A stretch of DNA of 64,000 nucleotides from Methylomarinum sp. Ch1-1 (GTDB taxonomy: Bacteria > Pseudomonadota > Gammaproteobacteria > Methylococcales > Methylomonadaceae). The stretch is taken from NCBI RefSeq assembly GCF_030717995.2, contig NZ_CP157743.1:2506501-2570500 (forward strand), written 5' to 3'. Below are positions 1 to 64,000 of this stretch, one piece after another. The notes under the pieces were generated by a model. It made no database searches. It was not told the DNA's origin and was given only the letters and a program-made list of their open reading frames with translations. The translations under genes were made by a program, and so were the position numbers. Position 1 is the first letter of the stretch, and each line of letters opens with the position of its first letter.

Positions 1-469
1 TGTTCATGATGTAAAAGGTTACGACGATGCTGCTCAAGCCCCTGATGGTCCGTTGAATAGCCAGAGCGGTATTTTTTCCTTGCAGCCAACCGACATCACG
101 GCGAGTTAATTCGCGCACGATCATCCAGTAGGCGATGGTGAACTGTTTTTCCATCGAAATCAGCACGTCCATGATCTTGCGGTCATTTGTGCTCTTGGGA
201 AAGCCGGTTTGAATCAGCCTGGCGCGCAGATAATCCTCGATGTTAAGGAAATTGTGCCTAAGCAGTTCCAATGCATCCAGGCGTTTTTGCGCCGGCATGC
301 TAAGCTCGTTCATTTCGATCAGCAAGTCATGGAATAAACGGGTCGACAGGCCGGGATTGGCCGTGGGCAACTCGGTTATCCATTGCGTCAACGAAGCTTC
401 TGCAAAGGATGATAAAAGGTCCGGATCGTGTTTTTGATTAGGAATGACCAGAAAAAAAGAATTTTTCAC
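1..469 (-). CDS. unknown protein, C-terminus cut by window edge
   Basis: An uninterrupted minus-strand frame runs from a GTG at 469 off the left edge, giving at least 156 residues. The product begins MKNSFFLVIPNQKHDPDLL and is rich in alpha-helical, charged segments such as KRLDALELLRHNF and EKQFTIAYWMIVRELTRR. No upstream in-frame ATG or TTG is close; the nearby ATG at 480 is out of frame and stops after four codons. I see no signal peptide and no catalytic motif. I do not recognise the family, so no function is assigned. The start is moderately certain because only a weak purine stretch (GGGAAA) precedes it. Confidence 0.6.
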   Translation of the reverse strand, partial: MKNSFFLVIPNQKHDPDLLSSFAEASLTQWITELPTANPGLSTRLFHDLLIEMNELSMPAQKRLDALELLRHNFLNIEDYLRARLIQTGFPKSTNDRKIMDVLISMEKQFTIAYWMIVRELTRRDVGWLQGKNTALAIQRTIRGLSSIVVTFYIMN

Positions 470-725
470 AAATTTCCCATGCTTAATAATTCAAGGGTGA
501 TTTTCAATGTCGCTGCGCTACGGCCTGGAGAGGAGAAAAAACGACGAGTCTCCTTGGCAAGCGCTGAATGAGTTTTCTATCGCATGCCACCGATTCGGTG
601 GCCGAGTTTCGCCGGACAGCTTTAGTAAAGCACCGAATGAATCGGACCGGGGATGCTCAGCGCTCGACCGAAGAAAATGCGATATTCCTCGGAAGTCTCA
701 ATTTAGATGCGATTGTTATCAAGTT

Positions 726-786
726 GTAACTATTCGGTATCTTTCAGGAACCTACTCCCTCTGATAAAAATACGCTGAATAATTAC
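726..786. repeat. compact MITE with 8-bp target duplication
   Basis: This is a near-palindromic 61-bp element. Its left end GTAACTATTCGG and right end CTGAATAATTAC are inverted versions of each other. It is flanked by direct repeats of ATCAAGTT at 718-725 and 787-794, the signature of insertion. The same termini occur at 28869-29024 and at 8211 and 9312. Apart from this element I see no gene between 470 and 881. Confidence 0.75.
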
Positions 787-881
787 ATCAAGTTTAGCCT
801 AATTGAATAAGTTTAACGTAATAAAATGGCGTTTTCCAAACGCTAACGCCGAGCATCATAGGATACGCAATGATTTTGTCA

Positions 882-1049
882 TCAGTCGGAATAAATCGAT
901 TTAATCAGGCGTTTGAACCATTTTGGCCTGAAAATGACGATGTACAGGCCGAAGGTGCTGGTCAGCGGAATAGGCCCTACGCCCAGAAATGCGAAAATCA
1001 GCAAAACCATGGCGCAGACAAAACGCCATTTTAAACTTTCGTTATTCAT
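882..1049 (-). CDS. small membrane protein, 55 aa
   Basis: A 55-codon frame starts at ATG 1049. It overlaps the last codons of the upstream REC-PP2C gene (stop at 1042-1044) by eight bases, an arrangement typical of translational coupling. The product MNNESLKWRFVCAMVLLIFA continues through a hydrophobic stretch (residues about 10-40, with a GVGPIP turn) and ends in basic residues (RPKWFKRLIKSIYSD). It is likely a small inner-membrane protein with one or two membrane segments and a cytoplasmic basic tail. I do not recognise the family. Co-transcription with the regulator suggests, but does not prove, a shared role. Confidence 0.6.
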   Translation of the reverse strand: MNNESLKWRFVCAMVLLIFAFLGVGPIPLTSTFGLYIVIFRPKWFKRLIKSIYSD

Positions 1050-2226
1050 CGCTTTGTTGCTTTATTAGGCCGCAATCTATAGAAAGCAGGGATATGTCGT
1101 CCTGACCACTGCTGGTTTGGATATGTTCCAGAACGGCTTTTTTGACGTTTTGTATGCGTTGTTTCGGCGGGCTTTTTTGTAGGATGTCGATTAAGCGATG
1201 CTCGCCGAAAAATTCGTCGTCGGGGCTGCAGGATTCCGTCAGGCCGTCGGAGTAGGCGACCAGTTCACAGGGTTTAGACCAGGGCAGCAGTCGGGTCACC
1301 GAATCGAATTGCTCGGCAGCTAAAATGCCGATGGCCAGGTGTTCGGAACTCAGGGTATGCATGATATTGCCGTCATTATCCAATAGCAGGGCGTCAGGCA
1401 GACCGCCATTCCAGTATTCGATCGTTTGATGATTGAAGTCGATGACGAACAGCGCGGTCGCGACAAAATAGCCGGTGGGCAGATCGTTTTTTGCGCTGCG
1501 GTTGATTTCCGTGACGATGCTGGCCAGACTATAACCCTTGGCGGACATGGCGTGAAATGTTCTAGCGATGATCAAGGTCGGCAGTGCGGCTGCAAGGCCA
1601 TGGCCGGTGGCGTCGGCCAGCATCAGATATATTTTGCCGCCTTCCGAGCGGGAGGCGGCGATTAGATCACCGCTGAAATGAGTGCTGGGGCATAACCAGT
1701 AACTGAGCCCGGGCCAATTCAAATCCCCCATGTTCAGCATTTTATCGAGCAGTCGTTTCGCCAGTTGTTGTTCTTTCTTCAGCTCCTCGTTGGCCTGGCT
1801 TAATGACAACGTGCTTTGTTGATTGTTGACTTGCAAGGCGACAAAGCGTTCCATCGATTGGATTTTGGCATTCAAGATATTGAGGTTAATCGGGCGGGTC
1901 ATGTAGTCATCGGCGCCGGCTTGCAAACCTTTAATGACATCGTTTTCCTGATTGGAGGCGGATAGGATGATGATGGGCGTCCATTTGCCGGTTTGCGCCT
2001 TGCGTATCTGCGCGATGATTTCCAGACTGTCGATCCCCGGTATATTGATGTCGGCCAGGACCAAGTCGGGATATTCGCGCACAAATAAATCCAAAGTTTC
2101 GTCACTATTTTTCGCCAACAATAGGCTATGTCCCTGTTCTTGTAGGAAGTGGGTGAGCAGCGATAATGTCTCCGTATTGTCTTCGGTGATGAGGATTTTC
2201 AATGCGAAGTGTGTATTTTCGGTCAT
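1042..2226 (-). CDS. response regulator with PP2C (SpoIIE/RsbU-type) phosphatase output
   Basis: This is a 394-aa cytosolic protein with two domains. Residues about 9-125 form a receiver domain with the acidic pair E15/D16 and the phospho-acceptor D59 (VLADINIPG). The usually invariant lysine is Arg111 in MTRPIN. After a coiled linker (about 125-165), residues about 175-390 form a metal-dependent SpoIIE-type Ser/Thr phosphatase, with SGDLIA, LADATGHGLAAAL, YSDGLTE and GQDDISLL motifs. Such proteins usually dephosphorylate an anti-sigma-factor antagonist in a partner-switching pathway; that role here is inferred from the family, and no partner gene lies nearby. Confidence 0.88.
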   Translation of the reverse strand: MTENTHFALKILITEDNTETLSLLTHFLQEQGHSLLLAKNSDETLDLFVREYPDLVLADINIPGIDSLEIIAQIRKAQTGKWTPIIILSASNQENDVIKGLQAGADDYMTRPINLNILNAKIQSMERFVALQVNNQQSTLSLSQANEELKKEQQLAKRLLDKMLNMGDLNWPGLSYWLCPSTHFSGDLIAASRSEGGKIYLMLADATGHGLAAALPTLIIARTFHAMSAKGYSLASIVTEINRSAKNDLPTGYFVATALFVIDFNHQTIEYWNGGLPDALLLDNDGNIMHTLSSEHLAIGILAAEQFDSVTRLLPWSKPCELVAYSDGLTESCSPDDEFFGEHRLIDILQKSPPKQRIQNVKKAVLEHIQTSSGQDDISLLSIDCGLIKQQSDE

Positions 2227-2483
2227 TCTTGTCCTAGAACAAATTATTTGGCGGTTAGCCCGTAGTAGAGTTCAGTGATTTAGGACTGATGATGGGCTGG
2301 GCTGAAGCTGGGCGCGACATCGATTGCGTTGTTTTCGAGGTCAGTCATCAGCTGCAGAAAATATGTCGTCAATGCCTGTTTAGCGTCAGTGTATGGAAGG
2401 GGCTATTTAGTCGTCTTCGTTTGAAGATTATCGGTAACTCTTTCCAAGTATATTTTTTTTGAAACGTCTGTCAACAACATCGC

Positions 2484-2690
2484 TTGACGACGATCGGCTT
2501 TACAGAGGGGCATCGCAACCGTGAACTCGCCGCCAGGCAATCCGCCTGGATACACGCAACGTCAATTTGGCCCCCCGGTGCGGGTTGCGGCGGCTTGCTT
2601 CGCGAAGCCGCCCTACGCGTTACCCGCAACCATCGGATGGCCTCACCGGGTGGATTTGTCGCCAGACAATCCGCGTTGTTTGTGACAGAC
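2484..2690. repeat. single copy of the dispersed REP/BIME-like unit
   Basis: The stretch before cysM (2227-2751) contains no convincing gene. Within it, bases about 2484-2690 carry one degenerate copy of the repeat that is tandemly amplified at 8395-8890 and 24319-25390. Shared blocks are CATCGCAACCGT, GCCAGGCAATCCGCCTGGAT and the palindrome GGCTTGCTTCGCGAAGCC. Open frames crossing it are repeat artefacts. Confidence 0.7.
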
Positions 2691-2751
2691 GCGGCGATTA
2701 GTCTATTTTATGGGATAATTTAGCGGTGTTTTGTTAACAGGCAACTTGAAA

Positions 2752-3642
2752 ATGAAATTTGCAACGATCGAATCCTATGTCGGTAACACGCCCTTAGTGC
2801 GTCTACAAAGACTTCCCGGACAAACCAGCAACACCATACTGGTTAAGTTGGAGGGCAATAATCCGGCCGGTTCGGTGAAGGACAGGCCGGCGTTGAGCAT
2901 GATTCAGCACGCCGAAGCCCGCGGCGACATCAAGCCGGGCGATTGTCTGATAGAGGCGACCAGCGGCAATACCGGCATCGCCCTGGCGATGGCGGCGGCG
3001 ATCAAGGGTTATAAGATGGTGCTGATCATGCCGGACAACATGAGTGCGGAACGCATCGCCTCGATGAAGGCCTATGGCGCTGAAATCATTCTGACGCCGG
3101 CCGCGAAAAGCATGGAGGGTGCGATCGATCTGGCCAGGGAAATGGAGACGGCCGGTAAGGGGCGAATACTCGATCAGTTCGCCAATCCGGATAACCCCAG
3201 GGCCCATTATGAAGGCACCGGTCCGGAGATCTGGCGTGATAGCGAGGGAAAAATCACCCACTTCGTCAGCGCGATGGGAACGACCGGCACGATCATGGGG
3301 ACGTCGCGGTACTTGAAAGAGCAAAATGACGCCATCCAGATCGTCGGTGTGCAGCCTGCCGGGGAGTCCAAGATCCCCGGCATTCGCCGCTGGCCGCAAG
3401 AATACTTGCCGAAAATTTATCAGGCCGACCGTGTCGACCGCATTATAGAGGTCGATCAACAGTCCGCCGAAGATACAACCCGTGCGCTGGCCGCCAGAGA
3501 AGGCATTTTTGCCGGCGTTTCCTCCGGCGGCGCGGTGTTCGCCGCCTTGGAATTATCCAAGGAAGTGGAGAACGCGGTGATCGTGGTCATTATCTGCGAC
3601 CGTGGCGATCGATATTTATCCACCGGTGTTTTCCCTAGCTGA
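2752..3642 (+). CDS. cysM: cysteine synthase B (O-acetylserine sulfhydrylase B)
   Basis: A PLP-dependent enzyme that makes L-cysteine from O-acetylserine and sulfide or thiosulfate in the cytosol. With the start at 2752 the protein is 296 aa. It begins MKFATIESYVGNTPLVRLQ, matching the family N-terminus; an in-frame upstream start at 2731 would add seven unconserved residues. The PLP lysine is K43 in GSVKDRPA. The phosphate-binding loop ATSGNTG and the substrate-binding GVSSGGAVFAA follow. The C-terminal CDRGDRYLSTGVF is characteristic of CysM rather than CysK. The next gene begins just after, or overlapping, its stop codon. Confidence 0.95.
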   Translation: MKFATIESYVGNTPLVRLQRLPGQTSNTILVKLEGNNPAGSVKDRPALSMIQHAEARGDIKPGDCLIEATSGNTGIALAMAAAIKGYKMVLIMPDNMSAERIASMKAYGAEIILTPAAKSMEGAIDLAREMETAGKGRILDQFANPDNPRAHYEGTGPEIWRDSEGKITHFVSAMGTTGTIMGTSRYLKEQNDAIQIVGVQPAGESKIPGIRRWPQEYLPKIYQADRVDRIIEVDQQSAEDTTRALAAREGIFAGVSSGGAVFAALELSKEVENAVIVVIICDRGDRYLSTGVFPS

Positions 3643-3655
3643 TTCATGCCTTGAG

Positions 3656-5737
3656 GTGGTCAGGACTGCCGTGTTGACGCGGCTGTTCAGAGGCTTGCCT
3701 CGCTGTTTCATCGCTATGGGTCTGCTTGTTGGTCCGCCCGATGTTTCGGCCTTGGAGTCGGTGGTCTTGAATGTCGGTAATATCAACGCCGATGATTGGG
3801 AATTGCGGGATGTCAGTCTACGTCTTGCTGGCATCGAACAAAACAGTCCTCGCTGGGAACTGCAGTCGGCCTCGATGCGCCTACCTCCGCCTTTGGCCGA
3901 TATTACCGGCTTGCAAATCAGCTGCCGGCAATTCCAGTGGCGGGAGCATTATCTGAGCTGCAGACAAGGGCGAGGCAAGATCGTTTCTGCGCGTTACGCC
4001 TCGCCGGTTTTCGATTTTTCAATGGAAGTGCGGGAGCGGCGCGGCGTCATCAATATCGACCATCTGCGTCTGTTCGACGGCAGCGTTGCGTTGCTGGCCG
4101 AAGAAAATGACGCTAGCTGGCGAGTCGTGGTCAACGGCAAGGACCTGAGGCTGGCGAGCCTGAAGGCCTTGCTGAAGAGGCCCGAATTACAAAACATCGC
4201 CGGCCGAATCGATTTGAATGCCGAACTGAAAGGGCGACGAGACAATCTGCAGCAATGCAACGTCGCCGCACAGGCGAGAAATTTAGCGCTGCAGGCCCTT
4301 AACGGCAAGCTCGCCGCCGAGGCGCTGACGCTGGATGTCGAGCTGAACGCGGTGAAAAAGCAGGACGTCTGGCAATGGCGTCAGCAAAACCGACTGAGTA
4401 AAGGGGCCTTATATGTCGAGCCGCTGTTTCTGGATATCCAGCCTGACCAGCCGCTTGGTTTGCATGGCAACGGAACGTGGCGTCCTGGCAGCGACATCTT
4501 CGATGTGCATTCGGCAACCTTTAACCATCCCGGTGTCGGTATACTGGAGGGGCGCGGCTCGCTAGCTCGGCAGGGCGGCTTTAGCGTCAGGCGAGCCGAC
4601 ATCAGCGGGCGCGTTGCTCGGCTGGATCAGGCTGCGCCGATTTACCTGACGCCTTTTCTGGAGGCGGGTCCACTGGCCGGGCTCGAATTGGCCGGTCAAA
4701 TGCAGGCCGAGCTGTCGCTCGGTGAAGAAGGGATCAATGCGCTGAAACTGGATTTTAACGACCTGACTGCGATCGATGGGGCGCAGCGATTTCAGCTGAA
4801 TGGAGCGGCCGGTCAGCTCAATTGGAGACCTTGGCCGCAGCAGGCTGAGCCTTCCTTTGTCGCTTGGCGGCAGTTAAAGCTTAAGGCGATTCCGGTTGGC
4901 CCCGGAAGGCTGGATTTCGTCACCCAGGATCGACAGTTTGAATTGAATAAGCAGACCGACGTGTCGTTGTTGGGCGGGACCTTGTCGATCCATCGATTCA
5001 GTTATGCCGCCATGGAAAATCAAGACGCCGATGTGCATTTTTCCGGCGCCTTGCAGGGGCTGTCATTGGCGCAGTTGTCCGAGGCGCTGGATTGGACGCC
5101 GCTCAGCGGTGAAATCAGCGGTGAAATTCCCTCGGTGACCTATCGCAACAAAACGTTGGCATTGGATGGGGCGCTGACGATGCAGATATTTGATGGGGTC
5201 GTGACGATCAAGCAATTGGCTTCTTCGGGCTTATTCACCGATTTCGCCCAGTTTTATGCCGACATCGATGTCGATAATCTGGATTTGAATGCCTTGACCC
5301 GCAAATTTCAATTCGGCAACATCGAAGGCCGCTTGTCGGGCTACGCTCATAATATCTATTTGGAAAACTGGCGGCCGATTTCCTTCTACGCTTGGCTGGG
5401 AACGCCGGAAGATGACGATTCCAGGCACCGGATCAGTCAGAAGGCGGTGGAAAACATCGCCAGCCTCGGCGGTGGCGGCGCTGCGAACGCGATTTCCAAG
5501 GGCTTCATGAGTTTGTTTGATACCTTTGGCTATGACAAACTGGGCTTCGGCTGTTATCTGCATCAAGGGGTCTGTCAGATGATGGGGGTGGAGGCGGCCG
5601 ACAATGGCTATTATCTAATCAAGGGCGGCGGCCTGCCCAGAATCGACGTTATCGGCTATAATCCGCGTTTGGACTGGAATGTGTTGATGCAACGATTACG
5701 CAGGATCACGGCTAGCGACGAAGTGATTGTCGAATAA
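3656..5737 (+). CDS. ydbH: YdbH-like (AsmA/TamB-type) envelope protein
   Basis: A long, mostly beta-rich protein resembling YdbH with its C-terminal dicarboxylate-transport/YdbH domain (segment QKAVENIASLGGGGAANAIS near the end). Family members span the periplasm and take part in phospholipid transport between the inner and outer membranes. The frame is open from a GTG at 3602, but that start overlaps cysM by 41 bp and puts unconserved residues before the signal-like stretch LFRGLPRCFIAMGLLVG. I therefore prefer GTG 3656 (or 3659), just past the cysM stop. The DUF1318 lipoprotein gene follows at 9 bp, matching the ydbH-ynbE-ydbL arrangement of enterobacteria. Confidence 0.75.
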   Translation: MVRTAVLTRLFRGLPRCFIAMGLLVGPPDVSALESVVLNVGNINADDWELRDVSLRLAGIEQNSPRWELQSASMRLPPPLADITGLQISCRQFQWREHYLSCRQGRGKIVSARYASPVFDFSMEVRERRGVINIDHLRLFDGSVALLAEENDASWRVVVNGKDLRLASLKALLKRPELQNIAGRIDLNAELKGRRDNLQQCNVAAQARNLALQALNGKLAAEALTLDVELNAVKKQDVWQWRQQNRLSKGALYVEPLFLDIQPDQPLGLHGNGTWRPGSDIFDVHSATFNHPGVGILEGRGSLARQGGFSVRRADISGRVARLDQAAPIYLTPFLEAGPLAGLELAGQMQAELSLGEEGINALKLDFNDLTAIDGAQRFQLNGAAGQLNWRPWPQQAEPSFVAWRQLKLKAIPVGPGRLDFVTQDRQFELNKQTDVSLLGGTLSIHRFSYAAMENQDADVHFSGALQGLSLAQLSEALDWTPLSGEISGEIPSVTYRNKTLALDGALTMQIFDGVVTIKQLASSGLFTDFAQFYADIDVDNLDLNALTRKFQFGNIEGRLSGYAHNIYLENWRPISFYAWLGTPEDDDSRHRISQKAVENIASLGGGGAANAISKGFMSLFDTFGYDKLGFGCYLHQGVCQMMGVEAADNGYYLIKGGGLPRIDVIGYNPRLDWNVLMQRLRRITASDEVIVE

Positions 5738-5746
5738 CGGGAGAAC

Positions 5747-6337
5747 ATGATGAAACAGATGACATTTATAGGGGCGTTGTTTTTAACGGCATGCGTCACG
5801 ATCAATATTTATTTTCCGGCCGCGGCGGCCGAGAAGGTGGCGGACGAGATTATCCAGGATATACAGCAGGCGCCCGGTGCCGATGCCGCGCAATCGGTCG
5901 AACCGCAATCGCGTTTGCCCGGTTGGCGGATCAGTTTCTATCGGCGCGTCGATGAGCTGCTCGATGTGTTGATTACACCGGCGCATGCCGCGGCGAATCT
6001 GTCCGTCGACAGCGCGGAAATTCGCAGAATTCGCGCCTCGATGCAGAGTCGCTTCGCCGATTTGAAGCCTTTCTATGACGCCGGCTATATCGCTATCGGC
6101 GCCGACGGCATGTTGACGGTCAGAGGCAGCGTGCCGCTGAGAGAACGTAATCGGGTCAACAAACTGGTCGCAGCGGAAAACGCCGACCGCAATAAATTGT
6201 ATCAGGCCATTGCTAATGCCAACGGGCATCCGGAATGGTTCGCGCAAATCAAAGAAACCTTTGCCGCCAGGTGGATCAGCAATGCTCATTCGGGTTGGTG
6301 GTATCAAACCTCAAACGGCAGTTATAAACAGAAATAA
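5747..6337 (+). CDS. ydbL: DUF1318 (YdbL/YnbE-like) lipoprotein
   Basis: A 196-aa protein. A short hydrophobic leader ends at a lipobox (LTAC, Cys16), followed by VTINIYFPAAAAEKVADEII, a conserved DUF1318 N-terminal motif. Residues about 85-180 are the YdbL-like part, with GYIAIGADGMLTVRG, VNKLVAAENADR and a terminal WWYQTSNG. It probably sits in the outer membrane or periplasm and works with the YdbH-like protein encoded 9 bp upstream. A tandem ATG at 5747/5750 leaves one residue of start uncertainty; GGGAGA lies just upstream. Confidence 0.82.
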   Translation: MMKQMTFIGALFLTACVTINIYFPAAAAEKVADEIIQDIQQAPGADAAQSVEPQSRLPGWRISFYRRVDELLDVLITPAHAAANLSVDSAEIRRIRASMQSRFADLKPFYDAGYIAIGADGMLTVRGSVPLRERNRVNKLVAAENADRNKLYQAIANANGHPEWFAQIKETFAARWISNAHSGWWYQTSNGSYKQK

Positions 6338-6339
6338 GC

Positions 6340-7674
6340 ATGGCGAGAAGAAGAGTCAGAAAGAAGAAATTACCGGAAAACCCGGTTAAAGTCACCATCG
6401 AATCCTTATCGCATGACGGACGCGGCGTCGCGCATGTGGACGGCAAAGTGGTCTTCATCGATGAAGCCTTACCCGGCGAAGAATTGGAATTCATCTACAC
6501 CGACAATCGCCGCGATTATGCCGAGGGCAAGGTGGCCACATTATTGACTCGCTCGGAGCATCGTGTTGAACCGGCCTGCCCGCATTTCGGCGTCTGTGGC
6601 GGCTGCAGCTTTCAGCATGTCGATGACGCCGAACAGATTCACTTCAAGGAGGATTTGCTGCAGGAACAATTTCGACGTATCGGCAAGGTGGAAATTCCCA
6701 AGATCTGGGAGCCGTTGACCGGCCCGCATTGGGGATACCGAAGCAAAGCCCGCATGGGGGTTAAATATGTGGCGAAAAAAGGCCGGGTATTGGTCGGTTT
6801 TCGCGAACGCCGCAATCCGTTTCTGGCCGAAATCGAAAGCTGCAAGGTCATGCATCCGATCGTCGGCGAAAAGCTGATGGACTTGTCGGCGATGATCGGA
6901 AAACTGACTATCAAGGACAAAATTCCCCAGATAGAAGTTGCGATCGGTGAGCAGGCGTGCGTGCTGGCATTCCGGGTGCTGGAGGCGCCGACCGCGGAAG
7001 ACAGGCAAATCATGAGTGACTTCGGTAAGGAGCACGGCATCAGCATCTGTCTCCAACTTAAAGGGCCGGATACGATCATGCCGATACCGGGAGACGCGGA
7101 GGTGACGCCCGGCTATCGCTTGCCGGATCAACAGGTGGCGTTCAAGTTTCGTCCGGCGATGTTCACCCAGGTCAATTACGATATCAATCGTAAAATGGTG
7201 AATCGAGCCATCGAGGCCTTGGAACTGAACGAAAACGACAATGTGCTGGACCTGTTCTGCGGCCTCGGCAATTTCACCTTACCGATGGCGACCCGGGCAG
7301 GACATGTGGTCGGTGTCGAAGCCGATCTGCCGCTGGTCAAGCATGCCCGAGAAAATGCCCGTTTGAATCGATTGGACAATGTCGATTTCTATGTTGCCGA
7401 TTTGAGCAAAGATGTCAGTGAGCAAGAATGGAGTCGTCAACGATTCAACAAGGTGTTGCTCGATCCTTCCCGGGCCGGCGCCTCGGAGGTCTTGCATAAT
7501 TTCAAGCACTGGCGGCCGGAACGTATCGTCTATGTATCCTGTAATCCGTCGACCTTGGCCAGGGATGCCGGCATTCTGGTCAATGAACTCGATTATAAGC
7601 TGATCAAGGCCGGGGTTATGGATATGTTTCCGCAGACCGCACACGTGGAATCGATTGCGTTGTTCGAGCGATGA
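6340..7674 (+). CDS. rlmD: 23S rRNA (uracil-5-)-methyltransferase RlmD
   Basis: A SAM-dependent enzyme that methylates U1939 of 23S rRNA. The 444-aa protein has an N-terminal TRAM RNA-binding domain (about 13-72) and a 4Fe-4S cysteine cluster (CPHFGVCGGC plus a later ESCKVMHP cysteine). It ends in a Rossmann methyltransferase domain with LDLFCGLGNFTLP, LLDPSRAGA and the catalytic-cysteine motif SCNPSTLARD. Its start lies 2 bp after the DUF1318 gene, suggesting co-transcription. Length and motifs match the family well. Confidence 0.95.
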   Translation: MARRRVRKKKLPENPVKVTIESLSHDGRGVAHVDGKVVFIDEALPGEELEFIYTDNRRDYAEGKVATLLTRSEHRVEPACPHFGVCGGCSFQHVDDAEQIHFKEDLLQEQFRRIGKVEIPKIWEPLTGPHWGYRSKARMGVKYVAKKGRVLVGFRERRNPFLAEIESCKVMHPIVGEKLMDLSAMIGKLTIKDKIPQIEVAIGEQACVLAFRVLEAPTAEDRQIMSDFGKEHGISICLQLKGPDTIMPIPGDAEVTPGYRLPDQQVAFKFRPAMFTQVNYDINRKMVNRAIEALELNENDNVLDLFCGLGNFTLPMATRAGHVVGVEADLPLVKHARENARLNRLDNVDFYVADLSKDVSEQEWSRQRFNKVLLDPSRAGASEVLHNFKHWRPERIVYVSCNPSTLARDAGILVNELDYKLIKAGVMDMFPQTAHVESIALFER

Positions 7675-8162
7675 TGCGGGCCGATCGTTATCTGGAGGTT
7701 TTCATCGCCGATCAGCAGTTGGTGGTCTGGCAGGATGGGGGTATCGTCAAGACTTACCCGGTTTCCACCGCAAAAAACGGCCCGGGGGAGCGAATGGGGA
7801 GTGAATGTACGCCTACCGGCTGGCATAGGATCCGCGCCAAAATCGGCGCGGGTCAGCCGATCAATAGTGTCTTTGTCGGCAGAAGACCGACCGGGGAAGT
7901 CTACAGCGCCGAGTTGGCCCGGCAATATCCTCGCCGTGACTGGATACTGAGCCGGATTTTATGGCTGAACGGCATGGAGCCGGGGAAAAACCGCTACGGC
8001 CGGGTCGATAGCGGCTGGCGTTATATTTATATCCACGGTTGTCCGGATCATTTGTTGCAGGGGCGGCCTGAATCGCACGGCTGTATCCGGATGAAGAATA
8101 CCGATGTGATCGAGTTGTTCGAACGGGTTGCGGCCGGCTGTCCGGTTTTCATTCATCGATAG
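7671..8162 (+). CDS. L,D-transpeptidase (YkuD fold), no signal peptide
   Basis: A 163-aa YkuD-domain protein with the catalytic signature SHGCIRM (the nucleophile is the Cys) and an upstream catalytic-region histidine in YIHGCPD. The family forms 3-3 or lipoprotein cross-links in peptidoglycan. The start overlaps the rlmD stop by four bases (ATGA type). The N-terminus, MMRADRYLEVFIADQQLVVW, enters the catalytic fold directly. No signal peptide or lysin motif is visible, so its route to the periplasm is unclear. Confidence 0.88.
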   Translation: MMRADRYLEVFIADQQLVVWQDGGIVKTYPVSTAKNGPGERMGSECTPTGWHRIRAKIGAGQPINSVFVGRRPTGEVYSAELARQYPRRDWILSRILWLNGMEPGKNRYGRVDSGWRYIYIHGCPDHLLQGRPESHGCIRMKNTDVIELFERVAAGCPVFIHR

Positions 8163-8394
8163 GCGGCAGAAACATAGGTTCTGTTGCTGAATCGTTATAC
8201 TGTTTGGATAGTAATTATTCAGCGTATTTTATCAGAGGAATATGCACAAAATAACTTCCCGAAACAGTAGGCTTTGTGGAGGTTTCGGGGTTACCTCATT
8301 AAATGAATGAGTGGCAAAACAGAATTTAACAACAAATACGCCAGGGGGATCCGCTGTGCGTGATCCATCTCACGGATGTGGTTGTGCTGATGAT

Positions 8395-8890
8395 AGGAAG
8401 CGCACCGGTTTTTGATGCGCTTCACGTTGTTCAGCACATCCTACGAAAGGCATCGCGACCGTAGGGTGATTCGCCGCCAGGCAATGCGCCTGGATACCAC
8501 AATGACCAATTTTGCCTCCGGCGGCGGTTTTTGGCGGCTTGCTTCGCGAAGCCGCCCTACGTTGGCGGATCCGCTGCGCTTGATCCGCCCTACCGGTGCG
8601 GGTAGGGTGTGCTGACGATAGGAAGCGCACCTTGTTACGATGCGCTTCACGCTGTTCGACGCATCCGAAGGCAAGGCTACATTGGCGTGCAACCGTAGGG
8701 TGATTCGCCGCCAGGCAATGCGCCTGGATACCACAATGACCAATTTTGCCTCCGGCGGCGGTTTTTGGCGGCTTGCTTCGCGAAGCCGCCCTACGTTGGC
8801 GGATCCGCTGCGCTTGATCCGCCCTACCGGTGCGGGTAGGGTGTGCTGACGATAGGAAGCGCACCTTGTTTCGATGCCTTCACGCTGTTC
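8395..8890. repeat. two tandem copies of a ~230-bp REP-type unit
   Basis: Two nearly identical units begin near 8410 and 8638. Each contains AAGCGCACC, GCGCTTCACG, CGCCAGGCAATGCGCCTGG, the palindrome GGCTTGCTTCGCGAAGCC and TTGGCGGATCCGCTGCGCTT. The same unit is amplified at 24319-25390. Apparent open frames on both strands here repeat with the unit and are not genes. Confidence 0.8.
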
Positions 8891-9102
8891 GACACATCCG
8901 AAGGCAAGACGGTGCTTTGCGTAGGAGCGCCGCCCTCGGCGCGTAAAGCAAGTAGTCCGCATCGCTATGCGAAATGCAGGTCAACGAGGTCCTGAACGAT
9001 TCAACCGTGACTAGAGTAAGTTAAACGTTCGGGGCGGGTTAAATAACCCGCCCCGCCCAGAAGGTATTTTTTAATGAGGGAGCCCTGGCGGTGGAGGTTC
9101 GG

Positions 9103-9240
9103 CAGCAATTCCCAGTTTAAGTATTTTTGCAGGGTTTAGGGCATGGGGTGTGTCTGTCGAGGAGCGCCGTTCACCCAGCACCTAAATTATCCTGGAATGT
9201 AAAATATAGTCCAGTAGTCATGGAATTTAGGTGCTGGGTT
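9103..9240. repeat. copy of the CAGCAATTCCCA repeat with a 67-bp palindrome
   Basis: This sequence is almost identical to 10187-10322. It starts CAGCAATTCCCA, passes GGGCATGGGGTGTGTCTG, and ends in a 67-bp inverted repeat (9173-9239) with arms ACCCAGCACCTAAATT and AATTTAGGTGCTGGGT. The second, complete copy at 10187-10420 lies on the other side of truA. Confidence 0.75.
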
Positions 9241-9344
9241 AACGCGTCCCGAGAAATCACCCGAGAAATCAATGGTCTACTCCCTAAACCCTGAAAGATA
9301 CTGAATAGTTACCCCATTTTGTTTATTAAGGTTGATTTTAGCAA

Positions 9345-10148
9345 ATGCCCAGAATCGTATTAGGTATAGAATATGACGGCAGCCAGTTCCATGGCTGGCA
9401 ATGGCAGGACGGGAAGCGCAGCGTGCAGGGAGAGCTGCAGGCCGGCTTGAGCAAAGTCGCCGACCAACCGGTGACGGTGCTCTGCGCCGGGCGTACCGAC
9501 GCCGGCGTGCATGCCTTGGAGCAAGTGGTGCATTTCGACTGCGAAGCCGAACGCGATATGCGCGCCTGGGTGATGGGGGGCAACAGTCAATTGCCCGGTG
9601 ATGTCAGGATTCTCTGGGCCAAGCCGGCGATCGCCGATTTTCATGCCCGCTATAGCGCCATCGCCCGCTTTTATCGCTACGTCTTTTTCAATCGCCCGGT
9701 GAAGTCGGCGCTGGCGCGCAACCAGGTCACCTGGTGTTATGAGGCGCTGGATGCGGAAAAAATGCATCAGGCCGCTCAGGTTCTGATCGGCGAGCACGAC
9801 TTTTCTTCATTCCGGGCCCACGGCTGTCAGTCCAAGAGTCCTAGGCGCTTGATGTATTTCATCGATGTTTACCGCGATGGAGACCGGGTGATCATCGATC
9901 TATCGGCCAACGCCTTTGTTCATCACATGGTGAGAAATATTGCCGGCGTCTTGATGGATATCGGCCGGGGACGGCGATCGCCGGATTGGACCGAGCACTT
10001 GCTTAAGGTCAAGGATAGAGAGCAGGGTGGAGTGACTGCGTCGCCGCATGGCTTGTATCTGGGCGGCGTTTATTATCCGGAGCGCTATGGTCTGGTCTAT
10101 CATCCGATATTCAAGCGGTTGCCGAAAGACGCCAAGCGGTTCGATTAA
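9345..10148 (+). CDS. truA: tRNA pseudouridine(38-40) synthase TruA
   Basis: A 267-aa enzyme that converts uridines 38-40 in the tRNA anticodon stem to pseudouridine. The catalytic aspartate is D52 in CAGRTDAGVH, and the family motifs YDGSQFHGWQ and FVHHMVRNIAG are present. Length is normal. In many related genomes truA sits directly upstream of trpF; here the two are separated by a MITE and a DUF2231 gene. Confidence 0.95.
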   Translation: MPRIVLGIEYDGSQFHGWQWQDGKRSVQGELQAGLSKVADQPVTVLCAGRTDAGVHALEQVVHFDCEAERDMRAWVMGGNSQLPGDVRILWAKPAIADFHARYSAIARFYRYVFFNRPVKSALARNQVTWCYEALDAEKMHQAAQVLIGEHDFSSFRAHGCQSKSPRRLMYFIDVYRDGDRVIIDLSANAFVHHMVRNIAGVLMDIGRGRRSPDWTEHLLKVKDREQGGVTASPHGLYLGGVYYPERYGLVYHPIFKRLPKDAKRFD

Positions 10149-10186
10149 GGCCGGCGGGACGGGATGTGTCTCCCATTCCATAAAAT

Positions 10187-10420
10187 CAGCAATTCCCAAT
10201 TTGAGTATTTTGCGGGGTTTAGGGCATGAGGTGTGTCTGTCGAGGAGCGCCGTTCACCCAGCACCTAAATTATCCTGGAATGTAAAATATAGTCCAGTAG
10301 TCATGGAATTTAGGTGCTGGGTAAACCCATCCCTGGGGGCTTGACGGCAGCATCCTTGCTGCCGACATCCTCGCCAAACACACCCCATGCCCTTTTTGAA
10401 CGCCAAAGTGGGAATTGCTG
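10187..10420. repeat. 234-bp MITE with 9-bp target duplication
   Basis: The element has inverted ends CAGCAATTCCCA and TGGGAATTGCTG. It is flanked by direct repeats CCATAAAAT at 10178-10186 and 10421-10429, so insertion is evident. Beyond the ends, the inverted similarity includes the block GGGCATGAGGTGTGT versus ACACACCCCATGCCC. A nested 67-bp palindrome occupies 10256-10322. No coding capacity. Single ends of the same family occur at 11437-11448, 19009-19020 and 19098-19109. Confidence 0.8.
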
Positions 10421-10498
10421 CCATAAAATTTGCCGCTTTAGTCGGACATGGACTGGTGTTAATATTGGCGGCTGATTAAATTATAAAATTTACCAATC

Positions 10499-11134
10499 AT
10501 GTTTAATGTTAATAATTATCTTTCCTTTGCCATCCATGGTGGGCAAGGAGGGCATGGGGGAGGCGTTGCCGGCGCCGTTCAACAGTTGCTGGCGTTTCTG
10601 GAAACATTAACGACCCAGTCGCCGGGGGAGATTTTTAGCTCGATCATGCCCGGCATCGCGGCCATGGAAAATATACACCCGCTGTTGGTGCATTTTCCCA
10701 TCGCATTTTTGAGTGCTTTTATTCTGGTTGATTTTGCCGGCAGCCTTGCCGGTAAGGCAAGCTGGCGTCAGGCCGCGGGCTGGTTTCTTTATCTGGGCAC
10801 GTTGACCGCCGCCTTGACCGTCGCGGCCGGGTTGGCGGCCGCCGCATCGGTCTCTCATGGCGATAATGTTCATGCCATCATGGAGCGGCATCAGTATATG
10901 GGGATCTCCATCTTGCTGTTGGCTTCGTTGCTGTCGCTTTGGCGTTTGCTGAGTCGAGGGGTGATCCAAGGCGGGGCGAATGTGCTCTATTTGCTCCTGG
11001 TCGCCGTATTAGGGGGGCTGGTCGTGTTGACCGCCGATTTAGGCGGCCTGATGGTATACAAATACGGCGTCGCCGTGGAAACCAGCGAACCGTCGATGTT
11101 GGATTATTTTCAGCAGCATCAACACTCCCATTAA
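10499..11134 (+). CDS. DUF2231-family membrane protein
   Basis: A 211-aa protein with four hydrophobic segments (about 57-78, 91-115, 130-150, 160-182). The motif [18 protein letters not shown] is typical of DUF2231. The N-terminus is unusually glycine/histidine rich ([10 protein letters not shown]) and the C-terminus ends in histidines (QQHQHSH), which could bind metal; that is speculation. The biochemical function of the family is unknown to me. Confidence 0.8.
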
Positions 11135-11244
11135 CTCATCTTTTACCGAGGCGACTTCTCGTCAATCTGCTGGTTTGAGGGGTAGGAAAGCGCAATTCAG
11201 GGTCTGGAGTCATGCGCTTCCCGGATTTCGCTACTTAAACATTG

Positions 11245-11281
11245 ATCCGGATATTTCACAAAGGGAATGAAATATCCGGAT
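11245..11281. repeat. perfect hairpin in the DUF2231-trpF gap
   Basis: The 385-bp gap 11135-11519 holds a perfect 14-bp inverted repeat (ATCCGGATATTTCA / TGAAATATCCGGAT) with a short loop. There is no T-run, so it is not a typical terminator. Further on (11380-11448) lies a partial, inverted copy of the CAGCAATTCCCA repeat family ending TGGGAATTGCTG. No gene is seen in the gap. Confidence 0.65.
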
Positions 11282-11519
11282 TAAATGCTGCCGCCATGAA
11301 CAAAAACCAGCTGGGCCTGTCTACTCATGAGTATCACCAACGCATGCTTGCATTTTTCATTCCCTTGTCAGTATCAAACTCGCCAAACTCACCCCATGCC
11401 CTAAACACAGCAAAAACGCTCAAACTGATGACATGGGAATTGCTGGGATAGATCTATTTCTTAAACCGAGCTTAGCTTAAATATGTTATCCTAGTGGGCT
11501 TGTTTTGTTGAGACATTTT

Positions 11520-12146
11520 ATGCGGACACGCGTTAAAATTTGCGGTTTTACTCGGGTCGAAGACGCCGTTTATGCATCGAAGTTAGGGGTGGATGCAATC
11601 GGGCTAGTGTTTTATCCCCCCAGTCCTCGTCATGTCAGCCTGACGACGGCGACCGAAATCGTACGGGCTCTGCCGGCTTTCGTGTCAGTGGTGGCCTTGT
11701 TCGTCGACGCCAGCGAAAAGCAGATCAGGCGGGTCTTGGCGAATTTACCGGTGGAGTGTCTGCAGTTTCACGGCGACGAAAGTCCGGAACAATGCCGAAT
11801 TTATGGTAAACCCTATATGAAGGCGGTGCGTATGCAACAGGGTATCGATGTGGCGGCAATTGCGGATCGCTATCATGACGCCTCCGCATTATTGTTGGAT
11901 GCTTACCATCCTGGAATCAAGGGGGGGAGCGGCAGCAATTTCGATTGGGGGTTGATCCCTAAAGATTGCGCCTTGCCGATCGTGCTGGCGGGCGGCTTGG
12001 CGCCGGAAAATGCCGGGCAAGCGGTGCGCGTGGTCAAACCTTATGCGCTGGATGTGAGCAGCGGCGTGGAAACCGATAAAGGCATTAAGGACGCGGCGAA
12101 AATGGCTGCATTCATACAAAAAACCAATGAAGCGATAGAAGAATAA
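11520..12146 (+). CDS. trpF: phosphoribosylanthranilate isomerase
   Basis: Catalyses the Amadori rearrangement of PRA to CdRP in tryptophan synthesis. From ATG 11520 the protein is 208 aa and begins [16 protein letters not shown], the canonical TrpF start; an in-frame codon at 11505 adds five unconserved residues. The catalytic Cys (KICG) and Asp (LFVDA) and the phosphate-binding GGSGSNFDW and [11 protein letters not shown] motifs are present. trpB follows after 2 bp. Confidence 0.95.
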
Positions 12147-12148
12147 CC

Positions 12149-13351
12149 ATGACTGATAAATACAATATGCCGGATGAAAAAGGGCACTTTGGCCCTTATG
12201 GCGGTATTTTTGTGGCGGAAACATTAATGCCGGCCATAACCGAGTTGAATGAGGCTTATCAGAAGTATCTGAAAGACCCTGAATTCATAGCCGAGCTGGA
12301 TGCCGATTTGAAGCATTATGTGGGGCGGCCGTCGCCGCTTTACCATGCCGAACGCTGGAGCAGGGAACTTGGCGGCGCGCAAATTTATTTAAAACGTGAA
12401 GACCTCAATCACACCGGCGCCCATAAGGTCAACAATACCGTCGGTCAGGCCCTATTGGCCAAACGTATGGGCAAAACCCGCATTATCGCCGAAACCGGCG
12501 CCGGACAACACGGCGTCGCCACCGCGACGGTCGCCGCTCGATTGGGGCTGGAATGCGTCATCTATATGGGGGCCGTCGATGTTGAGCGGCAAGCGCTTAA
12601 TGTTTATCGGATGAAGCTGCTAGGCGCCACCGTGGTGCCGGTGGAATCCGGGTCCAGAACGTTGAAAGACGCCTTGAATGAAGCGTTGCGCGACTGGGTA
12701 ACCAATATCGACAATACTTTTTATATTATCGGCACCGTCGCCGGTCCTCATCCTTATCCTGCCATGGTCAGGGACTTTCAGGCGATCATCGGGCGCGAAG
12801 CGAAGGAACAATGCCTGGAAATGACCGGCAAGCTGCCCGATGCCTTGGTGGCTTGCGTCGGCGGCGGCTCCAACGCGATCGGCTTGTTTTATCCTTTTAT
12901 CGACGATGCGTCGGTTAAAATGTACGGTGTCGAAGCGGCCGGCGACGGCATAGCAACCGGACGTCATTCGGCGCCATTATGCGCCGGCAGGTCGGGCGTC
13001 TTGCATGGCAACCGGACCTATTTAATGGCCGATGACGACGGTGAAATCATCGAAACCCATTCCATTTCGGCGGGTCTGGACTATCCGGGCGTCGGTCCCG
13101 AGCATGCCTGGCTGAAAGACAGCGGCAGGGCGGAATATGTCAACATCACAGACGATGAAGCCTTGCAGGGCTTTCATGCCTTGACCCGCATGGAAGGTAT
13201 TATTCCGGCGCTGGAATCCAGCCATGCGATGGCCTATGCGATGAAACTGGCGCCGACGATGAGCAAGGAACAAATCATGATAGTCAATCTATCGGGACGG
13301 GGCGATAAAGATATGCATACCATTGCGCAACGGGAGGGAATTAACGTATGA
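12149..13351 (+). CDS. trpB: tryptophan synthase beta subunit
   Basis: PLP enzyme that condenses indole with serine to tryptophan, as a complex with TrpA. The 400-aa protein shows the PLP lysine in [11 protein letters not shown], the ETGAGQHG motif and the PLP phosphate loop [10 protein letters not shown]. Length is standard. Its stop overlaps the trpA start by four bases, consistent with translational coupling. Confidence 0.97.
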
Positions 13352-14157
13352 GTCGCTTAAAGAACCGTTTTGAACAACTCAAACAGGATGGACGTAAGGC
13401 TCTGATCCCTTTTATCACCGCCGGCGATCCTAATCCCGAATTTACCGTGCCGATGCTGCATGCGATGGTGGAGGCCGGCGCCGATGTCATTGAAGTGGGC
13501 GTGCCGTTTTCCGATCCGATGGCCGATGGTCCGGTGATACAACGGGCCAGCGAAAGGGCATTGGCCCACCATGTCGGCTTAAGAAGAGTTTTGAGCCTGG
13601 TGGCTGAGTTCAGGAAAACTGATCAGCAAACGCCGTTGGTGTTGATGGGCTATCTGAACCCGATTGAAATAATGGGTTATGAACAGTTTGCCGACGCGGT
13701 GCAAAACGCCGGCGTCGACGGCGTTTTAACGGTGGACTTGCCGCCGGAAGAGGCGCATGATTGCGTCGCCTTATTGCGGCAGCGGGAAATCGACCAGATC
13801 TTTCTGTTGGCGCCCAATAGTACGGCCGAACGGGTGCAGAAGATGGATGAGGTCGGCAGCGGCTACATCTATTATGTATCTTTGAAAGGCGTCACCGGCG
13901 CCGGTCATCTGGACACGGCCGATGTCGCCCAGAAGCTGACGATGATCAAGCAGAACACCCGGTTGCCGATCGGCGTCGGCTTTGGCGTCAAGGATGCGAA
14001 GACGGCGAAAACCGTGTCCGCGATCGCCGATGGCGTCGTGGTCGGCAGCGCCCTGATTTCCATGATTGAAGCCAGTCTGGATGATCCCGAACAGGCAAAA
14101 AAAGATATTATAGAACTATTAAAGTCCATGCGTCATGCCATGGACAGTGAAGACTAA
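13348..14157 (+). CDS. trpA: tryptophan synthase alpha subunit
   Basis: Cleaves indole-3-glycerol phosphate to indole, which is channelled to TrpB. The 269-aa TIM barrel has the catalytic Glu in [16 protein letters not shown] and Asp in [11 protein letters not shown], plus the phosphate-binding [10 protein letters not shown] region. It sits in the trpFBA-accD order common in gammaproteobacteria. Confidence 0.97.
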
Positions 14158-14173
14158 ATCGGAGCAAACATCG

Positions 14174-15121
14174 ATGAGTTGGTTTGAAAAATTAGTCCCT
14201 TCCACGATCAGAACAGAAGCGTCGAATAAAAGGGCCTCGGTTCCGGAAGGTTTGTGGAACAAGTGCCCCAGTTGCGACGCCATCCTTTACAATGCCGAAC
14301 TGGAAAAGAATTTTAATGTGTGTCCGAAATGTGAATACCACATGCGCATTTCCGCCCGGAAGCGTTTGCATATGTTTCTGGACGAAGAAGGTTGGGAAGA
14401 AATCGGCGCCGGCTTGAAGCCTAGCGATCCGCTAAGATTCAAGGACAGCAAGAAATACAAGGATCGCCTGTCCCAGGCGCAGAAGAAAAGCAACGAAAAT
14501 GATGCGCTGGTGGTCATGAAAGGGACGTTGAAAGGTCGGGGCATCGTCGCCGCCGCCTTCGATTTCGGCTTCATGGGCGGATCGATGGGATCCGTGGTCG
14601 GCGAACGTTTTGTCCGCGGCGTCAATGAAAGCCTGAGATTGGGCGTACCCTTCATCGTCTTCACCGCCAGCGGCGGCGCCAGAATGCAGGAATCGTTGTT
14701 TTCCTTGTTTCAAATGACTAAGACCAGCGCCGCGTTAACCAGGCTGGCCGAAGCGGGCATCCCCTATATTTCTTTCATGACCGACCCGACTATGGGCGGC
14801 GTCTCCGCCAGTCTGGCGATGTTGGGCGACATCAACGTCGCCGAACCGAATGCCTTGATCGGTTTTGCCGGCCCTCGCGTCATCGAACAGACGGTCAGAG
14901 AGAAATTACCGGAAGGCTTCCAGCGCAGCGAATTTCTTCAGGAACATGGCGCGATCGACATGATTATCGATCGTCGCGAAATGCGCGATCGAATCGCCAG
15001 CATTCTGTCGATTCTTTACCGACCCGAGTTTTCGGATGCGCAAGCAAGCGCCGACGAGGAACAGCAGTCGGAAGTCGTCGTTGAAGTCGCCGATACGGAC
15101 ACTTCCGATCACCAGGAATAG
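14174..15121 (+). CDS. accD: acetyl-CoA carboxylase carboxyltransferase beta subunit
   Basis: Half of the carboxyltransferase that makes malonyl-CoA for fatty-acid synthesis. ATG 14174 is chosen because GGAG sits upstream at good spacing and the protein then starts [10 protein letters not shown], as in the family. The frame is open from 14135 inside trpA. A four-cysteine zinc finger (CPSC...CPKC) near residues 30-55 and the [11 protein letters not shown] and [10 protein letters not shown] motifs are clear. The acidic C-terminal tail (residues about 290-315) is lineage-variable. Confidence 0.95.
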
Positions 15122-15135
15122 GCCGGTCTTCATAC

Positions 15136-16398
15136 ATGGCGCGTTTTGATTCGCTGCAGGGATGGTTGAGGTGGCAGGAAGGCCTTCATCCCCGGGTCAT
15201 CGACATGGGCTTGGATAGAGCCGCCGGTGTTTATCAACAGCTCAATCCGGACAACGTTAAGCCGCCGACCATCACCGTTGCCGGCACGAATGGCAAGGGC
15301 TCCTGCATCGCCTTTCTGGAAGCCATCTATCGGGCGCAAGGCTATAAGGTGGGGGCCTATACCTCTCCGCATATCCTAAAATATAACGAACGCATCAAAA
15401 TCGATGGCCAGCCGGTTGCCGATGACTTGATTTGTTCCGCATTTGAACGCATCGATGCGGCGCGAGGCGAGGCCACGCTCAGTTATTTTGAATTCGGAAC
15501 CTTGGCGGCGCTGGATTTGTTTTGGCGCTCCAAGGTCGATGTTCAGCTGCTGGAAGTGGGCCTGGGCGGACGTCTCGATGCGGTTAATATCATCGATGCC
15601 GACGCCGCCATCGTCACCAGCATCTGCATCGATCATGTCGACTGGCTGGGCGAAACCCGGGAAGCGATCGGTCAGGAAAAAGCCGGTATTTTCCGCAGTG
15701 GCGTGCCGGCCGTCATCGGCGATACCGATCCGCCTCAATCATTGCTTGCGGTGGCGCGGCAAAAGCACACGCCGTTGCTGCGCATAGGCGACGATTTCGG
15801 TTATCGGAAGACAGACGGCGGCTGGGAATGGCGTTACGCCGATCGTTTGCTGACTCAATTACCGTTGCCGGCGCTGCAGGGAGAGCATCAATTTCGTAAC
15901 GCTGCTTCGGTGCTGACCGCAATCAGCACTTTGGCGGAGAGGTTGCCGGTCAGTGAACAAGCGATGCGTCAAGGGCTGACCGAGGTCAAATTGAGCGGTC
16001 GCTTTCAGCTGATCGACAGCGATATACCGGTGCTGCTCGATGTCGGCCACAATCCGCAAGCCGTCAGAACCTTGTTGGAATATCTGCAACAACACTACGC
16101 CGGAGTTAAAATTCATGCGGTTTTCGCGATGATGCAGGATAAGGACATTAGCGGCGTAATCAAGATCATCAGTCCCGTCATCAGCGCTTGGTATCTGGCG
16201 CCCTTGTCCAACCCCCGTGCGGCCAGCGAAGCCATGGTCAAGCAATGCTTTAATGACAATCAGGTCGATCATGTGACGGGAGGGTTCGCCAACTTTAGCG
16301 AGGCATTTAGCGCCGCGCAACAACAGGCGAAACAAGATGAGCTAATCTTAGTATTCGGTTCCTTTTTTCTGGTGTCCGAATATTTAGCAAGCTGTTAA
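15136..16398 (+). CDS. folC: dihydrofolate synthase / folylpolyglutamate synthase
   Basis: Mur-ligase-family enzyme that adds glutamate to dihydropteroate or folates using ATP. The 420-aa protein has the P-loop TVAGTNGKGS, the folate-site YTSPHILKYNER and the Mur-ligase motif HNPQAVRTL in the C-terminal domain. It lies 14 bp after accD, and the accD-folC-dedD-cvpA-purF order matches other gammaproteobacteria. Confidence 0.95.
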   Translation: MARFDSLQGWLRWQEGLHPRVIDMGLDRAAGVYQQLNPDNVKPPTITVAGTNGKGSCIAFLEAIYRAQGYKVGAYTSPHILKYNERIKIDGQPVADDLICSAFERIDAARGEATLSYFEFGTLAALDLFWRSKVDVQLLEVGLGGRLDAVNIIDADAAIVTSICIDHVDWLGETREAIGQEKAGIFRSGVPAVIGDTDPPQSLLAVARQKHTPLLRIGDDFGYRKTDGGWEWRYADRLLTQLPLPALQGEHQFRNAASVLTAISTLAERLPVSEQAMRQGLTEVKLSGRFQLIDSDIPVLLDVGHNPQAVRTLLEYLQQHYAGVKIHAVFAMMQDKDISGVIKIISPVISAWYLAPLSNPRAASEAMVKQCFNDNQVDHVTGGFANFSEAFSAAQQQAKQDELILVFGSFFLVSEYLASC

Positions 16399-16410
16399 GT
16401 GAGGTGAAAA

Positions 16411-16908
16411 ATGGATCAGGAATTAAAACAACGTTTGGTCGGCGCCGTCGTGATTACGGCCTTGGCCGCAATTTTCATACCGATGCTGTTTGACGATCCG
16501 GTCGATGAAACGGGAAAGAAAATTAACGAATTGAAAATTCCTGAATTGCCGGAGCGGTTGCAAAGCAGCCAAGCCGTCCGCGTTCCGCAAAACAGCGACG
16601 ATGTGATCGAGCTGCCGCTTAAGCGTCCCATGAAAACGGTGACCGCGGCTTCCGACCAAGCATCTGCATTGCATCGCTGGTATTTGCAAGTGGGGCTGTT
16701 CAGCCAACAAGAAAATGCGCTGAGCCTGCGCGACCAGTTGAGGCGACAAGGTTATGCCGCATCGGTCAGCAAGGTGAAAGGCGATCAGGGCGAGATGTAC
16801 AAGGTCAAGGTCGGTCCGGAAATGAATAGAGATCGGGCGGAAGCGATCAAAGTTAAATTGAAGCAACAAAATGACCTGAATAGCTTTGTCATCCAGGACG
16901 AAGACTGA
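16411..16908 (+). CDS. dedD: SPOR-domain protein (DedD-like)
   Basis: A 165-aa inner-membrane protein with a single N-terminal membrane segment (VVITALAAIFIPMLF), a short proline/charge-rich linker and a C-terminal SPOR domain (about 88-163, beginning YLQVGLFSQQENAL). SPOR domains bind denuded septal peptidoglycan, and DedD assists cell division. A good ribosome-binding site (GAGGTGA) precedes the ATG. The gene is embedded between folC and cvpA as expected. Confidence 0.92.
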   Translation: MDQELKQRLVGAVVITALAAIFIPMLFDDPVDETGKKINELKIPELPERLQSSQAVRVPQNSDDVIELPLKRPMKTVTAASDQASALHRWYLQVGLFSQQENALSLRDQLRRQGYAASVSKVKGDQGEMYKVKVGPEMNRDRAEAIKVKLKQQNDLNSFVIQDED

Positions 16909-16916
16909 GGTGCGCC

Positions 16917-17408
16917 ATGATCTGGATTGATTACGCCATACTGGCCCTGGTTGTTATCTCGTCGGTGATCGGCTTGTTTCGCGGCTTTATCAAGGAAGCG
17001 TTTTCTTTGTTGTTATGGATGGCGGCGATTTGGGTAGGGCTCAATTTCAGCCGGGAATTCGCCGTCTTTCTGGAAGGGCTGATCAGCTATCCTTCCGCCC
17101 GTATTGCCGTGGCATTTGCCGTCTTGTTTTTTATGACGCTGATCTTGGGTAGTTTAATCAGTTATCTATTGGGTGAATTAATAGAAAAAACCGGGCTGAC
17201 TGGCTCGGATCGTTTTGCAGGGATGATATTCGGTGTGGTCAGAGGCATGGTTGTCGTTGCGCTGGTGATCATGCTGGCGGGGTTGACGCCATTACCGGAA
17301 GATTCGTGGTGGAAGGAATCGAGTTTGATCCCGCCCTTTCAAACTCTGGCCGTCTGGTTGCGAGATCATGTCCCGTCAGGCATGGCGGCTTATATAAATT
17401 ATCGTTAA
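16917..17408 (+). CDS. cvpA: CvpA family membrane protein
   Basis: A 163-aa protein with four predicted membrane segments. The N-terminal signature WIDYAILALVVISSVIGLFRGFIKEA is typical of CvpA. In E. coli it is needed for colicin V production and lies upstream of purF, as here. Its molecular activity is unknown. Confidence 0.92.
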   Translation: MIWIDYAILALVVISSVIGLFRGFIKEAFSLLLWMAAIWVGLNFSREFAVFLEGLISYPSARIAVAFAVLFFMTLILGSLISYLLGELIEKTGLTGSDRFAGMIFGVVRGMVVVALVIMLAGLTPLPEDSWWKESSLIPPFQTLAVWLRDHVPSGMAAYINYR

Positions 17409-17427
17409 TATCTTTTAGGTTTGTTTT

Positions 17428-18936
17428 ATGTGTGGTATCGCCGCGATTGTTTCTCATCAAAATGTTAACCAGGACTTGTACGACGCCCTGACCGTGTTGC
17501 AGCATCGGGGGCAGGATGCTGCCGGTATTATGACTTGCGAAGGGAGTCGTTTTTGTTTGCGTAAGGACAATGGATTGACCCGCGATGTTTTTTCCACCAG
17601 CCAAATGATGAAGTTGCGTGGCAATATGGGCATCGCCCATGTCAGATATCCGACTGCGGGATGCACCAGTTCCGCCGAGGCTCAGCCTTTTTACGTCAAC
17701 TCGCCGTTCGGATTGGCGTTGGCGCACAACGGCAATTTGACCAATACCGAGCAGCTGAAAAAAGAGCTGTATGTCGAGGATCAACGTCATATCAATACCG
17801 ACTCGGATTCCGAGATTTTATTGAATGTTTTTGCCCACGAATTACAGGAATTGCGCAAACTGCGGATTACCCCCGATGACGTGTTCGCCGCGGTGTCGCA
17901 GGTGCATAAACGTTGCCGTGGCGCTTACGCCGTCGTCATCATGATTGCCGGATTCGGCATTCTGGCGTTTAGAGACCCTAACGGCATTCGTCCGGTGGTG
18001 TTTGGCGAACGTAAAACCGAAGGCGGCACCGATTTGATGATTGCCTCGGAAAGCGTCGCCCTCGACGTGTTGGATTTCGAGATGATACGCGATATCGAAC
18101 CGGGCGAGGCGATTTTTATCGAAGCGAACGGCAAGTTGCACAGCAAACAATGTGCCGTGCAGGTAGACCATTGCCCCTGTATTTTCGAATATGTTTACTT
18201 TGCCCGTCCCGACTCGATCATCGACGACATTTCCGTCTATAAAGCCCGTCTCAGGATGGGGGATAAGCTGGCGGCAAAAATCATGCGGGAGTGGCCCGAT
18301 CACGACATCGACGTGGTGATTCCGATTCCGGATACCAGCCGGACATCGGCCTTGCAGATGGCTAACAAGCTCGGGGTTAAATTCCGCGAGGGATTCATCA
18401 AAAACCGTTATATCGGCCGCACCTTCATCATGCCCGGGCAGCAGATGCGGAAAAAATCGGTGAGACAGAAACTCAATGCGATCGGGCTGGAATTTGAGGG
18501 CAAAAATGTATTGCTGGTCGACGATTCCATCGTCAGGGGCACGACCTCGGAACAAATTATCCAGATGGCCAGGGATGCCGGCGCCAAGAAGGTCTATCTC
18601 GCGTCCGCGGCGCCACCGGTGCGCTATCCGAATGTCTACGGCATCGATATGCCGGCGGCGCATGAATTGATCGCGCATAATCGCAGCGAAGAAGAAATCT
18701 GCGCGGCGATAGGCGCCGATAAGTTGATCTATCAGGATCTCGACGATCTAGTCGCCGCGGTCAGGAGAGGGAATAAGGATATCAAACATTTCGATACCTC
18801 CTGTTTCAGTCAACAATATGTGACCGGCGACATCGATGACGCCTATTTGCAGCGGATCGAGGAGTTGCGCAATGACGATGCCCAAACCAAACGCAGCACC
18901 GAAAATTTAATTGTCGAAATGCAGAATTCGGCTTGA
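17428..18936 (+). CDS. purF: amidophosphoribosyltransferase
   Basis: First committed enzyme of purine synthesis: PRPP plus glutamine give phosphoribosylamine. The 502-aa protein starts MCGIAAIV, exposing Cys as the N-terminal nucleophile of the glutaminase domain (about 1-230). The phosphoribosyltransferase domain carries the PRPP motif [14 protein letters not shown]. Length and order after cvpA are normal. Confidence 0.97.
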
Positions 18937-19008
18937 TACGTACGCTGCCGGATGCGTAAACTCCAGCAGCACCTTTTGTGCTTAATGCCGCTAAAATGCT
19001 CAAACTGA

Positions 19009-19125
19009 TGGGAATTGCTGACATCGATACTTAGATTGTAACGACTCACCCCCATTCGTAGGGTGGATGCGCCCTTCAGGCTTATCCACCCTACATGCTG
19101 GGAATTGCTGACATCGATACTCAGA
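19009..19125. repeat. repeat ends and hairpin in the purF-metZ gap
   Basis: The gap 18937-19171 has no gene. The string GGGAATTGCTGACATCGATACT occurs twice (first copy about 19010, second about 19099, one base differing just after). Between the copies is a hairpin at 19058-19094 with arms GTAGGGTGGAT and ATCCACCCTAC. It looks like a short repeat insertion next to ends of the CAGCAATTCCCA MITE family. Confidence 0.6.
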
Positions 19126-19171
19126 TTTATGCAAGGCTTAATTGCCGACAACACACTAACGATTGGATGAC

Positions 19172-20353
19172 ATGACCGAAAAAGACTGGAAAGACTATTC
19201 ATTGGATACGCAGGCGATCAGGGCGGGCCATAGACGCACTCATGAAGACGAGCACAGCATACCGATTTATGCGACCTCCAGTTATGTCTTTGACAGCGCC
19301 GAAGACGCGGCATTGCGGTTTACCGGCAAACAGCCCGGCAATATCTACTCCCGCTTTACCAATCCCACCGTCAATGCTTTTCAGGAGCGCATGGCCTTGA
19401 TGGAGCAGGGCGAGCGCTGTTTGGCTTTCGCTTCCGGGATGGCGGCGATCATGGCGGTCGGCATGGGTTTGTTGAAATCGGGCGATCATGTCGTGTGCTC
19501 GCGCAGCGTGTTCGGCAACACGGTTTTGATGTTTCAAAACTATTTCGCTAAATTCGGCGTGGAAACCGATTTTGTCGAGTTGACCGATTTGGAAGCCTGG
19601 GAGCAGGCGATCAAGCCCAATACCCGGTTCTTGTTTCTGGAAACGCCTTCCAATCCGTTGATCGAGATCGCCGATATCAAAGCGCTAGCCGATATCGCTC
19701 ATCGACACGATTGTTTGTTGATCGTCGACAATGTATTCTGCACGCCGGCCTTACAGCAGCCATTGACGCTGGGGGCCGATCTGGTCGTGCATTCGGCCAC
19801 CAAATACATCGATGGGCAGGGGCGCTGTGTCGGCGGCGCCGTGGTCGGCAATCATGACATCATTGAAAAAGACATCTATCCTTATCTGCGCACCGGCGGC
19901 GCGACGATGAGCCCTTTCAACGCCTGGGTCTTTCTTGCCGGACTGGAAACGCTGGCGCTCAGAATGAAGGCGCATTGCGATAATGCCTACGCGCTGGCGC
20001 AATGGCTGCAGCAACAGGATGCGGTGGAAAAGGTGCATTATCCGGGCTTGTCCGACCATGCCCAGCACGAACTGGCCAAGCGCCAACAGCGCCATTTCGG
20101 CGGCGTGGTTAGTTTCGAGTTGAAAGGCGGGCAGGAACAGGCGTGGAAATTGATTAATTCCACGCAAATGTTGTCGATTACTGCTAATCTTGGAGATGTA
20201 AAGACAACCATTACCCATCCCGCCACCACCACCCACGGTCGGCTGACGCCTGAAGTGAGAGCCGCGGCAGGCATTAAGGACAGCCTGGTGCGTATCTCCG
20301 TCGGCTTGGAAGATATCGAGGATATCGAGAAAGATTTGCTGAACGGCTTATAA
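19172..20353 (+). CDS. metZ: O-succinylhomoserine sulfhydrylase
   Basis: A PLP enzyme of the Cys/Met metabolism family that makes homocysteine from O-succinylhomoserine and sulfide. The ATG at 19172 gives 393 aa starting MTEKDWKDYSLDTQAIRAG; a TTG at 19163 would add three residues. The PLP lysine lies in VVHSATKYIDGQG. FASGMAAIMA and LFLETPSNPL are family motifs. The purF-metZ neighbourhood is the one known from Pseudomonas. metB or metC activity cannot be fully excluded from sequence alone. Confidence 0.9.
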   Translation: MTEKDWKDYSLDTQAIRAGHRRTHEDEHSIPIYATSSYVFDSAEDAALRFTGKQPGNIYSRFTNPTVNAFQERMALMEQGERCLAFASGMAAIMAVGMGLLKSGDHVVCSRSVFGNTVLMFQNYFAKFGVETDFVELTDLEAWEQAIKPNTRFLFLETPSNPLIEIADIKALADIAHRHDCLLIVDNVFCTPALQQPLTLGADLVVHSATKYIDGQGRCVGGAVVGNHDIIEKDIYPYLRTGGATMSPFNAWVFLAGLETLALRMKAHCDNAYALAQWLQQQDAVEKVHYPGLSDHAQHELAKRQQRHFGGVVSFELKGGQEQAWKLINSTQMLSITANLGDVKTTITHPATTTHGRLTPEVRAAAGIKDSLVRISVGLEDIEDIEKDLLNGL

Positions 20354-20441
20354 CATAGCCGCCTGCCGTAGACGGCGTGGGTAATTCGGTTGCAGAATCG
20401 CAGTTTATTAACGATGCGTCCGGATAAGATGATCTACGCCT

Positions 20442-22091
20442 ATGGTTTTTGCCAATACGTTATTCAATGACAACGTCCGTCTGCTGAAGAGTCAGGTGTC
20501 TAAAACCGCCTATCAGGGCGTGTTTATCGCCGTCGCCAGCATCATCATCGCGACGATGCTGGTCAGCTATTATCATATCGGGACGGTATCGGCCGACGGC
20601 ATCATCATGGCCCAGCAACAGAACTATGTGTTGTGGGTCTTGGACACGGTTCCTTTTGTCTTCGGCTTTTGGGGACAATACTCAAGCTCGGTGATCGCCT
20701 ATCAGGCAGGCGCCTTGATTTATGATCAGACCGAGGCGTTGAGAAACAGGGCGGAGCATCTCGAGAAACAAGCCAATTATACCGCCACCCATGACATCCT
20801 GACCGATCTGCCCAATCGGGCTCTGTTTTACGATCGCGTGGAGCAAAGTATTTATTCGGCCAGCAGCCTTAGCCGTATGTTGTCTGTTTTGTTGGTTGAG
20901 ATCGCCAACTATAAGGAAATTTACGATACTCTGGGCCACAATAGCTGCGATCTGGTGGTCAAGCAACTGGCGACGCGCTTGCAGGGCGTGGTGTTGGGCA
21001 GCGATAAAGTAGCCCGTATCGACGGCAATGTCTTTAGCGTCTTGTTGTCCGAGGGCTGCGATGAAAGCGATGCGCTGAGCTTGGCCAAGTATATTCAAAC
21101 GGCTTTGGAACCGGTTTTCATGGTCGATCAATTGCATATTCCGGTTCATGCCAATATCGGCATCGTCAACTTTCCCGAACATGGCGAAGATGTCGACACG
21201 CTAGTGCAGAAAGCCGGCGTGGCATTATTCATGGCGGCTAAATCCAATGAAGGCTATGCCATCTATGAGCCGGCCTTCGATGATCATAGTCCTCGCCGTC
21301 TAACCTTGATGAGCGAGTTGCGCCGGGCAATCGAGAGTAGCCAGCTGGAATTGTATTATCAGGCCAAGGTTTCCCTGCAAAGCGGCCAGCTGTTTGGGGC
21401 CGAGGCATTGTTGCGCTGGCAACATCCCAGACATGGTTTTATTCCGCCCGATGAATTCATCATCATGGCGGAACGCACCCGGATGATCAAGCCGTTAACA
21501 CTTTGGGTATTGAAGGAAGCGTTCAAACAATCGGCGCTTTGGCATGCGCAAGGCAAAGACTTGATCATTTCGGTCAATTTATCCACCCGAGATCTGCATG
21601 ACCCCGAGCTGCCCGATCTGGTCTCGGGGATTGCCGCATCCACCGGCATCAGGCCGGAATGGGTCATGCTCGAAATTACCGAAAGTTCGATCATGACCGA
21701 TCCCGACAGGGCGCTGGAAATCATCAAGCGCTTAAACGGCATGGGTTATCAATTCTCGATTGATGATTACGGCACCGGTTACTCGTCGCTGGCCTATCTG
21801 AAAAAAATGCCATTGGCTGAATTGAAAATTGATCGATCCTTTGTCGCCGAAATTTTGACGAACGAGAACGATGAGGTCATCGTTAATGCGACGATCAATC
21901 TAGCGCACAATCTGGGCCTGCATGTGACCGCGGAAGGCGTCGAAAACGAGGCGATTATGCATAAATTATCTGCTCACGGTTGCGATTTGGTGCAGGGATA
22001 CTTTTTCAATCAGCCGATGTCATTAGCGGATTTTGAATGCTGGATGCAGGAGAATCCCTGGCAAGCCGCCGTTTATCAAAGGTCGTCGTAG
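20442..22091 (+). CDS. EAL phosphodiesterase with degenerate GGDEF domain
   Basis: A 549-aa inner-membrane c-di-GMP protein. Two N-terminal hydrophobic segments (about 25-45 and 65-85) are followed by a short coiled linker. The GGDEF-like domain (about 113-275) has IDGNVF where GGDEF should be, so cyclase activity is probably lost. The EAL domain (about 295-535) keeps GAEALLRW, NLSTRDL, ITESS, DDYGTGYSSLAYL and AEGVEN, consistent with active c-di-GMP hydrolysis. A PilZ gene follows, so the pair may form a local signalling unit. Confidence 0.9.
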   Translation: MVFANTLFNDNVRLLKSQVSKTAYQGVFIAVASIIIATMLVSYYHIGTVSADGIIMAQQQNYVLWVLDTVPFVFGFWGQYSSSVIAYQAGALIYDQTEALRNRAEHLEKQANYTATHDILTDLPNRALFYDRVEQSIYSASSLSRMLSVLLVEIANYKEIYDTLGHNSCDLVVKQLATRLQGVVLGSDKVARIDGNVFSVLLSEGCDESDALSLAKYIQTALEPVFMVDQLHIPVHANIGIVNFPEHGEDVDTLVQKAGVALFMAAKSNEGYAIYEPAFDDHSPRRLTLMSELRRAIESSQLELYYQAKVSLQSGQLFGAEALLRWQHPRHGFIPPDEFIIMAERTRMIKPLTLWVLKEAFKQSALWHAQGKDLIISVNLSTRDLHDPELPDLVSGIAASTGIRPEWVMLEITESSIMTDPDRALEIIKRLNGMGYQFSIDDYGTGYSSLAYLKKMPLAELKIDRSFVAEILTNENDEVIVNATINLAHNLGLHVTAEGVENEAIMHKLSAHGCDLVQGYFFNQPMSLADFECWMQENPWQAAVYQRSS

Positions 22092-22316
22092 GAGGCCTAT
22101 CCTTTGGCCGAATGCGGCTTTTCGCGCCGAGGGCGGCGCTCCTACAGGCGCGGTTACGTGACACGTCGAGGTTGCAGAGGGGGGCGCTAATGCTGTTAAT
22201 GTCCTCAGCTCGCCCTCTCGGGCCGAATGCGGCGCTTCTGCCGGTGTTGCGATTGATTTGTAGGCTCGTGGTTTTTGGCTATCTTTACTCATACCTATCA
22301 AATAAACGGTGCGGAC
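22091..22316. repeat. hairpin-bearing spacer between EAL and PilZ genes
   Basis: No gene here. The first part forms an imperfect hairpin: GTAGGAGGCC at about 22089 against GGCGGCGCTCCTAC ending near 22145. A related sequence, GTAGGAGCGCCGCCCTCGG, occurs at about 8921, so this is another dispersed repeat. Confidence 0.5.
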
Positions 22317-22910
22317 ATGGCGACATTCCAAGACAGAAAAGAATACCGAAAAAACTTAACTTCCAGCGGTCAGTTGGCGATCGCCGGCGAAATATTGGAT
22401 TTTAAGAGTTATGATGTTTCGTTGAAAGGCCTGATGGTTGAAGTCTGTCCCGGTGAGTTTCTAGCCAAGCTCGAGGATTTCCAGGCGCTGTTGCCTGATA
22501 ATAATCGGGTTGAAATCTATGTCAAAGAACTGAAGCTGAGCGGAGAAGCGTTCATCGTCTGGGTCAGAGGCGGTCAAGGCGGGAAAATTCAATTGGGCCT
22601 GGAGTACGGCGATATCGAACATAACGCCCAGAAATTATGGCTAAGACGCAAGGCCTATCGCAGAACCAAGCCGTTTTCCTGCTTAATGATGCTGGATCAT
22701 AGTAAAGTCGAAACGCTCGGTCTCAATATGTCCACGGACGGCTTGGCTGTCAGCGGTGATTTAAAAGGCTATGACATCAAAGTCGGGGATGTGGTCAAGT
22801 TGAAAATTTCCGGCCAGAGCATCAGCAAGGCGATAGCCAAGATCATCTGGATCAATGAAAGCGGTGATGACCGGTTGACGGTCGGTTTACGTTATCTGGG
22901 CATCGATTAA
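22317..22910 (+). CDS. tandem PilZ-domain protein
   Basis: From ATG 22317 the protein is 197 aa, starting MATFQDRKEYRKN; an in-frame start at 22275 would add 14 residues, and neither has a strong ribosome-binding site. Residues about 5-95 look like a first PilZ domain (R-x3-R in RKEYR, then YDVSLKGLMVEV). Residues about 105-197 form a second (RRKAYRRT, then LNMSTDGLAVSG). PilZ domains bind c-di-GMP through the RxxxR and (D/N)xSxxG motifs, both roughly present in each half. It follows the EAL gene and may be a local c-di-GMP reader. Confidence 0.75.
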   Translation: MATFQDRKEYRKNLTSSGQLAIAGEILDFKSYDVSLKGLMVEVCPGEFLAKLEDFQALLPDNNRVEIYVKELKLSGEAFIVWVRGGQGGKIQLGLEYGDIEHNAQKLWLRRKAYRRTKPFSCLMMLDHSKVETLGLNMSTDGLAVSGDLKGYDIKVGDVVKLKISGQSISKAIAKIIWINESGDDRLTVGLRYLGID

Positions 22911-23182
22911 TATGGCCATTAACCTATTGCCGGATGTTTTCCTATTCACTTCAGGGCAATCGCGCTATGTTGCAGATGGTTGTCACGTAACCCACTGCGT
23001 TTGCTTTGCCCGGAATTGTCATAGCGCAAAACGTGACCTACGGTGCTGGAATCGTTGGAAAGCCGTAGGTCAGGGTGCGCGAAGAGCGTTCCCTGACGAT
23101 TCAAGCAATATTGTGATGGCCTGTCGCGAAATCCAGCAATGATTAAAAAAACGGGTTCGTGTTGTTCAGCGTAGTTTGCGGT
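22911..23182. repeat. repeat-bearing gap before grxC
   Basis: No gene is supported in this 272-bp gap. It contains TTGTCACGTAACCC and AACGTGACCTAC, a pair also found in the same order at about 62108-62190, so it is a dispersed repeat. The plus-strand frame starting at 22912 is not supported. Confidence 0.45.
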
Positions 23183-23440
23183 TCAACAATCGGCCAATAA
23201 GGGGTCCAGTTTCTTGCTCTGTTCCAGACGGTATAATTCGTCAAATCCTCCGACATGTAAATCCCCGATAAAAATTTGTGGCACCGTGCGGCGTTGGGTC
23301 TTTTCCATCATTGCCTGGCGCAGGCCGGGTTTAGAGTCGACATTGATTTCCGAATAGCGCGCGCCTTTTTTATCCAACAACTTCTTGGCCATCGTGCAGT
23401 ATGGACAAAGGTTTGCGGTATAAATCAGTATTTCTGTCAT
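23183..23440 (-). CDS. grxC: glutaredoxin 3
   Basis: An 85-aa cytosolic thiol-disulfide oxidoreductase reduced by glutathione. The active-site motif is CPYC (C12/C15), with the conserved cis-Pro region RTVPQIFIGDLHVGGFDEL. Length is normal. It is transcribed in the same direction as the upstream aldolase gene, with a 36-bp gap. Confidence 0.95.
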   Translation of the reverse strand: MTEILIYTANLCPYCTMAKKLLDKKGARYSEINVDSKPGLRQAMMEKTQRRTVPQIFIGDLHVGGFDELYRLEQSKKLDPLLADC

Positions 23441-23476
23441 TGTGTTTATTAATATATTCTAAAATAGCCGGCAATT

Positions 23477-24121
23477 TTAACGGTTTTTAAGCCGCTGTTC
23501 AATCGTCAGTGCTAGGGACAGTTGACGGATCAGCAGGCAGGCGGCCTGGCCCAAATCTTCGCCGAATGCAACAACGCCGTCTTCGTGGCCTAGCATAGAG
23601 AAAATCGACGAGCGCTTTAAGCGGCCGCTCGTAAATAGTTTTTTCACCGCAGCAACCATTTCTACGCTGCCGTAGGCCACCTCTTTCCGGGTATGGGGTA
23701 AATCCATTTCGTGCGTGTGCCGCCATATTTCCGGGCAATGCACATGGATGACCGCTGCAATAGCCGGGTCCTGTTCATAAATCATCGCATGCGTCAGCGC
23801 TTCAGATGACGGTTTGATGCGGCCATATGAAACCAGGCGGTTTAATTCGGGCTCGGCGCGTTCTATGACGGCATAATGATCAGGCGACAGCATCGGCAGA
23901 TGCCCCGTTTGCGTACCGCTGATGAGAAATTTCTCGCCCGCGGTTCTGAGGCTGATGTTGCCGAAGCCGTAACCGTCATAGCGTTGCGGGTCCTGGCCAA
24001 TCAATTCCAAGCGGTAAAGGATGTGGCGCCAGGCATTCAGGTCGGCGAAGGGGAAGGTCGGGGATATCGCTTTGTCGTTGTGTAGCAGGCGGTATTTGAT
24101 GACGCCTTCTTGTTCAGTCAT
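23477..24121 (-). CDS. class II aldolase/adducin-family protein
   Basis: A 214-aa metal-dependent aldolase/epimerase-fold protein. The zinc ligands are likely the histidines of IHVHCPEIW and a later LGHEDGVVAFG. The segment GNISLR and a catalytic Glu in SSEALTH match the family. Substrate is unknown: it could be a MtnB-like dehydratase or a sugar-phosphate aldolase, and no pathway neighbours settle it. Confidence 0.75.
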   Translation of the reverse strand: MTEQEGVIKYRLLHNDKAISPTFPFADLNAWRHILYRLELIGQDPQRYDGYGFGNISLRTAGEKFLISGTQTGHLPMLSPDHYAVIERAEPELNRLVSYGRIKPSSEALTHAMIYEQDPAIAAVIHVHCPEIWRHTHEMDLPHTRKEVAYGSVEMVAAVKKLFTSGRLKRSSIFSMLGHEDGVVAFGEDLGQAACLLIRQLSLALTIEQRLKNR

Positions 24122-24318
24122 ATAAGTAACCGTGATGCAACCGGAGATAGGAAGCGGCGATAAATAGCCTGCTATAAGCTTTGCTCAACCCGTATAAGGA
24201 TAATTTTATCGGAAATACGATGCAAATTGCTTTTGCGCATCATCCTGCTGCTGACATCGTTGATGAAGAAGTATATGAAATGATCGACAGCATGGTGGCC
24301 GACACGCCCCGGCTGCCG

Positions 24319-25390
24319 GTAGGGTGTGCTGACGATAGGAAGCGCACCTTGTTTCGATGCGCTTCACGACGATCGGCTTTACATGGGCATCGCAACCGTA
24401 GGGCGGATTCGCCGACAGGCAATCCAACTGGGATACGCACAATGCCAATTTGGCCGCCGGTGCGGGTTTTGGTGGCTTGCTTCGCGAAGCCACCCTACGC
24501 GAAGCCGCTCTACGTTGGCGGATCCGCTGCGCTTGATCCACCGGTGCGGGTAGGGTGTGCTGACGAGAGGAAGCGCACCAGTTTTTGATGCGCTTCACGT
24601 TGTTCAGCACATCCTACGAAAGGCATCGCGACCGTAGGGCGGATTCGCCGACAGGCAATCCGCCTGGATACGCACAATGCCAATTTTGCCCCTGGCGCGG
24701 GGTTTGGTGGCTTGCTTCGCGAAGCCACCCTACGCGAAGCCGCCCTACGTTGGCGGATCCGCTGCGCTTGATCCACCGGTGCGGGTAGGGTGTGCTGACG
24801 AGAGGAAGCGCACCAGTTTTTGATGCGCTTCACGTTGTTCAGCACATCCTACGAAAGGCATCGCGACCGTAGGGCGGATTCGCCGACAGGCAATCCGCCT
24901 GGATACGCACAATGCCAATTTGGTTCCCGGCGCGAGGTTTGGCGGCTTGCTTCGCGAAGCCACCCTACGCGAAGCCGCTCTACGTTGGCGGATCCGCTGC
25001 GCTTGATCCACCGGTGCGGGTAGGGTGTGCTGACGAGAGGAAGCGCACCAGTTTTTGATGCGCTTCACGTTGTTCAGCACATCCTACGAAAGGCATCGCA
25101 ACCGTAGGGCGGATTCGCCGACAGGCAATCCAACTGGGATACGCACAATGCCAATTTGGCCGCCGGTGCGGGTTTTGGTGGCTTGCTTCGCGAAGCCACC
25201 CTACGCGAAGCCGCTCTACGTTGGCGGATCCGCTGCGCTTGATCCACCCTACGCTAATTTGGCCTCCAGTGTGGGTTTTGGTGGCTTGATTCGCGAAGCC
25301 ACTCTACGCGAAGCCGCCTACGCGTTATATCGCAACCGTCGGATGGCCCCACCGTAGGGCGGATTCGCCGCCGGGCAATCCAACTGGATA
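24319..25390. repeat. tandem array of ~4.5 REP-type units (~235 bp each)
   Basis: Units begin near 24319, 24549, 24784 and 25019, with a partial, decayed unit to about 25390. Each contains TAGGGTGTGCTGACGA, AAGCGCACC, GCGCTTCACG, CATCGCAACCGTAGGGCGGA, a GCTTGCTTCGCGAAGC palindrome and GGCGGATCCGCTGCGCTTGA. The last three periods are 235 bp, with high identity. The same unit occurs at 8395-8890 and, singly, near 2484. All open frames in this block are periodic shadows. A 120-bp AT-richer stretch before it (24181-24310) is open but unsupported as a gene. Confidence 0.85.
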
Positions 25391-25516
25391 CTGACTGTTC
25401 TTACCGCGGTTTTTAATCAATGCGATTTTAAGATAAAATGGTAAATTTTTCTCAATGGCTGTTCGGGCGTTCGACTAACGGCCTAATACAGGTATTCTGG
25501 TTAAGGTAAATACACT

Positions 25517-25969
25517 ATGCGATGTCCATTTTGCGGGGCGCAGGATACACGAGTGATCGACTCGCGATTGGCCAGCGAGGGCGATCAGGTCAGGCGGCGG
25601 CGCGAATGCACCGGCTGTAAGGAGCGCTTTACCACCTACGAAGTGGCGGAATTGTCGCTGCCGCGTATCATCAAACGCAATGGCGAACGTGAGGCGTTCG
25701 ATGAAAGCAAGCTGAGGGCGGGCATGCAGCGGGCATTGGAAAAAAGGCCGGTCGAAGTGGATGAAATCGAGGCGGCGATAAGTCGCATCAAAAAAACGAT
25801 GACGGCGAAAGGTGAGAGAGAGATTAAGGCGCATGAATTAGGCGAGCTGGTCATGAAGGAATTGAGCGCGCTCGACCCGGTGGCCTTCATACGCTTCGCT
25901 TCGGTTTACCGCAGTTTCGAAGATGTCAGCGAATTTACCGAGATGATCGACAAATTGAAAAACAAATGA
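25517..25969 (+). CDS. nrdR: transcriptional repressor NrdR
   Basis: A 150-aa regulator of ribonucleotide reductase genes. The N-terminal zinc ribbon uses C3, C6, C31 and C34 (MRCPFCG...CTGCKERF). The ATP-cone domain (about 49-139) senses ATP/dATP and starts [17 protein letters not shown]. It overlaps the ribD start by four bases, the usual nrdR-ribD arrangement. Confidence 0.96.
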
Positions 25970-27054
25970 CGGATAGACAAGACGCCGTCTATATGGCCAG
26001 GGCGATCGAACTGGCGAAAAAAGGGCTTTATACCACCGATCCCAATCCGCGCGTCGGCTGTGTGCTGGTCAAAGGTCAGCGGGTGATCGCCGAGGGCTGG
26101 CATCGGCGCGCCGGTTGCGGTCACGCCGAAGTCGAAGCCTTGGCCAAAACCGATCAGGCGCAAGGCGCCACCGCTTACGTCACGCTGGAGCCCTGTAGTC
26201 ATCATGGTCGCACCGGCCCTTGCAGCGAAGCCTTGATAAACGCCGGCGTCGCGCGAGTCGTCGTCGCCATGCAGGACCCCAATCCCTTGGTCGGCGGCGA
26301 CGGGATCAGGAAACTTCGCGCCGCCGGCATCGATGTCGTCACCGGCGTGTTACAACAGGACGCCGAGCAGCTCAATCGCGGTTTTATCAAGAGAATGACT
26401 CAGGGTTATCCCTTCATCCGCAGTAAAATGGCGATGAGCCTGGATGGCCGCACCGCAATGGCCTCCGGCGAAAGCAAATGGATCACCTCGGAACAGGCCC
26501 GAGCCGATGTGCAGCGTTTCCGCGCCGAAAGCAGCGCGATATTAACCGGCATCAACACCGTCTTGGCCGATGATCCGCGTTTGAATGTCAGGCTGGATCA
26601 GGAAGTGGAACAGCCGGTCAGGGTGGTGCTGGACTCGGCTTTACAATTGCCGTTGGACGCCAGAATGCTGGCCGACGACGCAGCGGTTTGGGTGGTCACT
26701 TGCAGTCACGATCAAGACAAGATTCGCCGCCTGGAAGATGCCGGCGTCGTCGTGCTCTATGTCGAGGAAAAGCAAGGGCGGCCGAATTTAGCCCAGACTT
26801 TTGCCGCGCTGGCGCAGCAGCAAATCAACAACGTTTGGGTGGAGGCCGGCGCGACCTTGAACGGCGCGTTGATGAATACCGAACTGGTCGACGAATGGCT
26901 GGTCTATATGGCGCCCTGTCTGCTGGGCGATCAGGCGCGCGGCCTGCTGCATCTGCCGGACTTAACGCGGATGGCGGAGCGGAAAAATTTGCAGATGACC
27001 TCGGTCAGGCAGGTGGGCCCCGATTTACGCTTGACTTTCACCGTACACAACTAA
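25966..27054 (+). CDS. ribD: bifunctional riboflavin deaminase/reductase RibD
   Basis: Catalyses the deaminase and reductase steps after GTP cyclohydrolase II in riboflavin synthesis. Residues about 1-145 are the zinc deaminase domain (HAEVEAL and [11 protein letters not shown]). Residues about 146-362 are the NADPH-dependent reductase domain, beginning [17 protein letters not shown]. Full length at 362 aa. First of the rib genes in the operon. Confidence 0.95.
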
Positions 27055-27063
27055 AGGCGGAAC

Positions 27064-27720
27064 ATGTTTACAGGTATTATTTTGGCGGTTGGAAAAATTG
27101 CCGCAGTACAGCCGCGGGGTGGAGACTGCCGCTTGAAAATCGACACCGGCAAATTACCGATGGAGGATGTGGCGTTAGGCGACAGTATCGCGGTCAACGG
27201 CGTCTGCCTGACGGCGGTTGAGTTGGGCGGGCATTATTTTTGCGCCGATGTTTCCAATGAAACGCTGTCCAGAACGACCTTGCAAGCGGCGACGACCGGC
27301 ACGGCGGTCAATCTGGAGTTGGCCTTGACGCCGAGCACACGGCTAGGCGGCCATATCGTCAGCGGCCATGTCGACGGCATCGGCAAGGTTATCGACAAGC
27401 AAAACGATGGCCGTTCGGTGCGTTTTCGCTTCCAGTCGCCGAGCGGTTTGGCCAAATACATCGCCGAAAAAGGCTCGATCTGCATCGACGGCATCAGCCT
27501 GACCGTCAACGAGGTCGATGGCGTCGTCTTCAGCGTCAATATCGTTCCCCACACCTTACAAGAAACGACGCTGGGAGGCGCCGACGTCGGCGCGGAGGTC
27601 AACCTGGAAGTCGACTTGCTGGCCAGGTACATGGAACGTTTGCTGCAAGGGGGAGCAGCCGCCCAAAGCCACGGCGGCGTGAGCGAAGAATTATTGAAAA
27701 ACAGCGGATTTTTGAATTAA
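27064..27720 (+). CDS. ribE: riboflavin synthase
   Basis: Dismutates two 6,7-dimethyl-8-ribityllumazine molecules to riboflavin. The 218-aa protein starts [10 protein letters not shown] and contains two lumazine-binding repeats (about 1-97 and 98-200), with NGVCLT and DGISLTV as the paired motifs. Its stop overlaps the ribBA start codon by one base (TAATG). Confidence 0.95.
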
Positions 27721-28829
27721 TGAATAGCATCGAAGAGATAATAGAAGATCTGCGACAGGGCAAGATGGTCATCATCATGGACGATGAGGACCGCGAGAAC
27801 GAAGGCGACCTGTTGATGGCCGCCACCTTCATACGCCCCGAAGACATCAATTTCATGGCCCGATACGGCCGCGGACTGATCTGTCTGACCCTGACTCGGG
27901 AGCGCTGCCAACAGCTGCGCCTACCGTTGATGGTCAATGACAACAAGACCGCTCATTCGACCAATTTTACCGTCTCGATCGAGGCGGCCCAAGGTGTGAC
28001 GACCGGCATATCGGCCGCCGACCGGGCCTTGACGGTGCAGGCCGCGGTCGCGGAAAAGGCCCAGCCGGAAGATCTGGTGCAACCGGGCCATATTTTTCCG
28101 TTGATGGCGCAGCCCGGCGGCGTGTTGAACAGGGCGGGGCATACCGAGGCCGGCTGCGACCTGGCCCGGCTGGCCGGCGTCGAGCCTGCGGCGGTCATCG
28201 TCGAAATCCTCAATGAAGACGGCACCATGGCCAGAAGGCCGGACCTGGAGATTTTCGCCAAGGAACATAATCTGAAAATGGGCACGATCTCGGATCTGAT
28301 CCATTACCGTATCCAGCATGAAAACACGCTGGAACGCATCAGTCAGTGCAATTATCCGACCGAATTCGGCGATTTCCGCTTGTACGCCTATCAGGACAGA
28401 AACGATAATAACGTGCATCTGGCGCTGGTGATGGGCGATGTCGCCGACGGCGAACCGGTGTTGGCCAGGGTGCATGCGCGCAACCTGATGGACGATGTGT
28501 TTTTCTCCCAACGAACCGATTGCGGCATGCCGGTGCGCGAGGCGATGCGGAAAATCGCCGAGATGGGGCGCGGAGTGTTGGTGATTATCCGACAGAACGA
28601 GGATAATAAGGCGCTGGTCGAGCTGATTCATAAGTATCAGATGGAAGATCATGGCATCAAAACCGGCAACGGCGAAGGCGTCGAGAGCGATTGGCGCACG
28701 ACCGGCACAGGTTCGCGGATTTTGTCCGACTTGGGCGTGCATCGTTTGAAGGTCATGGGCGTACAGAAAAAATATATCGGCCTGTCCGGATTCGACCTGG
28801 AAGTGGTCGAACATATCGAATCGGACTAA
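27720..28829 (+). CDS. ribBA: DHBP synthase with degenerate GTP cyclohydrolase II domain
   Basis: The N-terminal half (about 1-200) is a complete 3,4-dihydroxy-2-butanone 4-phosphate synthase, with [25 protein letters not shown] and related motifs. The C-terminal half is homologous to GTP cyclohydrolase II but has lost zinc ligands: the usual Cys in CLTGD is Asn (ARNLMDD), and the RCDCG pair is RTDCG, leaving one of three cysteines. It probably supplies only the RibB activity, as in other RibB-RibX-type proteins. A true ribA must then lie elsewhere. Confidence 0.92.
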
Positions 28830-28868
28830 TTGGAGAGCCTCACCCGATGCTGAATAGTTTCAGTTTTT

Positions 28869-29024
28869 GTAATTATTCAGCGTATTTTATCAGAGGGAGT
28901 AGATTATTGATTTATCGGGCTGTCTGCAACAGGACGTTGCAGCCAGAGCTTACATGGATGTATTCACGCGTCCCGAGAAATCAATGGTCTACTCCCTAAA
29001 CCCTGAAAGATACTGAATAATTAC
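28869..29024. repeat. 156-bp MITE with 8-bp target duplication
   Basis: Inverted ends start GTAATTATTCAGCG and finish ACTGAATAATTAC, with further inverted similarity (AGGGAGTAGA versus TCTACTCCCT). Direct repeats CAGTTTTT flank it at 28861-28868 and 29025-29032. It has inserted between ribBA and ribH and now occupies most of the 222-bp gap, so ribH may rely on read-through or on a promoter in the element. Confidence 0.85.
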
Positions 29025-29051
29025 CAGTTTTTTAAAATAACAGAGAAAGAA

Positions 29052-29531
29052 ATGTCGACAGTGAATGTAATTGAAGGCCATTTATCCGCACAAGGCGGTA
29101 AATTTTGTATCGTAGCCTCCCGTTTCAACAGCTTCATCGTGGAACAGTTGGAAGGCGGGGCGATTGACGCTTTGGTCAGGCATGGCGCCGATAAGGCCGA
29201 CATCGACCTGGTCAAGGCGCCGGGCGCGTTTGAACTGCCGATGGTCGTGCAACGCATCGCCGCCAGCAAAAAATATGACGCCATCATCGCTCTCGGTGCG
29301 GTGATACGCGGCGGCACCCCGCATTTTGAATATGTCGCCGGCGAATGCGTCAAAGGCCTGGCTTCGGTTTCGCTGCAGCATGACGTGCCGGTCAGCTTCG
29401 GCGTATTGACCGTCGACACCATCGAACAGGCGATCGAAAGAGCCGGCACCAAGGCCGGCAACAAAGGGGCCGAAGCGGCGATGTCTGCGGTGGAAATGGT
29501 CAGTCTTTTCAATAATATGGCCGCTGAATGA
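29052..29531 (+). CDS. ribH: 6,7-dimethyl-8-ribityllumazine synthase
   Basis: Condenses the RibA/RibD product with DHBP to the lumazine precursor of riboflavin. The 159-aa protein shows the family motifs [17 protein letters not shown]-like [25 protein letters not shown] and [13 protein letters not shown]. The next gene, nusB, overlaps its stop by four bases. Confidence 0.95.
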
Positions 29532-29971
29532 GTCAGACGAAAACGAACGCCAGAAAATGCGCCGTCCAGGCGTTATATCAATGGCAGATGAGCGGTGAAA
29601 GCCTGAATCGAATCGAAGCCTATTTTCTCGAAGACGAAATGCTGAAGGGCGCGCAGAAAAGTTATTTTCACGATATTTTTCACGGCGTTCCGAAACAGCT
29701 CGATGTCATCGATGCCGTGCTCGCCGAATTTGTCGACCGACCCGTCGAAAAAATCGATCCGGTGGAACGGGCGATTTTGCGCATCGGCGTTTATGAGCTG
29801 ATTAATCGCCTGGAAACCCCGTATCGGGTCATCATCAACGAGGGCGTCAACCTGGCCAAATGTTATGGCGCCGAAGGCAGTCATAAATACATCAATGGCA
29901 TATTGGACAAGGTCAGCCAGAAGAAAAGGGCGACCGAAATCCAGGCCAAACGAGGCGCGAAAAAGTCCTAA
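29528..29971 (+). CDS. nusB: transcription antitermination protein NusB
   Basis: A 147-aa all-helical protein that binds boxA RNA with NusE in rRNA antitermination. The starting motif [15 protein letters not shown], the central [19 protein letters not shown] and the [15 protein letters not shown] segment are diagnostic. It lies between ribH and thiL as in many proteobacteria. Confidence 0.95.
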
Positions 29972-30906
29972 TGCCGGTTTCGGAATTCGGACTGATCAGG
30001 CGTTATTTCGCCGGCCATAAAAACGCAAACTCGGCCACCCGTTTGGGCATAGGCGATGACTGCGCGTTGCTGCAAGTGCCCGCAGGTTATCAACTGGCGG
30101 TCACGACCGACACGATGGTCGAAGGCGTACATTTCTTCGCCGGCGCCGACCCGGAAACGCTGGGCCATAAGCTGTTGGCCGTCAACCTGAGCGACCTGGC
30201 CAGCATGGGCGCTCAGCCGATCGCGGTGACGCTGGCGTTGACGTTGCCGAACGTGGACGAAAACTGGTTGCAGGCCTTTGCCAACGGCTTGAGACAATTG
30301 GCCGAGCAATACGACGTCGATCTGATCGGCGGAGATACCACCTCCGGGCCGTTGACGTTGACCTTGCAAGCCATGGGCATCGTGCCGGAAAATGCCGCCA
30401 TGCTGCGTTCCCGGGCGCAAGCCGGCGATTTGCTTTATGTCACCGGTCGATTGGGCGATGCCGGCCTGGGCCTGAAAATCGAGCAGGGCTATTCTTGCAG
30501 CGATTCCGAACAGATCCTGCGCCAGTTCAATACCCCGAACCCGAGGATACGAGAAGGCCTGGCCATACGCGATATCGCTAATGCCTGTATCGACTTGTCG
30601 GACGGCTTGGCGTCGGATCTGGGCCATATCCTGGAACAGAGCGGGGTCGGGGCCCGCATAGCATGGGATAAGCTGCCTTTGTCGGCGCCGGTCAGGCAAT
30701 ATATCGACGCCAGCGGAGACTGGTTGCTGCCGCTGACCGCCGGCGACGATTACGAACTCTGTTTTACCGTGCCGCCCGAAAATCAGTCACGGCTGGACAT
30801 ACCCTGCACCTGCATCGGCGTGATCGATAACGAACCCGGCTTGAGGGTGGACAGGAAGGGGCGCACCGAAACTATAACGGCGAAAGGCTATGAGCATTTT
30901 TCTTAA
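29971..30906 (+). CDS. thiL: thiamine-monophosphate kinase
   Basis: Phosphorylates thiamine phosphate to thiamine diphosphate, the active cofactor. The 311-aa protein has the family features GIGDDCALL, TTDTMVEGVHF, NLSDLASMGA, GGDTTSGP and CIDLSDGLASDLGH, and a catalytic-region TAGDDYEL. Its start overlaps the nusB stop by one base. Confidence 0.95.
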   Translation: MPVSEFGLIRRYFAGHKNANSATRLGIGDDCALLQVPAGYQLAVTTDTMVEGVHFFAGADPETLGHKLLAVNLSDLASMGAQPIAVTLALTLPNVDENWLQAFANGLRQLAEQYDVDLIGGDTTSGPLTLTLQAMGIVPENAAMLRSRAQAGDLLYVTGRLGDAGLGLKIEQGYSCSDSEQILRQFNTPNPRIREGLAIRDIANACIDLSDGLASDLGHILEQSGVGARIAWDKLPLSAPVRQYIDASGDWLLPLTAGDDYELCFTVPPENQSRLDIPCTCIGVIDNEPGLRVDRKGRTETITAKGYEHFS

Positions 30907-31387
30907 AGCGGAATACGGCAAAAGCCGCCTGACGGCGGGACAGATCATGAAGGACCCGTTGATGTTGTTGGGCTTCGGTTTCGGCTCCGGTCTGTCCAAG
31001 TACATGCCCGGGACCTTCGGTACGTTGGCGGCGCTGCCGCTCTATGGACTGTTGATTCAAACCAACGCCTGGGTTTACAGCGCCTTGACGATAGTGGTCG
31101 TGTTGGCCGGCATCAAAATCTGCGCGCATGCGGCGGAAAAGCTAGAAGTCCATGATTTTGGCGGCATCGTTTGGGATGAAATAGCCGGTCTCTTGATCAC
31201 GATGTGGTTCGTGCCGTTTTCATGGCCGGCGCTGGCGGCCGGTTTCGTATTGTTCCGCCTATTTGACATCGTCAAGCCTTGGCCGATACAATGGGCAGAT
31301 CGGAAAGTCGATGGCGGATTGGGCATCATGTTGGATGATGTGCTGGCCGGACTTTTTGCGGCATTGATTCTGATTTATTTCTTTTAA
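30890..31387 (+). CDS. pgpA: phosphatidylglycerophosphatase A
   Basis: An inner-membrane phosphatase that makes phosphatidylglycerol from its phosphate. The 165-aa protein has the signature GSGLSKYMPGTFGTLAALP, the acidic motif IVWDEIAGLL and several hydrophobic helices. The start at 30890 overlaps thiL by 17 bp; an internal ATG at 30947 would shorten it by 19 residues and still precede the conserved part. Confidence 0.92.
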   Translation: MSIFLKAEYGKSRLTAGQIMKDPLMLLGFGFGSGLSKYMPGTFGTLAALPLYGLLIQTNAWVYSALTIVVVLAGIKICAHAAEKLEVHDFGGIVWDEIAGLLITMWFVPFSWPALAAGFVLFRLFDIVKPWPIQWADRKVDGGLGIMLDDVLAGLFAALILIYFF

Positions 31388-31400
31388 GTAAAAAAAGAGC

Positions 31401-31428
31401 TTGCCAAACCGAAATTTGTCGGTATAAT
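31401..31428 (+). promoter_or_regulatory. sigma-70-type promoter of the tRNA gene
   Basis: TTGCCA (31401-31406) and TATAAT (31423-31428) are separated by 16 bp and sit 13 bp before the mature tRNA 5' end. The -10 box is a perfect consensus. It lies right after the pgpA stop, so the tRNA has its own promoter. Confidence 0.75.
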
Positions 31429-31441
31429 AGTACAAATCAAT

Positions 31442-31935
<494 letters not shown>

Positions 31936-31965
<30 letters not shown>

Positions 31966-32076
31966 TATAAAGCCGCCTCCAATACTAATTATTGCGGAAA
32001 ACTTCTTACTAAACCCAATTACAGTAAACAAGGCCCACATCCCTAAAAAAATATACAGCACCGTTTCTTCGCTCAT
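31936..32076 (-). CDS. 46-aa small membrane protein
   Basis: A short frame reads MSEETVLYIFLGMWALFTVI then GFSKKFSAIISIGGG and a final hydrophobic FIVSMLLYATK. GGAG lies 9 bases before the ATG. Two hydrophobic segments separated by a KK turn suggest a small helical-hairpin membrane protein. The family is not recognised. Its last few codons lie inside the 460-bp direct repeat, so copy 2 retains only the tail of this gene. Confidence 0.55.
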
Positions 32077-32348
32077 CGCGCTTCTCCAAGTCAAAAGCTA
32101 TAGCTATAAGAAAAAGCGCGGCAACTAACAAGCAAGTTGCGCCGCAAAAGGGACCTATCAACCAACAACAAACAATTAATTAGCTACTGGGAGTAGGCAA
32201 ATAACGCAGCTCATGATTGAAAAAAATATCAAACTTAGTCATACTTTCCTGGTCAAAAAAACGCAATTCAATTTTATTGCAAATAAAGGCCTTATCAGGC
32301 TAATTATAAAATAGCCGGCTGAGCTTAGTCGGAACTTGGAGGCAAGCA

Positions 32349-32693
32349 ATGAACGCACGACCAAATTCTCTCGTGTTGCGAGGGTATGCCGAGTGCAAAG
32401 ACGGGCAGTGGCAAGCGTTTTGTTTAGATTTATGTTTGGCGGCGCAAGACGATACGCTTGATGGAGCTCATGAAAAATTGAGAAACATGATATGCGAGTA
32501 CGTCTACGACGCGACTGTCGGAGAAGACAAAGCATTTGCCAGACAACTACTAAATAGAAAAGCGCCATTACAGTATTGGGTAAAATATTATATTTTTCTT
32601 GGTTTATCTAAAATTGGCGCAGTAAAAGACAAAGCGCGGACGTTGCTTTCCGATACATTGCCACTTGCACCAATGTGTAACCATCATCATTAA
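32349..32693 (+). CDS. HicB-like antitoxin candidate
   Basis: A 114-aa protein whose first 50 residues (GYAECKDGQWQAFCLDLCLAA, then DDTLDGAHEKLRNMI) match the HicB/DUF1902 partial RNase-H fold. The C-terminal part lacks an obvious helix-turn-helix and holds a hydrophobic stretch. Its TAA overlaps the ATG of the HicA-like gene, so the two are translationally coupled. It probably neutralises HicA; regulation of its own promoter is uncertain. Confidence 0.65.
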   Translation: MNARPNSLVLRGYAECKDGQWQAFCLDLCLAAQDDTLDGAHEKLRNMICEYVYDATVGEDKAFARQLLNRKAPLQYWVKYYIFLGLSKIGAVKDKARTLLSDTLPLAPMCNHHH

Positions 32694-32935
32694 TGAGCCG
32701 GTACCATCCATTAACTTGCAAAGAGGTTAAGAAGATCTTAAAAAAGCTTGGCTTTGAACCAAGAAAACAGGATGGTACCTCACATCAACATTGGGTAAAA
32801 ATTGACAAGGGCCAGCTTTATAAAGTAACCGTAGATTGTCCGAAATCGCCTTTCGGGCAAGACTTGATCATGTATATGGCCCGGCAGGCCGGCGTGACCA
32901 AAAAGCAGTTTTACGCGGCATTGAACAAAAAATGA
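32693..32935 (+). CDS. hicA: HicA-like mRNA interferase toxin
   Basis: An 80-aa double-stranded-RNA-binding-fold protein of the YcfA/HicA family. The N-terminal part LTCKEVKKILKKLGFEPRKQ is followed by GTSHQHWVKI, where the second His is the usual catalytic histidine. HicA toxins cleave mRNA when not bound by HicB. The pair lies between the two copies of the tRNA-flanking direct repeat, i.e. on a possible small mobile segment. Confidence 0.8.
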   Translation: MSRYHPLTCKEVKKILKKLGFEPRKQDGTSHQHWVKIDKGQLYKVTVDCPKSPFGQDLIMYMARQAGVTKKQFYAALNKK

Positions 32936-33005
32936 TAAACTGTTGCCAGTTTCATTTTAGTCGCACGTCAACGGAATCAAGGCTTTCCGTTGTAGATTAG
33001 TCTCG

Positions 33006-33470
33006 AATCCTGCCCCCGCTACCAAACAAAATAAAAGGCCTTAGATCAATCGATCTAAGGCCTTTTTTGTGCCCGTCATAAAAGCCAGGTATGGTTGTCA
33101 ACGGACAGAGCCGGACGGAGTTTGCAACTCCGTCCGCAACCTTTCTCGATTGCCTCATCTCGGGAAACGCTGGCCGTGCGCTCGTTTCCAAGTTCCAAAA
33201 TTCTTATGCATATTCCGCGTTTTTAACGTATTCCCGGGACGCTGGGCGCAATTATCCCTCAGCTTGTATGCATCGAGTGTGCAGGGTGGATCAAGCGCAA
33301 GCCGATCCGCCAAAAAAATCCGTAAGATCTATAACACATTGCCTCGGTCTTCCATGCTTAGGCGTGGCAGCCTATCGATGACGGCTAAAAAGCTTTGGAC
33401 AAACCCACAAGAACTCCCCGGCAAGCTTGCCAATAACCTATCTAATTGTTACCTTGTTGCATACTGCATC
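33006..33470. repeat. direct repeat, copy 2, leading into the CRISPR-Cas locus
   Basis: Repeats 31500-31965, beginning with the last 19 bases of tRNA-fMet (33006-33024), then the terminator hairpin (33033-33068) and about 400 further bases. Similarity ends near TTGCATAC, shortly before cas6. Frames crossing it, including one that runs into the cas6 frame from 33069, are not supported. No other gene is seen between hicA and cas6. Confidence 0.8.
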
Positions 33471-33486
33471 ACAAGGAGGTCAAAGA

Positions 33487-34452
33487 ATGAAGCTAGAGAA
33501 GCAAGCAATTCCCGAGCTATCGATTTATCACTATCAATTTCTGTTCACTTGCCAGGAACGCGTTCGCCTACCTAAGTTTTCAGGCTCCGCTTGGCGCGGC
33601 GCGTTAGGTCACGCCCTTAAAAGAACCGTCTGTGTCGTCAGGAACACCCCTTGCTCAGCCTGCATGCTGAAAGGCAGTTGCGCCTATTCCTATATATTCG
33701 AAACGCCGCCCCCGCAACAAACGGAAAAAATGCGTAAATACAGCGCCTCACCACATCCGTTTGTCCTGCAATTTCCTTTGGATTCATCCAATGAAAACGG
33801 AAGCTATGCCTTGAATTTGATCCTGGTCGGCAAGGGACAGCGTTTTTTTCCTTATCTCGTACATGCGTTGCAACGTGCAGGGCAAGAGGGAATCGGCAGC
33901 AATCGACAAATCTTCTTGTTGGATCAAGTGGCGCAGTTATCCGCTGGCGGCCAAGCGACAGTTGTCTATCAGGATGGTCAATTACAGCAACAAAATCAAA
34001 CACTGGACGTAAATATCCCGCCTCTGCCGGAGTGCATTGAAATTACCTTGCATACGCCGCTCAGAATCAAACAGAATGGCCGCAATCTCAATCCACAAAG
34101 TTTTAATTTCGGCGCTTTCTTCGGAAATTTGCTCAGACGAATCTCCATGTTGAGCTACTTTCACGGCGATACGCCGCTGGAAACCGATTTCGCTGGCATG
34201 ATGCAGCGCGCCAGAACCATCGAATTCAACGCAAGAGATTTGCACTGGTTTGACTGGAAACGCTATTCATCCAGACAGAAAACCGAAATGAACATGGGTG
34301 GGGTCATCGGTTCGGTGACGCTAGACATGAAAGGCATGGAAGCATTCTGGCCTTATCTATGGCTGGGACAATGGACTCATGCCGGCAAAGGCACCAGCAT
34401 GGGCATGGGGCATTACAGCATCGATTCGACAAGCTTGCCGGACAATCGATAG
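33487..34452 (+). CDS. cas6: Cas6-type pre-crRNA endoribonuclease (RAMP)
   Basis: A 321-aa RAMP-fold protein that would cut the CRISPR transcript within repeats. It begins MKLEKQAIPELSIYHYQF and matches the Cas6 variety with LPKFSGSAWRGALGHALKR and a cysteine-containing insertion (CVVRNTPCSACMLKGSC). The C-terminal glycine-rich loop is in AGKGTSMGMGHYSI. The ATG at 33487 is preceded by a strong AAGGAGGT; in-frame upstream starts lie in the repeat. It is the first gene of the type III-A locus. Confidence 0.88.
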   Translation: MKLEKQAIPELSIYHYQFLFTCQERVRLPKFSGSAWRGALGHALKRTVCVVRNTPCSACMLKGSCAYSYIFETPPPQQTEKMRKYSASPHPFVLQFPLDSSNENGSYALNLILVGKGQRFFPYLVHALQRAGQEGIGSNRQIFLLDQVAQLSAGGQATVVYQDGQLQQQNQTLDVNIPPLPECIEITLHTPLRIKQNGRNLNPQSFNFGAFFGNLLRRISMLSYFHGDTPLETDFAGMMQRARTIEFNARDLHWFDWKRYSSRQKTEMNMGGVIGSVTLDMKGMEAFWPYLWLGQWTHAGKGTSMGMGHYSIDSTSLPDNR

Positions 34453-34479
34453 CTCGACGGCATAGGGAATAATCGGGTC

Positions 34480-35586
34480 ATGGAAACACAAACTCAAACC
34501 ATCTTATTGTGCGTGACCGGCCTGACCCCGCAGGTGGTGACCGAAACCCTGTATGCCTTGCATCAGGCCGGTGCAGCCCAGCCCGACGCCATTCATATCT
34601 TGACCACCGCCGAAGGCGCAGAGCGCGCGCGGTTGACACTGATCAACGATCGCTGGCTGAGCCGTTTCTACACGGATTACGGTTTACCGCAAGCGCTTTT
34701 TGACGACAACCATATTCATGTCCTGAAAGATCCAGGCGGACAGCCTCTGCAAGACATCCGCAGTCAACAGGACAATCAGGCAATGGCTGACGGCATCACC
34801 GAACTCATTCGGCAATTCACCTCCGATCCTCATGGCTGCCTTCATGTCAGCATCGCCGGCGGCCGCAAAACCATGGGTTTTTATGCCGGCTACGCCTTAT
34901 CATTGTACGGACGCGATCAGGACCGGCTCAGTCATGTGCTAGTTTCGGCCCATTATGAATCACATCCGCAATTCTTCTATCCGACGCCGTATTCGCAAAC
35001 GATCTATACCAACGACCGCAGCAATAAACCGTTGGATACTCGGCAGGCCGACGTCATGCTGGCCGACATTGCGTTCGTACGCTTGCGGCACGGTCTGGAT
35101 GACGACTTGCTGAACGGGCAAAGTAGTTTCAGCGCCTCGGTCAAGCGGGCGCAGCAATCGCTGGGTCCGCAGAAGTTGATCATCGATTTGAAACAAAGAA
35201 TCGTCATTGCTCAAGGCATCGATATCCGTCTCAAACCGGCCGAACTGGCGTTCTACCACTGGTTGATACAAAACCAGCTACAGGGCCTGGAACCGATCTT
35301 ATGTCCGAGCGATGGCGTGGCCGAACCCGATTATGCCCATGCCTATTTAATGCATTACCGGCAAATCATCGGTGAAATGGGGCCGGGTGAAAGAACCGAA
35401 CAAGTCTTACAGGAAGGCATGAGCAAAAGTTTCTTCGAACAACGCAAGGCGCGCGTCAATCGACAAATCAAAAACGCCTTACAAAGCAGGGCCGGGCCTT
35501 ATTTGATTGCGGCACGAGGAAAAAGGCCGCGAACCTATTACCGGATTGAATTGGAATCCAGGCAGATTGAATATCAGGAGTCATAG
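34480..35586 (+). CDS. CARF protein of the NE0113 family with C-terminal winged-helix-like part
   Basis: A 368-aa protein. The N-terminal CARF domain (about 1-180) has the two ligand-site motifs LLCVTGLTPQVVTETLYAL and VSIAGGRKTMGFYAGYAL. The C-terminal region (about 245-360) contains LKPAELAFYHWL and RQIKNAL with a terminal RPRTYYRIEL, resembling a winged helix. I see no HEPN motif. Members of this family are described as accessory type III proteins; a cyclic-oligoadenylate-sensing regulator or ring-nuclease role is possible but unproven here. It ends 3 bp before cas10 begins. Confidence 0.82.
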   Translation: METQTQTILLCVTGLTPQVVTETLYALHQAGAAQPDAIHILTTAEGAERARLTLINDRWLSRFYTDYGLPQALFDDNHIHVLKDPGGQPLQDIRSQQDNQAMADGITELIRQFTSDPHGCLHVSIAGGRKTMGFYAGYALSLYGRDQDRLSHVLVSAHYESHPQFFYPTPYSQTIYTNDRSNKPLDTRQADVMLADIAFVRLRHGLDDDLLNGQSSFSASVKRAQQSLGPQKLIIDLKQRIVIAQGIDIRLKPAELAFYHWLIQNQLQGLEPILCPSDGVAEPDYAHAYLMHYRQIIGEMGPGERTEQVLQEGMSKSFFEQRKARVNRQIKNALQSRAGPYLIAARGKRPRTYYRIELESRQIEYQES

Positions 35587-38277
35587 ATGCAAGCAAACGA
35601 TAAGAACGACAACGATTTGTTACAACAATCCTGCAGAATTGCGCTCGCGGCATTTTTGCATGATTTGGGAAAGTTTGCCGAACGCGCCAGAATACCGGTC
35701 GATGAAGAAGTGCTGGCGGCCAACAAACAACTCTATTGTCCGCATAGAAAAAAATACACCGATGATCGCGGTTGGTTCAGTCATGTTCATGCGGCCTATA
35801 CCGGGTTGGCTATGGACCTGATAGAAGATTATATGCCTGACTTAAAAGGGAATGATTTTGCCCCCTTCGGTTCATGGAAAACCCAAGATGTAGATGACTC
35901 GTTTATCAACGCGGCCGCCAAACATCACAAACCGGAAAGTTTTTTACAGTGGATCATTGCTACGGCGGACAGGGTGGCATCGGGGTTTGACCGCGAAGAA
36001 TTCGAAAAATATAACCAGGGCGAAGATCTTACGCGAACGGGCAAAAACCATTACACGGCACGACAACTGACGTTGTTGGAACAAATCAACAAATCGGGCA
36101 TGGCCGAAAAAGATTTTCGTTATCGTTATCCGCTCAAACCGTTGTCGCCCGAGAGCATTTTTCCCGTGGAAGCCGCGAGTTATGAAGGGAACGATGATAC
36201 GGCAGCGCAAAAAGAATATCAGGAATTATGGCGGGGTTTCAATGAAGCGCTCAAGCAAATGCCTAAATCGCACCGTAACAACTGGTCGTTATGGCTGGAT
36301 CATTTTGAAACTCTGTGGGGCGTCTATACGCAAGCCATTCCATCAGCGACGGCATTCAACATTCGTCCGGATGTGTCGCTGTACGATCATTCCCGCGTCG
36401 CAGCGGCCTTAGCGACCGCCTTATGGCGTTATCACCATGAATACGGCGAGACTAGCCAATCTGCTGTTAAAAAGCTGGCTGACCAGCAACAAAGCTGGAA
36501 AGAAGAAAAGTTCCTGCTGATACAAGGGGATTTTTTTGGTATTCAGGATTTCATCTTCGCCAGCGGCGGAGAAACCAATAAGCGAGCTGCCAAATTGCTG
36601 CGCGGTCGCTCATTTTACGTATCGCTACTCAGCGAGTGCGCCGCGCTTAAAGTATTAGATACACTGAATTTGCCGGCTACGAGCCAAGTGATCAATGCAG
36701 CCGGTAAGTTCATGATCGTGGCGCCCAATACCGCAGCAACCATTGAAAAATTGCAGAAAGTCCAACAAGTGCTGGATAAGTGGTTCTTGCAACATAGCTG
36801 GGGACAGGCAGGAGTGGGATTGGCCTGGATGAAAGCGTCCTGCAATGATTTCCGGCGGGGCAAAGAAGGCAAAGCGAGTCCGTATAAACAATTGATCGTT
36901 CAATTATTCGAACAACTGGAGATCATCAAAAACCAGCGCTTCAACCTGTGCGGCGATTCATCGGCGCCAATCTTTTTCAAAGACTTTCTTGAAAGTTTCG
37001 ATAAAAACAAAGGGGTATGCAAAATCGACGGCCGTTCACCGGCAAGTGAACAGATCGATAGCGATACTTATATCAGCGAATTGGCAAAAGATCAGATTGA
37101 AACCGGTCACTGGCTGACTCGGCGAGAGCGCATTTTGATTACCCGCCAATCCTTAGGGCTAACAAGCGCCCTAAAAATTCCCATCTTCGGTTATCACATC
37201 AGCTTTGCAGGAAACGAAGAAACGCAGGGTAAGTTCGGCGAGCAGGCCAGAAACGGCAATTTGCTCAGGGCCTGGGATTTTTCCTTGCCCAAATCGGCCG
37301 ACCGGGCGCTGTGGAATGGCTACGCCCGCCGTGCGATCAACGCCTATGTGCCGCTATTTGATGACAAAGCTCAAGGTGAAGCCGAATTGGGCAAATATGC
37401 GGGCGAAGAAATGCTGGATTTAGGCGAAGCTAAAACCCTCAATCATATCGCCTGCGAAGATCAGATTTTTCAGGAAAATCATCAATGGCAGGGTATCAGT
37501 GCCTTGTCCACTTTAAAAGGCGATGTCGATAATCTCGGTCTGATTTTTCAATCGGGCCTTGGCGACGATGCCAGTTTCAGCAAAACCGCCGCCTTGTCCA
37601 GACAAGTGAATGCGTTCTTTACCACTTATTTACCGTGGCTTTGCCATACGAAGTATCGCAACAGCTATACCGTATTCGCAGGGGGGGACGACTTTTTCCT
37701 GATCGGGCCGTGGAGATCGCAAATCAAGTTGGCAGGAGAAATGCGGCAAGCTTTTCAAAACTATGTCGCGCACAATTCCGAAGTACACTTTTCCGCAGGC
37801 ATCAGCACTACCAAGCCCGGTTTGCCGATTTCACAGTTGGGTGAAATGGCGGAGGAAGCGTTGGAACAGGCCAAAGCGCACAATCCAAATGCGTTGGAGA
37901 TAGCCCCGAAAAATGCCGCGAGCTGTTTCAATCAGCGCATGTTCTGGGAAGAGTTTATGGAGTTGACCGGCACTCGGTATTCGCGACTGCAAGAATTGAG
38001 CGAGCAAAACGGTTTGAGTACCGGCTACGTCTATGGCCTGTTGAACTTGATCGACATGGCGGAAAAGGTCAACGAAAAGCCGGAAAACGCAATTTGGCAC
38101 AGCTATTTTGCTTATCGTACGGTACGCATGCTGGACCGCAATAAACAACTCGACCGAGACCAGCGCAGACGCCGGCAAGCAGAACTGGCCGAAGAAATCG
38201 CCAATACCGGTATTATTCGGCACGGCGGCAATTACCGAGTCGCATTGTTCTGCCATTTGTATCAACAACGCGATTGA
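35587..38277 (+). CDS. cas10: Cas10/Csm1, type III-A large subunit
   Basis: An 896-aa multidomain subunit. The HD nuclease motif is H25-D26 in FLHDLGK. The first Palm domain includes LKGDVDNLGLIFQ (GDxDxxG). The second Palm has the cyclase motif GGDD at 699-702, so cyclic oligoadenylate synthesis from ATP is predicted when target RNA is bound. A zinc-knuckle region and a C-terminal helical domain complete the family layout. The intact HD predicts DNase activity too. The operon is interrupted directly after it by a RAYT gene. Confidence 0.95.
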   Translation: MQANDKNDNDLLQQSCRIALAAFLHDLGKFAERARIPVDEEVLAANKQLYCPHRKKYTDDRGWFSHVHAAYTGLAMDLIEDYMPDLKGNDFAPFGSWKTQDVDDSFINAAAKHHKPESFLQWIIATADRVASGFDREEFEKYNQGEDLTRTGKNHYTARQLTLLEQINKSGMAEKDFRYRYPLKPLSPESIFPVEAASYEGNDDTAAQKEYQELWRGFNEALKQMPKSHRNNWSLWLDHFETLWGVYTQAIPSATAFNIRPDVSLYDHSRVAAALATALWRYHHEYGETSQSAVKKLADQQQSWKEEKFLLIQGDFFGIQDFIFASGGETNKRAAKLLRGRSFYVSLLSECAALKVLDTLNLPATSQVINAAGKFMIVAPNTAATIEKLQKVQQVLDKWFLQHSWGQAGVGLAWMKASCNDFRRGKEGKASPYKQLIVQLFEQLEIIKNQRFNLCGDSSAPIFFKDFLESFDKNKGVCKIDGRSPASEQIDSDTYISELAKDQIETGHWLTRRERILITRQSLGLTSALKIPIFGYHISFAGNEETQGKFGEQARNGNLLRAWDFSLPKSADRALWNGYARRAINAYVPLFDDKAQGEAELGKYAGEEMLDLGEAKTLNHIACEDQIFQENHQWQGISALSTLKGDVDNLGLIFQSGLGDDASFSKTAALSRQVNAFFTTYLPWLCHTKYRNSYTVFAGGDDFFLIGPWRSQIKLAGEMRQAFQNYVAHNSEVHFSAGISTTKPGLPISQLGEMAEEALEQAKAHNPNALEIAPKNAASCFNQRMFWEEFMELTGTRYSRLQELSEQNGLSTGYVYGLLNLIDMAEKVNEKPENAIWHSYFAYRTVRMLDRNKQLDRDQRRRRQAELAEEIANTGIIRHGGNYRVALFCHLYQQRD

Positions 38278-38335
38278 TCGTTCCCACGCTTTGCGTGGTA
38301 ACGTATCCCGAGACGCTCTGCGTCGACAGAGGAAA
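38278..38335. repeat. REP hairpin upstream of the RAYT gene
   Basis: Immediately after the cas10 stop, CGTTCCCACGCTTTGCGTGGTAACG forms a hairpin, followed by GAGACGCTCTGCGTC. Related hairpins follow the RAYT gene and recur at 43144-43234, 44688-44712 and 46190-46231, as expected for the cognate REP family. Confidence 0.7.
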
Positions 38336-38341
38336 AGCAAC

Positions 38342-38872
38342 ATGGGAAGAAGCCGATACCGAATTACCGAGCCGGATAAGCCGCATTTCCTGACTTGCAC
38401 GGTGCAGGAATGGTTGCCGGTATTCACTCGGCCGGAAACGGTGCAAATACTGCTCGGCAGTTGGACTTACCAACGACGGGAACAAGGACTGAAACTATAC
38501 GGCTACGTGATACTTGAAAACCACCTACATTTTATCGCGCAAGCGGAACGCTTGGATCAACGCGTGGAGAGTTTTAAATCGTTCACGGCCCGGAAAATTA
38601 TCGATACATTGCGGGCGAATCATGTCGAACGGATTCTGACGCGGCTCAGGTTTGCCAAGAAAGCGCATAAAATAGACAGGGAATATCAATTCTGGCAGGA
38701 AGGAACCCATGCCGAACTGATTTTGAACGAAGATATGATGCAGCAGAAGCTGGAGTATATCCACAACAATCCGGTCAAGCGCGGCTATGTCGCCCGGCCG
38801 GAACATTGGCGTTATTCCAGTGCGGCGAATTATTTCGGCGGGGTAGGGTTGATTGATATCGATCCTTGGTGA
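38342..38872 (+). CDS. REP-associated tyrosine transposase (RAYT)
   Basis: A 176-aa Y1 transposase of the IS200-like superfamily. The HUH-type motif is HLHF in YVILENHLHFIAQ, and the likely catalytic tyrosine is in KLEYIHNNPVKRGYV, a RAYT hallmark. The ATG at 38342 follows GAGGAAAAG. RAYTs nick single-stranded REP sequences and are usually single-copy and REP-flanked, as here. It separates cas10 from csm2, so the csm genes must be read through it or have their own promoter. Confidence 0.92.
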   Translation: MGRSRYRITEPDKPHFLTCTVQEWLPVFTRPETVQILLGSWTYQRREQGLKLYGYVILENHLHFIAQAERLDQRVESFKSFTARKIIDTLRANHVERILTRLRFAKKAHKIDREYQFWQEGTHAELILNEDMMQQKLEYIHNNPVKRGYVARPEHWRYSSAANYFGGVGLIDIDPW

Positions 38873-38879
38873 TTAAAAC

Positions 38880-39095
38880 CAACATAGCTTCCACGCTCCG
38901 GCGTGGGAGCCAGTTTGTACCGCTTCGCGGTACGGGACGCGGAGCGTCGCCGGATGCGTTCCCACGCAGAGCGTGGGAACGATAAAACATAGCTCCCACG
39001 CTCTGGCGTGGGAGCAAGTTCGTACCGCTCTGCGGTATGGGACACGGAGCGTCCCTGGATGCATTCCCAACGTAGAGTGAGGGAACGATAAATGA
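38880..39095. repeat. REP/BIME cluster downstream of RAYT
   Basis: Two tandem units each contain TCCCACGCTCYGGCGTGGGA and a second hairpin of the form GTTCCCACGCAGAGCGTGGGAAC (decayed in the second unit), joined by GTACCGCTTCGCGGTACGGG. Paired inverted REPs of this kind form BIMEs and are the expected substrates of the adjacent RAYT. Confidence 0.85.
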
Positions 39096-39116
39096 CAATT
39101 CAATACAGGAGACCTT

Positions 39117-39503
39117 ATGGATATCAAACTCGGAAAACCCGGCGAAAAACTCGACCCGGAATTGTTTAACAGTATCGCGCAACAGGCTGCCAAGCGCATA
39201 GCAGGGGACGACCGAAGAAAAAACGATAATAAACCGACTCAGTTGAGAAAGTTTTATGACGAAATTGTTTTATGGGATAGCAAGGTTTTGCAACATCCGG
39301 AAAAATTCGATGAATACTTGCCCTTCATCCGCATGATCAACGCCAAGGCCGCTTATGCCAAAGGCCGAAAGCTGGTGGACGAAAACTTTGTCGACATGGT
39401 TCATAAGGGCTTGCAGCAAGTCGTCTGCCCTAAAACATTACACACTTTCAAATTATTCATGGAAGCCTTCATGGGCTTTTACAAACAAGAACGTCCTAAC
39501 TGA
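39117..39503 (+). CDS. csm2: Csm2, small subunit of type III-A complex
   Basis: A 128-aa helical protein. The motifs LRKFYDEIVLWDSKVL, FIRMINAKAAYAKGR and FKLFMEAFMGFYK match Csm2. It forms the inner filament of the Csm complex along the crRNA-target duplex. Spacing of 14 bp to csm3 indicates co-transcription. Confidence 0.92.
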   Translation: MDIKLGKPGEKLDPELFNSIAQQAAKRIAGDDRRKNDNKPTQLRKFYDEIVLWDSKVLQHPEKFDEYLPFIRMINAKAAYAKGRKLVDENFVDMVHKGLQQVVCPKTLHTFKLFMEAFMGFYKQERPN

Positions 39504-39517
39504 TACGAGGCAATGCT

Positions 39518-40237
39518 ATGCAACTGACCAAAATTCAAAAACTCACCGGCCAGATCGAACTGCTCAGCGGCCTACATATCGGCAGCGGCAATACCGAAAT
39601 TCATATTGGCGGCACCGACAACCCGGTCATCAAGAACCCGATTACCCAGCAACCTTATATCCCAGGTTCCAGCATCAAAGGCAAAATGCGCAGTTTACTG
39701 GAATGGCAATTAGGCGTGGTCGGACAAACAGACGGCCATCCCTTAAGCTTCAAGCATCTGAAAAAACTAGACGGTAAGATGTTGGATGCATCCAAAGCCC
39801 TGATCAAGCTGTTCGGCGGCGCGCCGGACGGCGATATTGCCGTCGATTTATTGGCCGAGATCGGCCCCAGCCGTCTGTCCTTTTGGGATTGCTCGCTGGA
39901 TCCCGAATGGGCTAATGAAATGGATCGCAAAAACCTGTTGCTCACCGAAACCAAGATGGAAAACACGATCGACCGCATCAAAGGCACGGCCGAGCATCCG
40001 CGCAACACCGAGCGCGTCCCCGCCACCGCTCGATTTGATTTTAACCTCACGATACGCGTCCACGATCAAGAAGACCTGACCGATACGATCCTGGTCGGCC
40101 TCAAATTGTTGGAACTGACCGGCCTGGGTGGCTCCGGGTCGCGCGGTTACGGCAAAATAGCCTTTCGCAGCCTGAAACTGGATGACCAGGACATTCAAGC
40201 CAGGCTTGAACAACTCAAACTGCAAGAGGCCGCCTGA
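39518..40237 (+). CDS. csm3: Csm3, backbone RAMP with target-RNA cleavage site
   Basis: A 239-aa RAMP protein forming the complex backbone and cutting target RNA at 6-nt intervals. The catalytic aspartate aligns to D34 (GGTDNPVIKNPI), equivalent to the aspartate shown to be catalytic in other Csm3 proteins. PGSSIKGKMRSLLEW and GLGGSGSRGYGKI are family motifs. Its stop overlaps the csm4 start. Confidence 0.95.
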   Translation: MQLTKIQKLTGQIELLSGLHIGSGNTEIHIGGTDNPVIKNPITQQPYIPGSSIKGKMRSLLEWQLGVVGQTDGHPLSFKHLKKLDGKMLDASKALIKLFGGAPDGDIAVDLLAEIGPSRLSFWDCSLDPEWANEMDRKNLLLTETKMENTIDRIKGTAEHPRNTERVPATARFDFNLTIRVHDQEDLTDTILVGLKLLELTGLGGSGSRGYGKIAFRSLKLDDQDIQARLEQLKLQEAA

Positions 40238-41193
40238 TGCAAAGCTTCTGTGTGACGTTACGCCCTTTATCGGCATTTGCCACGCCGTTAAAGGGCGACA
40301 CGCTGTTTGGACAACTGTGTTGGGCAATTCGCAATCGTCTCGGTGAAGCGTACTTGACCGAATTACTGGATGGCTACACAGACGGCAAGCCATTCGCGGT
40401 GGTTTCCGATGCGTTTCCTGAGCATTATTTACCGTTGCCCAAACTGCCGGGCAGTTTTTATCAAGCCATAGCCGGAGAAGATCGTAAAGCGGTCAAGAAG
40501 CGCTGCTGGCTGCCTGAAACAGAGATTGAAAAACCGGTTTCAGAATGGTTGGGCCTGGCCCGCAATGCTTCGGAGCTTGCCGGAGAGTATTCCAAATTGA
40601 GCGAAAAGCATCCTCAATCTCACAATACCATCGATCGACGAACCAACACGACGGGTGAGGGCGGTTTTGCGCCTTACAGCATCGAACAAGAATGGTTTAT
40701 CCCCGGCCTCAAATGGTCTTTTTATCTAGTGCTCGACAGCGGGCGGTTGAGCGCCGAAGATTGCGAACAATGCCTGGCTGACATCGGCAATATCGGCTTT
40801 GGCCGTGACGCCAGCATTGGGCTCGGCAAATTCGCGGTTGAGGATTTTCAAGCCAGGCCCTTGCCGACGCAGGACAACGCCAATGCCTGTCTGACGCTCG
40901 CGCCTTGCGCACCCCAAGGCCTGGGGTTTGACGGGCGGCTTAGTTTCTACCAGTTATTTACCCGCTTTGGCCGGCATGGAGATATCGCCGTACACCAGGA
41001 AGGCAAACCGTTTAAAAATCCGGTGCTACTGGCGCAGACTGCCGCCGTATTCGGGACAAATCCGCCCGAATCCGGTTTTATCGGACAAGGCATCGGCGGC
41101 AATGGCGAATTATCCAAAACACTGTCTGCGACGGTGCATCAAGGTTATGCGCCGGTTATCGCGATCAACGTTAATTCCAAGGAATGTTCATGA
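40237..41193 (+). CDS. csm4: Csm4, crRNA 5'-handle-binding RAMP
   Basis: A 318-aa RAMP protein. The starting motif FATPLKGDTLFGQLCWAIRNRLG and the glycine-rich GFGRDASIGLGKF fit Csm4, which caps the crRNA 5' handle and contacts Cas10. It overlaps csm3 by one base and csm5 by four bases. Confidence 0.9.
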   Translation: MQSFCVTLRPLSAFATPLKGDTLFGQLCWAIRNRLGEAYLTELLDGYTDGKPFAVVSDAFPEHYLPLPKLPGSFYQAIAGEDRKAVKKRCWLPETEIEKPVSEWLGLARNASELAGEYSKLSEKHPQSHNTIDRRTNTTGEGGFAPYSIEQEWFIPGLKWSFYLVLDSGRLSAEDCEQCLADIGNIGFGRDASIGLGKFAVEDFQARPLPTQDNANACLTLAPCAPQGLGFDGRLSFYQLFTRFGRHGDIAVHQEGKPFKNPVLLAQTAAVFGTNPPESGFIGQGIGGNGELSKTLSATVHQGYAPVIAINVNSKECS

Positions 41194-42842
41194 CCCATTT
41201 TTTGAATCATTACACGCTGAAATATACGCCGCTGTCGCCCTTGCATATCGGTGCCGATGAAAGTTATGAGCCGGGCAACTATGTGATCGATGATGAAGCC
41301 GGCGCGTTATATGGCTTCGATAGTCAAGCAGCATTGGCTGGTTTAAGCGAAAACGAGAGACAGCAGTTATTGGCCATCGTCAATGGCAAGCCGGACGACA
41401 CCATGCTGACCAAAGTGCAAGCGTTTTTTCATAACCACCGTGAAAAGCTGTTGGCGTTTGCCAAGCAGCCTATCCCAACGGCGAGTGGCATAAAGTCACT
41501 TTACCAAAAACGGATCGGCAAAACAGCCCAACACGAAGGCAATGGCAGGCGAATCATCAATAAACTGGAAATCGAACGGACCTTTTATAACCCGGTCGAT
41601 GCCACACCGTTACTGCCGGGTAGCAGCATCAAAGGCGCCATTCGCACGGCTCTTTTAGATGCGATTAACGACGGAGAACGGCTTAAAGATCGTAGAGAGC
41701 GTAACCAACAATTCCAGCAGCGTTTGTTGGCAGGTAACTTCCATACCGACCCGATGCGGCTGATTTCTATCGGCGATGCCGCTTGGCAGGGCAGCGTTGA
41801 CAAACCGGCCTGCCAGGTGAGATTCGCGGTAAACCGCAAACGCAAGCCCGTTGTGAAAAATGGCCAATTAATCAAATCACAGGCTGAAACCCGCGAGCTC
41901 TATCAATTGTTGGAATGTATTGCTCCCAATCATTACCAGGGTTTTACAGGTAGTTTAACGCTGCACGATACGCAATCGATTGCGCAAGACGATAGAAAAT
42001 TACCTAAACAACGCTTCCACTGGACGATAAAAGAGATCGCTAAAGCCTGCAATGGGTTTTACATGGAACTGTTCTGGCGAGAATTGAACGCCATGAAGGA
42101 ACGACATTATTTAAAATCCGATTGGCTGAACCAAATCGAGCAATTGATGGAAAACGACCTGTTGAAACGGCTGAATGACGGAGAGGCTTTCATGCTCCGG
42201 ATTGGCCGCCATAGCGGTGCCGAGGCTTTGACACTCGGCGGCGTTCGCAGTATCAAGATTATGCAAGGTCGTGGCGAAAAGCCTAAATGGGAAAAAGAGC
42301 CTAAGACCTGGTGGCTGGTCGCCGATGATATTGCCGATCATAAGTCCTTGCTGCCGTTCGGTTGGGTGTTGGTTGAAATCGATCCTCAATCGCATGACAC
42401 GCAATTGCAGAATTGGTTGGAAAAGAGCCACGGCGATTTAACCGAGTGGATGCTGCAACAACTCGACAAGCAAAACCGGCTCAAACAACAAGCCGAATTG
42501 CGGCTGCGTAAAAAACAAGAGCAAAAAGAAGTCGAACGACAGCAGGCCGAAGCATTGCGTGTGAAACAACAAGAGGAAGAACGGCGCCGCGCTTCGATGA
42601 CGCCGGAGCAATTGCAAATCGATGCATTAAGACAAAAGCTGCAACAAAAGCAAGCTTCCAACCTGCGTGAGCAGATTGGTGGCCCGCTTTATGGCGACAT
42701 GCGGGAGTTGATCAAGCAAACTGAAGCTTGGCCGGCTGGTGCCAAGTCCGAATTACTGGACGTTGCTAAAGACGTGTTGGCGTTTATCGGCGCCAACGGC
42801 AACAAAAAAGCCAAGGAACTGCTCAAGGCTTTGCAACCATGA
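41190..42842 (+). CDS. csm5: Csm5 with long coiled-coil C-terminal extension
   Basis: A 550-aa RAMP protein. The N-terminal LSPLHIGADESYEPGNYV and the central LLPGSSIKGAIRTALLDA are Csm5 motifs; Csm5 sits at the crRNA 3' end and helps its maturation. ATG 41190 is preferred over 41184 because AAGGA lies six bases upstream and it overlaps the csm4 stop as ATGA. The last 140 residues are unusual: a highly charged coiled coil (about 425-475, rich in Lys/Gln/Glu/Arg) and a small helical tail. Confidence 0.9.
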   Translation: MTHFLNHYTLKYTPLSPLHIGADESYEPGNYVIDDEAGALYGFDSQAALAGLSENERQQLLAIVNGKPDDTMLTKVQAFFHNHREKLLAFAKQPIPTASGIKSLYQKRIGKTAQHEGNGRRIINKLEIERTFYNPVDATPLLPGSSIKGAIRTALLDAINDGERLKDRRERNQQFQQRLLAGNFHTDPMRLISIGDAAWQGSVDKPACQVRFAVNRKRKPVVKNGQLIKSQAETRELYQLLECIAPNHYQGFTGSLTLHDTQSIAQDDRKLPKQRFHWTIKEIAKACNGFYMELFWRELNAMKERHYLKSDWLNQIEQLMENDLLKRLNDGEAFMLRIGRHSGAEALTLGGVRSIKIMQGRGEKPKWEKEPKTWWLVADDIADHKSLLPFGWVLVEIDPQSHDTQLQNWLEKSHGDLTEWMLQQLDKQNRLKQQAELRLRKKQEQKEVERQQAEALRVKQQEEERRRASMTPEQLQIDALRQKLQQKQASNLREQIGGPLYGDMRELIKQTEAWPAGAKSELLDVAKDVLAFIGANGNKKAKELLKALQP

Positions 42843-43135
42843 CCACCTACTTCATTTCCCGCCACCCCGGCGCGATACAATGGGCGCAAGAACAAGGTAT
42901 TTGCGTGGATAAACAACTGGCGCATCTGGACATCGACGAGATACGATCCGGAGATGTCGTGATCGGCAGTCTGCCGGTCAATCTGGTCGCCGAATTGACA
43001 CTGAAAAACGCGCGTTACTTGCATCTGACCCTGGACTTGCCGACGGAGTGGCGCGGGTTGGAACTGAACATCGAACAGATGCGGCAGTGCCATGCCCGCT
43101 TGGAAGAATATCGGGTAGACAGGATCGAGGAGTAG
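42839..43135 (+). CDS. csx16: Csx16, putative cyclic-oligoadenylate ring nuclease
   Basis: A 98-aa protein of the VVA1548/Csx16 family: MTTYFISRHPGAIQWAQEQG, HLDIDEIRSGDVVIGSLPVN and YLHLTLDLPTEWRG are characteristic. Recent work places Csx16 among ring nucleases that degrade cyclic oligoadenylates, which would switch off the CARF effectors in this locus. I infer that role from the family. Its ATG overlaps the csm5 stop (ATGA), so it is expressed with the Csm complex. Confidence 0.85.
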   Translation: MTTYFISRHPGAIQWAQEQGICVDKQLAHLDIDEIRSGDVVIGSLPVNLVAELTLKNARYLHLTLDLPTEWRGLELNIEQMRQCHARLEEYRVDRIEE

Positions 43136-43143
43136 CTTTTTCA

Positions 43144-43234
43144 TTGTTCCCACGCTCCGCGAGGGAACGCAGGAGGGGTCGCTCTGCGCCCCGCGCCGCC
43201 GGAGCGACGCAGCATGCATTCCCACGGAGACCGT
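43144..43234. repeat. REP-family sequence, split by the IS4 element
   Basis: Contains GTTCCCACGCTCCGCGAGGGAAC, a GCCGCCGGAGCG block and TTCCCACGGAGACCGT. The last palindrome would read TTCCC-ACGGAGACCGT-GGGAA if the insertion were removed; its second half is at 44636-44651. Confidence 0.75.
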
Positions 43235-44635
43235 CACTGCCATTAAGTTAAAGAATTTCATTTAAAAACAATGCTTTTTCTGACGTTTATGGAAATTTAG
43301 CAAGCGCCTCGCAGATGTTTTTTTGCGAGGCGGATTGCGGCGCTCTCTGACTATGGTCGGATTCATTAAAAATAAAGCGGTAAGCTTTTCTTCGAGAATC
43401 TCGATTTCAGTATCGCCATACAGCAGTTCCAAAGCATGGTGCTTGATGGCGTTGAACGATACTGAACGATTAACCCTCTGTGGAAACTGGGTATTTTTAG
43501 CATCCAACTGCTTTTGCGCCGCATCGGTCAGAATCGACTCCAGTCCTGTCAAATACACAGTTGCATGAAAATCTTGCCTGACCGCTTCCGCCTGCGTTCC
43601 GGTGAAATTTTCCAATTCCAGGCGGGTTTTCAGCAACCCGTAAAAGGTCTCGATTCCCCAGCGCAAGTGATACAGCTCTAAAAACTCGGCCGTCGGGTAA
43701 AGGTCTTTGTCGCACAGCGAGGTCACCAGAACTTCGTATTCACCAGTACTCAAACGGACGCGCACAAAGCGAACTTTCAGCGACATCGGCAACCCAAGTT
43801 TCTGCATCAAAGGCTTCTGATCGGCGCAAGGCTTCAAGGTGACAATCTGATTGGCCTTTCCCTCGCCTTTCAGCATTTTTCTGGCTGCCGCAAATGAGGC
43901 CGCCGAACAGCGAATCACAAAATCGCGCGAGCGATGAACCAGCTCGGCCAACATGCGATATGACGGGTAATTCCTGTCCATGGTCAGCAAATCGCCAGCT
44001 TTGGTGTGAGCCAGGTGCTCAATTGCTAAATCGACCTCGTAGGCTTTTGCTCTGCCCAACCGCGCGTCTACGGCCATGCGGTTCAGCACATCATACAGCA
44101 CCGATGCCAGCGCATAAGGATGCTCACCTTCGATTTCGTTATTTTTGCCATTAGAGTAGTTGATCGTGCCAAATTCCTCGCGTACCTTTTCGGTATTGGG
44201 CAGCACCACTTTCGAGCCATCTACGGCCAGTATGCGAAAACCCCAGAATTTATGATATTCATCATCGCTATACACGGTATCAACGATGGCGCTCTGGTTT
44301 AATTCGATGAATGCCGTATGTTTGAGTTTGTAGCGCGCTTGCGAATACGCGCTGGCGGTCACTAGCGGCTCGTTCAGCCACATCATGGCCTCGTTAAGGA
44401 CGTTTTGCAAAGGTTTGACACTCTTTCTCATAATCAAGACCATCAGCAATGCAAACGGTAGACTTCGCTTTCGAGTAAAGTCCTTTTCTGATGTTCTGTG
44501 AGTGTTTTTAAACGTTTCATCTTCGAGTTGTGTGCGGCTGTGGGTGAGAGCCAGTTTTTTTTAGGCATTATTAACGGTAAAAGGCTGGTATTATCGTTTA
44601 TTTTCAATAATTTTCTTCTTAACTTAATGGCAGTG
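43235..44635 (-). mobile_element. IS4-family insertion sequence, 1401 bp
   Basis: The ends are inverted: CACTGCCATTAAGTTAA at 43235 and TTAACTTAATGGCAGTG ending at 44635. Perfect 11-bp direct repeats ACGGAGACCGT flank it (43224-43234 and 44636-44646), typical of the IS4 family. The element lies between csx16 and the CARF effector genes and is oriented against them. The near-perfect ends and duplication suggest a fairly recent insertion. Confidence 0.93.
43262..44449 (-). CDS. IS4-family DDE transposase
   Basis: From the ATG at 44449 the frame encodes 395 aa. DDE residues lie in RILAVDGSKVVLPN, LLTMDRNYPS and the YREK signature YHLRWGIETFYGLLK. Conserved residues such as DFTRKRSLPFALL lie upstream of this ATG in the same frame, which stays open back to a run of eight A (44555-44562 on the plus strand are T). 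The likely real start, ATG 44568 (MPKK), is in another frame and would need a -1 slip on that run. The protein may therefore be made by slippage, or be truncated. Confidence 0.88.
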   Translation of the reverse strand: MLMVLIMRKSVKPLQNVLNEAMMWLNEPLVTASAYSQARYKLKHTAFIELNQSAIVDTVYSDDEYHKFWGFRILAVDGSKVVLPNTEKVREEFGTINYSNGKNNEIEGEHPYALASVLYDVLNRMAVDARLGRAKAYEVDLAIEHLAHTKAGDLLTMDRNYPSYRMLAELVHRSRDFVIRCSAASFAAARKMLKGEGKANQIVTLKPCADQKPLMQKLGLPMSLKVRFVRVRLSTGEYEVLVTSLCDKDLYPTAEFLELYHLRWGIETFYGLLKTRLELENFTGTQAEAVRQDFHATVYLTGLESILTDAAQKQLDAKNTQFPQRVNRSVSFNAIKHHALELLYGDTEIEILEEKLTALFLMNPTIVRERRNPPRKKTSARRLLNFHKRQKKHCF

Positions 44636-44687
44636 ACGGAGACCGTGGGAACGATATGGAAAAGAGACTGATATGTTATGGTTCCCA

Positions 44688-44712
44688 TGCTCCTGCGTGG
44701 GAACGTATCCAG
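44688..44712. repeat. REP hairpin upstream of the CARF effector genes
   Basis: GTTCCCATGCTCCTGCGTGGGAAC forms a stem-loop of the same REP family. It lies in the 190-bp gap between the IS4 element and the CARF-HEPN gene. A sequence resembling a promoter cannot be assigned with confidence. Confidence 0.65.
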
Positions 44713-44826
44713 TGAAGCTCAGCGTCCAGTAACCGCGGGAGTGATGCCTGCTGGTTCGCGCGCCGGAACCATAAAAATTCAGGCCCCTAAAAAAACGATT
44801 GCAACGCAAAGAAATAACACCAACGT

Positions 44827-46110
44827 ATGAACAGCAAACCAATTATTCTCGTCTGCACCGTAGGTGGCAGTCATCAGCCCATCGTCAGCGCGATCAACGA
44901 AATGCGACCCGATTATGTCGTTTTTATTTGCACAGATAAAGATCCGGCCACTGGCCGACCCGGCTCGAATATTCAGATTACGGGAAAAGGCCATTGCATC
45001 AAGGCCCATAATAACGACGATAAGCCGACTCTACCGGCGATCCCACAACAGACGGGACTATCACAAGAGGCTTATGAAGTCGTATTGACGGTTTCTGACG
45101 ATCTAGATCGTATTTATCTCGATTGCAGTCGGGTGATTGACTCCGTCTTGAAAAAATTTCCCGGGGCCGGCATTGTCGCCGATTATACCGGCGGCACCAA
45201 ATCTATGAGCGCCGGGTTGGCGATGGCGGCGCTGGAAAATCCTAACATCGAACTGCAGTTGGTGACCGGAAACCGCTCCGACCTGATCAAAGTCCATGAC
45301 GGTTCGCAATACACCGCACTGGCCAATATCGAGCAAATCCGTTTTCAGCGGACCCTTGCGCCTTTCCGCGCGTGTTGGGAGAGATTCGCTTACGGTGAAG
45401 CCGAAGCGGGGCTGAAAAGGATACAAACGCCCAGAAATACTCAGCTAAGGGCCGCATTGAACCGATTCCGGGATTTAAGCACGGCCTTTGCGGAATGGGA
45501 TAATTTCAATCATGAAATCGCCCTGAGAATACTGCGGCCTTATGCGCCAAGCATGCCGTCAACTATGAAGCCCTATCTCGGTATAGCCATGCGCCTGAAT
45601 GACAATGATCCCAAAAAACGCGATGCGGCGCGACTTTACGATTTATATCTGAACGCCCTGCGCCGAGCCGAACAGGGACGCTTTGATGATGCGATTGCCC
45701 GGATTTACCGGCTGATAGAATGGACTGCGCAATGGATGCTGCTTCATCGCTGCGGCATCGATACTGCCAATGTGCCGGAAACGGAAATTCCGGACGGCAT
45801 GCAACTGAGCCTAAATCGCGAGCAACAATGGCAAGCCGGCCTTTACAATGCCTGGCAGTTGATCAAGCTGAAAACCGATGGCGCCGCGGCCCAGTTTATA
45901 GAACAGGAAGATAAAACCTTGTTGAACCATATCAAGATTCGCAACCAGTCCATTCTGGCGCACGGCTTTTCGCCGGTGCGCCGCGAGCATTGGCACGAGT
46001 TAGTCCGCTTTATCGAGCACAAATTCATTCCGATGTTACTGGCGGAGACAGCTTGCGTTGGGATAAAAACATTGCCTAACCAACTGCCGAACAGATATGA
46101 ATTGAATTAA
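44827..46110 (+). CDS. CARF-HEPN ribonuclease (Csm6-like, TIGR02710 family)
   Basis: A 427-aa protein. The N-terminal CARF domain (about 1-160) has IILVCTVGGSHQPIVSAI and VADYTGGTKSMSAGLAMAAL, the loops that bind cyclic oligoadenylates. The C-terminal helical part carries a HEPN motif R372-x6-H379 (IRNQSILAHG). By family it should become a nonspecific RNase when Cas10's second messenger binds, causing dormancy or death of infected cells. It lies downstream of the IS4 element, in the same direction as the cas genes. Confidence 0.87.
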   Translation: MNSKPIILVCTVGGSHQPIVSAINEMRPDYVVFICTDKDPATGRPGSNIQITGKGHCIKAHNNDDKPTLPAIPQQTGLSQEAYEVVLTVSDDLDRIYLDCSRVIDSVLKKFPGAGIVADYTGGTKSMSAGLAMAALENPNIELQLVTGNRSDLIKVHDGSQYTALANIEQIRFQRTLAPFRACWERFAYGEAEAGLKRIQTPRNTQLRAALNRFRDLSTAFAEWDNFNHEIALRILRPYAPSMPSTMKPYLGIAMRLNDNDPKKRDAARLYDLYLNALRRAEQGRFDDAIARIYRLIEWTAQWMLLHRCGIDTANVPETEIPDGMQLSLNREQQWQAGLYNAWQLIKLKTDGAAAQFIEQEDKTLLNHIKIRNQSILAHGFSPVRREHWHELVRFIEHKFIPMLLAETACVGIKTLPNQLPNRYELN

Positions 46111-46231
46111 TGCCGGACAAACGTGTGGTTTGTTGAATTCGATTATGCCCATTTTCCGACGAGAAAACATCGTCGGACGCTTAGTGTTTTACGCCGCCGG
46201 AGCGGCGCAGCATGCGTTCCCACGGAGACCG

Positions 46232-46378
46232 CTCATCGTTATACACATCTTTATGTGAACCATGTCATTCCGGCAGGGATTGCCGAAATCCAGGCTACAA
46301 GGATGTATTTGGCTTGTCATCCTTGACGCTGGATACCCGCTCCCGGCGGGTATGACGAGACTTATGTATAACGATGAG
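46232..46378. repeat. 147-bp MITE inside a REP palindrome
   Basis: Inverted ends CTCATCGTTATACAC and GTATAACGATGAG. Flanking near-perfect direct repeats CGGAGACCG (46223-46231) and CGGAGACTG (46379-46387). Removing it restores TTCCCACGGAGAC(C/T)GTGGGAA, the same palindrome hit by the IS4 element. The interior carries an inner repeat (GTCATTCCGGCAGGGATTGCC) that recurs, inverted, near 63020-63060. The rest of the gap 46111-46471 holds no gene. Confidence 0.75.
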
Positions 46379-46471
46379 CGGAGACTGTGGGAACGAGGCA
46401 ATTCTGTAAGCGGGCTTTAGCGCATCGTCTAAACCGCGCTACCTAGAGACGATTAATCAACGACACGAAAC

Positions 46472-48583
46472 ATGACCAATATATTGCTATGTACCTTGGG
46501 CGCAAGCTGGGCGGTGGCGCCTGAAATATACGGCTTCACCAGCCCCGGCAAACTGCCGCTGTATCGACATCATCCGAACAAGCCGGAATTAGACAAACTC
46601 CTGGCGGAATACGATCTTGAAGAAGTCGACGAAATATGGGTTTGCACGACCCAGGGCGAAGCCACGCAAAAAAGCCTGGCCAGTCTCGTGCAATGGGCTG
46701 ACCTGTTGCCGAAACCGCCGATCCTTCGAATTTGGATGGCCGAGGCCACCAACGAACTGACGACACAGCATGAATGCCGGCATATTCGGGAATTGATCGT
46801 CAGGGCGGTCCTCGCGGCGCACGAATATGCGCAGGGTGGGCAAGTGACCTTGTCGCTGGCCGGCGGACGCAAGACGATGAGCGCCGACATGCAGTGGGCG
46901 GCCACGGTATTCGGCTGCAGCGCCCTGCTGCATGTGATCGGCGCGGAATTCAAACAGATGCCTGAATCACTGAAAAATGCAGCCCCGGAATTATTCACGA
47001 AGCCGCTCATTGCGGATAATTGCGCCGCCATCATGCCGCTGATCACCGGCCAAACCCAGCGCAGCGATTTATTGGATATTCGCATGGACGACTGCGAGGC
47101 GGTCACAGCGCAAGCGTTTCCGCTGCCGTTGCCGGAAACGGGGCAGAGCGTCGTCTGGCCTGCGCCCGATAAATGGTTGGAACAGGAACTCAAGAATCGG
47201 GAAAAAACCGGCAGCCGCCTGCTGGGCAATTATTTTTTCGACCTGAGCCGGCATGAAAAGCATGAAAACTGGCGCAGTCTCTATCGACTGTCGCCGCGAC
47301 TGATCAATCATCTGCGTCAGACACCCTTGGGACCTGAACACAAAAACTGGCTGGAGCGCTTGCCAAAAGCCGATTTGCACCGGCATCTGGGCGGCTGCCT
47401 GAACTTGGAAGATCAGCGACAAGTCGGACTGTCCGTTTGGCAAGCGTTGTCAAAGCAAGAAAAAGCGAAAGCGTTGGCAGCGGTGAAGACCTTGCTCGAT
47501 GAATCCGACCGGCATTGGGATTGGAATTGGATCGACTCGATCAAAAATTGCGACAACAAAGCGCATCTTTCGGCGGCCTTGCTGGTCGAGGCCAGCGACG
47601 CTCAATTACATAATAACCTGTGGCAGGCGACCGAACCGCGCGTGGCGCTCAAGCATGGCGAACGGGGATTTTCCGCCTACGAGCGGCCCGGCGATTTGAG
47701 TGGATCGACGCTGTTGTCTTCGCCGGCGGCAATCCCTAGCTATGCCGAATGCATCGTTCGCCAATGTGTCGTGGAACGCTTGGCCTATGTGGAACTGCGC
47801 GGCAGTCCACAAAAATACGGCGACGGACTGGTCTTTCTGGAAAGCTTTTACCAAGCTCTGCAACAGGCATTGGCAAGCTTGCCGGCTCGGTTAAAACCGG
47901 AATTCCGCTTTATCATCATCGCCGACCGGCGCAAAAATGAGCAATTGCAACAAACCATCGCTCTTGCCGTACAGGCTAAACGACGCTGGCCGGATTTCAT
48001 CGTCGGCCTGGATTTGGCGGGTGATGAATCAGAGCTGCTTCCGGACAACATCGGCGAGGTTTTCTTGCCGGCCTTCGAAGTCTGCCTGCCGATCACGATC
48101 CATGCCGGCGAAGGCGAGGAGGCCGGGGCGATCTGGAAGGCCGCTTATTTGCTCCATGCCGATCGCATTGGTCACGGTTTGACGTTGAACGACCATCCGG
48201 AACTGGCCGAACGCTTTCGCAACCGCGACATCTGCTTGGAACTATGCCCGACTTCCAATATCGAGGTGGTCGGTTTCCGGGTTCCCGGCAACCCGGCGAC
48301 CGAGCAGTTTTCCGAATATCCGTTGATGTCGTTGTGGGACAAGGGCTTGCCGCTAACCGTGTGCACCGATAACCCCGGTATCAGTCGAACGACCTTGACC
48401 GGCGAATATTTGATGGCGGCGGCGATGAGCGATGGCAAATTGACCTTGTGGGATGCGTTGGCAATGATCAAGCAAGGCTTTGTACACGCTTTTTTACCTG
48501 GCGGAGAAAAAGAAAGGTTATTGAAACGCTTTGATGCCGACATCTACCGTTATCTGAGCGAGACATTCGATTTTAATTCCTAG
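46472..48583 (+). CDS. cad1: CARF-adenosine deaminase fusion (Cad1-type effector)
   Basis: A 703-aa fusion. Residues 1 to about 190 are a CARF domain, with ILLCTLGASWAVAPEIY and VTLSLAGGRKTMSADMQ. After a linker, residues about 295-690 form an adenosine-deaminase fold with the full zinc site: H303 and H305 (ADLHRHLGG), H544 with catalytic E547 (IHAGEGEE), H568 (RIGHGLTL) and D633 (CTDNPGIS). Cad1 proteins in type III systems are known to deaminate ATP to ITP when cyclic oligoadenylate binds; that activity here is inferred. The Card1-type gene follows by 14 bp. Confidence 0.92.
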   Translation: MTNILLCTLGASWAVAPEIYGFTSPGKLPLYRHHPNKPELDKLLAEYDLEEVDEIWVCTTQGEATQKSLASLVQWADLLPKPPILRIWMAEATNELTTQHECRHIRELIVRAVLAAHEYAQGGQVTLSLAGGRKTMSADMQWAATVFGCSALLHVIGAEFKQMPESLKNAAPELFTKPLIADNCAAIMPLITGQTQRSDLLDIRMDDCEAVTAQAFPLPLPETGQSVVWPAPDKWLEQELKNREKTGSRLLGNYFFDLSRHEKHENWRSLYRLSPRLINHLRQTPLGPEHKNWLERLPKADLHRHLGGCLNLEDQRQVGLSVWQALSKQEKAKALAAVKTLLDESDRHWDWNWIDSIKNCDNKAHLSAALLVEASDAQLHNNLWQATEPRVALKHGERGFSAYERPGDLSGSTLLSSPAAIPSYAECIVRQCVVERLAYVELRGSPQKYGDGLVFLESFYQALQQALASLPARLKPEFRFIIIADRRKNEQLQQTIALAVQAKRRWPDFIVGLDLAGDESELLPDNIGEVFLPAFEVCLPITIHAGEGEEAGAIWKAAYLLHADRIGHGLTLNDHPELAERFRNRDICLELCPTSNIEVVGFRVPGNPATEQFSEYPLMSLWDKGLPLTVCTDNPGISRTTLTGEYLMAAAMSDGKLTLWDALAMIKQGFVHAFLPGGEKERLLKRFDADIYRYLSETFDFNS

Positions 48584-48597
48584 ACCCTATAAAAACA

Positions 48598-49728
48598 ATG
48601 AAATACCAAACCCATTTAGTGCTGATTTCAGCGCAATCCGTGCCGAATATCACGCCGATTCTGGACGAACGTTTCCGACCGGACCGTGTCGTCATGCTGG
48701 TGTCGCCGGATATGCGGGCGCGCGCCGACGACCTGGAAAGGATTTATCAGCCACGCGGCGTCAAAGTCCAGCGATGGTTCGTCGACGACGCTTGGGATGT
48801 CGAGCACATCCGCAACCGGGTCATGGAACTGCTGACGGAATATGAGCAAGACGACATCGTCCTTAACGCAACCGGCGGCACCAAGCCGATGAGCATCGCC
48901 GCCTACGAGGTGTTCAGAACCTTCGATAAAGCCATTTTTTATGTGCATCCGGAAGCCGACCGCTTGATTTGGATGCATCCCGGTGACCGGGATACGGTTG
49001 ATCTGGCGGATAAGATCAAGATTAAGGAATATTTGCAAAGCTACGGTGCGGTGGCTGTAGATTCTTATCAGGGTGGCGTTAGCGCCGAGTTGCGAGAATT
49101 GGCCGGACAACTGGCGCGCAATATCGAAGTCTTCAGTGATGCGTTAGGCAGCTTGAATTTCTATGCCGCGAAGGCGGATAACCGGGAATGTTTAAGTCCC
49201 GAAGTGAAAATGGACGGGCGGCATGATTTCTGGAAGCTGATTGACTTGTTTGAGCATGCCGGGTTAGCGGATAAACAAGGATGCAGATTGCGGTTTCGCG
49301 ACGAGGACGCCCGCTTTATCGCCAATGGCGGCTGGCTGGAATCCTATGCTTACGCCTGTTGCCTGAACATTAAAAAATCCCGTAACTTGCAGGATGTCGG
49401 GCAAAGCGTCGTCGTGGAGAAAGCCAACAACGTAAAAAATGAATTGGATGTGGCGTTATTGAAAGACAACCGGCTGCATATTCTGGAATGTAAAACCAGT
49501 CAATTGTCGGCGAAATCGCCGGGTGGCCCTAAGGCCGACCAGATGCTATACAAATTGGGCAGTATTCGCGATAATCTGGCTGGATTGCAGGCCCGTTCGA
49601 TGTTGGTTAGCGCTAATCCGTTAAAAGATGCGCATTTGCAACGGGCGAGGGAATTAAAAATCGAAACCTGTAGCCATCGGGAATTACAATTTTTGGAGGA
49701 AAAACTCGGTGAATGGATCAAAAAATGA
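48598..49728 (+). CDS. card1: CARF-PD-(D/E)xK nuclease (Card1/Can2 type)
   Basis: A 376-aa protein. The N-terminal CARF domain (about 1-145) has LISAQSVPNITPIL and LNATGGTKPMSIAAYEV. The C-terminal nuclease domain has D284 (NELDVALL) and E297-x-K299 (LHILECKTSQ), the PD-(D/E)xK site, and a preceding acidic GGWLESYAY helix. Family members nick DNA and/or cut RNA when cyclic tetra-adenylate binds. It ends 79 bp before the first CRISPR repeat. Confidence 0.92.
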   Translation: MKYQTHLVLISAQSVPNITPILDERFRPDRVVMLVSPDMRARADDLERIYQPRGVKVQRWFVDDAWDVEHIRNRVMELLTEYEQDDIVLNATGGTKPMSIAAYEVFRTFDKAIFYVHPEADRLIWMHPGDRDTVDLADKIKIKEYLQSYGAVAVDSYQGGVSAELRELAGQLARNIEVFSDALGSLNFYAAKADNRECLSPEVKMDGRHDFWKLIDLFEHAGLADKQGCRLRFRDEDARFIANGGWLESYAYACCLNIKKSRNLQDVGQSVVVEKANNVKNELDVALLKDNRLHILECKTSQLSAKSPGGPKADQMLYKLGSIRDNLAGLQARSMLVSANPLKDAHLQRARELKIETCSHRELQFLEEKLGEWIKK

Positions 49729-49807
49729 GGCTAACTTTTCGAAACCCGGGATTTCCGGCAACCCCCTTTGTAACCCCATGATATTAAAAGGAGAAAAACG
49801 ACGAGCA
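49729..49807 (+). promoter_or_regulatory. CRISPR leader (short)
   Basis: The 79 bp between card1 and the first repeat include CCGGCAACCCCCTTTGTAAC and an A/G-rich stretch next to the first repeat. The leader is placed here because repeats are intact at this end and truncated at the other. It is short, so array transcription may partly depend on read-through from card1. No clear -35/-10 is assigned. Confidence 0.55.
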
Positions 49808-52800
49808 ATTTAAAACCTAGACCTTATTAAGAAGGGATTAAGACTCCTTGGCCGGTGGTTACTTATTCCGCCTCTAATTTAAAACCTAGACCTTATTAAG
49901 AAGGGATTAAGACAGTAGTCCTGCGGACCAAGTTTACTGTAACTTGGTATTTAAAACCTAGACCTTATTAAGAAGGGATTAAGACTCGTAACATTGCTTG
50001 AATTCTTCTTTATTCATAGATTTAAAACCTAGACCTTATTAAGAAGGGATTAAGACAGAATGTACAATTGTTTGTTATTGATTTGCATTTAAAACCTAGA
50101 CCTTATTAAGAAGGGATTAAGACGTTCATTCCTTCCCCGGTAGAGCTATTACCCTATTTAAAACCTAGACCTTATTAAGAAGGGATTAAGACAAGTTAGA
50201 TTAGTAATGGTATGAGGTATTAAAGAATTTAAAACCTAGACCTTATTAAGAAGGGATTAAGACCTAACAACTACTTCGTTTGTTAACTCTGTATTTAAAA
50301 CCTAGACCTTATTAAGAAGGGATTAAGACGTAAGTCAAGTAATAGTTTTGCAGTTACATTGATTTAAAACCTAGACCTTATTAAGAAGGGATTAAGACGT
50401 TGAATTTATTGCTGAACATTTCACGTATTGTTATTTAAAACCTAGACCTTATTAAGAAGGGATTAAGACGACATTTTCTGGATATCAAGAAAATGCCCTT
50501 ATTTAAAACCTAGACCTTATTAAGAAGGGATTAAGACAATCGCCGCACTATACTGTTCGATCGCGATCAGTTATTTAAAACCTAGACCTTATTAAGAAGG
50601 GATTAAGACTAAGCAAGCTATATCGTTTGTAGTTTAGAATGTAATTTAAAACCTAGACCTTATTAAGAAGGGATTAAGACTGGTGGACTTTAGTGGTTTT
50701 CCAGCCACCATGCATTTAAAACCTAGACCTTATTAAGAAGGGATTAAGACGGTTATTAATTGCGAGTTGCTTGTTTTTTGTATATTTAAAACCTAGACCT
50801 TATTAAGAAGGGATTAAGACGGTGATAAAATCACCAAGAGGGTTAGGAGCAGTTCATTTAAAACCTAGACCTTATTAAGAAGGGATTAAGACTTCTTTTC
50901 TTGTCATGATCTTATCCTCCCGAAGGATTTAAAACCTAGACCTTATTAAGAAGGGATTAAGACGCTTACCGAGCAGAACGGTACAACAATCACAGCATTT
51001 AAAACCTAGACCTTATTAAGAAGGGATTAAGACTGTGTTACGGTACGGAACCTTTCCTCCTTTCTCCATTTAAAACCTAGACCTTATTAAGAAGGGATTA
51101 AGACATACCTGCCGTACAAACTCTTCTCTTGTCATGATATTTAAAACCTAGACCTTATTAAGAAGGGATTAAGACAAAAGAATAACAAAGGCAGGCAAGA
51201 TAATATATTTAAAACCTAGACCTTATTAAGAAGGGATTAAGACAGTATCCGCAAAACAGTTTTTAGTTTGCTCGATTTAAAACCTAGACCTTATTAAGAA
51301 GGGATTAAGACCTAAATTTGCTGAACAGTTCGCGAATTGCTGAATTTAAAACCTAGACCTTATTAAGAAGGGATTAAGACGGGTTTCAACTGCGGAAGTT
51401 TCTTTGATGATGATATTTAAAACCTAGACCTTATTAAGAAGGGATTAAGACGGACAAGGCGACTAATCGCCTCTCTAACGTCATTTAAAACCTAGACCTT
51501 ATTAAGAAGGGATTAAGACTGTTCGGCAGGTCGAAATGGACGTTATAAGTATTTAAAACCTAGACCTTATTAAGAAGGGATTAAGACTTTTCCTGCGCGT
51601 TCGAATACTTCCCGCATTTTCATTTAAAACCTAGACCTTATTAAGAAGGGATTAAGACTTCCCGAATTGCTGATGTTGTGTTGTGTAAATTTAAAACCTA
51701 GACCTTATTAAGAAGGGATTAAGACACATTTAGACCCGAAAGAGCCTGAGAAGTAAATTTAAAACCTAGACCTTATTAAGAAGGGATTAAGACCTAAGTA
51801 CCCCCGCACATACTTCTCAACTTCCTTATTTAAAACCTAGACCTTATTAAGAAGGGATTAAGACCTTTCATGACGTACCGATTCACTAAAATCTTTAAAA
51901 TTTAAAACCTAGACCTTATTAAGAAGGGATTAAGACGAATGTACAATTGTTTGTTGCCGATTTGCTCACATTTAAAACCTAGACCTTATTAAGAAGGGAT
52001 TAAGACAAGTAAGTTTGCCAACTGTTTCGCCTTCTTTTGGCATTTAAAACCTAGACCTTATTAAGAAGGGATTAAGACGGCGAATATGGCGGCACGTTCG
52101 GCGATGATGTCGGATTTAAAACCTAGACCTTATTAAGAAGGGATTAAGACCTGCCAACCATACTGGCCATGCCTGTTGGCTGATTTAAAACCTAGACCTT
52201 ATTAAGAAGGGATTAAGACACATGGTTTCCAGCATACACTTGCTGTATAAATATTTAAAACCTAGACCTTATTAAGAAGGGATTAAGACTTAAATTTGCT
52301 GAACATTTCACGAATTGTTGTATTTAAAACCTAGACCTTATTAAGAAGGGATTAAGACTAATTTTTCTTTGACAATGTCCTTGTTATTTACATTTAAAAC
52401 CTAGACCTTATTAAGAAGGGATTAAGACCAGAAATTACCACTGATATACATTTTTGCTTCATTTAAAACCTAGACCTTATTAAGAAGGGATTAAGACAAA
52501 TATTCACTCGTATGTCCGGCTTTGCTTGCATTTAAAACCTAGACCTTATTAAGAAGGGATTAAGACGCAGGATTATGTTAGGATCGTCGTCATGGATAAA
52601 ATTTAAAACCTAGACCTTATTAAGAAGGGATTAAGACCTACTGTGCATTTGATGTATGTTTTCATGGTATTTAAAACCTAGACCTTATTAAGAAGGGATT
52701 AAGACGTAACAGCTGGACTTTGGACATCGCAACACTATTTAAAACCTAGACCTTATTAAGAAGGGATTAAGACAAGAAAATCAAGTATATTAAGGTTCTT

Positions 52801-54237
52801 GTTGGTATTTAAAACCTAGACCTTATTAAGAAGGGATTAAGACCTGTAGGATTTTTTATTGAAGCCTGAATTCAACTTTATTTAAAACCTAGACCTTATT
52901 AAGAAGGGATTAAGACGTTAGCCTTAGACTAATAACTCTTTTACAATATATTTAAAACCTAGACCTTATTAAGAAGGGATTAAGACATATTTTTGTTTAA
53001 CACATACACTTACATTATTATTTAAAACCTAGACCTTATTAAGAAGGGATTAAGACAGGTATTAAAGATATACCCCTCCCGTTTTCAATTTAAAACCTAG
53101 ACCTTATTAAGAAGGGATTAAGACCTTTAGCGGATCGTAAGCCTTGACCACTTCCATTTAAAACCTAGACCTTATTAAGAAGGGATTAAGACGATATTTT
53201 TTATTATCATCTTCGTTTATACACTCAATTTAAAACCTAGACCTTATTAAGAAGGGATTAAGACCTGTTCTGTTTGAATATATTAACATTTTATATTTAA
53301 AACCTAGACCTTATTAAGAAGGGATTAAGACGCTTCCCACTTGGCTTTTTTTCTCCTTTTAAAGAGATTTAAAACCTAGACCTTATTAAGAAGGGATTAA
53401 GACTTCGATATATCTGATATATGTTCTAATTTTTGATTTAAAACCTAGACCTTATTAAGAAGGGATTAAGACCTCTTGATCGTACCAGTCCTGATAGTTT
53501 ACCAGATTTAAAACCTAGACCTTATTAAGAAGGGATTAAGACAACACTCCCTTTATGAACTCTGCTCTTGTCATATTTAAAACCTAGACCTTATTAAGAA
53601 GGGATTAAGACTAGTGATTCAGGGTTACCCCCGTGTTTAACAAAATTTAAAACCTAGACCTTATTAAGAAGGGATTAAGACCATAATGTCTTTCGGCAAC
53701 TGGGCGCGACTGTCACATTTAAAACCTAGACCTTATTAAGAAGGGATTAAGACCTGCTTTCTCTGTCCATGTGTGTAGTTCATTTAATTTAAAACCTAGA
53801 CCTTATTAAGAAGGGATTAAGACCGACAGCTGATCGCGGCTATCACCAGCCGTGGTGATTTAAAACCTAGACCTTATTAAGAAGGGATTAAGACCTTCCC
53901 AAATCCGCATCGCTGTGGATTGTTGCCCATTTAAAACCTAGACCTTATTAAGAAGGGATTAAGACGTAGTTTAGAATGTATAATTGCTTACTGCCAATTT
54001 ATTTAAAACCTAGACCTTATTAAGAAGGGATTAAGACCTGTAATTCCACACGTTCGCCAGCCCGCGGTAATTTAAAACCTAGACCTTATTAAGAAGGGAT
54101 TAAGACATACTGGTGAAGTGTGCCCTAAGACCACTGATGTATTTAAAACCTAGACCTTATTAAGAAGGGATTAAGACGTCTGCTTAATTACCTAATGCTG
54201 TTTGAATACGAGAATTTAAAACCTAGACCTTATTAAG
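49808..54237 (+). CRISPR. CRISPR array, 64 repeats and 63 spacers
   Basis: Repeat of 37 bp: it starts ATTTAAAACCTAGACC, continues TTATTAAGAAGGG and ends ATTAAGAC. I count 63 full, essentially identical copies plus a terminal copy (54214-54237) cut after 24 bases. Period is about 70 bp; spacers are about 30-35 bp. The truncated end marks the oldest side, so transcription runs on the plus strand and the crRNA 5' handle would be AUUAAGAC. Several spacers are related to each other (see findings). The array separates the CARF effectors from the adaptation genes. Confidence 0.98.
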
Positions 54238-54471
54238 TCCATCGAAAGAAGTTTATTGGTATAAATCATCATCCATGATAACTGGGTTCCGGCAATCCAT
54301 GCCGGAACGACGAAGTCAAAGACAAGTAAGTTTTTTCAGGTCACTTATGCGGTCGATTGTTACCAATCAGATTTCCACTAGCATCTGGTTTGGAAGGAAA
54401 ACAATCACCAATCAGAGTTCGACAAGCTTGTCGATGCATGGCTTTTTTTTGTCTTGTTCTAGGATGAAGGC
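54238..54471. other. gap between array and cas2
   Basis: No gene is supported here. A small palindrome, TTCCGGCAATCCATGCCGGAA, lies at about 54285-54305, and a TTGTCTTGTTCTAGGATGAAGG stretch gives cas2 its ribosome-binding site. A 66-codon frame from 54275 has no recognisable features. Confidence 0.5.
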
Positions 54472-54756
54472 ATGAGTCATCGAATATTATTCATCGCCGC
54501 TTACGACATACGCGACAACAAAAGATTGAGACGGGCGTTAAAGGTCTTGCGCGGCTATGCTTCGGGAGGGCAAAAGTCGGTGTTTGAATGTTTCTTAACC
54601 GCCTCGGAAAGAAGCGAATTGCTGGATGAAGTGAGGGCGGTGATCGATAGCGAGGCAGACAGTTTCTTTTTGTTGAGGCTGGATGTTCGTTGTCGTGTTA
54701 TGACTCTAGGTAAGGCGGTTCCGCCGCAGGATGGTGGTTTTTATTATGTGGGGTAA
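54472..54756 (+). CDS. cas2: Cas2 (first copy)
   Basis: A 94-aa ferredoxin-fold protein. The first strand, ILFIAAYDIRDNKRLRRALKVL, carries the conserved Asp (YDI), and GGQKSVFECFLT follows as usual. Cas2 dimers bridge Cas1 dimers during spacer integration. It is followed after 3 bp by cas1. Confidence 0.92.
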   Translation: MSHRILFIAAYDIRDNKRLRRALKVLRGYASGGQKSVFECFLTASERSELLDEVRAVIDSEADSFFLLRLDVRCRVMTLGKAVPPQDGGFYYVG

Positions 54757-54759
54757 AAG

Positions 54760-55725
54760 GTGAGTACGTTATATCTGGATCGTAAAGGGCTGGCGTTGAA
54801 ACTGGATGGGCATGCGATGGCGTTGTATGAAAATGATGTTAAGCGCGGCACAATTCCATTCAGGATGCTGGAGAAAGTCGTGGTCAGGGGGAATGTGACT
54901 CTGGAAAGCCGTTTGTTATGCGCATTGGGAAGGAATCAGGTCGATATCTTGTTTTTGTCCGGGCGCAATAGCCAGCGTGGCACGATGTCGTTTTCGCATA
55001 AGCATAATGATGCCAAGCGCCGCTTGACTCAGTATAAAGTAAGCTTGGGGCAGGAATTGCAGCGTAATTTGGCGACAGGGTTGGTGTTGGCTAAACTGGA
55101 AAAACAGTTGCAAATGCTAGAAAGCTGCTTGTCTAAACGGCCAGATTTGAGAAAGACTTTCACGAGTGCAATACGGTCTCTGCAGGTGAACCGACGGGGG
55201 ATCATGGAACAGAACGAGGGTGTGGCGTCAGTGGCGCAATTGCGAGGTTATGAAGGTGCGGCCGCAGCCGCTTATTTTTCCGCATTCACTCAATTGTTTA
55301 GCCCTAAGTTGGGTTTTAACGCTCGTAATAAGCGGCCGCCCACCGATCCGGTGAATGCCTGTCTATCGCTGGGCTACACTTTACTGCATTTTGAAGCGGT
55401 CGGTGTTTGCTATATGGTTGGTTTGGAGCCCATGCTGGGGTTTTATCATGAACCCGCATTCGGCAGGGAATCGCTGGCTTGTGATCTGATCGAGCCGCTC
55501 AGGCCTCGTCTGGATGCATTGGTCTGGTCGTTGTTCCGGGACCGAAAGCTTCGGGTCGAGCAGTTTGTTTTTGAAAATAAGCGTTGCTTGTTGAATAAGG
55601 ACGGTCGCAAGGTTTTTTATGCCGAATATGAACGGTTTGCTCATCCGGTACGGCGCCTGCTTCGTTTGCAGGGTCATAGTTTGGCGCGCTTTTATCTGCA
55701 AGCCGAAAAAGGTGTGTCGCCATGA
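54760..55725 (+). CDS. cas1: Cas1 integrase (catalytic copy)
   Basis: A 321-aa protein starting at GTG 54760 (MSTLYLDRKGLALKLDG). The N-terminal beta domain is followed by the helical domain with the metal-binding triad E165 (LRGYEGAAAAAYF), H230 (GFYHEPAFGR) and D242 (LACDLIEPLRP). It should integrate new spacers. No reverse transcriptase or Cas6 domain is fused. It overlaps the next gene by four bases. Confidence 0.95.
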   Translation: MSTLYLDRKGLALKLDGHAMALYENDVKRGTIPFRMLEKVVVRGNVTLESRLLCALGRNQVDILFLSGRNSQRGTMSFSHKHNDAKRRLTQYKVSLGQELQRNLATGLVLAKLEKQLQMLESCLSKRPDLRKTFTSAIRSLQVNRRGIMEQNEGVASVAQLRGYEGAAAAAYFSAFTQLFSPKLGFNARNKRPPTDPVNACLSLGYTLLHFEAVGVCYMVGLEPMLGFYHEPAFGRESLACDLIEPLRPRLDALVWSLFRDRKLRVEQFVFENKRCLLNKDGRKVFYAEYERFAHPVRRLLRLQGHSLARFYLQAEKGVSP

Positions 55726-56468
55726 AGCCGCTTTATGTGCAAGGCAAGGCCGGGATCAAGGTGGAATTTGATGATCCGGCTTTAGCGGTCAGTGTGCCGG
55801 ATAAGTCGCGTCAGCTGTTTCCGCTTGCCAGGGTTTCTCGAGTGATTGTTTCAGGTTCCGTGGATTGGTCGATGGCGGCGTTGTTTGCTTGTGCGGATGC
55901 CGGCATCTCTGTAATTTTTTTGACTGACGGCGGTAAGGTCCGTAGCCGTTGGTTAGGAAGTTTGCGCAACCGACAGAGTTTTATGCAAAATTTGCAGGAA
56001 ATGCTGCAAAAAACCGATGCCGAGGTGTTTTATCGAAACTGGTATGCCGGCATGCAACGGATGGCGGTCAGAAGCACGGCGCGACGCTTGGGTTTTTCCG
56101 ATTGGCAATTAGCGGATGCGGACTGTTTTAATGGCTGGTTGGACGATTATCTGGATGCGGAATGGTCGGCTGTCGTTGGCAGGTTCAACGGAATGTTGGT
56201 GAGTGCGGTGTTGCAATATCTGGGCGATTTGGGACTGGATTCTGGCGATGATTCTGTCGCGGGCGAACGGTTCTTTTTGGCGGATGATTTGGCGGCTTTG
56301 CTGTTGTGGGATTTTTATCCTCCATTGGTTTGCTTGCGGAAACAATCGGGTGTTTGTCCTGATCATGCCGGCTTGGTGGTATTGTTCGAACGGCGAAAAC
56401 AGCGCATCGAACATTTATTGCGCGGTTTGCTGAATAAGCTGCACCAATGTTTAAGAGAGAACAGATAA
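55722..56468 (+). CDS. Cas1-like paralogue, apparently non-catalytic
   Basis: A 248-aa protein. The N-terminal part (LYVQGKAGIKVEFDD, SRVIVSGSVDWSMAALFACADAGISVIFLT) aligns with the Cas1 beta domain. The C-terminal part (FNGMLVSAVLQYLGDLG, ERFFLADDLAALLLWDFYPP) aligns with the Cas1 core. I find no counterpart of the catalytic Glu, and the GFYHEP histidine is absent; one acidic position (ADDL) remains. It is about 70 residues shorter than Cas1. It may be a structural partner in a heteromeric integrase. Overlaps cas1 by four bases and the second cas2 by one. Confidence 0.8.
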   Translation: MKPLYVQGKAGIKVEFDDPALAVSVPDKSRQLFPLARVSRVIVSGSVDWSMAALFACADAGISVIFLTDGGKVRSRWLGSLRNRQSFMQNLQEMLQKTDAEVFYRNWYAGMQRMAVRSTARRLGFSDWQLADADCFNGWLDDYLDAEWSAVVGRFNGMLVSAVLQYLGDLGLDSGDDSVAGERFFLADDLAALLLWDFYPPLVCLRKQSGVCPDHAGLVVLFERRKQRIEHLLRGLLNKLHQCLRENR

Positions 56469-56776
56469 TGGCGATCAATAAACAACAACAGTATTTGGTG
56501 ATTTATGATATTGCCGATCCCAAACGTTTGGGAAAAACTCATCGCTTGCTAAAAAAACAAGGCCTGCCGGTGCAATATTCGGTGTTTTCGGTGGTGGCGA
56601 GCGGTTCTGGAATCAAGCATTTGTTACAAAGCATCGAAGAGATTATTAACGAAAAAGAAGATGACGTGCGCTGTTATGCCTTGCCGGCTAATATCGACTG
56701 TAAAACGATAGGCAGACAGTATTTTCCGGACGATATTGCCTTGTTCAGCAATGGGGTTGCAAGGCTGTTGGTTTAA
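56468..56776 (+). CDS. cas2: Cas2 (second, divergent copy)
   Basis: A 102-aa Cas2-type protein beginning MAINKQQQYLVIYDIADPKR, with LKKQGLPVQYSVFSVVAS and VRCYALPANIDCKTIG. It retains the YDI aspartate. ATG 56468 overlaps the stop of the Cas1-like gene; an earlier in-frame start at 56447 lies inside that gene. It differs clearly from the first Cas2, so it is not a recent duplication. Last gene of the locus, converging on rsgA. Confidence 0.88.
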   Translation: MAINKQQQYLVIYDIADPKRLGKTHRLLKKQGLPVQYSVFSVVASGSGIKHLLQSIEEIINEKEDDVRCYALPANIDCKTIGRQYFPDDIALFSNGVARLLV

Positions 56777-56833
56777 ACGCCCTCATTATGTAAGTTACTT
56801 GTATTTCTTTCTCAAACGCCGGGCAAGGCCGGT

Positions 56834-57715
56834 TCAGTCGGTCGGCATTTTTTCCCGCAATTTCAGGAAGCGTTGGTAGCGGGCCATCGAAATTTCGTTG
56901 TTTTCCGCCGCCACTTTGACCGCGCAGCCCTTGTCGTTGACATGGCGGCAGTTGTGGAAGCGGCAGAGGTCGAGCAGAGGCTGGAATTCCCGATAGCCCC
57001 AGGCCAGCTGGCGTTCGGTCAAGCCTGCCAGGCCGAAGATGGCGACGCCGGGGCTGTCGATGAGATCGCCGCCGTCGGGCAGATGATACAGCGTCGCCGC
57101 GGTCGTCGTGTGGCGGCCGTGGCGCGTGGTTGCGGATATGGTGTTGGTTTTCAGTTCCTTGTCGGGAATCAAGGTGTTGGTCAGCGAGGACTTGCCGACG
57201 CCCGATTGGCCGGCGAAAATGCTGACATGGCCGTTCAAGGCCTGTTTCAGTTCGGCGATGCCGATATTGTCGGCGGCGCTGACCCGGTGCAGCGGATAAC
57301 CCAGCGCTTGATAATACTGCAGTTCCCGCTCCAGATTTTCGTTGCGGTCCAGGTCGATTTTGTTGAACACCAGCACCGCATCGATGTTGCGGTTTTCGCA
57401 GATCGCCAGATATTGGTCGATCAGCAAGAAGTCGGCGGCCGGCTCGCTGGCGAACACGACGTAGACGTTGTCGATATTGGCGGCGACCGGCCGTGTCTTG
57501 CCGTTGCGGCTGGGCCGCATCAGCAGGGAGCGTCTGGGCAGGATTTCTTCGATCCGGCCCTGGTCGGCCGAGGCGAGGGAAAACAGCACACGGTCGCCGA
57601 CTGCGACGGTCTCGATTTTACGCCGGGTCTGACAGAGAAATAGCTGTTCGCCGGCTTCGACGGCAATTCCCTTGCCCAGGTGCGACAGCACCAGTCCCTC
57701 TTGTAGTGTATTCAT
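56834..57715 (-). CDS. rsgA: ribosome small-subunit-dependent GTPase A
   Basis: A 293-aa circularly permuted GTPase that acts late in 30S maturation. An OB-fold domain (about 1-65) precedes the permuted G motifs: NKIDL (G4), GQSGVGKSSL (G1) and DSPGV (G3). A C-terminal zinc knuckle (CRFHNCRHVNDKGC) follows. It is downstream of and coupled to the M48 peptidase gene, whose stop overlaps its start. Confidence 0.95.
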   Translation of the reverse strand: MNTLQEGLVLSHLGKGIAVEAGEQLFLCQTRRKIETVAVGDRVLFSLASADQGRIEEILPRRSLLMRPSRNGKTRPVAANIDNVYVVFASEPAADFLLIDQYLAICENRNIDAVLVFNKIDLDRNENLERELQYYQALGYPLHRVSAADNIGIAELKQALNGHVSIFAGQSGVGKSSLTNTLIPDKELKTNTISATTRHGRHTTTAATLYHLPDGGDLIDSPGVAIFGLAGLTERQLAWGYREFQPLLDLCRFHNCRHVNDKGCAVKVAAENNEISMARYQRFLKLREKMPTD

Positions 57716-58965
57716 CAGGCCGATTGCATCTTTTCTTCGATATGGGCGATGCGGATCGCGGCCGGCGGGTGACTGTAATGAAACGCGGAATACAGCGGGT
57801 CGGGAGTCAGGGTGCTGGCGTTTTCTTCGTACAGTTTGACCAGGCCGCTGATCATCTTGCCGGCTTTGGCGTTGCGGGTGGCGAACTCATCGGCTTCGAA
57901 CTCGAATTTGCGCTGAAAATAGGCGCTGATCGGTTGCAAGAAGATGGTGAACACCGGCGACACCAGCATGAACAACAGCAGCGCGGCGGCATTGGATTGG
58001 ACTTCGACGCCCAGGCCGGTGAAGAACCAGGATTGGGTGATCAGCCAGCCGAGGATGGCGAAGCTGATCAGCGTCATTACCGAGGAAGCGGCCAGCATCT
58101 TGATGACATGTTTGCGTTTGAAATGTCCCAGCTCATGCGCCAGCACCGCTTCCAGTTCTTCTTCGTCGAGGGAATCGACCAGGGTATCGAAGAAGACGAT
58201 GCGTTTGTTGTTGCCGAGACCGGTGAAGTAGGCGTTGCCGTGGCCGGAGCGGCGCGAACCGTCCATGATGTAGATGCCGTTGCTGCTGAAGCCGCAACGC
58301 TCCAATAAGGCCTGTATGCGCTGTTTCAAAGAGCCTTCTTCCATCGGCGTGAATTTGTTGAATAACGGCGCGATCACGGTGGGGAACAGCCAGCTCATTA
58401 ACAGCGAAAATCCCATCAGGATGGCCCAGGCGTATAGCCACCATAACGAGCCGATGCTGTCCATGACCCAGAGTATCAGCGCCAGGATCGGCATGCCGAT
58501 GACCAGCACCAGGGTGATCGACAGCAACTGGTCTTTGAAAAACTGCGCCGGGGTGTTTTTGTTGAAGCCGTATTTTTCCTCGATGACGAAGGTTTGGTAA
58601 AGGCTGGTGGGAATTTCAACGAGGGTCATGAACAGATAAATGGACGCGACCGCGGCCAGGCTGCTCAGCATCGGCGATAAGTCGAAGCCGGACCAGAAGT
58701 TAAACGCCAGGCTGATGCCGCCGCCCAGCGTCAACAACAGCAGAAAGATGACGCCGATGATACTGTCGATATCGCCCAGTTTGCCTTTTTCGACGGTGTA
58801 GTCGGCCGCCTTCTGATGGGCCGCCAATGAAACGCTGTTTTTGAACGCTTGCGGCACCGAGTTGCGGTGGCTTGAGACATAGGATTTCTGGCGCATCGAT
58901 AGCCAGAATTGGATCGAATAGGAGATGACTAAAGCAATTAAAAATATAAGGGTAAAGGTGTTCAT
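57715..58965 (-). CDS. M48-family (Ste24-like) membrane metallopeptidase
   Basis: A 416-aa multi-pass protein. The zinc motif HExxH is in EAVLAHELGHFKRKHV, with the third ligand Glu in EFEADEFATRNAK. The N-terminal half has several membrane segments as in CAAX-prenyl-protease-like M48 enzymes. Bacterial members act in membrane protein quality control; the exact substrate here is unknown. It may be co-transcribed with rsgA. Confidence 0.92.
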   Translation of the reverse strand: MNTFTLIFLIALVISYSIQFWLSMRQKSYVSSHRNSVPQAFKNSVSLAAHQKAADYTVEKGKLGDIDSIIGVIFLLLLTLGGGISLAFNFWSGFDLSPMLSSLAAVASIYLFMTLVEIPTSLYQTFVIEEKYGFNKNTPAQFFKDQLLSITLVLVIGMPILALILWVMDSIGSLWWLYAWAILMGFSLLMSWLFPTVIAPLFNKFTPMEEGSLKQRIQALLERCGFSSNGIYIMDGSRRSGHGNAYFTGLGNNKRIVFFDTLVDSLDEEELEAVLAHELGHFKRKHVIKMLAASSVMTLISFAILGWLITQSWFFTGLGVEVQSNAAALLLFMLVSPVFTIFLQPISAYFQRKFEFEADEFATRNAKAGKMISGLVKLYEENASTLTPDPLYSAFHYSHPPAAIRIAHIEEKMQSA

Positions 58966-59060
58966 TTGTTTTGTAACAACATCGGATTTTAAGAATTAGC
59001 TATACAGATTAGCCAATGCTACAATTTACCGCAACTTAATAATAGCGACGGAAACGATTA

Positions 59061-59606
59061 ATGGCTCAGGACCCTAATAATCTCATCTGGATTGACCTGG
59101 AAATGACCGGTTTAGATCCCGATAACGATTTGATTATTGAAATAGCGACGATAGTCACGGACAAGGATCTCAATATTTTGGCGGAAGGTCCGGTGTTGGC
59201 GGTGCATCAATCCGATGAAACGCTGGCGGCGATGGATGATTGGAATCAGCAGCATCATGGCCAATCCGGTTTGATCGAACGGGTCAAGGCCTCGACGATA
59301 GACGAAGCCGAGGCGCAACGGCAAACGTTGGAATTTTTAAAACAATGGGTGCCGGAAAATAAATCGCCGATGTGCGGCAACAGCATCTGTCAGGACAGAC
59401 GTTTTTTGTATCGCTACATGACGGAGCTGGAAGATTATTTTCATTACCGCAATCTGGACGTCTCCACGTTGAAGGAATTGGCCGCGCGTTGGGCGCCGGG
59501 CTTGCCGGAAGGCTTCAGCAAAAAGGCCTTGCACAAGGCGCTGGACGACATCATGGAGTCGATAGACGAGCTTAAATACTACCGGGAACACTTTATTAAA
59601 GTCTGA
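59061..59606 (+). CDS. orn: oligoribonuclease
   Basis: A 181-aa DEDDh 3'-5' exonuclease that degrades short RNAs, including pGpG from c-di-GMP breakdown. Motifs: [29 protein letters not shown] and a terminal [15 protein letters not shown] with the catalytic His/Asp. It is divergent from the M48 gene. Confidence 0.96.
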
Positions 59607-59608
59607 AC

Positions 59609-60316
59609 ATGAGTCAGTTAATCGCAGTGGCTTTCGGCGGCGCTATCGGCGCGACGCTCCGCTTTCTGGTTTCTTCCGGCGTTTATCAGTGGCTGGGGCG
59701 CGGCTTCCCTTACGGCACGCTGAGCGTCAACATCATCGGTTCGTTTCTGATCGGCTTGATGACCGAGGCGTTGATTCTGCAGCGCATCGCGATCTCGATG
59801 GAATACCGGGCGGCGATATTGGTCGGTGTGTTCGGTTCGCTGACGACCTTTTCCACTTTTTCATTGGAGACGCTGTATCTGATCGAGCAGGGCAACTTGC
59901 TGAAAGCGTCGTTGAATATATTGGTCAGCGTGTTCGCCTGTTTATTCGCGGTGTGGATCGGCTTGTTGCTGGGCCGTACGCTGTTCATGTATTCCGGCGG
60001 CGTCGTGCGTTGGATGGGCTGGGCTTTCCCTTACGCCTTGGTAGTGGTCAATGCGATCGGCGCCTTCATCATCGGCATCGTCAGCACGATATTGATGCAT
60101 AAAATCGACCTTTCGCTGGAATATCGTGCGGCGCTGGTGACGGTCATGGTCGGCGTGTTCATCACCTTGTCCAGTCTGTATCTGATTCTTTATTTGATCG
60201 AGAGCGGCCATTCCTTCGAATCCCACCTGAGCGCAATGCTGGGCGTGTTCATGAGTAACGTGTTGGTCTGCGGCATGGCGCTGTGGCTTGGACTTTTGGC
60301 GGGGAAACAAATATGA
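59609..60316 (+). CDS. crcB: fused double CrcB/Fluc fluoride channel
   Basis: A 235-aa protein, about twice the normal CrcB length. The first half has the full set: AFGGAIGATLRF, LSVNIIGSFLIG and GSLTTFSTFSLE. The second half repeats the pattern from GWAFPYALVVVNAIGAFIIG on, but its TTFSTF box has decayed to ITLSSLY. The fourth membrane helix of half one aligns with helix one of half two, giving about seven helices. Ordinary Fluc channels are antiparallel homodimers; here the two halves would be opposed within one chain. A DUF190 gene follows with ATGA overlap. Confidence 0.88.
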   Translation: MSQLIAVAFGGAIGATLRFLVSSGVYQWLGRGFPYGTLSVNIIGSFLIGLMTEALILQRIAISMEYRAAILVGVFGSLTTFSTFSLETLYLIEQGNLLKASLNILVSVFACLFAVWIGLLLGRTLFMYSGGVVRWMGWAFPYALVVVNAIGAFIIGIVSTILMHKIDLSLEYRAALVTVMVGVFITLSSLYLILYLIESGHSFESHLSAMLGVFMSNVLVCGMALWLGLLAGKQI

Positions 60317-60624
60317 ACAAAGAAATCACCATCGCCCGCGTTTATTCGCTGGAAGGTCATGATCAACTGAATCATATTCTCGACATCCTGCGAGACGAAG
60401 AGGGCATATTGGGCGCGACCGTCACCCGAGGCATCGCCGGTTTTGGCGTGTCCAAGGAAATCCACACCTCGACGCTGCTGAATCTGTCGCTGGAGCTGCC
60501 GTTGATTATCGAGTTTTATGACGAGACCGATAAGGTGTTGCGGGCGATCGAAAAGCTGAAGCAGCGGCTGGAATTAAAACACATCATCAGTTGGCCGGCG
60601 ACGGCGCATATCGATCAGGCATAA
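60313..60624 (+). CDS. DUF190 protein (CrcB partner)
   Basis: A 103-aa PII-like ferredoxin-fold protein. ITIARVYSLEGH, GILGATVTRGIAGFG and LPLIIEFYDETDKV match DUF190. These proteins often accompany CrcB genes; a regulatory role in fluoride or ion stress is inferred. ATG 60313 overlaps the crcB stop, which decides the start over an in-frame codon at 60283. Confidence 0.88.
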   Translation: MNKEITIARVYSLEGHDQLNHILDILRDEEGILGATVTRGIAGFGVSKEIHTSTLLNLSLELPLIIEFYDETDKVLRAIEKLKQRLELKHIISWPATAHIDQA

Positions 60625-60673
60625 CGGCGTCATGCCGGTCACGATTCTCTTTTTTCAATTTATAACCAGGTAA

Positions 60674-61957
<1,284 letters not shown>

Positions 61958-61967
61958 CGGTGTCAGG

Positions 61968-62240
61968 CCAGCGGCAATGCGTTGCCGCCTGAGTAGGACG
62001 AGGTTTTTTAACCTCGTCCTGAACGATTTAACCGAGCCCAAAACAAGTTGAACGTTGGGAGCGGGTTAAATAACCCGCCCCGCGTGGGAACTATGTTGCT
62101 GGTGATTGTCACGTAACCCGCCCCCTTGCGTTTGGTTTGTTCGGCAGGGTTGAAATGTCATTGCGCAAGGGAACGGGCAACGTGACCTACACTATGAGCA
62201 GGACGGGGTTTGTAACTTCGTCCTGAACGATTCAAACTGA
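61968..62240. repeat. hairpin cluster downstream of serS
   Basis: The gap 61958-62315 contains no gene. In order: a hairpin (CAGCGGCAA/TTGCCGCCTG), a perfect hairpin AGGACGAGGTT-TTTT-AACCTCGTCCT (about 61995-62020), AGCGGGTTAAATAACCCGC (about 62060) and the GTCACGTAACCC repeat. The second could act as a terminator, but its T-run is in the loop. Similar blocks occur at 8990-9055 and 22980-23100. Confidence 0.6.
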
Positions 62241-62315
62241 TTCCCGAGCAAAATCCAGCTAGTCGACTATAATCATTCATCTAAGTGATTGATTGTTTAT
62301 ATCTGAGGAAAATGC

Positions 62316-62708
62316 ATGGAAATATTATTGATTGGCGCGGTTATTTTGATTGTCGCTGCCTTGGTCTCGGCCTGGTTGATGACTTTCGCCCGCTGGTTTC
62401 CGATCGAAGGGATCGATGGCGCATTTTTAAAGGATTACAACACCTTGATTCGAGCGCACATTGATTATGTGTTGATGGCGCTGTTTTGTCTGGGGTTTTA
62501 TGCGATCAAGGTGCCGCTGGCGGTCACGGCTTGCTGGCTGGTCGTGATCGGAGCGATCGCCAATCCCACTATTTTCGTGATTGCCGCCTTCGATCCGCAG
62601 TTCTGGGATAAAACCGGCTGGAAAATATATACGGCGCTCAGTTTTACCGTTGCCACTATCGGATTCCTGTGGGTGGGTTTCGATATTGTTAATTATGCCG
62701 TTAGCTGA
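62316..62708 (+). CDS. small integral membrane protein, unknown
   Basis: A 130-aa protein with four hydrophobic segments (about 2-24, 48-66, 70-94, 105-126) and short loops such as FARWFPIEGIDGAFLKD. ATGCATGG follows GAGGAAAA, a good ribosome-binding site. I do not recognise the family, and the neighbours give no functional clue. Confidence 0.7.
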   Translation: MEILLIGAVILIVAALVSAWLMTFARWFPIEGIDGAFLKDYNTLIRAHIDYVLMALFCLGFYAIKVPLAVTACWLVVIGAIANPTIFVIAAFDPQFWDKTGWKIYTALSFTVATIGFLWVGFDIVNYAVS

Positions 62709-63446
62709 TGATTGTGCCAGACAGTGTAGGCGAGAGTTCAAGAACGACTGTTCCCATAGATAATCGCGGCGTTGAGCCGGCTCGCGTGCGTCTTGATAAA
62801 TGCAAAAGGTTGGCGTATAAACAATGCAATTTGAAAACGATTTTTGTTTGGCTAGCTTCAGCCAATATTCAAGGCGTCACCCCGGCGTGGATTCACATTG
62901 GGCTATCCTGCCCAATGCCCTTCGGGTCAATGCAAATCCGTTCCAGACGGATTTGTTCCGGGTTCCGGGTGACAAGGATGACATAGCTGGATGTATGAAT
63001 TGAATACTTACATCCCTGTAAACTGGATGTTGGCAATCCCTGCCGACATGACGGCTATCCAGGTCTACAGGATTTGGCTGAGAGTTATACGTAATCAAGA
63101 TGGTTAAGTCGGCCGATAGCTGCTCGCCCCACTAATCGAACGCGCCAGGGCATGTAGGGTGGATAAGCCTGAAAAGCGCATCCACCAAAGATGCCGATCG
63201 AATGAGGGGAGTAGTTACGTCGACCGAGTTAATTTTGGCAGAAGACGGGAAAAAATAGCGGCTTAGTGTAGGAGTTAGATTACAGTCACTCCGTTAGAAT
63301 CCATTTGAAGGCATAGATTGTTTTGTATTTAACCTCGTTATGTCGCCATGAAATTCGCCGACCTAAAGCCGCAAATTTTACGATGCAATGATCATGATTA
63401 TAGTTGCGATATACAGACGGTGTAGCTGAAATATGGATCTGACTTT
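62709..63446. repeat. repeat-bearing intergenic stretch
   Basis: No gene is supported across 738 bp. It holds inverted sequences (CGTCACCCCGGCGTGG versus GGGTTCCGGGTGAC, about 62873-62972). A block TGGCAATCCCTGCCGACATGAC (63029-63051) is related, inverted, to the interior of the MITE at 46232-46378. A TGTAGGGTGGATAAGCC repeat lies near 63154, also seen at 19058-19094. A plus-strand frame at 62708 spans these repeats. Confidence 0.5.
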
Positions 63447-64000
63447 ATGCGAACAATGAAAAATGGCGCTTTTTTAGCGCTTATGCTGGGGTTGTTGCCG
63501 GAGGCGCAAGCGGCCGACAATATGACATTGGCGTTGTCATGGCTCTGCCAGTATGAGTTTACCGACTTCCATCCTGGACGATTTACCCGCATCGCCGAGA
63601 TTTATCGCGACCAAAACCTGGTCGATGCCGACGTTGATTTGCAAGGCATCGATTACAGGGGTTTTCTGGAAGACCATGTTCCCGACTGGCTTAAATGGGC
63701 CGCACTGGTCGCCGTCACGGTCTTGCTGCTGATTATTTTCCTGTTCATCGTCAATCGACAACTCAAGCGTCTGGTCGCCGGTCGTACCGAGCAGTTGCGC
63801 AAGGTGTTGGAATCGACGCCGGACCCGATCGTCATCGTCGATCAGCAAGGGGTGATCGTCAGGGTGAATCAGCGCACCGAGGCCTTGTTCGAATACACGC
63901 GAGACGAGCTGATCGGGAATCGCGTCGAATGCTTGATTCCGGAACGCTTCCGGGCGATGCATATAGGGCATCGACAGCAATATATGCAACAACCGGTCTC
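63447..64000 (+). CDS. PAS-domain sensor protein, cut by window end; reduced periplasmic part
   Basis: An open frame runs from ATG 63447 to the edge (185 residues visible). A signal peptide (MRTMKNGAFLALMLGLLPEA, cleaved after AQA) is followed by only about 60 periplasmic residues, a membrane segment (WAALVAVTVLLLIIFLFIV), a short coiled linker and a PAS domain (LESTPDPIVIVDQQGVIVRVNQ). The periplasmic part resembles the first and last pieces of an NMT1/THI5-like binding domain (LALSWLCQYEF and RIAEIYRDQNLV), as if its middle were deleted. The output domain is outside the window. Confidence 0.72.
   Translation, partial: MRTMKNGAFLALMLGLLPEAQAADNMTLALSWLCQYEFTDFHPGRFTRIAEIYRDQNLVDADVDLQGIDYRGFLEDHVPDWLKWAALVAVTVLLLIIFLFIVNRQLKRLVAGRTEQLRKVLESTPDPIVIVDQQGVIVRVNQRTEALFEYTRDELIGNRVECLIPERFRAMHIGHRQQYMQQPV

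Follow-up and report, generated by a model that had tools for sequence, protein, structure and literature searches.

We analyzed a 64,000-nt window of the Methylomarinum sp. Ch1-1 genome, in which a type III-A CRISPR-Cas locus is followed by a CRISPR array and then by the four-gene cassette cas2-cas1-cas1'-cas2' (Table 1). The type III-A assignment rests on cas10 and csm2 to csm5 standing next to the array, with csm2 and csm4 recognized by position and through relatives; a model seeded with the window csm4 finds an ORF at locus L129 that PADLOC labels Csm4. Four CARF genes lie within this one locus (34480-49728): an NE0113 family gene, a CARF-HEPN gene, a CARF-adenosine deaminase gene, which by name we take to be Cad1-like, and a Card1 gene. 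The gap between cas10 and csm2 holds an ORF (38339-38872) with a weak DUF6772 match as its only Pfam hit, which on impression we assume to resemble a REP-associated tyrosine transposase. Between csm5 and the CARF-HEPN gene, a DDE transposase gene is encoded on the minus strand (43262-44449). In the stretch from 49 to 57 kb, Rfam returned no matches at its gathering scores.

Table 1. Features of the type III-A locus, array and adaptation cassette (positions within the 64,000-nt window)
Feature	Position	Strand	Details
cas6	33427..34452	+	PF10040 8.1e-21; true start probably further in
CARF protein, NE0113 family	34480..35586	+	PF09623 7.7e-53
cas10/csm1	35587..38277	+	PF22335 3.3e-29, PF18211
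csm2	39117..39503	+	by position; model seeded with csm2 finds L129 ORF that is PADLOC Csm2
csm3	39518..40237	+	PF03787 2.8e-16
csm4	40237..41193	+	by position; PF03787 0.0043, below cut-off
csm5	41184..42842	+	PF03787 2.5e-09; by position
CARF-HEPN (Csx1/Csm6-like)	44827..46110	+	PADLOC 5.2e-147
CARF-adenosine deaminase	46472..48583	+	PADLOC CARF_ADA 1.3e-239
Card1-like CARF nuclease	48598..49728	+	PF09002 1.3e-30, PF23400 1.7e-18
Probable leader	49729..49807	+	79 bp between Card1 gene and first repeat
CRISPR array	49808..54250	+	37-nt repeat in 63 identical copies, followed by one degenerate copy
cas2	54472..54756	+	94 aa; GGQKSVFE type, specific to the twin module; PF09827 1.8e-14
cas1	54760..55725	+	321 aa; GTG start; PF01867 9.2e-74; catalytic residues intact
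cas1'	55722..56468	+	248 aa; degenerate full-fold Cas1, Glu and His gone, D189 present
cas2'	56447..56776	+	109 aa from the listed start, possibly starting at Met8; QYSVF type; PF09827 5.9e-16

The array contains 62 spacers between identical repeats, all unique and 29-36 nt long. The degenerate terminal repeat sits at the cas2-side end, so the leader probably lies at the Card1 end. Allowing up to 3 mismatches, we found no match to the array repeat elsewhere in the 4.77-Mb genome, and a comparison of the spacers with 50,697 phage records gave a single chance-like 24-nt match (E 0.4). The same genome carries three further CRISPR arrays (L112, L113, L114): one with an I-C-like repeat, one forming part of a III-B locus that is complete and has only one adaptation module, and one whose spacers are uniformly 32 nt long (I-F-like).

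All four cassette proteins pass their Pfam cut-offs, and an ORF check bore out the gene coordinates given in a first-pass annotation of this DNA. That annotation described four overlapping genes, which is accurate for two junctions out of three. The shared stretch is 4 nt for cas1 and cas1'; for cas1' and cas2' it is 22 nt with the listed start, or 1 nt if the family-conserved Met8 is the true Cas2' start. Between cas2 and cas1 there is a 3-nt gap.

The first-pass annotation also claimed that the second Cas1-like protein is a Cas1 that has lost the catalytic Glu and His, while Cas1 keeps its triad. Alignments confirmed both parts: E165, H230 and D242 of Cas1 are invariant in all 73 aligned sequences, whereas in Cas1' neither residue is conserved at the Glu and His sites and only the Asp of the Glu/His/Asp site remains (D189, retained in 55 of 63). 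Profile searches and structure prediction agree that Cas1' is Cas1-like. Its Pfam match is confined to the N-terminal residues 10-92 (33 bits, cut-off 22.3), the PADLOC profile PDLC01185 ("Cas1, diverged variant, second in the loci") covers residues 5-241 (9.1e-13), and hhalign recovers homology to Cas1 over essentially the whole length (probability 98.4, E 1e-14, 242 columns, residues 1-245 of 248). The predicted structure has the Cas1 fold, with an N-terminal beta-domain and a C-terminal helical domain. At least 70% conservation is found at 47 Cas1' columns, 30 of them within residues 3-71, and W107 is invariant (63/63). Median dN/dS was 0.15 for Cas1' (18 pairs), 0.08 for Cas1 (21), 0.11 for Cas2 (55) and 0.14 for Cas2' (20), from pairs that share sequences and are therefore not independent. 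The four-gene set as a whole is thus conserved and under purifying selection, and these comparisons show that Cas1', judged from its residues, is catalytically degenerate yet conserved under purifying selection.

We surveyed the cassette at two scales. Within the class of the host, PDLC01185 matched 25 of 369 genomes at 26 places; in the stretches fetched around these, all four genes were present at 18 (the window's own included), three genes at 2, and no separate Cas1' at 6. A scan of 84,980 species genomes for the Cas2 pattern yielded 281 relatives; we examined the best 80, and some genomes contributed two loci. The order cas2-cas1-cas1'-cas2' was identical in 66 of these best 80 loci, with median spacings of 3, -4 and -1 nt; recurrence on this scale means that the cassette is not a chance arrangement. 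Among the remainder, L055 has the four genes in a different order, L111 has Cas1' and Cas2' in a single ORF, a contig end cuts six loci (L061, L069, L072, L080, L082, L102), and six are exceptions to the four-gene set (L045, L056, L087, L094, L097, L109). The 66 loci plus L055 fall in Pseudomonadota (57), Acidobacteriota (9) and Nitrospirota (1). With models built from the III-A proteins of the window, which make only type III visible, 55 of the 80 loci showed an associated gene, and 33 showed cas10. One cassette (L047) belongs to Methylotuvimicrobium buryatense 5G, a genetically tractable methanotroph. Cas1' had no match in 72,556 plasmid records, and the GGQKS Cas2 pattern was absent from the viral contigs scanned.

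Several loci depart from the standard layout in individual ways. A histidine kinase gene (HisKA and HATPase_c) lies between cas1 and cas1' at L059:1356-2147, L063:1651-2442 (assigned through a near-identical sequence) and L068:3933-4715, in the identical slot across hosts, Crenothrix and a Methylococcales bin. A short contig (L142, G630:C279) carries cas2-cas1'-cas2', with cas1 not found there. L097 has a lone GGQKS cas2, and a Cas1' match of 66 bits lies on another contig of that genome (G405:C91).

The degeneracy of Cas1' could mean that it is a functionless duplicate in decay, and cas1' is indeed interrupted in L052, one of the 66, and broken or lost in L087 and L094. In the L087 genome, where cas1' is lost, the only other matches are weak N-domain hits of the kind that ordinary Cas1 gives. 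Yet the gene is present in 66 of the best 80 of 281 loci and in three phyla, and with its invariant tryptophan and low dN/dS, decay without function is extremely improbable.

The closest relatives of the cassette are loci with a single adaptation module. Across 301 genomes of the host's order, the Cas1 subfamily occurs in 58 genomes, at 60 places in all; from a side-by-side reading of two tables, Cas1' adjoins it at 48 places and is absent at 12 (G691:C176 among them). One of the 12 is the complete III-B locus of Methylomarinum sp. Ch1-1 itself, and two others are III-A. In all 12, the Cas2 scores higher as Cas2' than as Cas2. The two kinds of Cas2 are separated in the tree with support of 0.998, the Cas2 of single-module locus L113 falling on the Cas2' side (0.998), and G32, G33, Q34, K35, S36 and E39 of the twin-module Cas2 are invariant in 81 of 81 sequences. 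An unrelated I-C-like Cas2 likewise scores better as Cas2' (52 versus 29 bits). To some extent, then, "Cas2'-like" only says that a protein is not a GGQKS Cas2, and Cas2' may, from these scores, be just the ordinary kind of Cas2. What the twin loci have in addition is the GGQKS Cas2 and Cas1' together. Since the single loci hold only Cas1 and a Cas2'-like Cas2, Cas1-Cas2' looks like the ordinary core, to which Cas2 and Cas1' would have been added.

In the careful tree, the 11 single-module Cas1 sequences form one clade (100/99), while FastTree nests the III-B single Cas1 of the same genome within the twin clade (0.977). The twin rows formed one group in 0 of 200 bootstrap trees, but an AU test does not reject that grouping (p = 0.25). 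The careful tree is compatible with more than one position of the single clade, whose members may have lost the pair or may have split off before it appeared.

The same-genome III-B locus has a related Cas1 and a repeat that ends in the same GAAGGGATTAAGAC as the twin array. Cas1' and Cas2 might insulate the module by making it specific to its own array, which would keep new spacers out of similar arrays in that cell; the twin repeat, found only beside the twin module, agrees with this. A second related module was, however, looked for in few of the twin genomes, and we regard insulation as very unlikely to be the explanation.

The first-pass annotation proposed that a dead subunit could set spacer length. 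We compared arrays with at least 7 spacers, 31 from twin and 6 from single loci; L135 (single, 5 spacers) was excluded, and the other single loci had no usable array or were unscanned (L130, L131, L132, L136, L145). The median standard deviation (sd) of spacer length was 0.71 nt for single and 1.38 nt for twin arrays (Mann-Whitney p = 0.011), and the median fraction of spacers within 1 nt of the array median was 0.94 and 0.71, respectively (p = 0.0007). When pooled, 88 of 93 single and 879 of 1,254 twin spacers lay no more than 1 nt from their array median. The 13 methanotroph twin arrays alone also differed from the singles (p = 0.037 for sd, 0.005 for the fraction), and a thin III-A-only stratum of 2 single and 7 twin arrays gave p = 0.056. 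There is overlap between the groups: for L134, a single array, the sd reaches 2.22, though 21 of its 22 spacers are within 1 nt of the median, and tight twin arrays exist (L126, sd 0.63; L092, sd 0.76). The array retained by L087 after the loss of cas1' (10 repeats, 9 spacers) has an sd of 0.74, a tightness matched by a few intact twin arrays. All 6 single arrays have 36-nt repeats; of the 31 twin arrays, 24 have 37-nt and 4 have 36-nt repeats, and the other three have ambiguous repeat ends (28, 21 and 30 nt). Because the six single arrays belong to one Cas1 clade, the spacer contrast amounts to about one evolutionary comparison. The looser spacing of twin arrays thus fits the proposed role, as a correlation drawn from few independent events.

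Given these observations, our preferred reading, to which we assign a probability of roughly 0.6, is that the four genes encode one heteromeric integrase serving the adjacent type III-A array, in which a pseudo-enzyme Cas1 would alter the ruler. The canonical hexamer contains four Cas1 subunits, two of which perform the strand transfers, and the N-terminal beta-domain of Cas1 is its dimerization domain. Through its own N-terminal beta-domain, Cas1' would take a non-catalytic Cas1 seat in such a Cas1-Cas2 hexamer, where an inactive paralogue would be costless; Cas2 would pair with Cas2' or bridge Cas1', and both strand transfers would be made by Cas1 alone. The Cas2 and Cas1' pair would shift the geometry of the complex and with it the ruler, giving looser spacers and usually one more repeat base. 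Cas1' appears dispensable for the chemistry as such, because L087 keeps an array without cas1' and the single clade lacks the pair.

The overlapping genes, together with a fusion at L111, argue for a single assembly. The fusion is a natural 343-aa ORF (L111:11244-12272) in which a Cas1 N-terminal domain is linked with Cas2', each scoring above its Pfam cut-off. Its structure model is confident for the Cas1 N-domain and the Cas2 domain and for nothing else, and with a pTM of 0.37 it yields no interface.

The same overlaps and the Cas1'-Cas2' fusion weigh against a reading with two complexes, in which Cas1-Cas2' would be the integrase and a non-integrating Cas1'-Cas2 would capture, protect or trim prespacers or regulate the integrase. 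The single-module loci, where Cas1 and a Cas2'-like Cas2 occur alone in all 12, and the co-occurrence of Cas2 and Cas1' as an added pair speak for such a division. Tree-distance co-variation bears on the choice of partners: across 58 loci, it favors Cas1'-Cas2 (bootstrap P = 0.034) and Cas1-Cas2' (0.046). In 38 thinned loci, the co-variation still peaks for Cas1'-Cas2 (0.43), but neither pairing is any longer favored (0.11 and 0.55). The signal on partner choice is suggestive on 57-58 loci and not robust on 38. We consider two separate complexes unlikely.

If the single heteromeric integrase is correct, its unequal composition, with an inactive Cas1 and two unlike Cas2 proteins, would, speculatively, deprive the hexamer of its two-fold symmetry. 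Such an asymmetric integrase might tell the ends of a prespacer apart and thereby set orientation relative to the leader and admit wider lengths in type III, which is PAM-less; we offer this as a tentative and rather doubtful extension. To our knowledge, how a two-fold symmetric integrase orients spacers and how spacer length is controlled are open questions, at their sharpest in PAM-less type III. The symmetric type I-F integrase still has to orient itself on the leader, according to the relevant passage of PMC12259127.

An RNA-derived substrate had also been suggested, and this part is not supported. Pfam finds no reverse transcriptase (RT) among 17 ORFs of the window. A crude RT motif scan of the 80 loci with flanks of up to 10 kb returned only three ORFs, all of one family (L044, L047, L051), which look like argininosuccinate synthase. 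A Pfam search of 48 relatives' genomes, the host's own excluded, found RTs in 24, and in the approximately nine of these whose RT positions were inspected by eye, none lay within a cassette. The suggestion is abandoned on these grounds, notwithstanding one Antarctic contig given as cas2-cas1-cas1-RT in a passage of PMC11742911.

The first-pass annotation did not recognize the arrangement as a described adaptation type. In the literature searched, taken without supplements, we found neither a functional account of Cas1' nor a description of the four genes, and the portion of the 2025 classification available to us (PMC12669027) has nothing on the twin cassette and does not use the term "two cas1". 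The claim of novelty nevertheless holds only in part. PDLC01185 models the same second Cas1 and retrieved the cassette in other genomes, as a profile name for which we found no functional account. A 2018 methanotroph paper mentions "two copies of cas1/cas2" in the type III-A system of Methylobacter sp. KS41 (PMC6119699), the same strain name as that of L046, which has the full cassette; the KS41 passage itself is silent on the degeneracy of the second Cas1 and on the conserved order. As far as these excerpts go, the Cas1' protein is already in PADLOC and "two cas1/cas2" is already in print, and the arrangement is thus not wholly undescribed.

Among known systems, the canonical Cas1-Cas2 integrase, built of two Cas1 dimers and one Cas2 dimer, has Cas1 and Cas2 subunits homologous to the twin-module proteins. 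It differs in having one Cas1 and one Cas2 and in being C2-symmetric, as the passage on the type I-F Cas1-2/3 complex describes (PMC12259127). RT-Cas1 modules are likewise type III with a modified Cas1 machinery; they carry an RT, unlike the twin locus of the window and, as far as the crude scan reaches, the 80 loci. The closest Cas1 kin that we saw are the single-module type III relatives such as L113, which share the 3' end of the repeat with the twin array and differ from twin loci in having no Cas1', no GGQKS Cas2, 36-nt repeats and tighter spacers. A conserved natural module with a dead Cas1 and two Cas2 proteins can readily be compared with its kin, both within this genome and within the family, from which exactly that added pair is missing.
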